From: a virus
Direction: 5' to 3' (one strand)
DNA length: 49,861 nt
Virus record (IMG/VR): IMGVR_UViG_3300037264_004711
Location: 1 to 49,861 of that record
This document shows, in pieces, positions 1 through 49,861 of the stretch (position 1 is the first letter of the stretch; each line of letters begins with the position of its first letter). Below the pieces are notes generated by a model. That model did not search any database and was not told where the DNA came from. It saw nothing but the letters and a program-made list of their open reading frames with translations. A program made the translations under genes and the position numbers.

Positions 1-377
1 TGCTGCTCGCTGTCCACCACCTTCTTGGTGCTCTGAACGGCGGCCCGTAGACCTTCGACCTTCCCCAACGCCTTGAACTTCCCCACCTCCGCGGCCGTCG
101 CCAGGTTCTCAGCTACGCCGGCAGCCCTGTTGACGTAGCGGATCGCGTACTCCGCCACCTTCAGACCCAGCTCACCAAACTCGTCCAGCTTGCCTTCCGC
201 CAAGTCTTTCTTGATGTGCTCGATCAAACCCGAGACAGCCTGTATCGCCTGCTTGAGCCCGGCTGCCGCCCCCTCTTGGAGGTGAATCTGCGCTTCCGCC
301 CCCTCCAACATATCGTCAAGCCTGACCCCGATCTCGTGGGCCGTGCCGATCTTGATCTGGGACTTCTCCAGGCTCAT
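1..377 (-). CDS. Unknown protein, C-terminus beyond the window
   Basis: This open frame starts at an ATG at 375-377 (protein begins MSLEKSQIKIGT) and runs without a stop to base 1, giving 125 visible residues. The sequence is charged and alanine-rich, with the look of long amphipathic helices (for example around HIKKDLAEGKLDEF and KVEGLRAAVQ). No domain was recognised. It lies 30 bases after the fibre-like gene, on the same strand, so it is probably another late or virion gene. No strong Shine-Dalgarno sequence is visible (GATGAG about 10 bases upstream). The function is unknown; coding is likely because the frame is open, collinear and tightly spaced. Confidence 0.6.
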   Translation of the reverse strand, partial: MSLEKSQIKIGTAHEIGVRLDDMLEGAEAQIHLQEGAAAGLKQAIQAVSGLIEHIKKDLAEGKLDEFGELGLKVAEYAIRYVNRAAGVAENLATAAEVGKFKALGKVEGLRAAVQSTKKVVDSEQ

Positions 378-407
378 GGGCTACTCATCAGACGACTACG
401 TTGTCGC

Positions 408-2354
408 TTACAGCGCCTCGCCCCACACGACCGACGTGATGACATCCGGGTTGCCGCTGGCCTTCAGGTTGAACTCGAACTTCAGGTCGCCATCGGCCGC
501 CGAATCGCCTGGATACACGTCGTGGTTGGCCGCCGCGTTCGCTCCGTTTCGCATGAGCACACCATTCAGGAACACGTCCACGTCGGCCACGAACGTGTTG
601 ACGTGGGTGTAGCTCGGAAGAGTCGCGTCGATGTTGGGCGACATGCCGGCTCCCGTCACGTTCACGTCGGCAGCGATGGCGGTCGTCACGACGGCCACGC
701 CCTTCGTTCGATTCTCCTTCTTCTTCGCCTGCACGATGGCGTTGAGAAGCGAGACCTCGCCGAAGGCCGTCTCGAAGTTGTCCCATTCGAGAGTCGTATC
801 CGACAGCTTGATGCCGCTCGTCTGCGCCCAGGTCGAACCCGTCTGGTTGCCGTCGTCCAGGTACAGCTCGCCCGCACCCAGGACCCGAAGGTCAGCCGCG
901 CCCGTCGTCTCGATCGTACCGGCCGTCACGCCCACGTCGATACGAGTCGTGCCGGTGGCGGCTCGAAGACCCGTCCGGAAGTCGTTGACGACCGCGTCGT
1001 TATCGAACGTGTCCACGTCCGTTCCGAACTCAATCTCGCTCGTCCCGCCAGCGCTCCCCTCGATGATGCGGAACAGGAAGGCTTCGAGGTCGTCACGGAC
1101 GGCCCAGACGAAACCCGGCCCTTCGAGGTCGAGCGTCGCGTTGGTCGTGAGATTGACGGGCGTCGTACCCTGGTTGTCGTACGCGATCTGGCGAGTGACG
1201 GTCGCGCTCGAAGGAACATCGACTTCCGCACCACTGAGGAAGTCCTGCTCGTTCAGGTCTTCAAGAGCCTTCCTCGTGTTGGAGCAGTAGTTGACCGTCT
1301 GCCCGCCAATGTCGGTGCCGGGCACGAACTCCAGGTCGTCGCCAGTCGAGTTGATACGGACGAAGGAGAGCTGCGCACGGTTGGGCGTCGTGCCCGTCAG
1401 CGTCGAGCCGTCCGTAGCCGACTCCGACTGAAACAGCGCGTAGATGGTGCGACCGCTCGACAGGATGGGGTCGCGCGTCGTTCCGTTCACGATCGTGCAG
1501 AGGTTCTTCGGCGAGATGGCGGTCGAACCCGAGATCTCGGCCAAGTGGATCGTACCGAACGTCGGGTTGTTGGCCGCGACCGTACCGAGAGTCGTGACCG
1601 CGCCGATGGCAGCCGTCGTGTTGGATGGCAACTGGCCCAACGTCAGGATGACCATGTCGCCCGCGCCACCCGTCAGAGTGGCGGCACCCCACGAGGCGTT
1701 AGCGGCCGTCTCGGTCGTGGCGATGGTGTTGCCCTGCGTGCCCGACACCAAAGCCGTGGCGATCATCGTATCGCCCGGCCCTGCCGCCGCCGACACGAAG
1801 CCGTTGGCTGTGGTCGCTGCGGCGTAAACCGTGCCGGAGCCCGCACCCAGGTTGATGGCGGCGATGAGATTGTCGAGCGAGTCGGAAGCGGTGGCTCCGA
1901 TCAGTACGTTCCCGTCCACGTTCGTCAGGACGGTCTGGAACGTGTACGTCTTGGTGCCGGTCGTGACGGTTTCGCCGTTGGCGAAGTTGGCCGTAGCGGT
2001 CAACGTCCCGGTTGCCGCAACAGACGCCGGGACCGTGATGTCGGTCAGGTTGATCGAGCAGACCAGAACCCGCTTGCGCTCCAAGTCATGGAGCTGCTGG
2101 TTCAACGTGTTGATGCCGCGCTTGGCTCCGCCCTCGAATGTGATGGGAGCGGCAGCGTCGTCGTACCAGTTACCTACCGGGAACGAAACTCCGCTCCGGT
2201 TCAGGAAGTTCTGGAGCTGGGACCGGATGTTGTTGAGATCGGTCTCGATGTGGGTCGGCGAGGTCTCGTACGCGGCGAGCGTCGGCGGAACCGTATCGTC
2301 GTAGACATCGGAGCTACGGACCTGGGTGTCTTGCCGAATGAAAGTGCGGCCCAT
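408..2354 (-). CDS. Virion structural protein, fibre- or baseplate-like
   Basis: This 648-residue protein starts at an ATG preceded by a strong AGGGGGT ribosome site. Its first ~120 residues are mixed. Residues ~120-235 form a Thr/Ala/Gly-rich beta-type module with the pattern tYtF...NvligatasDsLdNLiaAIN...GTvyaaaTtaN...GtqGNtIattEt, a pattern I associate with phage tail-fibre and appendage proteins. The middle is more beta-rich sequence. The last ~100 residues (TKGVAVVTTAI to VVWGEAL) contain a segment reading like a surface-exposed beta module (VDVFLNGVLMRNG). It follows the gp6/J-type wedge gene by 31 bases, where T4-like phages carry wedge, fibre-connector or fibre genes. The exact role is inferred from context and composition; receptor-binding is possible but not shown. 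Confidence 0.55.
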   Translation of the reverse strand: MGRTFIRQDTQVRSSDVYDDTVPPTLAAYETSPTHIETDLNNIRSQLQNFLNRSGVSFPVGNWYDDAAAPITFEGGAKRGINTLNQQLHDLERKRVLVCSINLTDITVPASVAATGTLTATANFANGETVTTGTKTYTFQTVLTNVDGNVLIGATASDSLDNLIAAINLGAGSGTVYAAATTANGFVSAAAGPGDTMIATALVSGTQGNTIATTETAANASWGAATLTGGAGDMVILTLGQLPSNTTAAIGAVTTLGTVAANNPTFGTIHLAEISGSTAISPKNLCTIVNGTTRDPILSSGRTIYALFQSESATDGSTLTGTTPNRAQLSFVRINSTGDDLEFVPGTDIGGQTVNYCSNTRKALEDLNEQDFLSGAEVDVPSSATVTRQIAYDNQGTTPVNLTTNATLDLEGPGFVWAVRDDLEAFLFRIIEGSAGGTSEIEFGTDVDTFDNDAVVNDFRTGLRAATGTTRIDVGVTAGTIETTGAADLRVLGAGELYLDDGNQTGSTWAQTSGIKLSDTTLEWDNFETAFGEVSLLNAIVQAKKKENRTKGVAVVTTAIAADVNVTGAGMSPNIDATLPSYTHVNTFVADVDVFLNGVLMRNGANAAANHDVYPGDSAADGDLKFEFNLKASGNPDVITSVVWGEAL

Positions 2355-2377
2355 GCGACCAACCTACCCCCTAAACC

Positions 2378-2396
2378 CGGCCGCTTCAAGCGGCCG
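2378..2396 (-). other. Hairpin with a stop codon as its loop
   Basis: Eight perfect base pairs (CGGCCGCT with AGCGGCCG) enclose a three-base loop that is exactly the TGA stop codon of the gp6/J-like gene. No T-run follows on the minus strand, so it is not a standard intrinsic terminator. It sits just ahead of the AGGGGGT ribosome site of the next gene. Confidence 0.5.
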
Positions 2397-4674
2397 TCGG
2401 AAGGAAGACTTCGGCCGCCACCGTCACGACGGCGGCTGTGGCGCTGCCGCTGTCTTTCGTGATGACGGCCCCATCGCCAATCACGAGGTTCCCGGTCGAA
2501 TCGAGCAAGTCGGTCGAAATCGTGGGCGCCAGGATGGTCGTGCTGCCGTCGATCATCACGTTGGCAAAGGCCACCCCCTCCACCGCCTCCACCACCTTCA
2601 TGATGTCGGATACGAACAGATCCTTGCCGAAGGCTCGGTCTCGTAGAATGCCATCCACCGCCGTCGAAACAGAAGCGCTGGTCTGATCCAGAGAGAAGCC
2701 CTTGAACACGCCGATGCGTATCGTGATGTTGGGGAACACCAAGAAGTTGCCACCCGACACCACCTCGACCGTCTGCGTCACCTCTTTACGCTCTTCGAGG
2801 AAGTCGCTGAGTACGTCGATCAGACCGTTCGAGGGCTCCGTGTAGAAGCCGGCAGCATCTCGCACGAGGATCGGAACGGTCACGAGGTTGGCCTTGCACT
2901 CGTCGGACAAGATCTTGTCTACGTGCGCCAAGATGCCGTTGATGGCCGTCACGACGGTCGTACCGTCGTTGTTGGAGAGGTCCGGGTCCAGCGCATCCGC
3001 CACCGACTGGAAGACGAAACCGTAACTCCGGGCCAACCCGGTCGAAGCCGACGGCGTCACCGTGTCGAACACGCCGACCAGCGAGTAGCAAAGGACACGC
3101 GAGTCGTTCGCGTCCTTGAGGAACGAATCGGAGCCATCGTTCTGGATGGCCGTCACGCTGGTTCCGATCTTGTCGATCTCGTCCTTGACGGTACCGAGCT
3201 GCGCCACGCGCGTGTCCGCATCAGCCTCCAGGGTGGACCCGGTAGCGATGATGCTGGTCAGAAGACCACTCAGGTAGAGCGAGGTCAGAGCGACGATCTG
3301 ATTCGTACCACCAACCGTGAACGTATTGAGCACGTTCTGGACCTCCTGCGCCTCCGCCCGGAAGTCCAACGTGAGGTTTCGATCTCCTCGAACGCCCGTG
3401 ATGGCCGCGTCCATCGACGTGTCGATAGCCGACGTACTCGTGCCGATAGCGTCAAGGATGGGCTTCAACGTGCCGCCGTCGCTCAGCTCGGTCGTCAGCT
3501 TCTCGAACGTCGTCGTGTTGGTGGTGGCGGCGTCCTCGTCATCATAGTGGGTCGAGATCTCGCTCCGAATGAGCGCCACGTTCGATGTGAGAGCGGCCGA
3601 GATGGTGCCGAGCAACGACTGGAGCACGAGGTCGTCGGCGGCCGAACGAGAAGAGATGGCCTGCGCGACTGCTACGCGGCCGAACACAGGGTCGGCAAAC
3701 GAACCCGCCAGCGCCCGATAGTCGTTGGCCGTCACGGCCACACGGCGCGAGTTGAAGACCTTGCCGGCAAACGCCTTGGCGTGATCCAAAGTCTCAGGAT
3801 CGTCCCCTCCGCCCGTCTTCCTCGGGTGCGAGATGGAGAGACCGATGTTGTCTCCCGAGATGACGAGAGGGATGATCTCCTCCGTCACCGTACCGGCCGC
3901 TACGTTGCCAGCCTTCCCGGAAGTCGCCAGGTACGTAGCCGTAACAGTCGCGGCGGTGGCCGGGATGTTGCCAGCCGAACCGTCGCCGAACCGCAGGGTT
4001 GCGGGGTCGTCGTTGAACCCGACCTCGAACTGGTCGGTCGTCAGGAACTCCAGGAAGTCCGTCTCTTCCCAATCGGCCCCGTCCACATCGACCTGAACGG
4101 TGCCGGCCGTCACGAACTTGCCCTCCGGAACGCGCGCCAACTCGAACACCTGATTGGCCGTGCCGTCGGACGTGAACGTCTCGGTAAAGGTCTCGCCCTC
4201 GGAAACCGGTACCAGCTTGACCGTGCCGGCCGTCTGCTCGGCAGGAGTCCAAACGACATCCCTGGACGCCTCGAAGATGAGGTTGTTGGGTCCCCGAAAC
4301 TGGAACCCGACCGAGATCGTCACGTTGAACGCCTTGGGCGTCGTGATGAAGATGGACAGATCGACTGAAGACGCGACGGCTCCGCCCATCTTGTAGCCGA
4401 GCTGCCGAGACAGACGAGAGACTCCCCGACGAGTCCGCGCCGTCGAAAGATAGGCTTCGGTGGCGCGTCGATCCAGGTAGAAGCTGAGACTGTCGAGCCC
4501 GAAGGCCACGATATCGAGCAGCATCATGCCCAGACTGGCGAGAGCGAAGTCGTTGTAGTCGGCGGCGAACTTGATCTGAATACGAGCCCGCAGGTCATCG
4601 ACGTGCGTGTCGAAGTCAAATCCCGCGAACTTCGCGCGGTTGAGATCGCTCCTGGCTGTCGTTCCGTTCGCCAT
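2386..4674 (-). CDS. Baseplate wedge protein, gp6/J family, with a large insertion
   Basis: This 762-residue protein matches the baseplate J / T4 gp6 wedge family. The N-terminus (ADYNDFALASLGMMLLDIVA, then FYLDRRATEAYL and LGYKMGGA) is the conserved helical start. Residues ~215-235 (FEVGFNDDPATLRFGDG) are the conserved FGDG segment. FAGKVFNSRRVAVTANDYRALA at ~302-323 and VVEAVEGV at ~694-701 are the usual C-terminal parts. Residues ~345-593 are an approximately 250-residue helical, Thr/Ser-rich insertion between FGRVAVAQA and NLVTVPILV, two strands that are normally nearly adjacent. In T4-type tails this protein forms the heterotrimeric wedge core around the hub. It follows the gp25-like gene by 8 bases, as is common. 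The family call is secure; the function of the insertion is unknown. Confidence 0.85.
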   Translation of the reverse strand: MANGTTARSDLNRAKFAGFDFDTHVDDLRARIQIKFAADYNDFALASLGMMLLDIVAFGLDSLSFYLDRRATEAYLSTARTRRGVSRLSRQLGYKMGGAVASSVDLSIFITTPKAFNVTISVGFQFRGPNNLIFEASRDVVWTPAEQTAGTVKLVPVSEGETFTETFTSDGTANQVFELARVPEGKFVTAGTVQVDVDGADWEETDFLEFLTTDQFEVGFNDDPATLRFGDGSAGNIPATAATVTATYLATSGKAGNVAAGTVTEEIIPLVISGDNIGLSISHPRKTGGGDDPETLDHAKAFAGKVFNSRRVAVTANDYRALAGSFADPVFGRVAVAQAISSRSAADDLVLQSLLGTISAALTSNVALIRSEISTHYDDEDAATTNTTTFEKLTTELSDGGTLKPILDAIGTSTSAIDTSMDAAITGVRGDRNLTLDFRAEAQEVQNVLNTFTVGGTNQIVALTSLYLSGLLTSIIATGSTLEADADTRVAQLGTVKDEIDKIGTSVTAIQNDGSDSFLKDANDSRVLCYSLVGVFDTVTPSASTGLARSYGFVFQSVADALDPDLSNNDGTTVVTAINGILAHVDKILSDECKANLVTVPILVRDAAGFYTEPSNGLIDVLSDFLEERKEVTQTVEVVSGGNFLVFPNITIRIGVFKGFSLDQTSASVSTAVDGILRDRAFGKDLFVSDIMKVVEAVEGVAFANVMIDGSTTILAPTISTDLLDSTGNLVIGDGAVITKDSGSATAAVVTVAAEVFLPTAA

Positions 4675-4682
4675 GGCCTACC

Positions 4683-5087
4683 CTACAACGGTCCTTGGTT
4701 GAGACCCATCTGCACGGTCGCCTGCCCAGTCTTCTGCGTGGCAGGCACGACATACGTGATGGTGATGAGCACTTGGTCCAGCAGGTCCGGACCGCTAGAA
4801 GCCCGCTCGACCTCCACGTTCTTCACGATGATGCGAGGCTCGAATGTAGCCAACGTGTTGGTAACGACCGTGCGGATGTTGGTCTCAAGCAGGTCGTCGT
4901 TCGTCTCGAAGACGAAGTTGTTGATGGAAGACCCAACCTCAGGCCGCATGACGCGCTCGCCCTTGGCCGTCAGAATGAGCTGGATGATCTCCTGTTTGAT
5001 CAGCTCGTCGTCCGTTGCCTCAGCAGGGAAAGAGGTCGCGCTCTTCTGGAACGGGAACGCGATGCCTGTGTAGAAGTTGTCGGCCAT
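4683..5087 (-). CDS. Baseplate wedge protein, gp25/GpW family
   Basis: This is a 134-residue protein beginning MADNFYTGIAFPF. I chose the ATG at 5085-5087 because AAAGG lies about 8 bases upstream and the protein then has the usual gp25 length; longer readings would run through the neighbouring proline-repeat gene. The family signature is clear: DDELIKQEIIQLILTAKGER, then MRPEVGSSINNFVFE, and a C-terminal beta region (VEVERASSGPDLLDQVLITITYVV). In contractile tails gp25-type proteins sit in the baseplate wedge and nucleate sheath polymerisation. It is followed by the gp6/J gene, its usual partner. Confidence 0.9.
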   Translation of the reverse strand: MADNFYTGIAFPFQKSATSFPAEATDDELIKQEIIQLILTAKGERVMRPEVGSSINNFVFETNDDLLETNIRTVVTNTLATFEPRIIVKNVEVERASSGPDLLDQVLITITYVVPATQKTGQATVQMGLNQGPL

Positions 5088-5097
5088 GAAGGAGCCT

Positions 5098-5472
5098 TTA
5101 CGAAACCAGATCTTCAGCAGGACAAGGCGGCGGGAACGGAGGAAGCGTAGGGAGAGACGGAAGCCCCGGGATACCCGGAAGGCCCGGCAGGCCGGGCAGC
5201 CGTAGAGAGGGTAGCGCAACGCTCGGGAACGGAATGTCGATCGTCGGTATGGTCGGCAGTTTTGGAAGCGACGGCAACCCAGGAAGTCCGGGAAGCCCAG
5301 GTAGACCGGGAAGGCGCAACGACGGAAATGGCACGCTCGGAAACGGGATGTCGATCGTCGGTATGGTCGGCAGACTTGGAAGCGATGGCAGCCCCGGCAA
5401 CCCAGGGAGACCTGGGAGGCCCGGCAGCTTGAGAGCCGGGGGAAAGGGAGGGAGGGTGCAGAGAGACGCCAC
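5098..5472 (-). CDS. Leu-Pro-Gly repeat protein next to the spike genes
   Basis: This 124-residue, extremely proline-rich protein starts at a GTG at 5470-5472. It consists of 38-residue repeats starting at residues 14, 52 and 90 (the last partial). Each opens with L(K/R) followed by four or five LPG or LPS triplets and ends with a PTIPTIDIPFPS block. The two full repeats differ mostly at third codon positions in this frame (Leu as CTG, CTC, CTT, CTA, TTG; Gly as GGC, GGT, GGG, GGA), which argues that this frame, not the overlapping ATG frame at 5480, is the one under selection. The (L/I)-P-x pattern should form an extended polyproline-type rod. It ends with PPCPAEDLVS, with one cysteine. It lies between the spike/hub genes and gp25, so a baseplate or spike-tip role is inferred, not shown. 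Confidence 0.65.
   Translation of the reverse strand: MASLCTLPPFPPALKLPGLPGLPGLPGLPSLPSLPTIPTIDIPFPSVPFPSLRLPGLPGLPGLPGLPSLPKLPTIPTIDIPFPSVALPSLRLPGLPGLPGIPGLPSLPTLPPFPPPCPAEDLVS
5149..5433 (-). repeat. 114-bp tandem repeat coding LPG units
   Basis: Two full units (5320-5433 and 5206-5319) and one partial unit (5149-5205) encode the 38-residue repeats of the LPG protein. The copies have diverged mainly at synonymous positions. Confidence 0.7.
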
Positions 5473-5478
5473 GGGCCA

Positions 5479-5994
5479 TTAGAGGATGGGGATGGGAGCG
5501 GGGGGAGCCGGAAGGATAGACCCAAGGGCGAACCCTCCGACCAAGCCAGCCGTCAGCGCGCCTGTGATGGCGGCGGCAGCGGAGATCGGGTCTTTCAGCA
5601 AGACGTTGGACTGGAAGACAGACGTAAGCGCGGCAGTCATGCCAGCCAAGCCCGGGGGAGGCGTTCCTCCGGGTACCAGCACGAGGGGAGCGGGCGGAGG
5701 GAGCGTAAAGACGGTCGGGATGAGGGGTAGGAGCGCGGTCCAAAAAGCAGACGCAGAAGCAGTAAGAGCGGCAGCCGCCGAAGCTGCCGTTCCTGTAGGC
5801 ACGTACAGAGCCAGCAGACCCGCGTCCATCGCAGCCAGCGGAACCGAGAGACCGCCTGGTGGAATACCGGCCGTCGCCACCATCGCGCCAACAAACGAGG
5901 CTTCCCATGCGGCTTTGAATGCGGCCAACGCCGAAGCTGCGTCGGGCTTGGGCGGCACGAAGGCGAGAGCGAGAGCGGCAGGATTGATCGCCAT
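5479..5994 (-). CDS. Hydrophobic Ala/Pro-rich protein of the baseplate cluster
   Basis: This 171-residue protein begins MAINPAALALAFVPPKPD. It is dominated by Ala, Pro, Leu and Gly with hydrophobic stretches (residues ~60-100, and ~140-165 ending GSILPAPPAPIPIL). The segment AAFKAAWEASFVGAM near residues 25-39 looks like an amphipathic helix. It starts 2 bases after the spike gene, and its TAA stop overlaps an out-of-frame ATG at the head of the next gene. No family was recognised. Position between spike and LPG-repeat protein suggests a spike- or hub-associated or membrane-interacting role; this is inference only. Confidence 0.7.
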   Translation of the reverse strand: MAINPAALALAFVPPKPDAASALAAFKAAWEASFVGAMVATAGIPPGGLSVPLAAMDAGLLALYVPTGTAASAAAALTASASAFWTALLPLIPTVFTLPPPAPLVLVPGGTPPPGLAGMTAALTSVFQSNVLLKDPISAAAAITGALTAGLVGGFALGSILPAPPAPIPIL

Positions 5995-5996
5995 CG

Positions 5997-6965
5997 CTAC
6001 CTCAGCTTCACGAAGTTGGACTTGATCGTCGGAGTCGGCGGGACGATGGGCGGGCTGGACGGTCCCGTACCGGTCCCGTGCGTGTGCGTGGCAAGCCAGG
6101 CGATCAAGGGCTCGGCTATGGCGGCCGACAGGACGGCCCCGTCCGTCAGGAAGACGCCGCCGCTCTTCACGTTCACGTTCGGCGAGTTGATGTTGACGTT
6201 CTTGGCCGACGACAGGTTGATGTCGCCATTGTTGTTCAGATGAACGAAGCTCGCGCCTCCGGACGACTGGTCCATCAGCTTGATGCCATCCGCATCCATG
6301 ACGACCAAGTTGCCCGTCTCGTCCTGTACGAGGATCTGCTTGTTGGTCGCGTCCAGAATGACCTTCGACCCGTTGATGCCGAGGAGCTGGACGGACCCAT
6401 CTTTCTCGAACGAGATGAGCGACGCTTCTCCGGCTGCCGCAATCTCCTGCGCCGTCTTGTTTGGATCTGAAGAAGCCGCGTCACCAGAAGCCGGCTTGTG
6501 CCACAGAAGCCGGACCGTCTCCTTGCCCGGCTCGTCGTCGAACAGGAGCAGGTGGCCTGCTCGGGAGCGGTAGCCCCGACGCTGAGGTTGCCCGTCGGCG
6601 TACCTGAACTCCTTCGGACGACCGAATCTCGTTCCTTCCTCGGTGAACCAACCTCCCCAGTAGACCTTCGGCTTGCCAGCGTCGCCGAGATCGAAGTTCA
6701 CCCAAACGACCGCGCCGACTTGAGGAGGATCGAACCAACCGGTGCGGTCGCCCGCTCCAGCAAAGGCCGGCGAGACCCACACGCCAGGCCCCTTGTCCGG
6801 CGAATGACCAACGTCAGGACACGCAATCTGAATACGACCGCGCTCCTCCTCGTCGTCGTTGCGAAGCACGTACGCACGGTAGATGCCGTAGTACTTCCGC
6901 AGCGACTTCTCTAAGCCTCTGTCCTTCGTAACGGCAACGAAGTTCTGGAAAGGGTCTAGCGCCAT
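5997..6965 (-). CDS. Baseplate spike protein, gpV/gp5-like
   Basis: This is a 322-residue protein with the architecture of contractile-tail puncturing spikes. Residues ~25-110 form an OB-fold region (YYGIYRAYVLRNDDEEERGRIQI, then VWVSPAFAGAG, GWFDPPQVGAVVWVNFDLGD and KVYWGGWF). Residues ~185-275 form an Asn/Gly/Asp-rich beta-helix with short repeats (KVILDATNKQILVQDETG, INLSSAKNVNINSPNVNVKSG). The tail end has a THTHGTG segment followed by PSSPP, resembling the His-x-His spike tip of P2 gpV-type proteins. There is no lysozyme domain, unlike T4 gp5. It would form the trimeric needle at the tail tip. It starts 3 bases after the hub gene. Confidence 0.85.
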   Translation of the reverse strand: MALDPFQNFVAVTKDRGLEKSLRKYYGIYRAYVLRNDDEEERGRIQIACPDVGHSPDKGPGVWVSPAFAGAGDRTGWFDPPQVGAVVWVNFDLGDAGKPKVYWGGWFTEEGTRFGRPKEFRYADGQPQRRGYRSRAGHLLLFDDEPGKETVRLLWHKPASGDAASSDPNKTAQEIAAAGEASLISFEKDGSVQLLGINGSKVILDATNKQILVQDETGNLVVMDADGIKLMDQSSGGASFVHLNNNGDINLSSAKNVNINSPNVNVKSGGVFLTDGAVLSAAIAEPLIAWLATHTHGTGTGPSSPPIVPPTPTIKSNFVKLR

Positions 6966-6968
6966 CCT

Positions 6969-8360
6969 TCAGGTCCCCGCGTTAGCGTCGGGCTGCTTGG
7001 TCTCCGAGTCCTGTCCGCCTGCCTCAGGTGGCTGCGCGTTGGCCTGCACGAGCAAGTTCTTGGCCTCGTTCTGCGTTCCATCGAGTACGGGGACCAGCGC
7101 GCCATTCTCGCTCGTGTTGGTAAACGCCTTGAACCGCGTGGAGTAACCGCCCCCGCCCAGCGTGTGCGTAACCTCGTGAACAGCGTAGTTTCCGTCGTAC
7201 CGAGCACCCAGCCCCTCGATGGTTACAATCTCGCCAGGCAACAACTCCGGAACACCCAGCGTTTCGACTTCGATGGGAATACCGATCTTCCACTGGTTGA
7301 CCTTCACCTCTGCCTGCGCCGTAGCTTTGGACTCCTCGGTAGGCTGATCGCCGACATGAGGTTCGAGACCCTCTCCCGTCTGCTCGTCTCCATCAGGAAG
7401 CTCGCCATCCGCAGCAGGAGCGCCCTTGTCGCTGTTCCCGACTCTGTTCATCGGTGCCGCACCCTCCGAGTCCTTGTCGTCGAACTTGATGGCGTACGGT
7501 TCCCCTGTGCGCTCGTCTATGCCCTTGTGGAACAAGCCTTTTACTGCGTTCGGTAGGAACAGCGCGGAAGCCGGACGGCTGAACGTGAGGATGGGGAATA
7601 TCTTGTCCTGACTCTCTGGTCCGATCCTCCCGTCCCCAGGGAAAAGCGAGAACAGGTAGCGAGGCAACCCGTTCAGACGGGCATCCACAGGAAACACCTT
7701 GATGATGTCCTTGCGCTTACCCGCCTCGATCTTCGAGTCTACGTACAGCCAGCACAAGCAGTCGCGAGCGATCCTGAGAGCATTGAACCAGTTGCTCGCG
7801 TAGCCGAAAGAGATGTCGGACAGTTGCTCGGAGAAGCGTTCGGAAGCCACACCTCCCTCGGCGTCCACTTCCGAAAAGTCCACTTCGGAGTTAGGGAAAA
7901 GCAACTCCAGCCACGCCTTTCGGTTGCCCGTGAGCGTCAGCGCCTTGCTCTGTCGCGTCTCCTTCAACCCGATGCCTTGCGCCACCAGGGTTATGCCGAT
8001 CTCGGTACCCGATATCGTCACGTCCGGCTCCAGGATGACGGCGGTGAATACAGGAGACGAAGCCAAGTGATCCCCTGAGGTGTAGCCGAACTGTACCTCC
8101 AGCATCGACTCGCCGACGACGATGAGGTTGGTGTTGAGCAGTTGGATCCCTTCGAGAAAAGGCATCGCCATGGTGACGGTGATTTTTGGGATCATCCCGA
8201 GACCAAGTTCGATCGCGAGTTCCGATACGTACGGCAACGAAATGGCGGACGAGTCGCTGACCTGTAGAGGCTGCGTCCAGAGAGGAACGCGGGTGGTAGA
8301 GCCAGGAGGGACGATCGCCACCTGCATGAGGTAGTTGGAGAAGTCGTACGATAGAGACAT
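6969..8360 (-). CDS. Baseplate hub protein, gpD/gp27-like
   Basis: This is a 463-residue hub candidate. The N-terminal ~220 residues contain hub-type beta domains (LPYVSELAIELGLGMIPKITVTM, VQFGYTSGDHLAS, ITLVAQGIGLKETRQSKALTL). The middle (~255-360) has an acidic, Gln/Glu-rich, probably disordered linker. The C-terminal portion shows the late-control-D pattern: PIEVETLGVPELLPGEIVTIEGLG followed by YDGNYAVHEVTHTLGGGGYSTRFKAFTN. In contractile tails this protein is the trimeric adaptor joining tube to spike. It sits between a LysM baseplate gene and the spike gene, the usual order. The last ~45 residues are low complexity. Confidence 0.8.
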   Translation of the reverse strand: MSLSYDFSNYLMQVAIVPPGSTTRVPLWTQPLQVSDSSAISLPYVSELAIELGLGMIPKITVTMAMPFLEGIQLLNTNLIVVGESMLEVQFGYTSGDHLASSPVFTAVILEPDVTISGTEIGITLVAQGIGLKETRQSKALTLTGNRKAWLELLFPNSEVDFSEVDAEGGVASERFSEQLSDISFGYASNWFNALRIARDCLCWLYVDSKIEAGKRKDIIKVFPVDARLNGLPRYLFSLFPGDGRIGPESQDKIFPILTFSRPASALFLPNAVKGLFHKGIDERTGEPYAIKFDDKDSEGAAPMNRVGNSDKGAPAADGELPDGDEQTGEGLEPHVGDQPTEESKATAQAEVKVNQWKIGIPIEVETLGVPELLPGEIVTIEGLGARYDGNYAVHEVTHTLGGGGYSTRFKAFTNTSENGALVPVLDGTQNEAKNLLVQANAQPPEAGGQDSETKQPDANAGT

Positions 8361-8363
8361 CGC

Positions 8364-8672
8364 CTACGCCTTCTTGAAGAGCTGCTGCTGCACGAACGCC
8401 TTGGACGGTATCCGCAGCTTCAAGCCATCGACCAAATGCACGGGCAGCAACTCGATGTCGTTCGCTGCCGCGATGACCCACCAGAGCCGGGCGTCCCCGT
8501 AGAAGCGCTGAGCCAAGAGATCGATGCGGTCGTTCGACTGCACCTGATAGTACTGGTCGTCATTCAGAACGGGCAGGTCAGGCAGCTCGTTGAAATCCCA
8601 GAACTCGACACCTCCCACGAGGGCCAGGTCGTAGAACCGAAGTCGAGTCAGTCGGCGTACCTTGACAGCCAT
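8364..8672 (-). CDS. LysM-type baseplate protein, gp53/gpX-like
   Basis: This 102-residue protein carries one LysM-like module over residues ~40-90: YYQVQSNDRIDLLAQRFYGDARLWWVIAAAN, then LPVHLVDGLKLRIPS. The pattern of a beta strand, D-x-L-A-x-R-F-Y-G helix, W-w-v-I-A-x-A-N helix and final G-x-x-L-r-I-P strand is shared by small baseplate or tail proteins such as P2 gpX and T4 gp53. In virions these are structural rather than peptidoglycan-hydrolysing. It lies immediately after the tape measure gene and 3 bases before the hub gene. Confidence 0.8.
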   Translation of the reverse strand: MAVKVRRLTRLRFYDLALVGGVEFWDFNELPDLPVLNDDQYYQVQSNDRIDLLAQRFYGDARLWWVIAAANDIELLPVHLVDGLKLRIPSKAFVQQQLFKKA

Positions 8673-8678
8673 GATGCG

Positions 8679-11600
8679 CTAACCCGTTCCCCTGGAGGTA
8701 TCCCCAGGCATCTGATCTGCATCTATCAAGGCGGAGGTCTTTCGGCCGCTCTGGATGATGGCCTGCTTGACGGACTTGACTGGCTGCTGCGTACTCGACG
8801 CTGACTTCATGACGGCCCCGACGAGGGCGAGCTGGGCGCTAAGTTGCTGCATCTCGGCCCGGAAAATATCCTTGAAGCCGCTGCCTGGCTTCGTCCACCA
8901 ATTCGGCATGTGAATGGCCTTGACCATCACCTGGAATTCCGGGGGCACGCCGGGCAGCTCCAACGTCTCAGCGGCGTCGGTAGCAACAGCAGCGTCTCCT
9001 GCCACCGCCGTCTTCAGGGCTTGAAGCTTGCTGAACTGCGCAATCGCCTTGGACAGCTCCAGCGTGATCTGAGACACGAGATCGGCCAGGTTCTTGGTCA
9101 GTAGGTCCGACATCTCGGCGATGCCGACGAACGTGTCCTTGAACCGCTTGAGCAAGATCTTGAGGAAGTCCTTGAAGAGGTCCAAATCCTTCTTGATGAA
9201 CTCCTGCGTCTTCTTGACCGTCTTCTTGAAACCGTCGGCGAACGCCGTGGTGATGCCGTTCACCACGGCCTCGGCAAAGCTGTCGCGCAAGTGCGCGGCC
9301 AACTCGTCCGTCATCGTCTTCAGGACGGTGACGGCCTCGTCCATGTCGGCCGCGATGTCGGTCGAGATGGAGTTTCGGAACAGGTCGTCCACCCACTTGT
9401 CGATGGAGCCGAAGACTTCGTCGATCGTCTTTTTCCAACCAGTGAAGATGCCGATGATGGCGTTGATCGCGCTCTCTACCGCCAACTTGGCCTCGGAGAA
9501 GACGGTGGAGAAGAACCCGCCAACCGCTGCCCAGACTGGCTTGATGATGTTGTTCCAGGCTCCAACGACCACACCACTTATGAGATTGAAGATCGCGGTA
9601 GCGACCAGCAAAACGCCGTTGAACACCCCGGAGAAGAACGCGGTCACCCCGTTCCACACCGGCTGGATGACGTACGTCCAAGCGGCGACGAGTGCGGTGC
9701 CTATCAGCCCGACGACGTAGCTGACGACACCCCAGATGGCAGAGAAGAGACCGGAGAAGAATCCGACCGCCGCGCTCCAGACAGGAACGATCACGTTCTC
9801 CCACGCCCACTTGGCTGCGCTGGCGATCACACCGAACAGCCACTTGGCCAGACCGGCCACGAAGTTGAAAACCGTCTTCATGACGCGGAACCAGAAGTAC
9901 GCCGCGAACGTCACGGCTTCCCACGCGGTTGTCGCCACGAGAACGAAGAGCGACCACATGAACTTGTAGAACTTGATGACCGGGTCGAACACCGAGATCA
10001 ACGTAAGGACCGCCCCTTTCAACCAATCCCACGCCGCGCTGGCTCCAGCCTTCATGCCTTCCCACAAGCCACTGAAGAAGTCTCCGACGGCGCCCATCCA
10101 CCTGGAGAACGTCGGCTCGAACTCGGCCCAGATGAACTTGATGTCCTCCCACGCCTGGATGGCGACGGCCTTCAAGTCGTCCCAGTAGTAGATGATCAAA
10201 CCGATCGCCACCACCGCCGCCATGATGGTAGCGACGATAGGGTTGGCAGCCAGGAAGAGGAACGCTTTGCTCAACCCCGTCGCCGCAAGCGAAGCCAGGT
10301 TCATGAGAACCGGCAACCCTTTGAGCACGGCATCCATCACACGAAAAGCTGCCCCGATACCCTTGGCGGCCAACCCAACCACATCGAAGCCTAAGCCCAG
10401 AGCTTTGAGTCCCAACCGTACCGTCGTGAGGACACCGTCCGGACCTACCAGAAAGCCAAAGGCGGCTGCTCCGGCCATGAGCCCGCCAGAGGACCCGAAC
10501 GTCTCCGAGACCTTGTCCTTGAGCGTCTTGCTGTCGTCAGACCAAATAGTCGAGATCTTGGCCCACCACCCCGATAGGTAGGTTTTGATCTCGCCGACAA
10601 CGTAGTCGAACGCGCTCCGAAGCGCCGTTCCGATCTGACCACCAATTCGAGCAGCGGGGTCGTCCTTGGCTGTGGCCGGATCGAACTCTTTGGTGAGTCC
10701 GGCCCACACGCTACTAGCGAACGTCTTGATGACGGGCCAGACAGTCGAGAAGAAGTAGTCCTTGAGACGGATGAACGCGCTCTTCAATCCCTCGCCTATC
10801 CTGATCGCCAACTTCCCTGTGGCGGTAGCACCGGCCGACTGTTTCGGATCAAGAGAGGAGGTCAGTCCCCCCCAGAACAGCAAAGCGAACTCCTTGAACC
10901 GCGCCCACAGTATCCCGAACGACTCCTTCAGAGATTCCCAAATGCTGCCCATTATCATGTCGAACTTGCTACCCTCCATCGTGAAGGCCAGCATCTTGTC
11001 GATGTGCTTGTCCAGGCCCTTGAACGCCTTCTTCAACTTCTTGGGGAGCCCTTTCATCGCCACGGCGAACCGCTCCCCCCAGTAGTTTATGAGCGTCTTC
11101 CACGGATCCTTCTTGAACTCGGCCAGCAGCGCGTCTCGTTGTTTGGCCAGGTCTTTGGGGTTGCCAAACCGACCAGCAAAATCGGCGGTCACGTCCGATG
11201 CAAAAGTCTTCTTCAGCTTCTCCCCCACCTTGCTGAGAATCAGGAAGGCGGTGGCGGCTCCGCCAGCGACCGCCCCAAGCGGACCGAACGCGAACGTCAG
11301 ACCGGCCGTCAGCGCGATCAACGGCGCCATGTTCTTGCCTATCATGCCGAGAATGTGGGCGTAGGGCTGGAGGAACTCGGGCAGCAGGCCCTTGGCGCCA
11401 AGCGCGTGTACGTCGGCCAGCGTACCGAGCAGCGCCTTGGTCCCTCCAGTCGAGGTCTTCATCGTCTTGGAAATTTCGCCGAACGCTTTGGTCGTGTTGG
11501 TGACGAAGGTCTGACGACCCTTGCTGATGTTGCGAAAGTTCTCGACGAACCCCTGCTCGGCCAGCTCGAACGACTCCTGGAGCGTACGACCCGTGCTGAA

Positions 11601-13151
11601 CCCCTCCTTGCCGAGCTTGACCAAGCTGACGGTGGACTTCTCGACCGACGACATGGTCGCGAGCGTGGCGCTGTCCGCCTTCTTCATGAAGTTGATGAGC
11701 GGATCGACGCCCTCGATGCCGGCCTTCTCCAGCCTGGCCCGCATGAACTCCATGACCTTGCCAACGTCCGCACCCTGCGACTGGGCCGACTTGGCCATGT
11801 GCATCAGGCCCTTGACGAAACCAGACGGCCCCTCCGACATCTGCTTGAACGCGAAGTCGATGTCTCCCCCCGCGATAGCCAGCTCGCTCACAAGACCAGG
11901 CAGCTCCGTCTGCGTGCCCGCGTACATATTCTGGAACTCCTTCTGCGAGTTCACGATCGACTTGGCCAGCCCCATCGACATGCTGCGGGCCTCGTCCGCG
12001 GCAAACCCCATCTTGCCAAGCCCCGCACTGAGAGAAACGGTCTGTGAGGCGAACTCCTGTATCTGGACGGCGCTCAGATCACCTCCAGCTATCGCAGCCT
12101 TCGAGGACAAGAGACCGAGCAGCTCGGGCAACTGACCGATCGCTCCACTCACGTCGCCCGTCTGCTGTCCCATGGCCGTCATGCTGCTGATGACCTGCCC
12201 GATCTGTTTCTCGTCCAGCCCCAACTCCTTCCGCATGCGGATGAGGTTGAGCGACATATCCTTCGCGTTGATCCCGAAGACCTCCGACATCTGGGCGATG
12301 TCGGAAGCGGATGTTGCTCCGATGGCCCCCATCTCCTTCGTCGCCTTGGTCCAACCGACGATCGAGGCGGTAGCCGTCTCGGCTCCGATATTGAGCCCGA
12401 TCGACATCCCGGCCGCCTGAGACGTTACCTTCTTCAGCGCGGCGCCCGTCAGCCCCATGTTGACGGCCGTCTGCTTGGAGGTCTTGGCTGCCGACACGCC
12501 CATGCTCTCCAGGCTTGTCGAGAGTTGGCCCGAGTCTTCCAGCAGGCTGCCGATACCGCTCTTGATCTTGCTCAGCATGCCGAGCGAGACGGCGCCGACG
12601 AACCCGGCCAGGCGGTTGACCCGCAAGAGGTCGTTCAGCTTGCCGACGATCTTCTGGATCTCTCCGAACCCGCTACCGATGTGCCGCTGGCTCTTGTGGA
12701 TGTCGTCGGCCTTCTTCTTGAAGAAGAAGCTCCCCTGCTTCAACGTGTCCTCGACTCCCGTTCGGAAAGAGCGTCGGAACGAGAGCGTCTGCCCCTCCAT
12801 CTTGGTGAACATCTTCACCATCGGGACGAACCCGGACGCCCACGTCTTGGCCTTGGCCGGGGAGAAGGCTTTATCCCCGGCATCGGCCATCACCTCAAAG
12901 CTCTTCGTAGCTTCGGTCGAGATGCCATCGAACGTGGATTGGAAAGCGTCCGTCGCCGACGGACCCATCTGACTGAAGTAGTCCTGGGCTCTGGCCGAGA
13001 CTTCGTCGAACGTAGGGGCGGCAGCCGCCTCTACCGTCTTCATCGCCGCCTTGATCTCGGTGAAGCCGGCGGCGAACTTCTCCTGCATGGCCGAAAGACC
13101 CATGTCTTTGGCGCCGAAGGAAAAACCGATGCCCAATAAATTCAAACTCAT
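8679..13151 (-). CDS. Tail tape measure protein
   Basis: This 1490-residue protein is by far the largest tail gene. The N-terminal ~600 residues are helical and coiled-coil-like. Hydrophobic segments follow, including AANPIVATIMAAVVAIGLII around residues 968-987. A Trp/Phe-rich region (~1100-1250) repeats the motif W(x)xVIxPVWxaVxxFFsgvF at least three times. The C-terminus is charged and helical. This is typical of tape measures, which set tail length, are threaded through the tube, and insert in the host membrane during ejection. The ATG at 13149-13151 has no good ribosome site directly upstream because the HNH gene lies there; a stranded AGGAG lies beyond that gene. The TGA of an antisense frame overlaps this ATG (see separate entry). 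Confidence 0.93.
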   Translation of the reverse strand: MSLNLLGIGFSFGAKDMGLSAMQEKFAAGFTEIKAAMKTVEAAAAPTFDEVSARAQDYFSQMGPSATDAFQSTFDGISTEATKSFEVMADAGDKAFSPAKAKTWASGFVPMVKMFTKMEGQTLSFRRSFRTGVEDTLKQGSFFFKKKADDIHKSQRHIGSGFGEIQKIVGKLNDLLRVNRLAGFVGAVSLGMLSKIKSGIGSLLEDSGQLSTSLESMGVSAAKTSKQTAVNMGLTGAALKKVTSQAAGMSIGLNIGAETATASIVGWTKATKEMGAIGATSASDIAQMSEVFGINAKDMSLNLIRMRKELGLDEKQIGQVISSMTAMGQQTGDVSGAIGQLPELLGLLSSKAAIAGGDLSAVQIQEFASQTVSLSAGLGKMGFAADEARSMSMGLAKSIVNSQKEFQNMYAGTQTELPGLVSELAIAGGDIDFAFKQMSEGPSGFVKGLMHMAKSAQSQGADVGKVMEFMRARLEKAGIEGVDPLINFMKKADSATLATMSSVEKSTVSLVKLGKEGFSTGRTLQESFELAEQGFVENFRNISKGRQTFVTNTTKAFGEISKTMKTSTGGTKALLGTLADVHALGAKGLLPEFLQPYAHILGMIGKNMAPLIALTAGLTFAFGPLGAVAGGAATAFLILSKVGEKLKKTFASDVTADFAGRFGNPKDLAKQRDALLAEFKKDPWKTLINYWGERFAVAMKGLPKKLKKAFKGLDKHIDKMLAFTMEGSKFDMIMGSIWESLKESFGILWARFKEFALLFWGGLTSSLDPKQSAGATATGKLAIRIGEGLKSAFIRLKDYFFSTVWPVIKTFASSVWAGLTKEFDPATAKDDPAARIGGQIGTALRSAFDYVVGEIKTYLSGWWAKISTIWSDDSKTLKDKVSETFGSSGGLMAGAAAFGFLVGPDGVLTTVRLGLKALGLGFDVVGLAAKGIGAAFRVMDAVLKGLPVLMNLASLAATGLSKAFLFLAANPIVATIMAAVVAIGLIIYYWDDLKAVAIQAWEDIKFIWAEFEPTFSRWMGAVGDFFSGLWEGMKAGASAAWDWLKGAVLTLISVFDPVIKFYKFMWSLFVLVATTAWEAVTFAAYFWFRVMKTVFNFVAGLAKWLFGVIASAAKWAWENVIVPVWSAAVGFFSGLFSAIWGVVSYVVGLIGTALVAAWTYVIQPVWNGVTAFFSGVFNGVLLVATAIFNLISGVVVGAWNNIIKPVWAAVGGFFSTVFSEAKLAVESAINAIIGIFTGWKKTIDEVFGSIDKWVDDLFRNSISTDIAADMDEAVTVLKTMTDELAAHLRDSFAEAVVNGITTAFADGFKKTVKKTQEFIKKDLDLFKDFLKILLKRFKDTFVGIAEMSDLLTKNLADLVSQITLELSKAIAQFSKLQALKTAVAGDAAVATDAAETLELPGVPPEFQVMVKAIHMPNWWTKPGSGFKDIFRAEMQQLSAQLALVGAVMKSASSTQQPVKSVKQAIIQSGRKTSALIDADQMPGDTSRGTG

Positions 13152-13168
13152 GGCTGCGCCGGGTTCCG

Positions 13169-13177
13169 TGCTATAGG
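13169..13177 (+). promoter_or_regulatory. Possible extended -10 promoter of the HNH gene
   Basis: TG-C-TATAGG lies about 10 bases before the plus-strand HNH ATG at 13187. No -35 box was found at the right distance. AGG at 13175-13177 would also be 9 bases from the ATG and could act as a ribosome site if the transcript starts further upstream. Confidence 0.25.
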
Positions 13178-13186
13178 CTTCACATT

Positions 13187-13756
13187 ATGGAACGCTGGCT
13201 CCCCATCCCAGAGTACGAAGACATCTACTCCGTGTCCGATCTCGGCAGAGTTCGGATCGAAGTGAAAAGACACAACATCCGCCGAGGAGCGATGCTCACC
13301 CAGACGCCGCAACGGGACGGCTACCTGCAAGTGGCGCTCAGTCGGGGGTTGCCGGAATACAGGCGCCTTGTAGTCGGCCGCTTGGTCCTCTTCGCCTTCG
13401 AGGGCCTGCCCCCAGAGGAAGGAATGCAGGCCAACCACAAGAACGGCGACATCAGCGACAACCGGCTGGAGAACCTGGAGTGGGTCACGCCGAAAGAGAA
13501 CATCCAACATTCCATGCGCGTGCTCGGTCACGGCCGAGCAGGCGAGAAGAATCCGGCGGCCAAGCTGACCGAAGAAGACGTTCGGGCGCTTCGGAAGCGC
13601 GCCGCTGCCGGCGAGACCTACACGAGCCTCGGCCGAGCGTTCGACGTGACGAACGTGATGGCCCGTATGATCGCGACCGGCAAAGCCTGGACGCACGTCA
13701 GAGGACCGCTGCAAGGCAAACGCCCGGTCGGCCGACCTCCAACCTCGAAGCGGTGA
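13187..13756 (+). CDS. HNH homing endonuclease with NUMOD4-like N-terminus
   Basis: This 189-residue protein is the only plus-strand gene. Residues 1-25 (ERWLPIPEYEDIYSVSDLGRV) match the NUMOD4 DNA-binding motif, W-x-P-I-x-x-Y-E-x-x-Y-x-V-S-x-x-G-R. Residues ~60-110 carry the HNH nuclease core: VGRLVLFAFEG, then ANHKNGDISDNRLENLEWVTPKENIQH, with the N-H-K-N-G-D, the N-R-x-x-N-L-E-W-V-T and the final His all present, so it looks intact. Residues ~125-160 (AKLTEEDVRALRKRAAAGETY) look like a helix-turn-helix DNA-binding tail. It is inserted, in opposite orientation, between the tail chaperone genes and the tape measure. Free-standing HNH genes of this type are selfish elements that spread to related phages lacking them. 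Confidence 0.93.
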   Translation: MERWLPIPEYEDIYSVSDLGRVRIEVKRHNIRRGAMLTQTPQRDGYLQVALSRGLPEYRRLVVGRLVLFAFEGLPPEEGMQANHKNGDISDNRLENLEWVTPKENIQHSMRVLGHGRAGEKNPAAKLTEEDVRALRKRAAAGETYTSLGRAFDVTNVMARMIATGKAWTHVRGPLQGKRPVGRPPTSKR

Positions 13757-13778
13757 GAGTAGGGACACGGCTACCGCT

Positions 13779-13783
13779 CTCCT
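13779..13783 (-). promoter_or_regulatory. Stranded ribosome-binding site upstream of the HNH insertion
   Basis: AGGAG on the minus strand, followed after AGCGGTAGCC by a GTG that opens the frame GTG-TCC-CTA (Met-Ser-Leu). The tape measure itself starts ATG-AGT-TTG (Met-Ser-Leu) after GCGCAGCC. The similar AGCC-(G/A)TG context suggests that this may be the original tape measure ribosome site, separated from its start by the inserted HNH gene. Confidence 0.35.
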
Positions 13784-13867
13784 CTCGTGAAGAAGAGCTG
13801 CGAGTGCGGGAACTCCCGCCTGGAACAGACGGCGACCATGACCATTTTCTCGACGACCGCGTAGTCG

Positions 13868-14023
13868 TCAGCGACGTGACCGAGACTTGGCTCGCGCCAT
13901 AGCCGAATCATGCTCGGCTTGGCGTCGGCGCTCAAGGTCCGCCTTCTTGGTGATGAGCCGCTTGCGGCGGGTGATTGGCATGCCCATGACGCTTTCGTAG
14001 GACACGCCATTCCACAGCTCCAT
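13868..14023 (-). CDS. Small tail assembly chaperone candidate (51 aa)
   Basis: This short gene encodes 51 residues beginning MELWNGVSYESVMGMP and continuing with a strongly basic helix (RRKRLITKKADLERRRQ). Its ATG shares one base with the TGA of the preceding gene (TGATG), the usual sign of termination-reinitiation. The pattern of a short 'Y-x-x-V-M-x-M-P' helix followed by a charged helix is common in small proteins encoded just before tape measure genes, where they pair with a larger tail assembly chaperone. Function is inferred from position and this pattern. Ancestrally it probably preceded the tape measure directly; the HNH gene now separates them. Confidence 0.7.
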   Translation of the reverse strand: MELWNGVSYESVMGMPITRRKRLITKKADLERRRQAEHDSAMARAKSRSRR

Positions 14024-14838
14024 CAGGTAGAAGATCTCTTCTTCAAGTCCTTCAGGACCCGAGAGGGGAAGAAAAAACCGGCTTGCCCCAAGTCCAGGTC
14101 GCGGTCGAACTCCACGCCACAGCTAGGACACTGCATCTCCAGCGACGTGTCGAGCCCGCCCTCCACGCCCTCGAACGCCTGCCTGAGCGCTTCTCGATCG
14201 CGCATGGCGAGCGACTGCACGCCCAGCAACGTCGGAGGGAGGTCCCCTAGCGCGTCGAGCCTGGCCAGCATGGCGAGCGACAACGCCTCGGCCTTCGAGG
14301 CAGCCTTGGCCAGCAACTCTTCTTCCCTTCCGACGAGCGGGTGGAACCGAGCCTTCAGTCCAGAGGAAAGCGTCGTCTCGTAGCCACGCTGCATCGGGTT
14401 CGGCATCTTCACGAGTGTGAGATCACCGAGGTCGAGCGTGAAGATACCGGTGTACTCGCACTCCTTGTTCGGACACTTGTCCTTGAACGGGTACTCGTTC
14501 CCGAGCGACGTGCGACGGATGGCAAACATGAGGAAGACGCGGTCGCCGACCAGCAGTTCGGGAACGATGCCGGCCAACCGGCCCTGGTCCGTGATGTTGC
14601 CGAGTCTCTTCAGGCAGCCGGCGATGAGAAGCCCGACCTTCTTGTGATCGGGAACAGCCTTGGAGCCGAGCATGTCCTCCTCGAAGCCCCTGATTTCTCG
14701 AACCTCCACCTCCGTGTGCAAGACGCCGTCCGCATCCAGGTAGCCACACGGAAGCTCGAAAACTCCCAACGACCCTTTCGGGATCTCCAGGCGGGCCTGC
14801 TGAACTGACGATACGACGTGGTCCTGTACTGCGCTCAT
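14023..14838 (-). CDS. Tail assembly chaperone / gp26-like zinc protein
   Basis: This 271-residue protein has two cysteine pairs that could form one zinc site: C122-x4-C127 (KCPNKECEY) and C237-x2-C240 (MQCPSCGVEF), the latter followed by DLGQAGFFFPS. An N-terminal beta segment (SLGVFELPCGYLDADGVLHTEVEVREI) leads into a helical central part. The ending with a Cys pair, an acidic/hydrophobic strand and F-F-x-P resembles gp26-type baseplate hub assembly proteins and related tail chaperones of myoviruses. It lies in the slot between tail tube and tape measure genes where chaperones are encoded. It overlaps its upstream neighbour by ATGA and its downstream 51-aa partner by TGATG. The exact family is uncertain. 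Confidence 0.6.
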   Translation of the reverse strand: MSAVQDHVVSSVQQARLEIPKGSLGVFELPCGYLDADGVLHTEVEVREIRGFEEDMLGSKAVPDHKKVGLLIAGCLKRLGNITDQGRLAGIVPELLVGDRVFLMFAIRRTSLGNEYPFKDKCPNKECEYTGIFTLDLGDLTLVKMPNPMQRGYETTLSSGLKARFHPLVGREEELLAKAASKAEALSLAMLARLDALGDLPPTLLGVQSLAMRDREALRQAFEGVEGGLDTSLEMQCPSCGVEFDRDLDLGQAGFFFPSRVLKDLKKRSST

Positions 14839-15422
14839 GTGTGCTTCTCCGTCCGTTTGACTCGTGGATCCGTCTCTTCTTCGTACACGCGGATCAGGGC
14901 CTTGAGAGCGTCCGTCACCGTCATGCCTCTGTCCGACACCGTCGTCTTGAACGTCTCATAGATCTTGCGATCCACCCAGACGTTGATCTTCACGTCGCTC
15001 CCGTTCTCCTGCCACTGCGCCAAGTCGTCGAATCGCTCGGCGTCGGTAACGAACTTGCCCATGAGGAAACGAACGAGGCTACCCGTGCTGGTAAACCCGT
15101 TGAGCGCCTTGATCTTGTCGTAGAGCCGACGGCTCACCCAAAAGTTCACCGGGCGCTCGGCACCGCCAGGAGAAGCGCGCGTCACCACCTCGGCCGCCAT
15201 CTCACACGCACGACAGAGGGTCGTTCCGTTCTCCAACAGGAGTTTTCCTCCCGCCTCCAGGGGAACGATCATGCAGACCCGCACCTTGTGCGTCGAACCG
15301 CAGTTCGAGCACTTGTCGCGCGCCCGCTCCAGAATGGCCGCCTCCCACAGCCCGTAGGTCCAATCCGGCTGCCCCAGCAGCTCGACCACTACAGATCCGT
15401 CCGGCCCGGAAGGCTCGACCAT
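14835..15422 (-). CDS. Degenerate HNH/treble-clef protein with two ribbon-helix-helix-like repeats
   Basis: This is a 195-residue protein. Residues ~28-77 follow the HNH layout (ILERARDKCSNCG, then VRVCMIVPLEAGG and LENGTTLCRACEMA). The zinc ligands C38, C41, C70 and C73 are kept, but the catalytic His pair is replaced by Cys50-Met51, so nuclease activity is unlikely. Two related segments follow: PVNFWVSRRLYDKIKAL (~91-125) and KINVWVDRKIYETFKT (~145-181). Each is a short strand followed by two helices, as in ribbon-helix-helix DNA-binding domains. Together this suggests a DNA-binding regulator, perhaps derived from a homing endonuclease. Direct repeats lie just upstream. It overlaps the next gene by ATGA. 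Role in tail gene expression is inference. Confidence 0.6.
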   Translation of the reverse strand: MVEPSGPDGSVVVELLGQPDWTYGLWEAAILERARDKCSNCGSTHKVRVCMIVPLEAGGKLLLENGTTLCRACEMAAEVVTRASPGGAERPVNFWVSRRLYDKIKALNGFTSTGSLVRFLMGKFVTDAERFDDLAQWQENGSDVKINVWVDRKIYETFKTTVSDRGMTVTDALKALIRVYEEETDPRVKRTEKHT

Positions 15423-15433
15423 GAGGATACGTT

Positions 15434-15476
15434 TACCTCACGACCGAATATCAGCCAAGACGAAAGTACCTCACGA
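15434..15476 (-). repeat. Direct repeat pair upstream of the RHH-like gene
   Basis: The 10-mer TCGTGAGGTA (minus strand) occurs at 15434-15443 and 15467-15476, 33 bases apart, which is about three helical turns. Matching continues to 12 of 13 positions on the 5' side. The pair is within 55 bases of the start of a gene encoding a ribbon-helix-helix-like protein, so it may be an operator. The inner copy also contains GAGG and could double as a distant ribosome site. Confidence 0.45.
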
Positions 15477-15486
15477 ACGAGTAGGC

Positions 15487-15508
15487 GGTACACCAATCGT
15501 GGTGTACC
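15487..15508 (-). other. Nine-base-pair hairpin after the 83-aa gene
   Basis: GGTACACCA pairs perfectly with TGGTGTACC around a four-base loop. The hairpin begins at the last base of the preceding gene's TAG stop. There is no T-run after it, so it may be a weak or factor-assisted terminator, an RNA-stabilising stem, or a DNA palindrome for a regulator. Confidence 0.5.
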
Positions 15509-15759
15509 TAACGGCTACGTAGTCGCGACTCTTCGCGCTCGGCCACCCGCACGAGGTCTTGGTAGTCGGTGACGGTCCCGAGGGGGGCGGGAACCCGCTT
15601 CTTGCGGCGCTTGGGCGCCACGGTGGAGGGGAATGTCGCCCGGAGCGGGGCCGTGCCCATGGGGACGGCAAAGCCTCCCACGTTGGCGCTGGTCGTCGCT
15701 TCGAACTTCCGTCGAAGCGAGTCCACCAAGCCGAGGAGCGAACCGGTCGAGACCAGCAC
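15508..15759 (-). CDS. Small basic protein of unknown function (83 aa)
   Basis: This 83-residue reading frame begins at a GTG at 15757-15759, with GAGG only two bases upstream; a TTG or GTG about 10 codons later is an alternative start. The protein (MLVSTGSLLGLVDSLRRKF) has a short hydrophobic/helical N-terminus, a beta-like middle (GGFAVPMGTAPLRATFPST) and a basic stretch (KRRKKR). It lies 47 bases after the second tail tube gene. I chose this frame over an overlapping 98-codon frame because that one is an Arg/Ser/Pro/Trp mix typical of out-of-frame translation. No family recognised. Confidence 0.5.
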   Translation of the reverse strand: MLVSTGSLLGLVDSLRRKFEATTSANVGGFAVPMGTAPLRATFPSTVAPKRRKKRVPAPLGTVTDYQDLVRVAEREESRLRSR

Positions 15760-15806
15760 GACCTCACCCTACCGTCTGACCGTCGAGCCGTCCAGACCCC
15801 AACAGG

Positions 15807-16529
15807 TCAAGCGCTCAGGGCGATCTCCTCGAAGTACTCGCAAGCCAGATCCAGCTCCGCAACAGAAACGGCACTCGACGCCGCATCGAAGTCCCCGCTG
15901 GCCTTGTACCGGATCGGGATACAGTCGTGTAGCAGCCACATTTTGGCTGGAACGCGCGCCACCAGATCTGCCGGACCGATGTTCAGATTCAACCCGGTCG
16001 CTTCGGACAGGAGAGCCGTCGCACCTGTGAGACCGAGGAGATTCGCCGTAGCAATAGCTCCCTGCTCGGCCAAACCCGTCGCAATAGACGCCCCGATGGC
16101 AGTCGCAGCCGTAGCGGCCAGCGACTCCAAGAAGTTCGTACCGAGCGTGAACTTGGAGAAGTACTGGATCAGCAGGAGGTCTCGACGATAGGTCGGACCA
16201 CCAACACGAAGAAGTGGAATGCCGATGTCGAAACCGGCCGTATCGCCGGTCACGCCCGCCAGCATCCAGCGCCAGAAGTCCGAGTCGTAGTAGCGGGTAC
16301 CGCGCTGAAGCGTGATGGGCGAGATGTTGGCGCGCTTCAGCACCTTACGAGTGAAGTACCAGTTGCCTTCGTTGATCTCGATGACATCCGCCTGCATCTC
16401 TGGCGCCGTACAGGCCGAAAACCCGAACAGCGGAGTGAAGATGGGGAACGACAGCGGATCAGAAGGACCCAGGTCCATCAGCCAGAACGGGAAGCTGTGG
16501 AGTGGATCTAGGAGATGACTGCGGGCCAC
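15807..16529 (-). CDS. Second tail tube-like protein, gp19-related
   Basis: This is a 240-residue protein, paralogous to the upstream tube gene. Shared landmarks are FSACTAPEM...INEGNW, ITLQRGTRYYDSDFWRW and a C-terminal IPIRYKASGDFDAASSAVSVAELDLACEYF, each aligning with a counterpart in the neighbour. Between them is an extra ~60-residue Ala/Gly-rich hydrophobic insertion (ATAATAIGASIATGLAEQG and onward). The start used is a GTG 9 bases after the previous stop; an ATG at residue 18 (MDLGPSDPL) is possible. It could be a minor tube ring, tail terminator or tube-initiator subunit; the insertion argues it is not a simple duplicate. Confidence 0.7.
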   Translation of the reverse strand: MARSHLLDPLHSFPFWLMDLGPSDPLSFPIFTPLFGFSACTAPEMQADVIEINEGNWYFTRKVLKRANISPITLQRGTRYYDSDFWRWMLAGVTGDTAGFDIGIPLLRVGGPTYRRDLLLIQYFSKFTLGTNFLESLAATAATAIGASIATGLAEQGAIATANLLGLTGATALLSEATGLNLNIGPADLVARVPAKMWLLHDCIPIRYKASGDFDAASSAVSVAELDLACEYFEEIALSA

Positions 16530-16538
16530 CCGCCCCTG

Positions 16539-17126
16539 CTACACCACGACCTCTTGGACCGTGAAGTACTCCATGGCGAAGTCCAGCTCCATGATCGAGA
16601 TTTCGGAAGCGGTCGCGTCGAGATCTCCCGCCACCTTGTGACGGATGGGGAACGACTCGAAGCACCTGTAACGACGAGCCGGCTGGGGACCGTCACTACC
16701 GAGTGAGAACGTCTGAAGAGCCACACCTTGGGCGCGCTGCTCGATCGTCGGTCCACCAGAAAGCGCTTGCTCCCGATGGAAGTGGTCGATCCTGACGTTC
16801 TCCCGGTAGTTGCCGTTCTCGCCACCACCTTCGGCCGCCACTCCCGCCCACAACCAGAAAGACGAGTCGCCTCTTGCGACACCGCGCTGAAGCGTCACGT
16901 CCGACACGGTCGGGAAGCCGGCGAACTTGCGCTCGTAGACGAAGTTGCCTTCCCGATACGTCACCGGCTCGATCGAGATCTCGGGAAGAGAGCAGGAGGT
17001 GAAGCCCGCGGCCAGCAGGTCTACCTTGCGCGTCCCGCCCGTCAGGTACCCGTTGGGGTTGATGTCGTCGATGCTCACGTGGAACCGCATCGAGTGAAGG
17101 AAATCGGTAGAAACTGGACGGGCCAT
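16539..17126 (-). CDS. Tail tube protein, T4 gp19 family
   Basis: This is a 195-residue protein beginning MARPVSTDFLHSMRFHVSI, with a GGAGGA ribosome site upstream. It shows the gp19 tube pattern: F-x-V-S-I-D at the start, a central AGFTSCSLPEISIEPVTYREGN, DVTLQRGVARGDSSFWLW, and a closing strand-turn-strand region (FESFPIRHKVAGDLDA, IMELDFAMEYF). In contractile tails the hexameric tube forms the rigid inner channel inside the sheath. The gene follows the sheath and two small related genes, consistent with the usual sheath-tube order. Confidence 0.85.
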   Translation of the reverse strand: MARPVSTDFLHSMRFHVSIDDINPNGYLTGGTRKVDLLAAGFTSCSLPEISIEPVTYREGNFVYERKFAGFPTVSDVTLQRGVARGDSSFWLWAGVAAEGGGENGNYRENVRIDHFHREQALSGGPTIEQRAQGVALQTFSLGSDGPQPARRYRCFESFPIRHKVAGDLDATASEISIMELDFAMEYFTVQEVVV

Positions 17127-17186
17127 ATCTGGATCCTCCTGGAGAGTACCTCGATGTTAGCGTAACGTCATCAGCGGGGCCAGCCC

Positions 17187-17798
17187 CTACAGCTCGGGCC
17201 TCAAGATCGCGACAACCTGAACGGCCACGCCGCTGTCGGACCGGCGTACGAACAAGCCCTTGGTCGGATCTGGCGTCGCCACCGTCGTCGTACCGGCCGT
17301 GTTGGCCTGCCTGCCTGTCGAAGCCGAGGATGACGAAGCCAAGAGCGCGCCACCGCCCCCGGACTGATCCCGAAGCTGAAGGCTCGAACCTCCAACCGCC
17401 GTCGTCACGTACGCGACGAAGTCGAGGACGCGGAACTTGAAGGGCAGACCACCAGCAGGCCACACCTCCACGTCGTCAGGCGACCCTCCCGCCCCAGCCG
17501 GGACGGCCTTGAAGACCGACACGACACCTCCGACCGGAAACGTGTCGGCCACCGGAGCCAGGTCCCCCGCCTCCACCGTCGAAGGGGGAGCAAGCGCACC
17601 ACTCGCCACCTCGTCCGAGCTGTACTGAACCGACAAGGTCGCGAAACCGTCGGCGATGGCGCCCTGAAGCGCCTTCATGCGGGGCAGGTCGGAAGCCGAG
17701 CGTTCGACCTGCACGCTCTTGCCCGGCTGGATGCTGGTGTAGAGGTCGGACAAGTAGAGCTTGTCCAGCGAGATGTTGGTGATGGTGAGAGTCGCCAT
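17187..17798 (-). CDS. Tail-cluster protein sharing an N-terminal domain with its neighbour (203 aa)
   Basis: This 203-residue protein has an N-terminal ~60 residues (MATLTITNISLDKLYLSDLYTS onward) paralogous to the next-door 111-aa protein: both read T-(I/V)-T-N-I, then L-(Y/F)-L, then a polar strand ending in a (V/T)-x-(F/V)-x-R-(S/T)-A-D pattern. The remaining ~140 residues are different, with a Gly/Ser-rich segment (SGGGGALLASSSSAS) and a C-terminal beta segment (KGLFVRRSDSGVAVQVVAI). The role is unknown. Its place between sheath and tube suggests a tail accessory or sheath-tube adaptor. Confidence 0.65.
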   Translation of the reverse strand: MATLTITNISLDKLYLSDLYTSIQPGKSVQVERSASDLPRMKALQGAIADGFATLSVQYSSDEVASGALAPPSTVEAGDLAPVADTFPVGGVVSVFKAVPAGAGGSPDDVEVWPAGGLPFKFRVLDFVAYVTTAVGGSSLQLRDQSGGGGALLASSSSASTGRQANTAGTTTVATPDPTKGLFVRRSDSGVAVQVVAILRPEL

Positions 17799-17799
17799 G

Positions 17800-17889
17800 T
17801 GTTCTGCCTACGTCCGTTCGAGTTGAGCCAGAGTCCGAGTCAGCGACCGATCACGTGATGACGCCGGCCATGTCGCACCAAGCAGAACA
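17800..17889 (-). repeat. Inverted repeat spanning the gap between the two paralogs
   Basis: TGTTCTGC at 17800-17807 is perfectly complementary to GCAGAACA at 17882-17889, so the whole intergenic region could fold as one long stem-loop. The loop contains the perfect 10-bp palindrome ATCACGTGAT at 17850-17859. One arm lies directly upstream of the 203-aa gene's ATG and covers part of its AGG ribosome site. Confidence 0.35.
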
Positions 17890-17891
17890 GG

Positions 17892-18227
17892 TCAAGTGAT
17901 AACCCCTGTGGGGTCTCGCCAGTTCGTCCCGTCCGAGACGTTCGGGAAGAGGTCGTCCGAGTTGAAGATCTCGGTCCCGACCGGCACGAGCGTGGGGCCT
18001 GGCCGAGTCGCGTTCGAGTAGGTCGGCAGGATGTCGCCGTCGCCTGCCTCCTGGACGACCGCGATCGTGACCTTGCCGGCAAGACGCAGCTTCTTCAAGC
18101 TGATGTCGTTGTCGAGCTGGTCGGCCGTGCGGGAGAACGTGACGAAAGCCGCCGGAGCCAGCTCCTTGTACGCGCCCGTGAGGAAGAGACGCTCGGATGC
18201 GGTGATGTTGGTGACGGTGACCTGCAT
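17892..18227 (-). CDS. Tail-cluster protein, short paralog (111 aa)
   Basis: This 111-residue protein begins MQVTVTNITASERLFLTG. Its first ~60 residues match the N-terminus of the 203-aa protein encoded next, position by position in hydrophobic pattern. The C-terminal half (GDGDILPTYSNATRPGPTLV to DPTGVIT) contains a polar, Asn/Asp-rich segment ending with a T-N-W-R-D-P-T-G pattern. It lies 36 bases after the sheath gene. I do not recognise a family; a virion role is inferred from location. Confidence 0.65.
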   Translation of the reverse strand: MQVTVTNITASERLFLTGAYKELAPAAFVTFSRTADQLDNDISLKKLRLAGKVTIAVVQEAGDGDILPTYSNATRPGPTLVPVGTEIFNSDDLFPNVSDGTNWRDPTGVIT

Positions 18228-18263
18228 GACTTGGTACTCCTGTTAGCTGGGGATCTCGGTGGA

Positions 18264-20954
18264 CTAGCTGCTGAGCGAGAGCTGGCTAAAGCGGAATCGC
18301 ACGAACTCCGCCGGCTTGTTGGGCGCGGCCCCAACGTCGATGACGACCTGTCCGGCCTCGATCGAGGAGGCGTCGTTGTTGCTCTCGTCCACCACGACTC
18401 GGAACGCTTGCGACGGACTGCTGCCCGCGAACAAGCCCTGGTTGAACAGGTTGTTCATGAAGCCGTCGAGCTGGCCCTTGATCCTGGCCCAGAGCTGCGG
18501 CCCGTTGTTCTCGAACACGATCCAAGCGGTCGAGTTGTAGATGCTCTTCTCCAGGAACATGAAGAGCCGACGAGCGTTGATGTAGCGCCACTCGCTCTCG
18601 ATCGCGATCGTCCTGACGCCCCAGACGGCCAGACCGGTCTGCGGGCTGGAGATGAGCGGGTTGACCTTGTTCGGGTAGACGAAGTCGCGGTCTCCCTGCG
18701 TCGGAATGGTTTCGAGCCCGAGCAAGAAGACGAGCGCACCGTCCACCGTGCCACCGGGCGACTTGCCCACGTTCCTCGTGACATCGGTCCGAGCGTAGAT
18801 GCCGGCGATGTGACCAAGCGGCGGCATGGTGAGGGGCCGCCCATCGGCCAGTGGATCCGCCACCTTGACCCAGGGCCAGTAGAGAGCGGCGAACTTGGAG
18901 AAGCGGGCGAGGTCGAACCGGAACCAATCGACCGCTTCCTGCGCGTCCGAGCCGATCGGAACCGTCAGGATGATGAAGCGGTCGCCACCGGACGGCAGGT
19001 TGGCCCTCGACTGTGCGTAGTCGAGCAGGTCGCCCGTCACCGTCACGTCCCCGGCGAAGTCCGGGATGATGACCTGCATGATCTCGTCCACCTTGTCGAG
19101 CGCGTACACGCCCCGACTGGTGGCCTGGAGGGTCGGGTCGGTGAACTGGGCACGGCTGAACGTGCCGGACGTGAACGTGCCGTCGCTGCCGGTCGTGTAG
19201 TGAGCGACCGCGGCCGAGTCCGTGTACTGCTTGGCCGTGTCGCCGAACCGTTCGAGACGAGTCGTCTCCTCAGGATCCGTGTAGAACGCGGCCGTCACGA
19301 CCGTTCCGCCCTTCACGCTCTCGGTTCCACCAGTCGAGATGGTCTTGAAGTTCGCGACGCCCAGCGTGTAGTTGATGCTGTTCGGCCCGATCGTCGTACC
19401 CGAGACCGTGATGGAGGTGGCGTAGGCCGGGTCCACGTCTCCCGTGAGCGTGCCGTTGCCGTCATCCGTGATGGTCTTGGTCGTCGAAGACAGCCCGCTC
19501 GTGTACGTGATGCTGACGGAACGCGGACCGATCGCGAAGCCCAGACCGGTCAGGAACGTCGGGAGCAGTACGGCGCCAGCACCACCGTTGTCGTAGGACT
19601 GGCCTCCAAGAACCCCGTCTCCACCACCAAACACAGTGGTGGCGGCGATGCCGCTCAGCGTGCGGAACAGACGGTTGCCCGCCGGGGTCGTCACGCTGAT
19701 CAGGTCACTCAGCTCGTTCAGCACGTCCGGAAGGTACTGGGCGTGCGTCACATCGTTCGGGACGAGGGCTTCGAACGATTCGACGATGGCGAACGTGGCG
19801 GTCTCGGGGTTCAGCTCGGACACCGACACGTCGTAGCGGGTGTACGCCTGGGTCGCGGCCGTGAAGTAGTCGGCGTTGCCCTTGATCTCGACCCTCACAT
19901 CGTTCGCCCACTCGCCTTTGCTGATGGGCGAGATGTCGAAGTTCTCGGTCGAGTAGGTCGCGAGGAGAGGAGCGAGGCTGTGCGGGATGAAGACGGTCGC
20001 GCCCGTCGTGAACGAGTAGGCACCCGTGGACGAGTTGATGAGACCGGGAGCGGCCAGCGAGCCGACAACTCCATCGTCCACCAGCGCGCCTGCACCGTCG
20101 TCCCGGATCTTCCTCGTCGTCGAAGTCGGCGTGTAGTCGGCGACGAACGAGATCGCCACCACCATAGCGCCGGGGATGTCAGTACCGGCGAACTTGACCG
20201 AGCCCCTGCTCGTTGCGTGATCGAACGAGACGACCGATCCCTGCCCGTTCGGAGCCGTCGTCGTGACGGTCCCGCTGACAGGTGCGGGGATGGCGATCGT
20301 TCGGACGCCGCCGCCGTCTGGGTCCCACTTGACCGACACGGTAGCGGGCACGACGATGAACTGCTTGAGGTCGCCTTCGGCGTTTGCCGGTAGCGTCGTT
20401 CCGTCAAGACGGAACTCGTAGTTGGCCGTACCGCTGACGAGCGTCACGTCGAGAGTGTCGAGCCGGTTGCGGACACGATCTCCAACGACGGCCGTGACGG
20501 CTCCGCGCCACCGAATCTTGACGCCCGGGTTGGTCAGCCCGTTGTACTCGATGAGAGGAGAGGCGCCGGCCGAGACCTCCAACTGCGTCGTCGTGGACAG
20601 CTTGGAGAACGCAACGACCACACCGGTACCGGTTTCGATCTGCTGGTCGTACCGCTTGGTCTGGAGGTCGGCGTCAGCCAGGATGGCGTCACTCGGCACG
20701 ACCCGAACGACGAAGGCCCGACGGCCTCCGTTGGCGAAGAACGCCAGCATGGAAAGAGGAGCGAACGAGTCGGCCGAGAGTCCGCCGAACGTCTTGTTGA
20801 GCCGCTCCTGCGACGTGATGAGGGTCGCCTCATCCGTCGGACCCTTCGGGAAGAAGCCGACGATGCCCATGTTCGAAGTCGAGACCCCCGGAATCGTCTG
20901 AACGGACGACGGGATCTCTTCGATGAACACGCCTGGCGAGAGAAATTCGGCCAC
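18264..20954 (-). CDS. Tail sheath protein, T4 gp18 family, enlarged
   Basis: This is an 896-residue protein starting at a GTG with GGAGG six bases upstream. The N-terminus (FLSPGVFIEEIPSSVQTIPGV, then GIVGFFPKGP and FANGGRRAFVVRVV) is the classic sheath signature. The C-terminus is equally diagnostic (RRLFMFLEKSIYNSTAWIVF, LWARIKGQLDGFMNNLFNQG). Between are inserted beta domains with a recurring DDGxGxL...INxxTG...F pattern at about residues 200-245, 263-320 and 478-541, which make it longer than the ~660-residue T4 sheath. The protein contracts to drive the tube through the host envelope. The inserted domains probably decorate the outer surface. Confidence 0.93.
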   Translation of the reverse strand: MAEFLSPGVFIEEIPSSVQTIPGVSTSNMGIVGFFPKGPTDEATLITSQERLNKTFGGLSADSFAPLSMLAFFANGGRRAFVVRVVPSDAILADADLQTKRYDQQIETGTGVVVAFSKLSTTTQLEVSAGASPLIEYNGLTNPGVKIRWRGAVTAVVGDRVRNRLDTLDVTLVSGTANYEFRLDGTTLPANAEGDLKQFIVVPATVSVKWDPDGGGVRTIAIPAPVSGTVTTTAPNGQGSVVSFDHATSRGSVKFAGTDIPGAMVVAISFVADYTPTSTTRKIRDDGAGALVDDGVVGSLAAPGLINSSTGAYSFTTGATVFIPHSLAPLLATYSTENFDISPISKGEWANDVRVEIKGNADYFTAATQAYTRYDVSVSELNPETATFAIVESFEALVPNDVTHAQYLPDVLNELSDLISVTTPAGNRLFRTLSGIAATTVFGGGDGVLGGQSYDNGGAGAVLLPTFLTGLGFAIGPRSVSITYTSGLSSTTKTITDDGNGTLTGDVDPAYATSITVSGTTIGPNSINYTLGVANFKTISTGGTESVKGGTVVTAAFYTDPEETTRLERFGDTAKQYTDSAAVAHYTTGSDGTFTSGTFSRAQFTDPTLQATSRGVYALDKVDEIMQVIIPDFAGDVTVTGDLLDYAQSRANLPSGGDRFIILTVPIGSDAQEAVDWFRFDLARFSKFAALYWPWVKVADPLADGRPLTMPPLGHIAGIYARTDVTRNVGKSPGGTVDGALVFLLGLETIPTQGDRDFVYPNKVNPLISSPQTGLAVWGVRTIAIESEWRYINARRLFMFLEKSIYNSTAWIVFENNGPQLWARIKGQLDGFMNNLFNQGLFAGSSPSQAFRVVVDESNNDASSIEAGQVVIDVGAAPNKPAEFVRFRFSQLSLSS

Positions 20955-21023
20955 GGGATACCTCCAACGACGGTGAGACTTACGAGGGGACTACGAAACC
21001 TGAGTGCGGAACAGATCGTCCGG

Positions 21024-21320
21024 CTACTTGCGAGCTGGCGATGCCGCGCGTCCTGGCTTCGGCGACACACCCGCGGTAGGTGCGGTCGCCTCCTCATCGG
21101 CAGGAGATGCCGAGGTCTTCACCTCTGCGTCCGATTCGGCTTCTGCGACGGGAGAAGGCTGCCTGAACAGCAGACCCTTCTTGACCGAACGCATGACCGA
21201 GACGGTCGTCTCGTCTGGGCCTTCCAGATCAAACCACGTGTTGCCCGGAGCTGAGAACGCGCGTCCGCCCGTGAGGGTCAGCGCGACGTTTCCACGACCA
21301 CGGTTGTAGTAACGGCCCAT
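21024..21320 (-). CDS. Small unknown protein ahead of the sheath gene (98 aa)
   Basis: This is a 98-residue protein. Residues 1-52 look folded and beta-rich (MGRYYNRGRGNVALTLTGG, PGNTWFDLEGPDETTVSV), while residues ~55-98 are Ala/Pro/Ser/Glu-rich and probably disordered (VAEAESDAEVKTSASPADEE). It starts 12 bases after the 251-aa gene and ends 69 bases before the sheath start. Codon-level packing and context support it as a real late gene. No function can be assigned. Confidence 0.6.
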   Translation of the reverse strand: MGRYYNRGRGNVALTLTGGRAFSAPGNTWFDLEGPDETTVSVMRSVKKGLLFRQPSPVAEAESDAEVKTSASPADEEATAPTAGVSPKPGRAASPARK

Positions 21321-21332
21321 ACGACACCTACC

Positions 21333-22088
21333 TTATAGCTGCTTGAGGGTGAGGGTCAACGGTTTGGTGACGGTGCGGACGACCTGCGGGTCGAAGAGGT
21401 CAAGCTCCGCTTCGACACGAAGGGTTACACCAAAACCGATTACACGTTCCGAGATCTCGGGGTGATCGTCCAGCACGCTCGTCCCCTCCATGAAAGCGAA
21501 GTAGAGCCGCAGATCTCCCAGGCTGTCCTTCACGATGACGCGAGAGTAGGGAGCGTACGTCCTGAGAACGTGGTGGAGGACATTCTGCACCTGAGCCCGC
21601 TGCCCCAGCGCGCCCCGGTAGTGGGAGAGAATCGAGATCGTGTAGGTGATGTCGAACGGGACGGCCTGGAGCCCGATCTCTCGACGGTCGTAGCCTGCTT
21701 TCCCCGAATGGACCGTGTTGTCGGTCGGGAGCTTGACCCTCTGCGAGGTCTTGGCTGGAGTAGCGTAGGTCTCGTGATACGAGTGCCAGCGCTCGTTGGC
21801 CGGGGCGATGTCGTCCCTCCGGATCATGATGACGGGCAGGACGTACGACTTGAACTCGGACTCGGGGAACGAGAAGGTGACGAGCACGCCTGGTTTGCCA
21901 GGAGGAGCCTCGACGTTCGGCATGACCAGCCAGTAACGCTGGTCGATGATGTGGGCGCCTAGCGTCTCGACGACGCCCTGGTCGAAGTCCCGCAGCGTGA
22001 CGATGCCGGGCTGGTCTTCGCCCCGCTCACGGCGTGCATACGCCGCACGTGCGGCCGGAGTACTCGGATCTTCCTGGTAGTGCGGCAC
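21333..22088 (-). CDS. Tail terminator / sheath stabiliser candidate, gp15- or gp3-like
   Basis: This 251-residue protein starts at a GTG. The central region (VPFDITYTISILSHYRGALGQ, then VQNVLHHVLRTYAPYSRVIVKDSLG) and the following beta segment (FGVTLRVEAELDLFDP) recall the layout of tail-completion proteins of T4-like phages: P-(F/M)-x-(I/F)-x-Y-x-I-x-I, helix, then F/Y-x-P-x-x-x-V-x-V. In those phages the gp15 or gp3 ring caps the tube and sheath and docks to the neck. The position between neck genes and the sheath fits. The family call is by pattern only. Confidence 0.5.
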   Translation of the reverse strand: MPHYQEDPSTPAARAAYARRERGEDQPGIVTLRDFDQGVVETLGAHIIDQRYWLVMPNVEAPPGKPGVLVTFSFPESEFKSYVLPVIMIRRDDIAPANERWHSYHETYATPAKTSQRVKLPTDNTVHSGKAGYDRREIGLQAVPFDITYTISILSHYRGALGQRAQVQNVLHHVLRTYAPYSRVIVKDSLGDLRLYFAFMEGTSVLDDHPEISERVIGFGVTLRVEAELDLFDPQVVRTVTKPLTLTLKQL

Positions 22089-22105
22089 CTGGCCTCACCC
22101 CGAGC

Positions 22106-22519
22106 CTACTTCTTCAGCATGGCGCGCGCACGACCGAGCACGTGCGAAGAAAACTGCACGCTCTTGGCCTTGCCCAGCCAGATGGCGATCTCCTCGGGAG
22201 CCGCGCTGTCTTCCGGCATGTCCGGGACGAGGCCGTCGCGAGCGAGCTGGGAAGCGGCCGAGAACACGAAGTTCATCGCCTCGTTGTCGTTCTTGCCGTA
22301 CTCCAGGACGAGGAGATCGGCGATGTCGGTGAGGTACTGGTCGAGCGTGTCGCTCGCATCCGACGGGTTGATGGCCGCACCCGTGCCCGCTTGCGCTTCG
22401 GTGCCCGCATCGGTGCTGTCGGCTCCGGTGGGACCGAAGGCCACGGCATCGTCGTCGCCGCCCTCCTGTTCGAGGGTCTGACGGATGTCTTCGAGCACGC
22501 GGTTCACTCTGGGGGTCAT
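22106..22519 (-). CDS. Unknown acidic helical protein (137 aa)
   Basis: I place the start at the ATG at 22517-22519 because it has GGAG eight bases upstream and follows the previous stop directly; the longer open frame would run back through the previous gene. The protein starts MTPRVNRVLEDIRQTLEQEG, has a Gly/Ala/Asp/Thr-rich probable linker (~25-55), then two or three helices (TLDQYLTDIADLLVLEYGK, MNFVFSAASQLARDGLV, EIAIWLGKAKSVQFSSHVLG). No family recognised. It belongs to the neck/tail connector gene run. Confidence 0.65.
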   Translation of the reverse strand: MTPRVNRVLEDIRQTLEQEGGDDDAVAFGPTGADSTDAGTEAQAGTGAAINPSDASDTLDQYLTDIADLLVLEYGKNDNEAMNFVFSAASQLARDGLVPDMPEDSAAPEEIAIWLGKAKSVQFSSHVLGRARAMLKK

Positions 22520-22536
22520 GTCGTTGTCTCCATCGG

Positions 22537-23376
22537 TCACTTGCTCACGCGAATTCCAAGACGCTTCTGGAACCCGATGAACGATTTGGCGTCGCTGGCT
22601 TTGATCTTCTTGATGCGCTTCGGCCACTTTTGCCAGCGCTGGAACTCTGACTTGATCAGAGTGGACTTCAGGTCCTTCTCGCGTTTTAGCATCTCTCGAA
22701 GCCCGCGCTTTTGCAACCACAGTAGTGCGGGTCGCCAGTGGGCCTTTGCCTTGGTCGTCCCCAGCCCGAACTCCAGCTTGACGGCGTCGAGCGCGATGTC
22801 GGGCAACGCTTCCAACCCCCGAGGCGCGACCAAGTCCTGATCTCGACGAATACCCCGGACGCCCAGCTCATTCAGTGCCCGGGACCATTCGGGCCGACGA
22901 CGACGAAGCTGCTCCGACACACGTAAAACCTCACGTTTCGCCACCTTCCTCGAAATCAACGACGCCTGCTTGGGACTCGGACGAAACGGCAACGTGTCGA
23001 GCGTCCAAGGACTGAAGCTGGCCAGCACCTCGATCTCGGGAAGCGTTTTCCGGCCTCTTTTCCGCGGCCTTACGTAGAAAAGCATGCGCCGGCCATCCAG
23101 CTTCGTCACGCGCTTGGCCTTGGGATTCACCCGGACGGCGAACGCATCCTCGTCGGCCCCGACCGGCACCTGCACGACCTCCAAACCCCTCCGGTAGATG
23201 GCGTAGGCCGGGTCCGACGGAATCCGACCCGTCAGGTTGGCCAACAAATACTCGGTTGCGAGGTAAGTGAACTGAGACCTCAGCTTCCTCGACCGCTCGC
23301 CCCACTCACGGAACAGACGCTCGGGGTCCTTGATCTTGTTCGACCCGAGCGAACCGCTAATCGACACCGTTGCCAT
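22537..23376 (-). CDS. Basic protein of the neck cluster (279 aa)
   Basis: This is a strongly basic 279-residue protein beginning MATVSISGSLGSNKIKDPER. Residues ~20-50 (FREWGERSRKLRSQFTYLATEYLLANL) form a helix, followed by a beta region (residues ~60-110), then Lys/Arg-rich helices (SRKVAKREVLRVSEQLRRRR, GLREMLKREKDLKSTLIKSE). It overlaps the preceding zinc-finger gene by 20 bases. The gene order (neck proteins, small unknowns, this, tail terminator candidate, sheath) would suit a tail-completion or minor neck protein, but I see no diagnostic motif. Confidence 0.6.
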   Translation of the reverse strand: MATVSISGSLGSNKIKDPERLFREWGERSRKLRSQFTYLATEYLLANLTGRIPSDPAYAIYRRGLEVVQVPVGADEDAFAVRVNPKAKRVTKLDGRRMLFYVRPRKRGRKTLPEIEVLASFSPWTLDTLPFRPSPKQASLISRKVAKREVLRVSEQLRRRRPEWSRALNELGVRGIRRDQDLVAPRGLEALPDIALDAVKLEFGLGTTKAKAHWRPALLWLQKRGLREMLKREKDLKSTLIKSEFQRWQKWPKRIKKIKASDAKSFIGFQKRLGIRVSK

Positions 23377-23899
23377 CGGTCGATTCCTCCGGCTTGACGC
23401 CCATCAGTTCGAGCGGGCGGAACTCCCAGCCGTAGCGATCGGCCCACTCCTTCTCCGTCTTCAACATGGTGCCGAGCAGAGAGTTTTCCTTCGGCAGCGC
23501 GTGCCCGGCCAAGTCCTTCAGGTCGATGCCAAGGTAGTTGGGCTCGGTCTTGGAGAGGTCGGGCATCGGCACGGCCGTGATGTCGCCACGCTGCTCGCGC
23601 AGCCAGCTCACATGCTTGTCGCAGATTCCGATCTTCCTCAGCGCCAGCCGCTTACGTACCGTCATGACGGCGTCCGCACCACAGACGAAGCAGAAGCGAC
23701 CGAACGCCTCCTCCGTCATGAGACCGCGGTACTCAGGGAACGTACGATCGACCAGAGGCGAGCCGCACGTCGAAAGAGAAGCGCAGCGGTCTCCATGAAC
23801 GCCGCGCTCCCGAGCCTGCCAGTAGCGCTCGCACGACGCACAGACGATCGACAGCCCGGAGGCCGACGCCGCCTTCATCATGTCGAGCGTGATGGGCAC
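23357..23899 (-). CDS. Protein with two cysteine-rich zinc-binding clusters (180 aa)
   Basis: This is a 180-residue protein whose GTG start shares a base with the TAG of the preceding gene (TAGTG). Two probable zinc sites are visible. The first is CASCERYW followed by HGDRCASLSTCG, residues ~20-45. The second is FCFVCGAD followed by ICDKHVSWL, residues ~70-96, a C-x2-C...C-x2-H arrangement. The C-terminal ~80 residues have a proline-rich linker and a helical segment (LLGTMLKTEKEWADRYGWEF). Zinc-dependent folding or nucleic-acid contact is possible; the virion role is unknown. Confidence 0.6.
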   Translation of the reverse strand: MPITLDMMKAASASGLSIVCASCERYWQARERGVHGDRCASLSTCGSPLVDRTFPEYRGLMTEEAFGRFCFVCGADAVMTVRKRLALRKIGICDKHVSWLREQRGDITAVPMPDLSKTEPNYLGIDLKDLAGHALPKENSLLGTMLKTEKEWADRYGWEFRPLELMGVKPEESTDGNGVD

Positions 23900-24198
23900 T
23901 ACAGACCTTTGCGTATCTGCTGGACCGCCTGCTTGGCTCGACCCGCCTGCGCGCCCATCTTGCGCAGCTCGCGCATCAGATCGGCCGGATGCGATGCCGC
24001 CTTCTTCAGCAGCTTGACGACACCTTCGGGTCCTTCCTGATCGAGCAGCCCCGTCGTCTTGGCCGACACGGCGATGCCGCTCAGGAAGGCGGCCATCTTC
24101 TCGTCGGCCGCCACTTCGGTCTCGCCCGCCTCTTGCTCACGGATGACACGACGACCGTGGGGCCAGAACTCTTCTACGATGCGCTTGGGCTTGGACAT
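23899..24198 (-). CDS. Small helical basic protein (99 aa)
   Basis: This 99-residue protein starts MSKPKRIVEEFWPHGRRV and ends with a long amphipathic helix (ADLMRELRKMGAQAGRAKQA). The middle contains AADEKMAAFLSGIAVSAKTT and a DQEGPEGVVKLLKKA segment. It is tightly packed between the 196-aa neck candidate (8-base gap) and the zinc-finger gene (1-base overlap). No family recognised. Confidence 0.6.
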   Translation of the reverse strand: MSKPKRIVEEFWPHGRRVIREQEAGETEVAADEKMAAFLSGIAVSAKTTGLLDQEGPEGVVKLLKKAASHPADLMRELRKMGAQAGRAKQAVQQIRKGL

Positions 24199-24206
24199 GC
24201 TTGCTC

Positions 24207-24797
24207 CTACGTCTGGTTGAGAACTCGACGTTCAGGCGTGAACTCGGAACGGCGCTTGACCGTCATCTTGAACCCGTCGAAGTGCGGGTTGTCGAGAGGA
24301 TGCCCGTCTTCCTGCGATTCGAGAACGTCAAAGTAGTAGCCGGCGTTCGGGATGTCGTGATCGACTCCCTGAGCGAAGCTATCGAAGTGAGGGATGGGCC
24401 AGATGCGAAGCACGTCCCCTTCCTTCGGCACCTCCTCCATCTCGCTCTCCTCCACCATCAGACGGGGGATCCAGATGTTCCCCGAGTAGAGGATGCGGGC
24501 ACCCTCCTCCTTGGACTCGAACGCCTGCTGGGGCATCTCGACCCACGCCTTGAACCGGTACGGACCGAGCCACTCGCGCCGCTCGGGCTCGTTGTAGAGG
24601 GGGTCGAGCTTCGTACGAACCAAGTCCTGCGACCAGTAGTCGATGGTCGTCCCTTCGGCCTGCACCTGCTCGGCCGCCCAGCAGGCGAATAGCTCTTCGT
24701 TCTCGCACTCGAAGTCGAAGACGCCGGCCGGTTCGACCTTGCGGCGAACGTCCAGCCGGATGGGCTCGACCTTGGCGCGTCCAAACGTGTGGGCCAT
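24207..24797 (-). CDS. Neck protein candidate, gp14-like
   Basis: This 196-residue protein reads like a head-completion/neck component: TTIDYWSQDLVRTKLDPLYNEP followed by YRFKAWVEMPQQAFESKEEG, a beta region around GNIWIPRLMVEE with an acidic turn, then LRIWPIPHFD and YYFDVLESQEDGHPLDNP, which matches the D-x-L-Y-x-E, F-x-x-x-A and 'V-L-E' surroundings seen in phage neck proteins. It follows the gp13-like candidate by 6 bases. Such proteins form the ring below the portal to which the tail docks. Assignment is by pattern and position. Confidence 0.5.
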   Translation of the reverse strand: MAHTFGRAKVEPIRLDVRRKVEPAGVFDFECENEELFACWAAEQVQAEGTTIDYWSQDLVRTKLDPLYNEPERREWLGPYRFKAWVEMPQQAFESKEEGARILYSGNIWIPRLMVEESEMEEVPKEGDVLRIWPIPHFDSFAQGVDHDIPNAGYYFDVLESQEDGHPLDNPHFDGFKMTVKRRSEFTPERRVLNQT

Positions 24798-24803
24798 TCT
24801 GGA

Positions 24804-25574
24804 TCAACCCGTGGAGAAAAACATCGGCATGCCACTCAGCGTGATCTCTTCGTTCAGCTTCTCGATCATCTCGTCCGATTTGCTGACCAGCAAGTCCACG
24901 TTGAGCGTCTGCTCGCCCTGAGCACCGGGGAACGAGCTGTACTTGCCCCGCACCATCGCGAGGTCGCGCATGGCCAGGGCCAGTGCGTAGCGCTTGACCA
25001 AGTCGTGATCGCGTTCGCTCAAGTCGTCCAGGTTGAAGACGCTGGAGTTGAACTCGATGATGGCCCGCCTCATCTGCTTGGGTGTGGGCGAGATGAAGAG
25101 GCAGCGACCCCTCTGCTGCCAGTCCAGCTCGGCCGACAGGATGCGCTTGGCCGTCTCGACGTACTGGAGCGTCTGCGTGTAGCTGGAGTAGAGGCCGATG
25201 CTCTGAGGCGCGGCGAACACGTCGTACGGCACCTTCTCGTCCAGCAGGAGGAAGGGCGAGAAGATGAGGCTGATGTCAGACTGGGGCGCCTCGAAGATCA
25301 CGTCCAGCACGACGTTGACCTCCGGTGCCAGCGTGTACTCGACCTTGCCCGGCAACGTGACGAGCGCGCCCAGGCGGTAGACACCCTTCTTGGCGGCGAA
25401 CCAGCGGACGGCCGACTCGATCGAGTCGTCCAGATGCTCTTGCGTCAGCTCGACCTTCCAGAGGGGCGCACCGAGACGGCGGAGGATCCACTTCCACAGC
25501 TCCTCCCGGTTCATCACCTTCGAGACGAAGGGCTGGCCCTCCGACTCGATGTTCTTGATGGCCTGTCCCGACAT
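24804..25574 (-). CDS. Head completion / neck protein candidate, gp13-like
   Basis: This 256-residue protein begins MSGQAIKNIESEGQPFVSKV. Residues ~23-65 (REELWKWILRRLGAPLWKVELT, then LDDSIESAVRWFAAKKGV) form the helical start typical of myovirus head-completion proteins, followed by a beta segment (GALVTLPGKVEYTLAPEVNVVLDV) and a C-terminal helical region (LVKRYALALAMRDLAMVRGKYSSF). In T4-type phages this layer closes the filled head beneath the portal. Its position, after the capsid region and next to the gp14-like candidate, is as expected. Confidence 0.6.
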   Translation of the reverse strand: MSGQAIKNIESEGQPFVSKVMNREELWKWILRRLGAPLWKVELTQEHLDDSIESAVRWFAAKKGVYRLGALVTLPGKVEYTLAPEVNVVLDVIFEAPQSDISLIFSPFLLLDEKVPYDVFAAPQSIGLYSSYTQTLQYVETAKRILSAELDWQQRGRCLFISPTPKQMRRAIIEFNSSVFNLDDLSERDHDLVKRYALALAMRDLAMVRGKYSSFPGAQGEQTLNVDLLVSKSDEMIEKLNEEITLSGMPMFFSTG

Positions 25575-25587
25575 CTAGGGACCCGTT

Positions 25588-25776
25588 CTAGCCCTCGACG
25601 AGAAGCTGCCGGCCGGGAAGCCGCGGAACCTCCGTCAGGAGCTTGCGGCCCTGCACGTCCTCGACTTGGTGGGTGCCGCACTGGAGGCACTTCTTCGTCC
25701 GGGTCTTACCGTCGGCCGACGCCTCGACGATGAGGCCGGGCTTTCCGCAGGATGGGCACGTCATGTCCGTCGTCAT
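25588..25776 (-). CDS. Zinc-ribbon protein (62 aa)
   Basis: This 62-residue protein begins MTTDMTCPSCGKPGLIVEAS. C7-x2-C10 and C30-x2-C33 (KKCLQCGTHQV) form a typical zinc ribbon of two knuckles around a beta hairpin. The last 20 residues (GRKLLTEVPRLPGRQLLVEG) are a short tail. It lies 3 bases after its upstream neighbour and 13 bases ahead of the gp13-like gene. Similar tiny ribbons occur widely in phage operons; no specific role can be given. Confidence 0.7.
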   Translation of the reverse strand: MTTDMTCPSCGKPGLIVEASADGKTRTKKCLQCGTHQVEDVQGRKLLTEVPRLPGRQLLVEG

Positions 25777-25779
25777 GGT

Positions 25780-26154
25780 TCAACCTCGCTTCCGGCGAGC
25801 TTCCGCTCGCTTGAGGAGCTTAGCCGACTCGTCCGGGACTGTCGCGTCACCGGTCGAAACGACCGGTTCTGCCGCCGGAACGACCTGCACGCCATCCGCC
25901 GACAGCATGACGGAGCCGCCTTGGCCATCCTCGATCGTCACGTGCGACTCCGTCACGATGACACGCCCGCCCGCGATGGCGCCGTTCTTCGGCATGGGTG
26001 GGGAAGGGGCGGGCGCCTCCAGGATGCGTTCGAGGAGATGGGGGCAGAAGCGGGCGAACTCGCCGCCTTCCAAGATCTGACCTGGGACGACCCGTCCCAC
26101 CTCGGGCAGGACGACGTAGTGGAGGTCAGCGCGCTTACGGAATCTCGGCATCAT
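25780..26154 (-). CDS. Unknown small protein (124 aa)
   Basis: This protein begins MMPRFRKRADLHYVVLPEVG; either of two consecutive ATG codons could start it, with GAGGAAG upstream. Residues ~12-45 (HYVVLPEVGRVVPGQILEG, then FCPHLLERI) look like a small beta/helix domain, followed by a Pro-rich linker (APAPSPPMPKN), a beta segment (GGRVIVTESHVTIEDGQGG) and a basic C-terminal helix (LLKRAEARRKRG). It overlaps the previous gene by 20 bases. The pattern resembles small head-associated proteins only in a general way. Confidence 0.6.
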   Translation of the reverse strand: MMPRFRKRADLHYVVLPEVGRVVPGQILEGGEFARFCPHLLERILEAPAPSPPMPKNGAIAGGRVIVTESHVTIEDGQGGSVMLSADGVQVVPAAEPVVSTGDATVPDESAKLLKRAEARRKRG

Positions 26155-26530
26155 CGAATTGGTCTTCCTCGGGTGGCTTCAGCTCGGCCGGCAACTCGAC
26201 GCAGTCCTCGGCACGATCGGGTTGTCGTGCGGCCCGACCCTCCAGCGCCTCGCACAGGCTTGAGCACGCTTCCATCGCTTGGCCGGCCGCCTGATGCAGC
26301 AGTTTGAGCGTCTGGCCCAAGCCCTGAGCCGCCCGATAGGCGCGGCCCCGGTCCGTCTGCATGGCGGGGACTTCCGACGGATCGGACGGGTCGTCCGTCC
26401 CGAGCGACGTGTCGGCCGACTCGGGCGGCGTGACGGCCGAACCATCGTCCCGTTCGTTCGGCGGGTCTCCCGGATCGTCCGACAGACCCAACGTCCGCAA
26501 CTCGCTAATCACTCGCTCGGCCGTGTTCAT
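26135..26530 (-). CDS. Unknown acidic protein (131 aa)
   Basis: This protein begins MNTAERVISELRTLGLSDDP, its ATG overlapping the stop of the LAGLIDADG gene (ATGA). Residues ~18-58 are Asp/Pro/Ser-rich and probably disordered; residues ~62-95 form a helix (RAYRAAQGLGQTLKLLHQAAG); the C-terminus is acidic (ELKPPEEDQFDDAEIP). It would be expressed with the homing endonuclease transcript unless an unseen promoter lies inside that gene. No family recognised. Confidence 0.6.
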   Translation of the reverse strand: MNTAERVISELRTLGLSDDPGDPPNERDDGSAVTPPESADTSLGTDDPSDPSEVPAMQTDRGRAYRAAQGLGQTLKLLHQAAGQAMEACSSLCEALEGRAARQPDRAEDCVELPAELKPPEEDQFDDAEIP

Positions 26531-27612
26531 CCTATCCCGTTACCACATTGTTGGGGGTTCGTCGCCAGCGTCTTCGGCAACCCCTTCTCCCCCGCACCAG
26601 AAGCTCCCGGCAGGTGCCGCAGCAAACGGCTGTACTTCCGGTCCAGTCGGGTAGCTGGCGTCGATCCTTCGTACATGCGCCGGGTCACACTTGCGGCCAC
26701 CTCGCCGGAGAACCAAGCCGCCTTCGCGCAGACGTACGCCTCCTTGTCTTCTGTGAGCCACATGGTCTCTCGAACGTGACCAGGCTGCCCACACAGAGGG
26801 ATCAACCAGTCGAAGAAGTACGGCGACCCACACGTAAAGTTCACTGCGTCGCCATTCTTCGAAGCGTGCCCGTCGCCATCGAAGTAGCCGCGGATGAAGT
26901 GCCAGACGAGCTTCTCGTCCGTCAGGTTGGGCGGCTTCAAGATGAGCGACTTGCAGTTCACGATGTTGTAATGGCGCTCCAGATCTCGAACCCACTGCGT
27001 GCTGCACACCGACAACCAACTGTAGAGCCTCCCCGTATTGTTCGGCCTGACTACGATCGGTTGCTCCAACCCGGCCGCTTCTTTCAGGCTCCGCAGGATG
27101 CACTCGTCCTTCGGATGCACACCGAAGCACAACGCGCGTCCCGTCTTCGTGACGTAACCGTCGGCCGCGATGAAACCGGCGAAGTAGGCACGAGCCGGAT
27201 CCACCTCAGCAAAGAAGTCACGGTCGCACGTGTAGATCGGATACGCCGAAGATGGCCGCGTCGGGATGCCGGCTTTGGCAAACTGGTGCTGTATGGCGGC
27301 CCACGTCGTGTCGAACATCTCGGCCACGTCACGAAGACGCAGCCTCGGGTTCTCCAGATACACACGAGCCGCTTCCAGAACCGGTACGGTCGAAGGAGAC
27401 GCCTCCTTGTACGTCCGAGTCTTCACGCCAGCCAAGCGCAGCGCCTTACTGACGGCCGGCTGAGTCATGCCAAACTCGGCCGCCAACTGGGCCTGCGTCA
27501 GAAAGATGCCTGCCGCCACCGCCTCCTGATAGCGGGCCACCAGACGACCGCGTTCTTCAGGATTCAGGTACTTTCGTGCCTTCTCGTGGTGACTGCCCTT
27601 GATCCGTCCCAT
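26527..27612 (-). CDS. LAGLIDADG homing endonuclease with helix-turn-helix N-terminus
   Basis: This is a 361-residue protein starting MGRIKGSHHEKARKYL at the ATG at 27610-27612; the open frame continues upstream, but only across the capsid gene in a wrong frame. Residues ~10-125 contain two helix-turn-helix-like segments (FLTQAQLAAEFGMTQPAVSK and LRLRDVAEMFDTTWAAIQHQ). Two LAGLIDADG motifs follow: YFAGFIAADGYV at ~147-158 and FIRGYFDGDGHA at ~250-261, both with the metal-binding Asp. It is free-standing, not within an intein. It has its own promoter and sits behind the capsid terminator. Its stop overlaps the next gene (ATGA), so it has become part of the operon. It is expected to cut capsid-region DNA of related phages lacking it. 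Confidence 0.92.
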   Translation of the reverse strand: MGRIKGSHHEKARKYLNPEERGRLVARYQEAVAAGIFLTQAQLAAEFGMTQPAVSKALRLAGVKTRTYKEASPSTVPVLEAARVYLENPRLRLRDVAEMFDTTWAAIQHQFAKAGIPTRPSSAYPIYTCDRDFFAEVDPARAYFAGFIAADGYVTKTGRALCFGVHPKDECILRSLKEAAGLEQPIVVRPNNTGRLYSWLSVCSTQWVRDLERHYNIVNCKSLILKPPNLTDEKLVWHFIRGYFDGDGHASKNGDAVNFTCGSPYFFDWLIPLCGQPGHVRETMWLTEDKEAYVCAKAAWFSGEVAASVTRRMYEGSTPATRLDRKYSRLLRHLPGASGAGEKGLPKTLATNPQQCGNGIG

Positions 27613-27618
27613 CCTTGA

Positions 27619-27647
27619 ATTATAAGGACGTGTAACCAGAGGAGCAA
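27619..27647 (-). promoter_or_regulatory. Sigma70-like promoter of the LAGLIDADG gene
   Basis: Perfect -10 TATAAT at 27619-27624 and -35 TTGCTC at 27642-27647, with a 17-base spacer. The -10 box ends six bases before the ATG at 27612, so the transcript should start at or within a base or two of the start codon, implying leaderless translation. Confidence 0.65.
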
Positions 27648-27661
27648 GCAGCCGGCAGCAC

Positions 27662-27693
27662 AAAAGCAGAACGCCCGGGGAAACCCGGGCGTT
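27662..27693 (-). terminator. Intrinsic terminator after the major capsid gene
   Basis: Ten perfect base pairs, AACGCCCGGG with CCCGGGCGTT, surround a four-base loop (27670-27693). On the minus strand the stem is followed by CTGCTTTTG, a short T-rich run. It lies 27 bases after the capsid stop codon. It would end most capsid transcripts before the homing endonuclease and neck genes. Confidence 0.8.
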
Positions 27694-27719
27694 CGCCGCC
27701 TTCAGCCGACGAGGGTCAG

Positions 27720-29213
27720 CTAAAGATTGAGCACGCGGATGCTGCCGTAGAATTCTGGCCGCAGCATCTTTTTTGCGTAACGAGTTCTCAGCCCCTTTCG
27801 GAAGGAGAAATCGTTGGGGTCCATGAAGGTCGGCGTGACCTGGAGGGGGATGTAGGGCGCCCACACGAAGCCGCTGTCGAGGTAGCTGGCGCCCTTGAGG
27901 CCGATGAGCATCTGGTCGCTCGTGAAGAAGGGGTCCTCGTAGATGAGCCACTTGTTCATCAGCGTGCCGGTCTTGTAGATGCTGAACTGACCGTGCTGGG
28001 TGAGGGGGCGCGGCATGTCGGCCGGGCCGTACGGGCTCTCGCTGCCCGAAACCCACAGCGGCCGGAAGTCGCCGTGCGTCGTGAGCTGGGTGAGGAGGGC
28101 CGAGATCTCGGGGCTCGTGACGATCCAGTTGGCGGGCGCACGCAGCGTCCGCTTGTGGATGAGGTTCGAGACCGTCGAGATGGTCGTGATCATGGCTCGC
28201 AGGTGGTCCAGCTCGTTGATGCCGGCCGGGGGGACCCGGTCGAACGTGCCGGTCGTCGTCGTCGCGGAGGCGAACAGGTCGGAGATGATCTCGCGGTCGA
28301 TCTCCAGCGCGATCTCCTGGGCGATGGCCGACACCATCTCGGTCTCGGCATCGACGCCGTGGAACGCGCGGAGGTCTTCCGCCGCTTCTGCCGACCACAG
28401 GGCCTTCAGCCTGCGGGGCACCGCCTCGACAGGCGCCTTCTTCACGTCGAGGTTGATCTGAGGCACCTTGTTGCTCAGCTCGCCGTCGTAGAAGTAGAAC
28501 ACCTTGAGCGGGCTACCCGACAGCGGCGCCACCGTGAACTTGAAGTTCGTGAGGGCTCCGTTCGAGTAGTTGATGGTGCCTGACGTGACGGCTCCAGTGA
28601 AGCCGCCCGCCCCGTTGTCCGTCGCCTCCTGGATGGTCGCGCCAGTCGTCGAGTTGATCTCCCGAACCACGACACTGAAGCCGCGGGACGTGTCGAGCGG
28701 ACGAACCGGCTGGAACGCCAGGACGGCAGCGAGGGCCGCGCCCGCACCACCGAAGTTGACGCCGTTGCCCGTTGCGAGCGGCTCGCCGTTGATGAACTCG
28801 GACGAGTAGTTCCGATCGAAGTCGCGGGGGAAAACTGCCCCCTGCGTCGTCGGCCCCTTGGTCGTGCCGTACACGTAGTCGAGGAAGAAGACGGCCCCGA
28901 CCGGTGCCGTCATCGGCTGGACCGACACGATCTCGTTCGCGATGAGGTTCGGGAAGACCCGACGCAGCACCGGGAAGATGAACTTGGTGAACGAGCCGAC
29001 GTTGACCGTCCGCGTCTCTTCGTTGAGACCCTGGAGGTACTGGCTCTGGTTCTCCATGAGAACAGCCGTCACTCCGAGCATGTAGCGATCGTGGTCGGAA
29101 CGATCGGGCATGCCCTCCAGAAACTCTTTCCACTTGCGGACGAGAGCACCGACGTAGCTCTTGTCAGCAACCGATCGACGTGCATCCTCGTGAAGAATCG
29201 TACGGGCTTCCAT
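27720..29213 (-). CDS. Major capsid protein, T4 gp23 family
   Basis: This is a 497-residue protein with the gp23 (HK97-fold) signature: residues ~73-115 read SFTKFIFPVLRRVFPNLIANEI followed by VSVQPMTAPVGAVFFLDYVYG. The C-terminal portion contains the usual RTLRAPANWIVTSPEISALL and KTGTLMNKWLIYEDPFFTSD segments. A FLE-G sequence at residues 31-34 is a candidate cleavage site for the encoded prohead protease. AGGAG lies 11 bases before the ATG. It follows the protease-scaffold gene and ends at a strong terminator. It forms the hexamers of the icosahedral shell. Confidence 0.93.
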   Translation of the reverse strand: MEARTILHEDARRSVADKSYVGALVRKWKEFLEGMPDRSDHDRYMLGVTAVLMENQSQYLQGLNEETRTVNVGSFTKFIFPVLRRVFPNLIANEIVSVQPMTAPVGAVFFLDYVYGTTKGPTTQGAVFPRDFDRNYSSEFINGEPLATGNGVNFGGAGAALAAVLAFQPVRPLDTSRGFSVVVREINSTTGATIQEATDNGAGGFTGAVTSGTINYSNGALTNFKFTVAPLSGSPLKVFYFYDGELSNKVPQINLDVKKAPVEAVPRRLKALWSAEAAEDLRAFHGVDAETEMVSAIAQEIALEIDREIISDLFASATTTTGTFDRVPPAGINELDHLRAMITTISTVSNLIHKRTLRAPANWIVTSPEISALLTQLTTHGDFRPLWVSGSESPYGPADMPRPLTQHGQFSIYKTGTLMNKWLIYEDPFFTSDQMLIGLKGASYLDSGFVWAPYIPLQVTPTFMDPNDFSFRKGLRTRYAKKMLRPEFYGSIRVLNL

Positions 29214-29267
29214 TTGACTTTGATCTCCTGCTCGTTCGCTCGCTGAAGTTTTCTTCTATCACAGATC

Positions 29268-30890
29268 TCAGGACTGCGCGCGGGGTGCTCTCATACCGGA
29301 GAGCGCACGCAGTGTTCCGAGATCCACTCCGAGTCCGTTGTAGTCTGCACTACCTCGGGACGAAGTGGAAGGCTTCTCCTCATTGAGAGGAGTCGATCCC
29401 TTGCCGCCCTTGAGTTTCGCCCTCACCCGATTGCGCGTCTCTTCGAGATCGTCGGCATCGAGCGCTGGCTCCCTCTGGGCTTCGAGAAGGTCGTCTACCT
29501 CACTCCTGGTGGAAGGTTCGGCCTGCTCGATGAGCTTCCGGACCTTGGCCGCCTGTGGGTGCTGAGCGAGGCGCTGCTCCGCGTACACCTGGATGCCCAA
29601 CAGCTTGTTGGCTTCCAGCGACTTCTCCAGCGCTTCGGTGAGCTTGGCGATGTTGTCCTGGAGAGCCCGACTCTCGGCCGCGACCCTCTCCTTCTCCTTG
29701 TCGGCCGCCTCCGCACCCTTGGCCGCTTCCGTACGCTGGGCCTGGAGTTCGGCGCAGATGCCCTCGACCCGGGACTTGAGAGACTCGGCGTTCTCGAACT
29801 GGTGAAGGTCGCCGAGCGCCTGGATGACCACACCCTTGTCGGGGTTGCCGGACAGCGCCCGCTCCAGGAAGAACTTGTAGCCAGCCTCGCGGGCCAAACC
29901 GGCGAGCTGCTCGATCTGCCCCATCGCTTCCTTGAGCTTGAGGTCCCGCTCCTTGATGGCGTTGTGCAGACGACCGATCTCCTCGTCCTTCGTCTGGACG
30001 GCAGCCTGCGCGTCCTCCGGGATGACGAAGGGACGGAGCACGTCCTTGATCGCTTCGACGGCCGCCTTGGCCCGACCCACCGCCGGATCGGACAGCATTT
30101 CGGCGCGAATGCGCTCACGCGCCTCTGCGCTGAGCTTGCCGAGATTCGAGAGGATGTCGCGCTCGAACTGCTCGGCCTGAGCCGAGCCGGCGTCGTCTTC
30201 CTTCTCCTTGTCCTTCACGTCCTGCTCGACACGAGCAGCGAACTTCTTGGCCATCTTCTGATCGGCCTCTCTCTGAGCCTGGGGTTCCATGAACAACGTC
30301 TCCTTGCCGCTCTTGCTGCTGCTCTTGCTGCTGCTCTTGCTCTCGCTGAATACCTCAGGATAGGCCGTGCTGTCAGCGGGCTCCGCCACGAAATCGAACG
30401 TGACGAGATTGTAGTCCTCTTGGACCACCTCTTCACCTTTTTGATTCGACTCGGTCGATCCGTAGCCCCGGGAGCTGACGCCCACCTTGGCTCCGGCCTT
30501 CAGCATGGCCTTGAGATCTTTCCCCCTGGCCGTGTCCATCACCTCGGCCTCGCCCATGACGAGACCGTCGTCCATCACCTGCAAGCCGGTAAGCAGGTGG
30601 GACGCGCGGGACAGCATGGTTCGACCGTCCTGAGGGTGGTCAAGTTCGCCAAATACGCGGCGATCCCTCAGCGCTGCCGCCATCTTGCGAATCTCCCGAA
30701 GCCACAGGCCCTTCGGGTAGACACGCTTGTTCTCGGTCGCCACACCAGACCGGGCGAACTCTCCGCGCACCACGATCTTGCCGCCGTCACCACCGTCTTC
30801 GACGAGCTGAAGACGGATGGGGAGCGAATCCACAAGCAGCTTCCCCTTTGGGCGCTTGCTCATGTCTTCCGAAATCTTGCGCTGGTTCAT
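29268..30890 (-). CDS. Prohead protease (gp21-like) fused to a coiled-coil scaffold
   Basis: This is a 540-residue protein whose ATG shares a base with the upstream 45-aa gene (TGATG). Residues ~15-180 match T4 gp21-type prohead proteases: RVYPKGLWLREI, the catalytic-His segment RRVFGELDHPQDG (His85), GEAEVMDT, the serine segment AGAKVGVSSRGYG (Ser139/140) and VTFDFVAEPAD. A Ser/Lys-rich linker (~183-196) follows. Residues ~205-480 are long charged helices with coiled-coil character (KDEEIGRLHNAIKERDLKLK and others), as expected for an internal scaffold core. In T4 these are separate proteins (gp21, gp22). Here one polypeptide would build the core and then digest it. The last ~40 residues are polar and disordered. 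Confidence 0.85.
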   Translation of the reverse strand: MNQRKISEDMSKRPKGKLLVDSLPIRLQLVEDGGDGGKIVVRGEFARSGVATENKRVYPKGLWLREIRKMAAALRDRRVFGELDHPQDGRTMLSRASHLLTGLQVMDDGLVMGEAEVMDTARGKDLKAMLKAGAKVGVSSRGYGSTESNQKGEEVVQEDYNLVTFDFVAEPADSTAYPEVFSESKSSSKSSSKSGKETLFMEPQAQREADQKMAKKFAARVEQDVKDKEKEDDAGSAQAEQFERDILSNLGKLSAEARERIRAEMLSDPAVGRAKAAVEAIKDVLRPFVIPEDAQAAVQTKDEEIGRLHNAIKERDLKLKEAMGQIEQLAGLAREAGYKFFLERALSGNPDKGVVIQALGDLHQFENAESLKSRVEGICAELQAQRTEAAKGAEAADKEKERVAAESRALQDNIAKLTEALEKSLEANKLLGIQVYAEQRLAQHPQAAKVRKLIEQAEPSTRSEVDDLLEAQREPALDADDLEETRNRVRAKLKGGKGSTPLNEEKPSTSSRGSADYNGLGVDLGTLRALSGMRAPRAQS

Positions 30891-31027
30891 CAGTACCTTC
30901 GAGACCTGAACATTCCCCTGAATCCGGTGGCCTTGAGGCCCGAGTCTGCGGTGAAGAACCGCTCCTTCTTGTGCCGACGCTTCTTGCTACCCAGGGGGTT
31001 GGATACTTCCTTGGTGAATCCGATCAC
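30890..31027 (-). CDS. Small basic head protein (45 aa)
   Basis: A 45-codon frame from a GTG at 31025-31027 ends with a TGA that shares a base with the protease-scaffold ATG (TGATG). The protein starts MIGFTKEVSNPLGSKKRRHK and ends GFRGMFRSRRY; it is strongly basic with aromatic residues near the end. The translational coupling, sensible amino acid pattern and position in an otherwise empty 200-base gap support it as a real gene. A weaker alternative would be an in-frame CTG start further upstream. A DNA- or scaffold-binding role in the prohead is possible. Confidence 0.6.
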   Translation of the reverse strand: MIGFTKEVSNPLGSKKRRHKKERFFTADSGLKATGFRGMFRSRRY

Positions 31028-31092
31028 CTCTTTGCGGCCTGACGAGTAGGCGGTTCGACGAAGCCGCCATGCTTCGACAGCCAGGGCTCGGG

Positions 31093-32385
31093 CTACTTCT
31101 TGCCCTTGCCCTTTCCGGCTTTTCCCATCTTCCCGGCCATCAGCTTCTTCTTCTTGCCGAGAACACGGCGAAGCGCCTTCTTCGCTTCCTCGACCGCCCT
31201 CTCGTCAGCAGGCTGACCGTAGGGGCTTGGCTTCTTCTCTTCGCCCTCGGCCTTCGGTTCTTCCTCGTCGTCGTCCTCGTCGTCGCCTTCCACGCCCTCG
31301 GGACTGACGGGTGGGGTGGCCGGCTCGTCCTCGGGCTCTTCGTCGTCGTCCTCGTCGTCACCCTCGGCCGTCGGCTCTTCCTTCTCCTTGTCGTCACCAG
31401 GCATCTCGTCGCCTTCGGCGGCCGGCTCGTCCGGCATCTTGTCGTCCGGCTCCTCGTCACCTTCGGCCGCGGGCTCTTCCTTGCCCGTCACGTCGTTGTA
31501 GAGCTGGAGAGCGTCGAGCAGCTTGGCCATCAGCTTCTTGAAGAGAGCATCGACCTGAACGTCGTCCTGCTCGGTCGCCATCTTGGGATCGTCGGTCTCG
31601 TGACCGGGCTCGTGCGTCTCATCCGCCTCTTCGCCAGGCGGCGTGTCGAGCGCGACGGCCATGTCGCTGGCCTGCTCGCCCAGGCGCTTCATCGCGCCCG
31701 CCACCTTGTAGAGCGTGCCTTCCGACAGACCCATGGCGATCGAGTTGAACCGCCTGGACAGCATCTCGGAGACGACCGCCACGTTGGCGAAGCCCTTGAT
31801 CTGTTCCTGCCGCTTCGCTCGGTGGATACCGCCGATGATGTCGTTCACTTCACTCAGCAGCTTGGCCACGCGAGACGTGGGAGCCGAGTCCTTGGCGGAA
31901 GCCGCACTCGTCCGGGTCTTGCTCTCGAAGATCTGGCCCTTCGCCAGACGGTAGACGCGCTCGGTCCGGGACTCGGTCTTGGGCTTGGGCTTGGGCTTGG
32001 CGGGAGCAGGCTTGCTCTTGGTCTCGGCCACCGGCTTCTTCCCGGACGGCTTGCGACTCTCGACCGGACCCGGAGTCACGGCCTCGTGCGACTTGAGGAA
32101 CGAGCGAGAAAGCGAAGCGACGTAGTCCTTCGCCGCCTCCACGTCCTCGTCCGTCGGCTCCTCCTTCTCGTCATCCGCCTGCTCGGACTTCGGCTCCTTC
32201 TCGTCGTCGTCATCCGTCTGCTCGGACTTCGGCTTCTCGTGCTTCGCCTTCTCGGCGGCATCCGCTTCGCCGGAGTAGCCTCCCTCTGGAGAGGGCTTGG
32301 GCGCGTCCTTCTCGTCATCCTCCGTGAGGAGGCCGATGGCGCGGAGGTCTTCTGCAAGGGTCGTGAGTACGGCGGGGTGACGCAT
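31093..32385 (-). CDS. Acidic low-complexity head protein with basic tail (430 aa)
   Basis: I place the start at the ATG at 32383-32385 (MRHPAVLTTLAEDLRAIGLL), because longer readings overlap the previous gene out of frame. Residues ~20-115 are Asp/Glu/Lys-rich repeats (KSEQTDDDDEKEPKSEQ). Residues ~140-255 form a probable folded helical core (RVAKLLSEVNDIIGGIHRAK, then VVSEMLSRRFNSIAMGLSE). Residues ~285-385 are very acidic with PAAEGDE-type repeats. The end is basic (LRRVLGKKKKLMAGKMGKAG). The layout suits a scaffold or internal core protein that holds the prohead and contacts DNA or the shell, but there is no diagnostic motif. It is next to the protease-scaffold gene. Confidence 0.65.
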   Translation of the reverse strand: MRHPAVLTTLAEDLRAIGLLTEDDEKDAPKPSPEGGYSGEADAAEKAKHEKPKSEQTDDDDEKEPKSEQADDEKEEPTDEDVEAAKDYVASLSRSFLKSHEAVTPGPVESRKPSGKKPVAETKSKPAPAKPKPKPKTESRTERVYRLAKGQIFESKTRTSAASAKDSAPTSRVAKLLSEVNDIIGGIHRAKRQEQIKGFANVAVVSEMLSRRFNSIAMGLSEGTLYKVAGAMKRLGEQASDMAVALDTPPGEEADETHEPGHETDDPKMATEQDDVQVDALFKKLMAKLLDALQLYNDVTGKEEPAAEGDEEPDDKMPDEPAAEGDEMPGDDKEKEEPTAEGDDEDDDEEPEDEPATPPVSPEGVEGDDEDDDEEEPKAEGEEKKPSPYGQPADERAVEEAKKALRRVLGKKKKLMAGKMGKAGKGKGKK

Positions 32386-32401
32386 CTCTCTACTTCTCCT
32401 A

Positions 32402-33340
32402 CTAGGCAGCTTCTTGTAGCCGCTTCGACATCGTCTCGATGAACTGGCCTGCGATCTCGTACTCACCAAACCCCGCGACCAGCGTGTCGTAGAGGCGGGC
32501 GAGACTTTCGATCTTCATGATTTGCTTGGGAGCATCTCCGGTGATCTGAGTCAGCCTGCGGAGATCCGAAATCAAGTCCTCGGTGAAGGAAACGAGCGTT
32601 GTGATCGATTCCTCAGCCTTGAACTCCTCCGACCTTATCACACGAACCAGCGTCCCGTAATGCGACTCAACCAGATCGAGTAGAGACTCTACTCTAGTTG
32701 TGAGGTACCCGAAGTCGGACTGGAGCAGATCGGCGTATCCGATCCTCTCGCTCTCCTGAAGCGTACCGTCGTGAAGCAGCCGGAACTTCGGACGGGGACT
32801 GGAACCGAGCACCTGCTCGACGGCCGTCTTCCCCAGCACGTTGTAGATGCTGTTCCTTCGCTCCTTGAGAAGGAGACGCCACGGTCGAGACGCCTGGTAG
32901 GCCGTGACCAGCGCCTCGACGATCTTGTCGTCGTTCTTGGCGGGGCGCGCGTCCACATAAGGGGCGACCTCGGCGATGAGCCGCTGGGCCTCAGAAACAC
33001 GGCCTTCCTGCCAGGACCGCACGGCACGACGAACTTGTGATCTAGCGTAGTCCTCGACCGTGTCCTCGGAGAACGCCGCTACCCGGACGGGCTCGTGACC
33101 CGTCAGCACGAGGCTGCCATTCTCCGCACGCTCGAACTTCACACGCGCCACTTCTCCGTCCTCCGACAGAACGAACGCAGAGGTGGGGAAGGTCCCGACC
33201 AAGTCCACCTCGACCTGGCGACCGAAGAGGCGAGAGGAGTTTTCCTTCACCAGGCTGTGAACCTGGCTAACCACGTGCTCGTAACAACCTTCGGCGAGAC
33301 GCCGAAGTTCGCTGGCAGGTATGAAGCGTCCCGACGCCAC
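32402..33340 (-). CDS. Unknown protein after the portal (312 aa)
   Basis: This 312-residue protein starts at a GTG (MASGRFIPASELRRLAEGCY). The N-terminal ~110 residues look like a mixed alpha/beta domain (VDLVGTFPTSAFVLSEDGEV, SLVLTGHEPVRVAAF). Residues ~115-312 are mostly helical (YARSQVRRAVRSWQEG, LLDLVESHYGTLVRVIRSEE, DLISDLRRLTQITGDAPKQI). It lies between portal and the acidic head protein, a position often held by head-vertex, minor capsid or core genes. No family recognised. Confidence 0.65.
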   Translation of the reverse strand: MASGRFIPASELRRLAEGCYEHVVSQVHSLVKENSSRLFGRQVEVDLVGTFPTSAFVLSEDGEVARVKFERAENGSLVLTGHEPVRVAAFSEDTVEDYARSQVRRAVRSWQEGRVSEAQRLIAEVAPYVDARPAKNDDKIVEALVTAYQASRPWRLLLKERRNSIYNVLGKTAVEQVLGSSPRPKFRLLHDGTLQESERIGYADLLQSDFGYLTTRVESLLDLVESHYGTLVRVIRSEEFKAEESITTLVSFTEDLISDLRRLTQITGDAPKQIMKIESLARLYDTLVAGFGEYEIAGQFIETMSKRLQEAA

Positions 33341-33377
33341 TGCCTCGAACTTAGCTACCGACCGAGATCTCTGTCAA

Positions 33378-35720
33378 CTACCGCTTGGAGACGGTGGCGA
33401 GGTCGGAGACCATGTCCTGCAAGTCACGCAAGGAACGACGCAGCTCGGCGTCGTTGCGGAGCGTCTGCTCGAACCGGTCCTCTGCCCGCTTCTCGTTGTC
33501 GGATCGGTGACCGGCAAACAGCTCGCGCTCGGAAATTCCCCTAGCGCCGCCGTTCAAGCGCGGACGGTGAGAGAGCATAGGTGCCCCGTTGCTCCTGGAT
33601 CGGCTGGACCCGACAACAGGGGCGCCACCGACCGCGATGTCGGGGATGCCGGCTCCTGGGGGCTCGGCTCCTGGGGGACCCGCCGCTGGACCACCGGGAG
33701 GCTGCGCTATCTTCTGCGCCTCCATTTCGGCCTTGGCTGCCCATACGGTCTGATCCTTCACGTCCTGCTCGCGCTGGCGAACCAGCACGTCGATGTCCTC
33801 GTCGCTCATCGAGAAGACGTTCTTGTAGACCCAGTAGAGCGAGACGAAGTCCTTCATCCGACCGGCAAGGTCGGCTCGGGCGTTCCTTACTTCGAGCTGC
33901 GCCAGCTCGAAGATGGAACTGGGGACGGTCATGCGGATGTCGTAGTTCTGTGCGTACGGGTCGAGTCCGAGAGCAGCCAGATGGACGCGGCAGATCTTCT
34001 TCATGCCGTTGACCAACTCGCGTTGCACACGAAGAACAGAGCGCGCGAAGCGCACGTCTTCCGACGAAAGAATCGAACGAGCCGTCGTCTCCTCGTACGT
34101 CAGATACGCCTTCGGGATGCTCAGAGCGGCGAACAGGTGATTCTGGAAGTACTGGATGTCCTCCATGTGCTGCCACTGCGGCGCACCCAGCACGTCAATC
34201 TTCGTTCCTTCCTGCCCTTGGCGCGTCGGGAGGAAGAAGTCCTCGTCCTGACTGTTCTTGATCACGACACCAGATTCGAGGATGACTTCACCGGCCTCGT
34301 CACGCAGACAAGCTGAGAAGTTGTGCCAGACCTCCACCGTCATGCAGAACTGGTCGGCGTCGTCGATCTTCTCCACCTTCACGACGCCCGCGAAGTCTCG
34401 CTTGAGTTCTGAATCGTGGAGTAGCTCGTACCCGTCCTTAGTTTTGGACGACGTGAGTCGGCAGAAGGGCATGACCGAATCGCCGGGAGACAAGTCCCCC
34501 GCGTTCACGTACGAACGGTTCCGAAGCATGACGGGGTGATCGGGGGCCAGGTCCAGATGCCCCCCGTCGTCGAAAGTCACGCGCAGGGTAGGAGCCTGGG
34601 CGCGCGTCTGCCCAACCCACGACACCTCTCCAGGAACAGCCTGCCCAGTCTCCCGATCAACCGAATAGACCCAGTGCTTCTGGCCTGCCGCCGACTCCTC
34701 GGCCATCTGCTTGATCGTGATGGTGCGTCCGTCAAGCAGGGGGACGGGCGTGTCGTGAGCGACAGGCAAAGGGTTGAACTGCAAGTCGATTTTCCCGCTC
34801 GTGGGGTGAACGAACTTGCGCTTCTTATACTGCTGACGAACGCGGTTCACGTAGGCGAGAGCCTCGGCAGGAGGCAGGTCACCCACGTCCACGTAGAAGG
34901 CAAAGCGCTCGGGAGCGCGCTGAAGCCGGTAGATGAGGGCCGAGTCCTCCAGAAGGACGAGGCGCTTCCAGATCCAGCGGCTCGACTCCAGGATGGAGGA
35001 CCCGTAGACACTGCGACGGTGCTTTCCACGAAGCCGGAAGTGCGCGACCTCCCAGTCTTCCAGCGCGGTCACGCCGGCAAGACCGCTGGTAGGATCTTGG
35101 GATTGTCCAGGAGACCCCGCTATAGCGGCCGTGCGCGCTCCCAAGATCTGCTTGAAGTCCTCGGGCGTCCAACCGAACCGGCCTTGGAAGTCCTGGATGA
35201 AGCCAAACAGTTCGCCTCTCGGACCTTCGATGCGCCGAACCGTAGGCGGGGGAAGAAAGTTGAGACCGACGACGCCCTGCGGCGTCACCAGCAGCTCCTC
35301 CATGTTGTTCCCGTACTTGCACAGCGTTCGCGCGATCTCCCAGATCTCCTCGTCCATCCGAAGGCGCTTGTAGAGCAGATCGTCGAGCGTCGTGCGCGTC
35401 GTTCGATCAGGAGACGTGACCCACATGGTGCGGTTCAACGACGTGTCGGGAGACGTAGAGTCGTCCGCGAATATGTTGAGGGCCGCGCTGGTCAGTGGGT
35501 ACTCGTCCATCTCCTCGAAGTCCACGAAGCGCGACAGGAGATCTTGCTCCATCCGCAAGTAGTCGGAGATGACGTTGTAACCGTACGCCTGAAGCAACTC
35601 GGAACCGGACGACGGCAACCCCGAAACGGTCGCGCCGCGGGAGAGCTGGAGCGCTACTCGTTCCTTGTCCTTCGTCCAGGCGGAACGAATGCGTGTCGCG
35701 ACGTTGGAGAAAAAGCCCAC
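33378..35720 (-). CDS. Portal protein, T4 gp20 family, interrupted by an intein
   Basis: This is a 780-residue precursor starting at a GTG. Residues 1-318 and 490-780 make the portal, 609 residues after splicing. Signatures are DYLRMEQDLLSRFVDFEEMD, ALNIFADDST, the clip/stem region (WKRLVLLEDSALIYRLQRAP, ERFAFYVDVGDLPP, YKKRKFVHPTSG), and after the intein EDFFLPTRQGQEGTKIDVL and FAALSIPKAYLTYEE. Residues ~670-735 are Pro/Gly-rich. Joining residue 318 (Leu) to 490 (Ser) restores the conserved L-S-x-x-E-D-(F/Y)-(F/W)-L-P context of gp20-like portals. The dodecameric portal is the vertex through which terminase packs DNA. Confidence 0.92.
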   Translation of the reverse strand: MGFFSNVATRIRSAWTKDKERVALQLSRGATVSGLPSSGSELLQAYGYNVISDYLRMEQDLLSRFVDFEEMDEYPLTSAALNIFADDSTSPDTSLNRTMWVTSPDRTTRTTLDDLLYKRLRMDEEIWEIARTLCKYGNNMEELLVTPQGVVGLNFLPPPTVRRIEGPRGELFGFIQDFQGRFGWTPEDFKQILGARTAAIAGSPGQSQDPTSGLAGVTALEDWEVAHFRLRGKHRRSVYGSSILESSRWIWKRLVLLEDSALIYRLQRAPERFAFYVDVGDLPPAEALAYVNRVRQQYKKRKFVHPTSGKIDLQFNPLPVAHDTPVPLLDGRTITIKQMAEESAAGQKHWVYSVDRETGQAVPGEVSWVGQTRAQAPTLRVTFDDGGHLDLAPDHPVMLRNRSYVNAGDLSPGDSVMPFCRLTSSKTKDGYELLHDSELKRDFAGVVKVEKIDDADQFCMTVEVWHNFSACLRDEAGEVILESGVVIKNSQDEDFFLPTRQGQEGTKIDVLGAPQWQHMEDIQYFQNHLFAALSIPKAYLTYEETTARSILSSEDVRFARSVLRVQRELVNGMKKICRVHLAALGLDPYAQNYDIRMTVPSSIFELAQLEVRNARADLAGRMKDFVSLYWVYKNVFSMSDEDIDVLVRQREQDVKDQTVWAAKAEMEAQKIAQPPGGPAAGPPGAEPPGAGIPDIAVGGAPVVGSSRSRSNGAPMLSHRPRLNGGARGISERELFAGHRSDNEKRAEDRFEQTLRNDAELRRSLRDLQDMVSDLATVSKR
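34254..34766 (-). other. Mini-intein in the portal gene (171 aa), class 3-like
   Basis: Residues 319-489 of the precursor form a Hint/intein domain. Block A is P-V-A-H-D-T-P-V, starting with Pro319 instead of Cys or Ser. Block B is APDHPV with His395. Block F is FCMTVEVWHNF with Cys459. The C-terminal junction is VVIKN|S, with Lys488 in the place usually held by His, Asn489 as last residue and Ser490 as +1. The absence of a nucleophile at position 1 together with a cysteine in block F is the hallmark of class 3 inteins, which start splicing from the block F Cys. Only ~45 residues separate blocks B and F, so no homing endonuclease is present. The Trp and Thr of the class 3 W-C-T triad are not obvious. 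Confidence 0.85.
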
Positions 35721-35728
35721 AGTCTTGC

Positions 35729-36082
35729 CTATCCACGGAGTTTCAGGTGGTCGCGCACGGACCTGGCAAACTCTTGGCCTTCGTCCGTCAGAAGTAGCTT
35801 GGTAACACGGTCACGAGCGATGTCGGAGACCTCTTTGAAGTCGGCGTAGTCGGCAGCCCTTAGATTCGCGGCCTGCATCTCGTTGGCCAGCTCGCGCGCC
35901 ACCGCGGCTCCGAGATCTCGAAGCACGCCCCGAAGCGGGAACTTCTTCGCCAGGCCGACAGCCTGCGCCCTCGAAATCGTCGAGGGAGTCGTCAAGACCG
36001 TGCCCGTGTCGATGGCGCCTTCTTGCTGTAGCCCGAAAGCATCACGGAGGTCTCGCCGTACCTGGCGGGCCGCTCGATTCAC
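35729..36082 (-). CDS. Unknown small packaging-cluster protein (117 aa)
   Basis: I chose the GTG at 36080-36082 (protein begins MNRAARQVRRDLRDAFGLQQ), which overlaps the preceding TGA as GTGA and has TGGGA about eight bases upstream; an upstream GTG at 36133 would add 17 residues but has no ribosome site. The protein is largely helical and charged (AQAVGLAKKFPLRGVLRDLG, AVARELANEMQAANLRAADY, DFKEVSDIARDRVTKLLLTD). It ends 8 bases before the portal start. No family recognised. Confidence 0.6.
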   Translation of the reverse strand: MNRAARQVRRDLRDAFGLQQEGAIDTGTVLTTPSTISRAQAVGLAKKFPLRGVLRDLGAAVARELANEMQAANLRAADYADFKEVSDIARDRVTKLLLTDEGQEFARSVRDHLKLRG

Positions 36083-36420
36083 GTGGCGATCCCAGCCATC
36101 CGTTCGGGCGTGCTCATCATCCGGTAGAAGCACTCGACGGCCTGTGGACCGATGGGCAGCTTGCGGATCGCCTGCTCGGCCGTCCCGAGCCAGTGCGCCC
36201 CCACGTGATTCAGCATGGTACCGGGTTCCATGTCAGCCGACCGGTGCATCGTCAGGCGGAAGCCCTTGAACGAGCGTAGCTCGTCGTTCGTCAGCTTCTC
36301 CAGCTCGGGGGACTGGTCCATCGAATCGACCATCCGCAGCAGCTTGTAGTAGTCGCCCCAGGGCGGCTCCAGCATGAGGACCCGGAGGTCTTCGATCAGG
36401 TTCTTCAGGGGGGCCATCAT
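36079..36420 (-). CDS. Unknown small packaging-cluster protein (113 aa)
   Basis: The start is taken at the first of two consecutive ATG codons (36420, 36417), preceded by GGGAG; a TTG five codons upstream is less likely. The protein begins MMAPLKNLIEDLRVLMLEPP and continues with helices (YYKLLRMVDSMDQSPELEKL) and an RLTMHRSADMEPG segment. It lies between the large terminase and the portal region. No known domain was recognised. Confidence 0.6.
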   Translation of the reverse strand: MMAPLKNLIEDLRVLMLEPPWGDYYKLLRMVDSMDQSPELEKLTNDELRSFKGFRLTMHRSADMEPGTMLNHVGAHWLGTAEQAIRKLPIGPQAVECFYRMMSTPERMAGIAT

Positions 36421-36444
36421 CTTCTCCCGCGACAACGTAGTCGC

Positions 36445-38580
36445 CTACAGGGGCTTCCAGCCACCGCCATTGTCGCCCCAATCGGAGTCGGCGCCAACTC
36501 CTAGTCCGTAACCCCGGCCCCCGCCGAGGAATGGGAGGGCTGCGCCTTCAGGCATTCGGGCAGATCCGGGCTGGTGCGGGAAGAACAGCCCGTCCGGAGC
36601 CGCCCCATGTTGCTGGGCGGCCGAAGCGTGCAGGTGCTCCTCCATCCACACGTCCGGAGCGTACGAGAGACCCTTGATGATGGGAAGGGGCTGGGTCGCC
36701 GTCCGCTGGCTCAACGTGTAGAGGCAGCCGGCCAGAGCGTCACTCACATCTTTCGAGCCCTTGGGAGGGTGGTCGATCTTCTTCTTGGTCTCGTCCCGCT
36801 CAAGCTGGTGCAGCTCCTTGAAGAGCGAGGCGTAAGCGTAGACCTTGACGCGGTCTTCGTAGAAGGCCGTCTTGAGGTGCTCGTACGGGTCCTGCTTCGT
36901 ATCGACCGACAGGTGCTCGGCCCGATAGCCCTTCTGCTTGAACTGCTGGAGCGAGTCCACCGACTGCCACGTATCTAGCGTCACGTACGTGATCATATAG
37001 CCGTGCTGGCTCAACTCGTAGACGAGGCGACGAACGTCGCCCAACACGATCTCGTCTCCTACCGGAGGGATGACACGCAGGATCAGGTCCACATGGAAGA
37101 TGGGGGCGCGCTCCTGGTAAACCTCTCCGTCGTCCGTACGACGAAGCACGTCCTTCCAGCCGCACACGTGCGCGACGCACACGCCCGTCGAATCCTTCCG
37201 ATACGACGGGTCGATGTGGACGTGCCGAGGGATCTGCGGATTCACGATAGGGCGCAGAAGCTCGTGCGTGTAGCCACCGAAATCCTTCTCCTGTGTCTTC
37301 TGCACCATCCGATCCCAAAGGAAGGTACCGGACTTCGACGGGTCCCAGACTTCGGTCGAGAATGGGTGAAAGAGGCCAGGCGTCGCCACCAACTTCTCTC
37401 GGCGCTGAATGAACGGTCGAATCGCCACCGTCGAAATGCCGGCGATGTCCCGGATGGCGCCTTCGAGGTCGCTGTCGAAGTCTTGTCTGAAATCCTCTGG
37501 AACCGCGATCACCGTCACGCCGTCAGGCAGAGTGCCAGCCTCTTGCGCAGCTCTGAAACGTGGCACCTCTTCATCCGTCAGCAACTTGGACGGCGTGTTC
37601 TCGTTTCCGCACACCACGTAGAACTTCTCGCTGCTGTAGTACTCCTCTGGTTTCACGTCCCATAGCGAATAGTCCCGCGCGAACACGGTCGGGTCGTTCG
37701 CGCTCGCGCGAATACGCCGGGCCGTGAAATCCTCGCGCGTCTTCTTCGACGAGACGAGAAACATCATGCCGGGCAAACGCCCGCGCCGCTCGAAACGAGA
37801 GCGCATCCGGCGCTTCAGCCCCGTGTAGAGCACCTCGGCATGGTCGAGCGCACCCATCCGGGGGTCCGGCTTCTTCCCCGAGGAAAAAAAGTTGGTTTCG
37901 TCGAGCAGAGATCCGATCACATTTAGTCCGAGTGCTGACGTGTCGGTCGTTGCGCGGGCCGCCAGCCACACGTTGTTGGGGAACCGAAACTCCTTGCGCG
38001 TCTCCTTGAACGGGAAGTGCTGCTGGAAGTACGGGCTGGCCTTGATCTTGGTCGCCACGTTCTCGAACGCGACCTTCATGGCGAGCCCCTCATTGACCGA
38101 GAGACACACGATAGAGATGTTGGAACCGGGCGCCAGCCCGAAGCTACGCTGCGGGTCCTTCATGCACGACAGCTCGTACAGAATGCGGCACACGCCGATC
38201 GACGCGGCGAAGGTCTTGCCCCATCCGATGCTTCCCGTGTAGATCGCTTCCTGGTAACCTCCGCCAAACAGCTCCCTCAAGTCAGCCATCAGACGTGGGT
38301 ACAAGCCAGAACACGTGTTGCCGAGGAAGTACTCGTCCTTGACGAACGTCTCGATATCGACCGGCTGCGTCGTGTACTCGGCCTCGTTCATCATGTCGAG
38401 GATCATCGAGCCCGACTTGCCTGGAGCCGGAGACGCCTGTTGCTGCTGCATCTCCTGAAGGACCAGCTCCAGCGCCTCCAACTCCTCCGGGCTGAGACTC
38501 TTTAGCTCACGCTGAAGCAAGTCGTCCGACTCCTGAGACGTACGAACGCTGAACGTACGACCTTGCTTGTCTACGATCAC
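36445..38580 (-). CDS. terL: Terminase large subunit
   Basis: This is a 711-residue DNA-packaging motor. The ATPase domain has Walker A GSIGWGKT at 116-123 and Walker B/catalytic glutamate VIGSLLDETNFF with Asp227-Glu228. The nuclease domain has acidic residues in HVHIDPSYRKDSTGV (Asp457), YVTLDTWQSVDSL and KDVSDALAGCLY. It starts at a GTG overlapping the preceding gene (GTGA). Together with the portal it translocates DNA into the prohead and cuts concatemers. Length is in the normal range for terminases with an N-terminal extension. The Gly/Pro-rich C-terminus (residues ~655-711) is probably disordered. Confidence 0.95.
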   Translation of the reverse strand: MIVDKQGRTFSVRTSQESDDLLQRELKSLSPEELEALELVLQEMQQQQASPAPGKSGSMILDMMNEAEYTTQPVDIETFVKDEYFLGNTCSGLYPRLMADLRELFGGGYQEAIYTGSIGWGKTFAASIGVCRILYELSCMKDPQRSFGLAPGSNISIVCLSVNEGLAMKVAFENVATKIKASPYFQQHFPFKETRKEFRFPNNVWLAARATTDTSALGLNVIGSLLDETNFFSSGKKPDPRMGALDHAEVLYTGLKRRMRSRFERRGRLPGMMFLVSSKKTREDFTARRIRASANDPTVFARDYSLWDVKPEEYYSSEKFYVVCGNENTPSKLLTDEEVPRFRAAQEAGTLPDGVTVIAVPEDFRQDFDSDLEGAIRDIAGISTVAIRPFIQRREKLVATPGLFHPFSTEVWDPSKSGTFLWDRMVQKTQEKDFGGYTHELLRPIVNPQIPRHVHIDPSYRKDSTGVCVAHVCGWKDVLRRTDDGEVYQERAPIFHVDLILRVIPPVGDEIVLGDVRRLVYELSQHGYMITYVTLDTWQSVDSLQQFKQKGYRAEHLSVDTKQDPYEHLKTAFYEDRVKVYAYASLFKELHQLERDETKKKIDHPPKGSKDVSDALAGCLYTLSQRTATQPLPIIKGLSYAPDVWMEEHLHASAAQQHGAAPDGLFFPHQPGSARMPEGAALPFLGGGRGYGLGVGADSDWGDNGGGWKPL

Positions 38581-39407
38581 GCGGACTGCTCCTCTTCGAG
38601 GACGGCTGCGGGAGCGGCTTCAGACACGGGCTCAGAAACAGACGAGACGTGAGAGTTTTCCTCTACCTGGGCCTCGCCCTGGGCCTCAATGACATCGCGA
38701 CCGGCGCGCTTCATCAGCTCGGACGCGACGCCCAGGAGCTTCCGGCGCTTTTCGGGATCGGTCAGGATGGCGGCCACGCGCGAGTTCTGGTGGTTGCCTT
38801 CGACATGCGCCGTCAGGTGCGCGTCGATACCGACCGTCCCAATGTGCCGGTTGTGCAGTCCAAGGTCCATCTTCAGGTCGGCGACCGCGCTCAATATCTC
38901 GCGGGCCGTTCTGATCTCCTGCGTCATGCTGGGCCGAAGGATCTTGAACTTCTTCTCGACCGCCAAGTCGATGCCGATCCTCTCCATCTGGAGCAGGTAC
39001 AGCTTCTCCATCTCGGCAACCTCGTCGATACCGGAGGCGAGCTTCCGTGCGGCCTCAATCGCGTTCGGGGACATCGTACGAGCCGCCAGATCGGCGGGAG
39101 GCAGGTGGGTACGGTAGAGGTGAAGCCGGTGTATCAGGGCTTCCTGCGAGACATCCAAACCCTCCTTGCAGTCCTCGTGGACGAAGCGCGCGACCTCCGG
39201 GAGCGACCAGCCGTCGCAAAGACGCTTGTGTATCTGGTCGAAGCAGGCGAACTCCCGAAGCTTGGACGGGGACTCGTCCCGACTGACCGTCTTGATACGG
39301 CTATTCAGCCGAGCCTGCGCCTTCCGAAGCTTGGCTTTCGCGTACTTCGAGAGAGGCGGAGGGGGAGGCGGCAGAGTGCCCGCGTGCTCGGTTGCCTCTG
39401 ATTCCAT
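38577..39407 (-). CDS. Probable terminase small subunit
   Basis: This is a 276-residue protein just upstream of the large terminase, overlapping it by 4 bases. After a proline run (residues ~12-18) and a basic helix (KYAKAKLRKAQARLNSRIKT), residues ~60-95 form a helix-turn-helix-like region (WSLPEVARFVHEDCKEGLDV, SQEALIHRLHLYRTH). The middle is long helices (EVAEMEKLYLLQMERIGIDL, TREIL-type segments), as in oligomeric small terminases. The C-terminus is acidic and Ala/Val-rich (EEEQSA end). In the expected role it recognises phage DNA and loads the motor. Identity is inferred from location and fold-type; it could also be another DNA-binding protein. Confidence 0.6.
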   Translation of the reverse strand: MESEATEHAGTLPPPPPPLSKYAKAKLRKAQARLNSRIKTVSRDESPSKLREFACFDQIHKRLCDGWSLPEVARFVHEDCKEGLDVSQEALIHRLHLYRTHLPPADLAARTMSPNAIEAARKLASGIDEVAEMEKLYLLQMERIGIDLAVEKKFKILRPSMTQEIRTAREILSAVADLKMDLGLHNRHIGTVGIDAHLTAHVEGNHQNSRVAAILTDPEKRRKLLGVASELMKRAGRDVIEAQGEAQVEENSHVSSVSEPVSEAAPAAVLEEEQSA

Positions 39408-39471
39408 GGGGACCAGAACCGCAGTCTACCCGAATGCTTGACCATCGCCCAGCCACGTCAACAGACGAACC

Positions 39472-41220
39472 CTAGTGAGCGGCCCAGCTCGCTCCAACGT
39501 CGGGCTCCGCAAGCACGGGTACGTGGGGCAAAAAAGGCTGGGCTCCTCGCTGCATGCAGTCGGCCACGTCCCGCTTCACCACCTCGACTAGCTCGGCGTC
39601 GTCGTCCACCTCGACGACGAGTTCATCGTGAACCATGTGGACCAGCTTGGCCCTTCCGCCGTACTTCTGGAGTGCATGGTAGACCAGCGGGAGCGACGCC
39701 TTGAGCCCGTCGGCGTTCGTTCCTTGCACCGGAGTGTTGAAAATCTCGCCGTGAGATTTAGGGTCCAAGTAGCGCAGCCGTCCTGAAAGCGTCCGAACCA
39801 TCCCCAACCGCTGGAAATCTCGAAGCGCCCGCTCGTGCCAGCGCTTCACTCCGGCGTAGCCCTCGAAGTAGCGACGAATGAACTCCTTGGCCTGCGCGAG
39901 CGAGATGACGACGCCGTAGCTGACGAGCGAGTAGATGACGAGCTTCTCGGCGCCAAGGCCGTAGATCAGGCCGAAGTTCACCGGCTTGGCCGCTTGACGC
40001 TGTTCCTTCGTCACCTTCTCGGGGGGAACGGCCGCGATAATGCTGGCGGTCTTCAGGTGCGCGTCCTCCCCGGCCTTGTAGATGCCGAGGAGCATTGGGT
40101 CCATACTGATCTCGGCCGCAACACGTAGCTCTATCTGGCTGTAGTCCGAAACGATCAGCTTCTTCCCGAGACCCGGCAGGAAACAACCGCGGTAGTCCTT
40201 ACTACGAGGCACCTGCTGGAGGTTCGGCGCGCTAGAACTGTACCTTCCAGCTCCGGTCAGCGGCCAGAAGCTCGTGTGGATGCGACCGGTCTGCGGATCG
40301 ATGTGCTTCAGGTACTCCTCGCCAAACGAATCAACTCGTTTGACCACCTGACGGTACTGCATGAACAGGGGGACGGCCTTGTGCCTGGACGCAACCATCG
40401 CAAGCGTCTCCTTGCGCGTGTCTTCGACACGGAGCCCGAGTCGGTGCAGCGATGCGATGACCTGCTGGTTAGATCGGAGGTTGAACCCGCCGGACAGGCC
40501 GGGCAACGAGATCTGCCCCTTCGGATGAGGCATCAGGTCGTCAAGCTGCCGCTGAAGCTGAACGGCCTTCGTCTCGTTCGTCCGGGCCAGCGCCAACCAG
40601 AGGTCGGCGTCCAGACGGAACCCGTTGTTCTCGATCTCGGACTCCCCGATGATAGAGCCGAACTCGATCAGGCACGCCTTCAGTAGCTCGGCCTTCACGA
40701 GCTTGGGTCGCAGACTCTCGCGCAGCCGCAGCAAGTACACCACGTCCTCGGCCGCGTACCTGTACTGTTCGTCCGTCAGCGGGCCAGACCAGCCAGAGCC
40801 CCCAAGATCTGGAGCCTCTGGCTCGACCTGCAACTCGCGGCGGTAGAGGTCGTAGAGGTTGTGCCCCAGGCCCTCCCGGCCGTTGTGGAGCATGTAGCTC
40901 GCACGGAACGTATCGAAGATGGGCCAGAGCACGAGCCCGTACTTGGCCAAGAACCACTTCTGCTCGAACTTGGCATGCTGGATGACCTTGATGACCCGCC
41001 CATTGCGCAGCGCTTCGACTACCGGATCGAGCGTCTTGGTCGCGAACAAGTCGATGACGTAGACGCCCCGACCCGTGTTGAGCTGGACGAGCCGGATGAA
41101 TCCATGCCTCGGCTCCTTAGCCGTCGTTTCGATGTCGAGGCCGACAACCTCAACGCTTTCGATCTCCTGAGCGATGTGAGCCAGTCGCTCGGGAGACCGA
41201 ACCAGCTCGAAATCGATCAC
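39472..41220 (-). CDS. DNA polymerase, family A, with 3'-5' exonuclease
   Basis: This is a 582-residue protein. Exonuclease motifs are present: GLDIETT (Asp29, Glu31), QHAKFEQKWFL and YAAEDVVYLL (DEDDy type). The polymerase motifs are A (DYSQIELRVAAEIS, near residue 358), B (KPVNFGLIYGLG) and C (MVHDELVVEV, near residue 526), with the catalytic Asp residues retained. No 5'-3' exonuclease domain is present, as in other phage A-type polymerases. The GTG start overlaps the preceding histone-like gene (GTGA), so the two are coupled. Its location between a virion-type promoter and the terminase genes is unusual, since replication genes normally lie in a separate early cluster. Confidence 0.95.
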   Translation of the reverse strand: MIDFELVRSPERLAHIAQEIESVEVVGLDIETTAKEPRHGFIRLVQLNTGRGVYVIDLFATKTLDPVVEALRNGRVIKVIQHAKFEQKWFLAKYGLVLWPIFDTFRASYMLHNGREGLGHNLYDLYRRELQVEPEAPDLGGSGWSGPLTDEQYRYAAEDVVYLLRLRESLRPKLVKAELLKACLIEFGSIIGESEIENNGFRLDADLWLALARTNETKAVQLQRQLDDLMPHPKGQISLPGLSGGFNLRSNQQVIASLHRLGLRVEDTRKETLAMVASRHKAVPLFMQYRQVVKRVDSFGEEYLKHIDPQTGRIHTSFWPLTGAGRYSSSAPNLQQVPRSKDYRGCFLPGLGKKLIVSDYSQIELRVAAEISMDPMLLGIYKAGEDAHLKTASIIAAVPPEKVTKEQRQAAKPVNFGLIYGLGAEKLVIYSLVSYGVVISLAQAKEFIRRYFEGYAGVKRWHERALRDFQRLGMVRTLSGRLRYLDPKSHGEIFNTPVQGTNADGLKASLPLVYHALQKYGGRAKLVHMVHDELVVEVDDDAELVEVVKRDVADCMQRGAQPFLPHVPVLAEPDVGASWAAH

Positions 41221-42164
41221 TCGGCCTTGGCTGCCTCGATCGCCTTCGCCGCCTTCTTGGGGTCGAAGTCCTTGCCCTTGCCCGTCAGCTCGTAGGTGCC
41301 ACGCGCCACCTGCTTGGCGAGCCCGCCACGCAGCAGCCGACGAACACCGTTGAGCACGAGCCGCGTCGCCTTCGCAACGCTGGGCTTGTTGTCGAACGCC
41401 TCGACCGCCAGCTCGGCCACCTTCTGCGGACCCTTACCGTGGTTGAGCGCCGCGAAGACCTTCTGCTCCTTGTCATTGAGCTTCTTCTTCCCGAAGTCCA
41501 CCGGCTTGGTCCACGCCTTCTCGCCGTCCGCGGCCTGGGGCTTCTTCACCTTGGGAGCCTTTGCAGCCTTCGGCTCTTTGGGAACCTTCGCCTTCTTCTC
41601 CTTCGGGGCCTTCGCCTTCGCGACCTTGACCTTCGGGGTCTTGGTCGCCGCCTTCTTCGTTACCTTCTTCGCCTTCTTCTTTGCCATGTCGTCCTCTTGG
41701 GTTTCTCCGTCGTCCGATGCTTCGTCCGTCGATTCTGCTGACGCTTCGGCTTCCTCTTCGTCCGCCTCGTCGTCTTCGTCCTCGTCGTCTTCCGTATCGT
41801 CTTCGTCCTCTCCTGCGTCTTCCGTCGCTTCGGATCCGTCAGGATCCTCCGACTCCTGAGCCGGCGCGGCCTTCGCCTTGGGCGGAGACTTCGTAGGCTT
41901 GGGAGCGTAGTCGGCCGTCTCGTCGTCGTGAAGCACTTCGACGAACTGCATGACCTCCATCGTCTCGGAGTTCATGAGCTGAAAGGGGTTCTTGTCCTCG
42001 GACGTGGCGGCTCGGAAAAGCCGCCCCTCCGTTCTCCCGGTTTCCTGGGCCTTGATGAATTTCTTCGTGCTGTCGTGGTAGGTCTGGGTCCGCTCGATCT
42101 TGGTCTCTCGGTAGAGACCCCGGTCGGTACGGACCGCAACCGTTACGGTTGTCTTTCGCTCCAT
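41217..42164 (-). CDS. Histone H1-like protein with acidic region and winged-helix-like C-terminus
   Basis: This 315-residue protein has four parts: a small N-terminal domain (~1-90: TTVTVAVRTDRGLYRETKIE), an acidic run (~103-159, almost all Asp/Glu), a Lys/Ala/Pro-rich stretch (~160-212: MAKKKAKKVTKKAATK and repeats of KAPK/KVPKEPK) and a folded C-terminus (~228-300) with helices and a closing hairpin (KVFAALNHGKGPQKVAELAV, GGLAKQVARGTYELTGKG) like a winged-helix domain. Lys/Ala/Pro tails of this type bind DNA non-specifically in histone H1 and bacterial H1-like proteins; the acidic part may mask it. It precedes and overlaps the DNA polymerase gene. Start ATG has GGAG upstream. A strong internal start at 41687 is possible. 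Confidence 0.65.
   Translation of the reverse strand: MERKTTVTVAVRTDRGLYRETKIERTQTYHDSTKKFIKAQETGRTEGRLFRAATSEDKNPFQLMNSETMEVMQFVEVLHDDETADYAPKPTKSPPKAKAAPAQESEDPDGSEATEDAGEDEDDTEDDEDEDDEADEEEAEASAESTDEASDDGETQEDDMAKKKAKKVTKKAATKTPKVKVAKAKAPKEKKAKVPKEPKAAKAPKVKKPQAADGEKAWTKPVDFGKKKLNDKEQKVFAALNHGKGPQKVAELAVEAFDNKPSVAKATRLVLNGVRRLLRGGLAKQVARGTYELTGKGKDFDPKKAAKAIEAAKAE
41685..41697 (-). promoter_or_regulatory. Internal ribosome site and ATG in the histone-like gene
   Basis: AGAGGA (41692-41697) lies four bases before an in-frame ATG (41685-41687). Starting here gives a 156-residue protein beginning MAKKKAKKVTKK, exactly the basic DNA-binding part without the acidic half. Confidence 0.5.
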
Positions 42165-42175
42165 CTCAACTCCGT

Positions 42176-42190
42176 GGACCCGTTGGGTCC
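42176..42190 (-). other. Hairpin in the leader of the histone-like gene
   Basis: GGACCC pairs with GGGTCC around a three-base loop, ending about 12 bases before the ATG and just upstream of the GGAG ribosome site. It could modulate translation or protect the transcript 5' region. Confidence 0.4.
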
Positions 42191-42225
42191 CTTGAACATC
42201 TCTAGGGGGAGCCTATCTCAGAAGC

Positions 42226-42254
42226 AAGGTAACAGTAAAGATCTGGCTTGTCAA
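42226..42254 (-). promoter_or_regulatory. Sigma70-like promoter for the histone-polymerase-terminase operon
   Basis: A perfect -35 TTGACA (42249-42254), a 17-base spacer and -10 TACCTT (42226-42231), preceded by TG as an extended -10. It lies ~60-90 bases upstream of the histone-like gene and is one of only two convincing promoters in the window. Confidence 0.7.
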
Positions 42255-42306
42255 GGGCCGATCTGGGCCTCCAGAAGCCGATCCAGCCTCCCCGACGATC
42301 GTTCTG

Positions 42307-42726
42307 CTAGTCCTTCGGGTTCGGTTCCCAGGTGTCGAAGAGCCACTCGTTCAGGTAGAAGTTCTTGAGCGAGGCGTCGTCGTAGATAACGGTCCGGAGC
42401 TGCCCGTAACCGATGATGATGCCGGCCTCACCGAGCCGACGCCACGCCGCCAGCGTGAGCGGCGTGAACTGCCAGACAGGCGAGATTCCGCTCTCCTTCA
42501 AATACGTGTCTTCGATCCTCGTCGTCCCCAGGGCCGTATCCTTCGGTGTCCCGAAAACCTGATGCGTCCACTCCGAATGGATGAAGTCAACAACAGGCGA
42601 GATCTTTCCGCTGGTCGGGTGCGCTCGCTTCGAGATGCGCGTGCCTACCGCGATGAGAGGCACGTTGAGGAATGTCCTCGTCACATCCTCGAACTGGTAG
42701 ACCTGATGAAAGAGAAGCGGCATCAC
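42307..42726 (-). CDS. Unknown protein after the giant gene (139 aa)
   Basis: This protein begins at a GTG overlapping the giant gene's TGA as GTGA, or at the next codon, an ATG that shares a base with that stop. It reads MMPLLFHQVYQFEDVTRTFL, VPLIAVGTRISKRAHPTSG, then VWQFTPLTLAAWRRLGEAGI and ends with a DTWEPNPKD tail. The GIIIGYGQLRTVIYDD segment looks like a small alpha/beta core. No family recognised. The coupling suggests production together with the giant protein, perhaps as a partner or immunity-type factor, which is speculative. Confidence 0.6.
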   Translation of the reverse strand: MMPLLFHQVYQFEDVTRTFLNVPLIAVGTRISKRAHPTSGKISPVVDFIHSEWTHQVFGTPKDTALGTTRIEDTYLKESGISPVWQFTPLTLAAWRRLGEAGIIIGYGQLRTVIYDDASLKNFYLNEWLFDTWEPNPKD

Positions 42727-45700
42727 GCCTCCACGAACGGCTTGACGTACTTGTCGTAAGCGTCGCCCGCACCGGTCTCGGCAACGATGAAGTCCTCGAT
42801 GGGTACGCCATTCACTTCGAGGATGCCGGCTGCCTTCGCCTTCTTGATGATGGAGGCACGGGTGTTCTCCGAGCTACACGTCACCCGAAGGAACTTCTCC
42901 CTGGACACGCCCTTACGAGCATACAGCTCGGCACTGGCGTTGTAGCTGGACTGCTGCTTGGCAATCGCTTTCTCGACGGTGGCCCTGTTCTGCCACTCCG
43001 AGGAACCCTCTTTGCAAGCGCCATACGTATCGCTCGGGTGCATGTAGAGGTCCATTCGATCTAGCTCATCCGGGTGGATCAAGATCTCGGCAATACCAGA
43101 AACGCTGCCTGCGTGGAAACCAGAGTTCTTCCCCGAGTCCGTGACGACACGAAGCGGAACACCGTCGGATGCGCCCTTCTCCACGTCGGAACCATAGGAA
43201 GCTCCGATGTTGGCGACACCAGCGAAGTTTCGCTCGTTGATGCTTTTTAGCGAGGTCTTGAGGATGGCGACGAGCGAGTCCTCGCTCTTGACGCTGTGAA
43301 AAAGGTAGCGGAACTTGCTCTTCTCCGCGATCTTCTTCCAGCGGTCTTGCTGCACGTACGAGGCGTAGCCCTCGAAGACCTCCTTGTATTCGACCTGCTT
43401 CGACTTCTCGTCGTCCCACCCATGCTGCGATAGCAACGAGCGCAACCCGGCAACCGTACGATCCGAATCCGAGAGGTTGTCCGACTGCTGTGGGGCGACC
43501 TGAGCGTAGATCGAACTCAGCTTACGAATCTCGTCCTCCTCGGGAGTCGGGTCTCTGAAAATGTCCTTGGCCAAACCAGGCTTCACCTGCTCCAGAGCGT
43601 CGTATGCGGCCTTCGCCACGTCACCCGCCGCCTCCGGCACCTTGATGAAGCAGTAGCCCATGTAGCCGTACTTGTACGCCTCGTTGGCCACGTAGACTTC
43701 CGTGTCGCCTGAAGTCCACCGGAGCGCGTCAACCGAATCGACGTGCCCTCCCACCTCCTTGTAGATGTCCTTCTGCTCGTTGTATCCGGCCAGAGGCCAA
43801 GAGAAGGACGAACTCTGCGGGGACTTCAGCTTCTTCCAAGCGGACTTTCGCAGCTTGAATGAAACGAGGTGGTACTTGCCGCCCTTCTTGTCCTCGTAAC
43901 GCTGCACCTTGAAGCTGCCGCCTTCGACCATCGGGCCGTCTGCGGAGAATCGCTTGCCGGCATGCCCTAGCTTGGCCGCCTCCACCTGCTTGAGCCCTGC
44001 TTGATTGTGCGCGGCTGGGGTGGCCTCGTAGTCGTCAGGGAAGTAGTGGGCCTTGGCCGGAGTAGATCCGAGCTTCTCGCCGGCCGGCTCGATCGTCTCC
44101 TCTATCTCCATCGTCGCCTTCTCGAAGTCCGCCTTCTTGACGAAGTACATGGTGTACTGCGAACCCTTTACGAACCCACCGACTTCGATGCCCTTGGCGT
44201 TCTTTGGCGGTCGGATCGTTTGCACGCCGAGCTTCTCCAAGAGCTGCTGAATCTTGTCGATGCCACCGATATCCCCAACGGGAACCTTCAGCGTCAGCTT
44301 GGTCGGATCGACCGTGTTGGTAGCCGGATCGTAGAACGGCTTGACCTTCAACCCTTCGTAGCCGCCCACCTGGATATCCCAACCAGGCTGGCTGGAAGAT
44401 CCATCGGACTTGAACGGGGAGTTCGCCTTGCCGGTATCCTCCGTCTTGAACGTCAGCTTCTTCTTGACCTTCTTCGGGCCGGCCGCCTTGTCCATCCAGC
44501 CCTTCGCGAACGTGAAGGTCCCGGCGTCCGTCTTGTGCTTCTTGCGGTGGAGATCGGTGAGGAACGCCTCGAAGTTCTTTCGCAGATCTACTCGACGCCT
44601 GCCCGCCAACTTCATGAACTTGGCCTGGGCGACAGGATTGTCCGGGTAGAGTGTCTCGGCGTAAGGACGGAGAGAAGCCGCGTACTCGGGGCGACCGATC
44701 GCCTCCATCTCTTCCAGCCGCTCGCGCATATCAAGCGGGTCGAACTCGAAGTCTCCGGCGACCCAGCTCTTCCAGAAGGTGTTGTAGTAGGGCTCCTCGG
44801 GGTTGGGATGGTAGTTCACGTCCAGCTTGTCGGACCCGAAAAACCGGAAGCCCTGCTCCTTGTCCACGCCGAAGAGTTTTCCGTCCTTCGAGCGAATGAA
44901 CTGGGCGCCGTGGCTGTCGTGCTGGCTAGTCAGCCAGTCGAGCAGGTGTTCGTTGGCGATGACCTGGCGATCCGAGTCAGACAGATCCTTCGGTTTCGTG
45001 TTGCGGAGGTCTGGCTGATTGGGGTCCAGGTCCATGAGGGGCTGGAGCGTTCCGATCTTCCCTTTGATCGTCGCCACCCCGACGACTACGTTGTCGGGCC
45101 TGAATCTGAGGGCGAGGTCGCTGCATAGCTGCTGAACGACGGCGGCGTAGGGCTTGGCGCCCGTCCCGCTCTTCTCGTACGCCAGCTTGAACATCCACTT
45201 GCCGCCCTTGTCGTCCTCGTAGATCTGCTTGTCGCCCGCGCCTCCCATGTGGTTGCCGGAGCCGAGCAGCTTCAGATCCGAAACATCCGGGATGCCGGCC
45301 GGCTTCTTCATCTTCAGCTTGCCGAACGTCGTGCTCGACTTGGTCGGCTTGACGGGCGGCGGCTCAGCCGCGGGCGTGACGGGCGGCAAGTCTCCCGCCT
45401 TGATGGCGGAGGGCGTGATCTTCTGCTCGGGTACGAATCCCTCCTTGAAGAGACTGGAAGGAGTAACGGCCGGAGTCGGCACGACCGTCCCGACCTTCTG
45501 TTCCAGGTCCGTAGGATCGGGAGCGAGCCACTTCTTCCCGGTCGGGACGGCCGTCTTGGCCGTCTTGACCAGCTTGCCCGTCTTCTTGTTGAAGACGTAG
45601 CCGGTCTTCGGATCGACGTAGTGGAGGGTGGGCTTCAGGTCCTTGAGCAGGAAGATGTCGCCAGTGATCGGATGAACGAACTCCTTGAGCCCCAGGCCCA

Positions 45701-48700
45701 GCTTGACGCGCGTGTCTGCTGCTTGCAAAACCGTAGGCGGCACGTAGTCGGTCGGGAGCTTCGTGATCTTCCACTGGAACTCGTCGGACCCGATGTTCGA
45801 GCCGACAGCCGGCGCAGGCGGAGGGGCTGGAGTCGGAGAAGGCGAAGCTCCCAGCTTCTCCAGCGCGTTGTTGGCCAGGCTCTTCCAATGGTCCTTGGTC
45901 GCGGGCTCGACCGCCGCCTTGGCCAGCACGTCAGCCACCGCTTTGACCGTCGCCCACTTGCCCGTATCGAAGGCCGTTTGGTACACACCGAAAACAGACT
46001 GCTTCTGTGGACCGGTCAGGTGCTCGGCCATCTCGTCGTGGAGCTTGGCGAAGTCCTCGGACGAAAGCGCGTCGTAAACGTCCGCGTTGGAGAACGCGGG
46101 CTTGGGCTTGGCGACGCCCGCCTTCTCCTTGTGATCGGCTACCGACTCTTGCCAGTAGTTGGCGGCCGTAACGTCGCCGCTCTGCGCCCAGTGGGCCGCA
46201 ACCGCTTCGGCAACAGATGCCGCCGTCGAGTGGTCACCTGCGTCGTAGGCGGCATTGAAAGCCGGGATGACCAGAAGTTCTACCATCTCCCCCGCCAGCT
46301 TGCCGTCAGCCGCCCACTTCTTGAGGTTGTCCCAGTCGGCCGTTTCGACCGCCGTCTTCACGTCGGCGGTGAGCTTGGGACCTTTCTGCTGGGCCAACCC
46401 CGCCTTCAGTTTCTCGCCCTGACTCGCCCAAGCGTCCTTCAGGATGGCCTCGCCACTGTGAATGGCGTGCAACTCCAGCACCTCCGCCAGCTTAGCGGCG
46501 GTGGCCGGATCATCCGTTTTCGCCGTCGTGAAAGCGTCCACCAGACTCTTCCGTTGAGTCTCGTCGAGCTTGCCGGCCAACGCCCAAGCGTTGAGATCGC
46601 CCCAGCGATTCGACTCCATCGAGGCCGAGACCATTCCGGCCGTGACGGGTAGCTGACCCTTCAGGTACTTGGCGTAGCCAGACCAGTAGGCCGCGTGCTT
46701 CTCATCTCCCGTACTGGACTTGGCCTGGGCCTTCAGAATGGAGGCGATCTGCCAGGCCCGCTCCAAGTTCTCCTCTGTCATCGCATCGGCGAACAACTCG
46801 CTCAAAAGCGGAGCCATCTCGACCGGCAGTTGGCCCTGCTTGGCCTTCGCTACCGTCTCGTCAAAACCTATCTGCTCGATCGTGTTGTTGAACTTGGTGA
46901 CGAATGCGGCAAGTTCGTCTTTCGAGACGGTCTCGTCGTACTTGGGCTTGTTCTCGTGCCGTGCCTTCTGCGCGGCACTCATCTCGTCGCCCCACTTCTT
47001 CGCCTCGTCTTCGAGACCCGCCTGCTTGGCCCGTAGGCGAAGGACAGCCGCGACCTGAGCGGCCGTCATGAAGTCGCCGTCACTCATGGAGGCGGCGTAC
47101 TGCTGCTCCAAAAAGGAAGCGGACGCAGCCGACAGCTTGCCCGCTTCCGCCATCTTGGTGAGCGCGTCGTACTCGCCCGTGTTGGTCAACACGACGATCT
47201 GAGTCTCTTCGTCCTTCGCCGCCTTCTCCGCTTCCGTCGGGGTCGCGGGCTCGGCTTCGGCAGCGAGGGCGGCTTTCTGAGCGGCCTTCGCCTTCTCCAG
47301 ATGATCCTTCCATTCCTCGGCCAGATCCTTGAACCCGGTCTTCTCGTAGTGCGCGACCAGCGCGGCAGCCAAACCGATACGAAGCTTGAGTAGACCCGAT
47401 TTCTTCGCGTCGGCGGCTTCAGCCGCGAGCACGGAAACCGCGGCATTATCCAGAAGCCCCTGGGTGGCCCACGCCGAAAGAGTGTCGAGGTCGCCGTCAT
47501 CGATCACGTTCTTCACGTCGGCAGCCGACTGCTTGGCTGCCGAGTAACCTTGCGACTGCTGGTAGGCGTCCGATTCCTGCTTCGCCCAGAAGGTCACGTC
47601 AGCGTCTTCTTCGTTGCCTCCGCTCATCTCCTTGGCACGAGCCAGCAGAACGGAGGCAATCACGTTGGCCATGATGTAGTCGCCCGAGTCCTTCGCCTCC
47701 TTCCACTTCTTCTTGAGCGGGGCAGCCAAACCCATCTGCCCGAGGTCCCCCGCCTTTGCCCACTTGGTCAGTTGGACGAGATCTAGCTTGTCGAGCGCGC
47801 TCTGGATGGTCTCGGTCGTCGCGACCGTTGGATCGGACTCGGGAGCCGTGGGTTCTGGTGAGGGCTCGGCCGTCTTCGCCAGTTCGGCGCCCCACTTCTC
47901 GCTGAGCTTGTTCCAGAGGGCCGCATCCTTGAAGTCGCCGTTCTGTACGTTCATCGCGCGAAGTGTCTCGGCCAACTCCTGAGCGTTTTCCCAAGAATTC
48001 TCGGCAGCCAAGGCGTGCGCCGTATTCTGAACCATGGTCTCTTGATGTCCGTTGAGCTGCCCCCTCAGCGCCCAGGCACGAATGAATTCGTGACCGTCTT
48101 CGTCTAGCGCGTACAGCGCCGTATCGACATCATCGTTCTTGGGCGGGCTCGGCGTCTTGGTGAACTTCTGGACCAGCTTGTACGCCGAGATCAACGACAA
48201 CCAGCCGGACGCCTCCTCCTTCTCTCCGAGCTTCACCGCGCGTGCGTGCAGAGCGTTCGCCAGGTTGCTGGCGGCAAGCCAATTACCCTCCTCGGCTTGG
48301 GTGGTGACGCCCGCCTGTACCTTCCCGTAGTGGGCCTTGTCGTCCAGCTTGCCGGCCATCGCCCAACCGTCGAGCTGCTCGTAGTCGAGATCGTCGAGCG
48401 CCTTCATCACGTCGGCGGCTTCGGGTGCCGGTTCATCGGCCTCGGCCTCCGCTTCCTCTGCGTGCGCTTCGGATTCTGGATCCAGCGTCTCGCCCGCGTT
48501 CTTCTTCGCGATGGCCGCCGCGTTGGTCAGGTCAGCCACGCGCTTGGTCCAGTAGTCGATCGCGATCCCCTTGTCGCCGGCCCAGTGCTTCTGAAGCGTG
48601 GCCAACATGACCTGCGCACGACTCAACGCCAGGTCGTAGTTATCGACTCCCTCGGCGTCTGTGATCGAGTCGGTCAGCAGATCGATAAGCTCGTCGCTAG

Positions 48701-49861
48701 GCGCCGCGTGCTTGACCATCATGTTGTAGAGGAGGCGGCCGTCCTTTTCGGCGATGCCCTTATCGACACCGGCCTGCATCGCCTTCTGCTCCTGCGCGAG
48801 CCACTGCTTGAGCGACTCTCCAGCCGTCTGGACACCGCTCATCTGGGCAAACTGCTGAACCATGACGGCCGCCGCATCGGCCGCCTGTGCGAAGTTTCCG
48901 CTATCCATGGCATTGAATGCCTGAGCGGACACGACCGGAACGAACTCCTGCGGAAGTAGGCCGGCCTTTGCCTTGTCTTTCAGATCGGCGAACGCCTGCT
49001 TGGCGACCGCGCTCGTCACCTCGTCCTTGGTAAGCGGCGGAGGCTTCTCGACCGGCTGCTGCGTCAAGACGGCCGCCCACTTGTCCACGGCGGGCTGCCA
49101 GTACGTCTTGTCGTCTCCTATCTTCTCCTCCGCCGCCGTCATGATACTGGCCAGCTTGAACAGCACGTTGGCGGGAGGAGAATCCGACTGGTTCAGCTTG
49201 TAGTAGAGGTCTTCGATGTCGGTGAGCTGCTTGTCCGTCAGAACGGTCGCGCGCTTCAGGAGCGCGTCGTAGTCGCCACCCTTCAGAGAGGTGGCGAACT
49301 TCTCGTCGTCGATCGGCCCTGGCTTCTTCACCACGGCGCTCCACTGCTCGATTTTCTTAGCCCAGACGTTGGCTGACGATGCCTGCTCTTTGAACAAGGA
49401 CCGCTGGTGCATCACGTCAGCCAACGCGAGCGCGAGAGCAGCCTTCTCCGGATCGTCTCCAGCCTGCATCCTCGCCGCGTTGAACGCCTGAATCACGGCT
49501 TCCGACTCTTCGCCACCCCATCCCTCGTCCTTGACGTGGTACAGCAGCTTGTCGAAGTTCAGATCTTTGAGCGCCTGCGCGACCGCGCCGGGCACGTCTT
49601 TCGAGTCCTTCTCGCCAGCCGCGTCGTACGCCTGTTCCTGGTCAGCCCAGTACTGAGCCATGTCCGCGTGGTCCGCGTCATCGTGGTGCTTCTTGAGTGC
49701 CCAGGCGTAGCCACCTGCCTTCAACCACAGGCCCTTCTTTGCTGCCTCTGCTGCGGCCACACCGATCGCCTGTAGACCCGCATGACCCAAGGCACCGAGC
49801 TGCCCCTGAGCGGCCCACGTCTGAAACTTTTGGTAATCGCCGGCCGCGATCGTGTCCTTGA
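42723..49861 (-). CDS. Giant helical-repeat protein with kinase-like and ART-like domains, 5' end outside the window
   Basis: The frame is open to the window edge (the first visible codons encode KDTIAAGDYQKFQTWAAQGQ), so the gene starts further upstream; a TTG at 49790 is not the true start. At least 2378 residues are visible; numbering below counts from 49790. About 14 repeats of ~95 residues cover residues 1-1310. After proline-rich linkers, residues ~1505-1755 resemble the PI3/4-kinase/HipA-like kinases seen in phage proteins: KWMFKLAY (Lys), EHLLDWLTSQHDSHGAQF and GVDKEQGFRFFG. Two beta-rich segments follow (~1800-2040). The end (~2155-2355: RYLFHSVKSEDSLVAILKTS, NERNFAGVANIGASYGSDVE, GVPLRVVTDSG) resembles ADP-ribosyltransferase-like modules attached to phage head proteins. 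It may be a virion-packaged or host-directed multidomain effector. Confidence 0.75.
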   Translation of the reverse strand, partial: KDTIAAGDYQKFQTWAAQGQLGALGHAGLQAIGVAAAEAAKKGLWLKAGGYAWALKKHHDDADHADMAQYWADQEQAYDAAGEKDSKDVPGAVAQALKDLNFDKLLYHVKDEGWGGEESEAVIQAFNAARMQAGDDPEKAALALALADVMHQRSLFKEQASSANVWAKKIEQWSAVVKKPGPIDDEKFATSLKGGDYDALLKRATVLTDKQLTDIEDLYYKLNQSDSPPANVLFKLASIMTAAEEKIGDDKTYWQPAVDKWAAVLTQQPVEKPPPLTKDEVTSAVAKQAFADLKDKAKAGLLPQEFVPVVSAQAFNAMDSGNFAQAADAAAVMVQQFAQMSGVQTAGESLKQWLAQEQKAMQAGVDKGIAEKDGRLLYNMMVKHAAPSDELIDLLTDSITDAEGVDNYDLALSRAQVMLATLQKHWAGDKGIAIDYWTKRVADLTNAAAIAKKNAGETLDPESEAHAEEAEAEADEPAPEAADVMKALDDLDYEQLDGWAMAGKLDDKAHYGKVQAGVTTQAEEGNWLAASNLANALHARAVKLGEKEEASGWLSLISAYKLVQKFTKTPSPPKNDDVDTALYALDEDGHEFIRAWALRGQLNGHQETMVQNTAHALAAENSWENAQELAETLRAMNVQNGDFKDAALWNKLSEKWGAELAKTAEPSPEPTAPESDPTVATTETIQSALDKLDLVQLTKWAKAGDLGQMGLAAPLKKKWKEAKDSGDYIMANVIASVLLARAKEMSGGNEEDADVTFWAKQESDAYQQSQGYSAAKQSAADVKNVIDDGDLDTLSAWATQGLLDNAAVSVLAAEAADAKKSGLLKLRIGLAAALVAHYEKTGFKDLAEEWKDHLEKAKAAQKAALAAEAEPATPTEAEKAAKDEETQIVVLTNTGEYDALTKMAEAGKLSAASASFLEQQYAASMSDGDFMTAAQVAAVLRLRAKQAGLEDEAKKWGDEMSAAQKARHENKPKYDETVSKDELAAFVTKFNNTIEQIGFDETVAKAKQGQLPVEMAPLLSELFADAMTEENLERAWQIASILKAQAKSSTGDEKHAAYWSGYAKYLKGQLPVTAGMVSASMESNRWGDLNAWALAGKLDETQRKSLVDAFTTAKTDDPATAAKLAEVLELHAIHSGEAILKDAWASQGEKLKAGLAQQKGPKLTADVKTAVETADWDNLKKWAADGKLAGEMVELLVIPAFNAAYDAGDHSTAASVAEAVAAHWAQSGDVTAANYWQESVADHKEKAGVAKPKPAFSNADVYDALSSEDFAKLHDEMAEHLTGPQKQSVFGVYQTAFDTGKWATVKAVADVLAKAAVEPATKDHWKSLANNALEKLGASPSPTPAPPPAPAVGSNIGSDEFQWKITKLPTDYVPPTVLQAADTRVKLGLGLKEFVHPITGDIFLLKDLKPTLHYVDPKTGYVFNKKTGKLVKTAKTAVPTGKKWLAPDPTDLEQKVGTVVPTPAVTPSSLFKEGFVPEQKITPSAIKAGDLPPVTPAAEPPPVKPTKSSTTFGKLKMKKPAGIPDVSDLKLLGSGNHMGGAGDKQIYEDDKGGKWMFKLAYEKSGTGAKPYAAVVQQLCSDLALRFRPDNVVVGVATIKGKIGTLQPLMDLDPNQPDLRNTKPKDLSDSDRQVIANEHLLDWLTSQHDSHGAQFIRSKDGKLFGVDKEQGFRFFGSDKLDVNYHPNPEEPYYNTFWKSWVAGDFEFDPLDMRERLEEMEAIGRPEYAASLRPYAETLYPDNPVAQAKFMKLAGRRRVDLRKNFEAFLTDLHRKKHKTDAGTFTFAKGWMDKAAGPKKVKKKLTFKTEDTGKANSPFKSDGSSSQPGWDIQVGGYEGLKVKPFYDPATNTVDPTKLTLKVPVGDIGGIDKIQQLLEKLGVQTIRPPKNAKGIEVGGFVKGSQYTMYFVKKADFEKATMEIEETIEPAGEKLGSTPAKAHYFPDDYEATPAAHNQAGLKQVEAAKLGHAGKRFSADGPMVEGGSFKVQRYEDKKGGKYHLVSFKLRKSAWKKLKSPQSSSFSWPLAGYNEQKDIYKEVGGHVDSVDALRWTSGDTEVYVANEAYKYGYMGYCFIKVPEAAGDVAKAAYDALEQVKPGLAKDIFRDPTPEEDEIRKLSSIYAQVAPQQSDNLSDSDRTVAGLRSLLSQHGWDDEKSKQVEYKEVFEGYASYVQQDRWKKIAEKSKFRYLFHSVKSEDSLVAILKTSLKSINERNFAGVANIGASYGSDVEKGASDGVPLRVVTDSGKNSGFHAGSVSGIAEILIHPDELDRMDLYMHPSDTYGACKEGSSEWQNRATVEKAIAKQQSSYNASAELYARKGVSREKFLRVTCSSENTRASIIKKAKAAGILEVNGVPIEDFIVAETGAGDAYDKYVKPFVEA
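45860..49861 (-). repeat. Array of ~95-residue helical repeats in the giant protein
   Basis: Fourteen units share the core (L)-x-x-W-A-x-x-G-x-L, then a helix ending in a short acidic/Gly turn, then A-x-x-(L/A)-A-x-x-(L/M)-x-x-(R/H)-A, and a closing helix with a conserved Trp (often Y-W or W-A/K/G). Clear examples are LDGWAMAGKLDD, LNAWALAGKLDE, LKKWAADGKLAG and LTKWAKAGDLGQ. The array continues beyond the window edge. The look is of an alpha-solenoid. Confidence 0.7.

What the first reader, a model, noticed from the sequence alone, without database searches (positions are those of the whole stretch)
34254..34766. Pro1 mini-intein splitting a gp20-type portal
It has class 3-like features: no nucleophile at position 1, and a Cys in block F. 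Yet it has Lys where the penultimate His normally sits and no obvious class 3 Trp/Thr. It has no endonuclease domain, so it either depends on another endonuclease or is now fixed. Splicing is needed for a functional portal, so it may time head assembly.
Basis: partly seen in the sequence, partly recalled or inferred. Interest (0 to 1): 0.7.

Follow-up and report, generated by a model that had tools for sequence, protein, structure and literature searches.

The report
Proline-first inteins in phage portal genes
A phage portal gene carries a self-removing protein segment (an intein) that starts with proline instead of the usual reactive amino acid, and at least 73 related segments in other phages share the same odd start together with an internal cysteine, which points to an undescribed lineage of inteins that splice by a different first step.

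Summary
Window 34254-34766 (-) encodes a 171-aa mini-intein in a T4-type (gp20) portal: Pfam Intein_splicing 4.6e-11, and an intein-free relative joins FNPL|SQDED at exactly this point. Pro1 is not decay. Searches of viral contigs gave 73 non-identical inteins starting with Pro, all in T4-type portal genes at three sites. All 69 complete ones have Pro1, Cys at F:4, a terminal Asn and a Cys/Ser/Thr +1. None has the class 3 Thr at G:5 or a penultimate His; the class 3 Trp at B:12 is rare (3/58). All four Pro codons are used, most copies are large, and the intein evolves under constraint like its host protein. In trees with trait columns removed they form one clade (with two Cys1/CysF:4 lineages inside) among class 1 portal inteins, apart from class 3; a common origin with class 3 is not rejected (AU p 0.25-0.43).

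Best mechanism: class 3-like, with Cys459 (F:4) attacking the Leu-Pro bond, transfer to Ser490, then Asn489 cyclisation. Splicing itself is inferred. It meets the loose definition of class 3 but fails two of three signature residues. I file it as a new variant. 'Timing head assembly' is untested.

The parts
33378..35720 (-). T4-type portal (gp20-like) precursor, 780 aa, GTG start
   Evidence: ORF; Pfam Portal_T4 4.5e-61; PHROG 213 portal 5.6e-53; N-terminus aligns with L001 MGFFSDVANR
34767..35720 (-). N-extein, residues 1-318, ending ..QFNPL
   Evidence: empty-site alignment with L001
34254..34766 (-). Mini-intein, 171 aa, residues 319-489
   Evidence: PF14890 4.6e-11; exact empty-site boundaries; model pLDDT 87, Foldseek probability 1.00 to inteins
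33378..34253 (-). C-extein, residues 490-780 plus stop, starting SQDEDFFLP
   Evidence: empty-site alignment with L001
34764..34766 (-). Pro1 (Pro319, CCT), the position normally held by Cys/Ser
   Evidence: Pro in 69/69 complete relatives
34536..34538 (-). His B:10 (His395)
   Evidence: alignment; His in 58/58 Pro1 inteins
34344..34346 (-). Cys F:4 (Cys459), proposed first nucleophile
   Evidence: Cys in 69/69
34323..34325 (-). Block F His (His466 of HNF, called F:13 here)
   Evidence: HNF in 58/58
34257..34259 (-). Lys488 at G:6, where most inteins have His
   Evidence: no His at G:6 in 69 relatives
34254..34256 (-). Asn G:7 (Asn489), C-terminal cleavage by cyclisation
   Evidence: Asn in 69/69
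34251..34253 (-). Ser+1 (Ser490), acceptor nucleophile
   Evidence: Cys 56/Ser 11/Thr 2 in relatives
35316..35324 (-). Empty 'site a' in this portal (residues 133-135, RTL|CKYGN), where most Pro1 relatives sit
   Evidence: sequence comparison with site-a inteins, TRNT|..|CKYGD

Best explanation
The insert is a splicing-competent mini-intein of a previously undescribed lineage ('Pro1/Cys-F:4 portal inteins'). Proposed pathway: (1) with His B:10 (His395) helping to strain and polarise the N-terminal junction, the thiol of Cys459 (F:4) attacks the carbonyl of Leu318 in the Leu318-Pro319 bond, which gives a branched thioester; (2) the acyl group passes to the hydroxyl of Ser490 (+1); (3) Asn489 cyclises, probably aided by the invariant block F His466 because the penultimate His is Lys, and frees the intein; (4) an O-to-N acyl shift leaves a native Leu318-Ser490 bond and an intein-free portal. 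The scissile X-Pro bond is a tertiary amide and easy to distort, and I suggest it takes over the priming role that the class 3 Trp/Thr pair and a class 1 residue-1 nucleophile play elsewhere. The window copy is a deletion derivative of an HNH-bearing mobile intein. Shown by sequence: identity, boundaries, the co-conserved residues, constraint and membership of the clade. Inferred: that it splices, the order of nucleophiles, and the role of proline.
For: Intein identity and exact empty site. 69/69 complete Pro1 inteins have Cys F:4, Asn G:7 and Cys/Ser/Thr +1; His B:10, the HNF His and Trp50 are 58/58, at mean pairwise identity 56% and minimum 34%. Cys1 relatives have Asp 48, Cys 26, Thr 16, Asn 4 at F:4, so Cys there is obligatory only with Pro1. 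Pro is kept through synonymous change: CCA 31, CCT 26, CCC 11, CCG 5. Position 1 is never Ala, Gly or Ser in the clade, only Pro or, in L173-176 and L398, Cys. Constraint: intein dN 0.27 / dS 2.1 against extein dN 0.33 / dS 1.9, window versus L086. HNH_3-like matches, below the curated cut-off, in four relatives; 44 of 58 are large. A non-WCT class 3 intein (AceL NrdHF: MCT, no His at F:13 or G:6) splices efficiently, and its A1G mutation abolishes splicing, showing the need for a strained N-junction (PMC7891396).
Against: No biochemical or proteomic data. Both class 3 signature partners (Trp B:12, Thr G:5) are missing; in classical class 3 inteins mutating the Trp blocks splicing (PMC5222942). 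Position B:7 is Ala here instead of Thr. Grafting WCT onto a class 1 intein gave almost no splicing (PMC7664689), so Cys F:4 alone is not sufficient in general. The window C-terminal part is more diverged (55-57% identity to L086/L087, against 72% between those two), so partial loss of activity in this copy is not excluded.
Confidence: 0.75

Rival explanations
1. [quoted passage not shown]
For: No residue-1 nucleophile; most site-a relatives have Ser at G:6 and Cys+1, as in KlbA class 2 inteins (PMC4031507).
Against: The window and the other site-b/c members have Ser or Thr +1, which are weak direct nucleophiles (Ser 11, Thr 2 of 69). Class 2 inteins use Asp at F:4; here F:4 is Cys without exception.
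Confidence: 0.12
2. A bona fide class 3 intein whose Trp and Thr were lost: the Pro1 lineage shares a single ancestor with known class 3 inteins. (This concerns ancestry; it is compatible with the mechanism of the best explanation.)
For: It meets the operational definition used for 1701 class 3 inteins (no Cys1, Cys at C2:4; PMC7891396). Three of 58 relatives have Trp at B:12. An AU test does not reject Pro1 + class 3 as one group (p 0.43; p 0.25).
Against: ML trees with trait columns removed put Pro1 inside class 1 portal inteins (88/91, clade 96/89) and class 3 elsewhere (100/99). Thr G:5 is 0/69. The Pro1 group shares with class 1 portal/RtcB-type inteins an extended N-domain and GDSLMPF-like motif that class 3 lacks. 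Relatives carry HNH-like domains, whereas 82.5% of class 3 inteins carry LAGLIDADG motifs.
Confidence: 0.2
3. A dead or cleavage-only intein: splicing was lost with Cys1, and the portal works unspliced or as two fragments.
For: Position 1 lost its nucleophile, the penultimate His is Lys and B:7 is Ala. A class 3 intein pseudogene is documented (PMC3196547).
Against: Conservation of every residue needed for the Cys-F:4 route in 69/69; strong constraint; retained HNH-like domains; many intein-free relatives suggest excision would be selected if the intein blocked an essential portal.
Confidence: 0.1

Closest known systems
Class 3 inteins (mycobacteriophage DnaB/TerL type, e.g. Gaia TerL1-e)
   Same: No residue-1 nucleophile needed; Cys F:4; His B:10; Asn G:7; Ser/Thr +1 (as in the window copy); found in phage genes
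   Different: Known class 3: Ala/Ser1, Trp B:12, Thr G:5, His G:6 (Gaia: ALALDT..HLW..KCISV..VTHN). Pro1 lineage: Pro1, Tyr/Phe/Val/Ile and rarely Trp at B:12, Leu/Val/Ile at G:5, Ser/Lys and others at G:6, HNH-like endonuclease, separate clade in the tree
AceL NrdHF split intein (non-WCT class 3, PDB 6zgq)
   Same: Cys-F:4 chemistry without Trp B:12 and without His at F:13 or G:6; splices well (PMC7891396); Foldseek hit to the model
   Different: Ala1, keeps Thr G:5, split, in a ribonucleotide reductase gene; Pro1 members keep the block F His
Class 1 portal-gene inteins with Cys1 (L095-L107, L128, LR756508 portal)
   Same: Nearest clade in sequence and host gene, partly the same insertion site (YNPL|..), often non-His penultimate residue
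   Different: Cys1; F:4 Thr, Asp, Asn or Cys; short F-G loop
SP-15 terminase intein (KT624200, SP15_022)
   Same: Most significant cultured-phage hit to the insert, 39% over 97 aa
   Different: Canonical class 1: Cys1, Asp F:4, His G:6, Cys+1, larger with an inserted domain
Class 2 inteins (Mja KlbA)
   Same: No residue-1 nucleophile; Ser G:6 in many Pro1 site-a members
   Different: Ala1, Asp F:4, Cys+1, archaeal KlbA host gene

Membership tests
Intein (HINT splicing domain) | Matches splicing-domain models and the HINT fold | tested here: met
   PF14890 above cut-off; model pLDDT 87 with Foldseek probability 1.00 to 1mi8, 4o1r and others
Intein (HINT splicing domain) | In-frame insert with an exact empty site in homologues | tested here: met
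   L001 and other portals
Intein (HINT splicing domain) | Splices the host protein | not testable with these tools
   needs expression or mass spectrometry
Class 1 intein | Cys, Ser or Thr at intein residue 1 | tested here: not met
   Pro1 in the window and in 69/69 complete Pro-first relatives
Class 2 intein | KlbA gene, Ala1, Asp F:4, Cys+1 | tested here: not met
   portal gene, Pro1, Cys F:4, Ser+1 in the window
Class 3 intein | No nucleophile at residue 1 | tested here: met
   Pro1
Class 3 intein | Cys at F:4 | tested here: met
   Cys459; 69/69 relatives
Class 3 intein | Trp at B:12 | tested here: not met
   Val in the window; Trp in 3/58 relatives
Class 3 intein | Thr at G:5 | tested here: not met
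   Ile in the window; Leu/Val/Ile in all relatives
Class 3 intein | One clade with known class 3 inteins | tested here: inconclusive
   ML trees separate them; AU does not reject a joint group (p 0.43 and 0.25)
Class 3 intein | Cys F:4 branched thioester intermediate | not testable with these tools
   needs biochemistry
T4-type portal (gp20) | Portal_T4 model and head-gene neighbourhood | tested here: met
   PF07230 4.5e-61; Gp23 major capsid 4.7e-71 and S77 prohead protease 9.1e-16 nearby; terminase PHROG 4.1e-7 adjacent
Homing (endonuclease-bearing) intein | Endonuclease domain inside the intein | tested here: not met
   171 aa, none in the window copy; same-site relative L085 has an HNH_3-like match 5.4e-4, below its curated cut-off

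The most novel reading that the evidence does not exclude
A fourth mechanistic type of intein: an independent loss of the residue-1 nucleophile in phage portal inteins, in which an obligatory proline makes the scissile X-Pro imide reactive and Cys F:4 starts splicing without the Trp/Thr pair or a penultimate His. Class 2 and class 3 are each thought to have arisen once (PMC4031507), so this would be a third independent solution.
Probability: 0.45. Interest if true: 0.82.

Novelty: new variant of a known kind. Interest (0 to 1): 0.7.

Why it matters
Inteins without an N-terminal nucleophile are few in kind, and class 2 and class 3 are each thought to have had a single origin. A large clade that always pairs Pro1 with Cys F:4 and dispenses with the signature residues would show a different chemical solution for activating the N-terminal junction. 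It also makes a testable question of what the scissile-bond residue contributes: P1A, P1G and P1C in one small protein. Natural Cys1 members in the same clade offer a before/after pair. For protein engineering, inteins that do not use a residue-1 thiol are of practical interest. It further shows T4-type portal genes of uncultured phages as a hot spot for inteins.

Tried and rejected
(1) Decay: rejected because Pro1, Cys F:4, His B:10, Asn and +1 are invariant in many diverged relatives, and the intein is constrained like the extein. (2) Lineage-specific portal domain: rejected by exact empty sites. (3) Claiming a proven convergent origin: dropped, since the AU test did not reject a joint clade with class 3. 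(4) A second conserved Cys (WC motif, intein position 51) as nucleophile: rejected, since it is Val in the window trio. (5) Looking for a cultured phage with a Pro1 intein: none among 50,697 phage records with two Pro1 queries. (6) Looking for Pro1 in cellular genomes: the returned loci with a detected residue 1 were all Cys1. (7) Mycobacteriophage reference accessions AY500153, DQ398053, NC_009878, NC_008207, EU744248 and EU826469 were not held; Gaia and others were used instead. (9) Papers on Pro1 inteins: none found; the original class 3 papers are not held. (10) The PF14890 search of the window's own record gave no match in the tool's first look, although hmmscan of the translated protein is above cut-off; I take this as a sensitivity limit.

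Full report
What is there. The minus-strand ORF 33378-35720 (780 aa) is a T4-type portal (Pfam Portal_T4 4.5e-61; PHROG 213 5.6e-53) in a T4-type head-gene neighbourhood: Gp23 major capsid, S77 prohead protease and a terminase. Residues 319-489 (34254-34766) match Intein_splicing at 4.6e-11, above its curated cut-off. A portal 69% identical in its best segment, on IMG/VR contig 3300017991_000116 (L001), joins ..FNPL directly to SQDED... In a wider search, twelve portals with a QDED motif (L001's own locus among them) show the same uninterrupted spacing across the site. So the insert is exactly 171 aa, starts with Pro and ends with Asn, followed by Ser+1. The AlphaFold2 model of the insert with 10 flanking residues on each side has mean pLDDT 87 and pTM 0.83. 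Its best structural matches are inteins, led by Ssp DnaB; AceL NrdHF (class 3) and KlbA (class 2) also appear.

Relatives. An alignment of the insert with two phage inteins, used to scan viral contigs, returned same-site inteins at 64-69% identity (L085, L086, L087) and several more distant ones that also start with Pro. Further scans and extraction with profile models gave 73 non-identical Pro1 inteins, 69 with both ends. Judged by their flanking sequence, all lie in T4-type portal genes. Three sites are used: a (TRNT|CKYGD, the most common), b (YNPL|SxxED, the window's) and c (GGQF|TGDIDD, one case). The window portal has site a empty (RTL|CKYGN).

Signature. In the complete Pro1 inteins, Pro1, Cys F:4, Asn G:7 and a Cys/Ser/Thr +1 are present in 69 of 69; Thr G:5 and His G:6 in none. 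In the 58 scored position by position, His B:10, the HNF His of block F and Trp50 are invariant, while B:12 is Tyr 35, Phe 15, Trp 3, Ile 3, Val 2. The comparison set of Cys1 inteins has Asp 48, Cys 26, Thr 16, Asn 4 at F:4. So Cys at F:4 is tolerated with Cys1 and obligatory with Pro1. All four proline codons occur (31/26/11/5), and pairwise identity falls to 34%. This is amino-acid-level conservation of Pro, not recent common descent alone.

Is it alive? Between the window and L086, dN is 0.27 and dS 2.1 in the splicing domain, against 0.33 and 1.9 in the exteins; window-L087 gives 0.33 and 0.89. dS is near saturation, so these ratios are rough, but there is no sign of relaxed constraint. 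44 of 58 relatives are large, and the four I scanned hold an HNH_3-like match, below Pfam's own cut-off. Minis such as the window copy therefore look like endonuclease-deletion derivatives that kept the splicing residues. Activity itself is not shown.

Phylogeny. Trees were built with position 1, F:4 and the last four positions removed. The Pro1 inteins plus the Cys1 sequence L173 form one clade (95/91, 96/89) inside class 1 portal inteins; in a third tree with L398 added the same grouping has weaker support (85/66). Class 3 references (Gaia TerL, whose splicing was shown in PMC5050341, and others) form a separate clade (99/99 and 100/99). The window groups with L085 and L087 (100/99). An AU test did not reject a tree that unites Pro1 with class 3 (p 0.43; p 0.25), so independent origin is favoured but not proven. 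Two Cys1 lineages (L173-176, L398) sit inside the clade and keep Cys F:4. Either Pro1 arose more than once, or Cys1 was regained. A Cys-Ser-Pro path is possible by single-base steps (TGY-TCY-CCY; inference).

Mechanism. The residues fit the class 3 order of events: attack by Cys F:4, transfer to +1, Asn cyclisation. Class 2 is less likely because the site-b and site-c members have Ser or Thr +1 and F:4 is never Asp. Loss of Trp B:12 and of His at F:13 and G:6 is compatible with function, as shown for AceL NrdHF, which keeps Thr G:5; there A1G abolished splicing, pointing to a strained N-junction (PMC7891396). In classical class 3 inteins the Thr is of small or moderate importance but Trp mutation blocks splicing (PMC5222942). 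My added inference is that the obligatory X-Pro bond supplies the strain.

Known or new. By the loose definition (no Cys1, Cys at C2:4) these could be called class 3; by the WCT signature they fail two of three residues. I found no paper describing Pro1 inteins, but the library lacks the original class 3 papers, and the supplementary list of 1701 class 3 inteins could not be read and may hold some of these. No cultured phage with a Pro1 intein was found.

Limits. The 69-73 count is of non-identical sequences, some close to each other. The search was seeded from this group, so Pro1 inteins in other genes may have been missed. The AU tests and trees rest on 135-150 columns. No biochemical test could be run.

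Noticed in passing
L173-L176 (L173 ORF at 2194, residue 304) and L398 (ORF at 1391, residue 504): Cys1 inteins inside the Pro1 clade, at site a, that keep Cys F:4 and the long F-G loop: natural intermediates or reversions.
   Followed up: partly
L003 402-4562 (LR756508, 484-kb uncultured phage): One portal gene appears to hold three inteins with Cys1; one ends in ..TLKN|S, again with Lys as the penultimate residue.
   Followed up: no
L087 1239-6107 and L092 243-5519: Portal genes with several inteins each; L092 holds two different Pro1 inteins (sites b and c) in one gene.
   Followed up: partly
L004 6662-8281 (Bacillus phage SP-15, SP15_022): Annotated hypothetical protein is a terminase-like N-terminal part interrupted by a class 1 intein with an inserted domain.
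   Followed up: no
L412 (Streptococcus phage vB_SagM-GXN1, record 33486-37016): Unannotated DNA polymerase-like ORF with a Cys1 intein that seems to end in Gln (..GIVVHQ|SQNE) instead of Asn.
   Followed up: no
L332 (Acinetobacter phage nACB2 ribonucleotide reductase): Intein with Cys1, Cys at F:4 and a Ser penultimate residue.
   Followed up: no
Pro1 inteins other than window, L085, L087: A WC motif at intein positions 50-51: Trp in 58/58 and Cys in 55/58, Val in the window trio; role unknown.
   Followed up: no
window 42723-49859 (-) and 8679-13151 (-): Very long ORFs (2378 aa, running off the window end, and 1490 aa); the 2355-aa and 1490-aa ORFs have no Pfam match.
   Followed up: no
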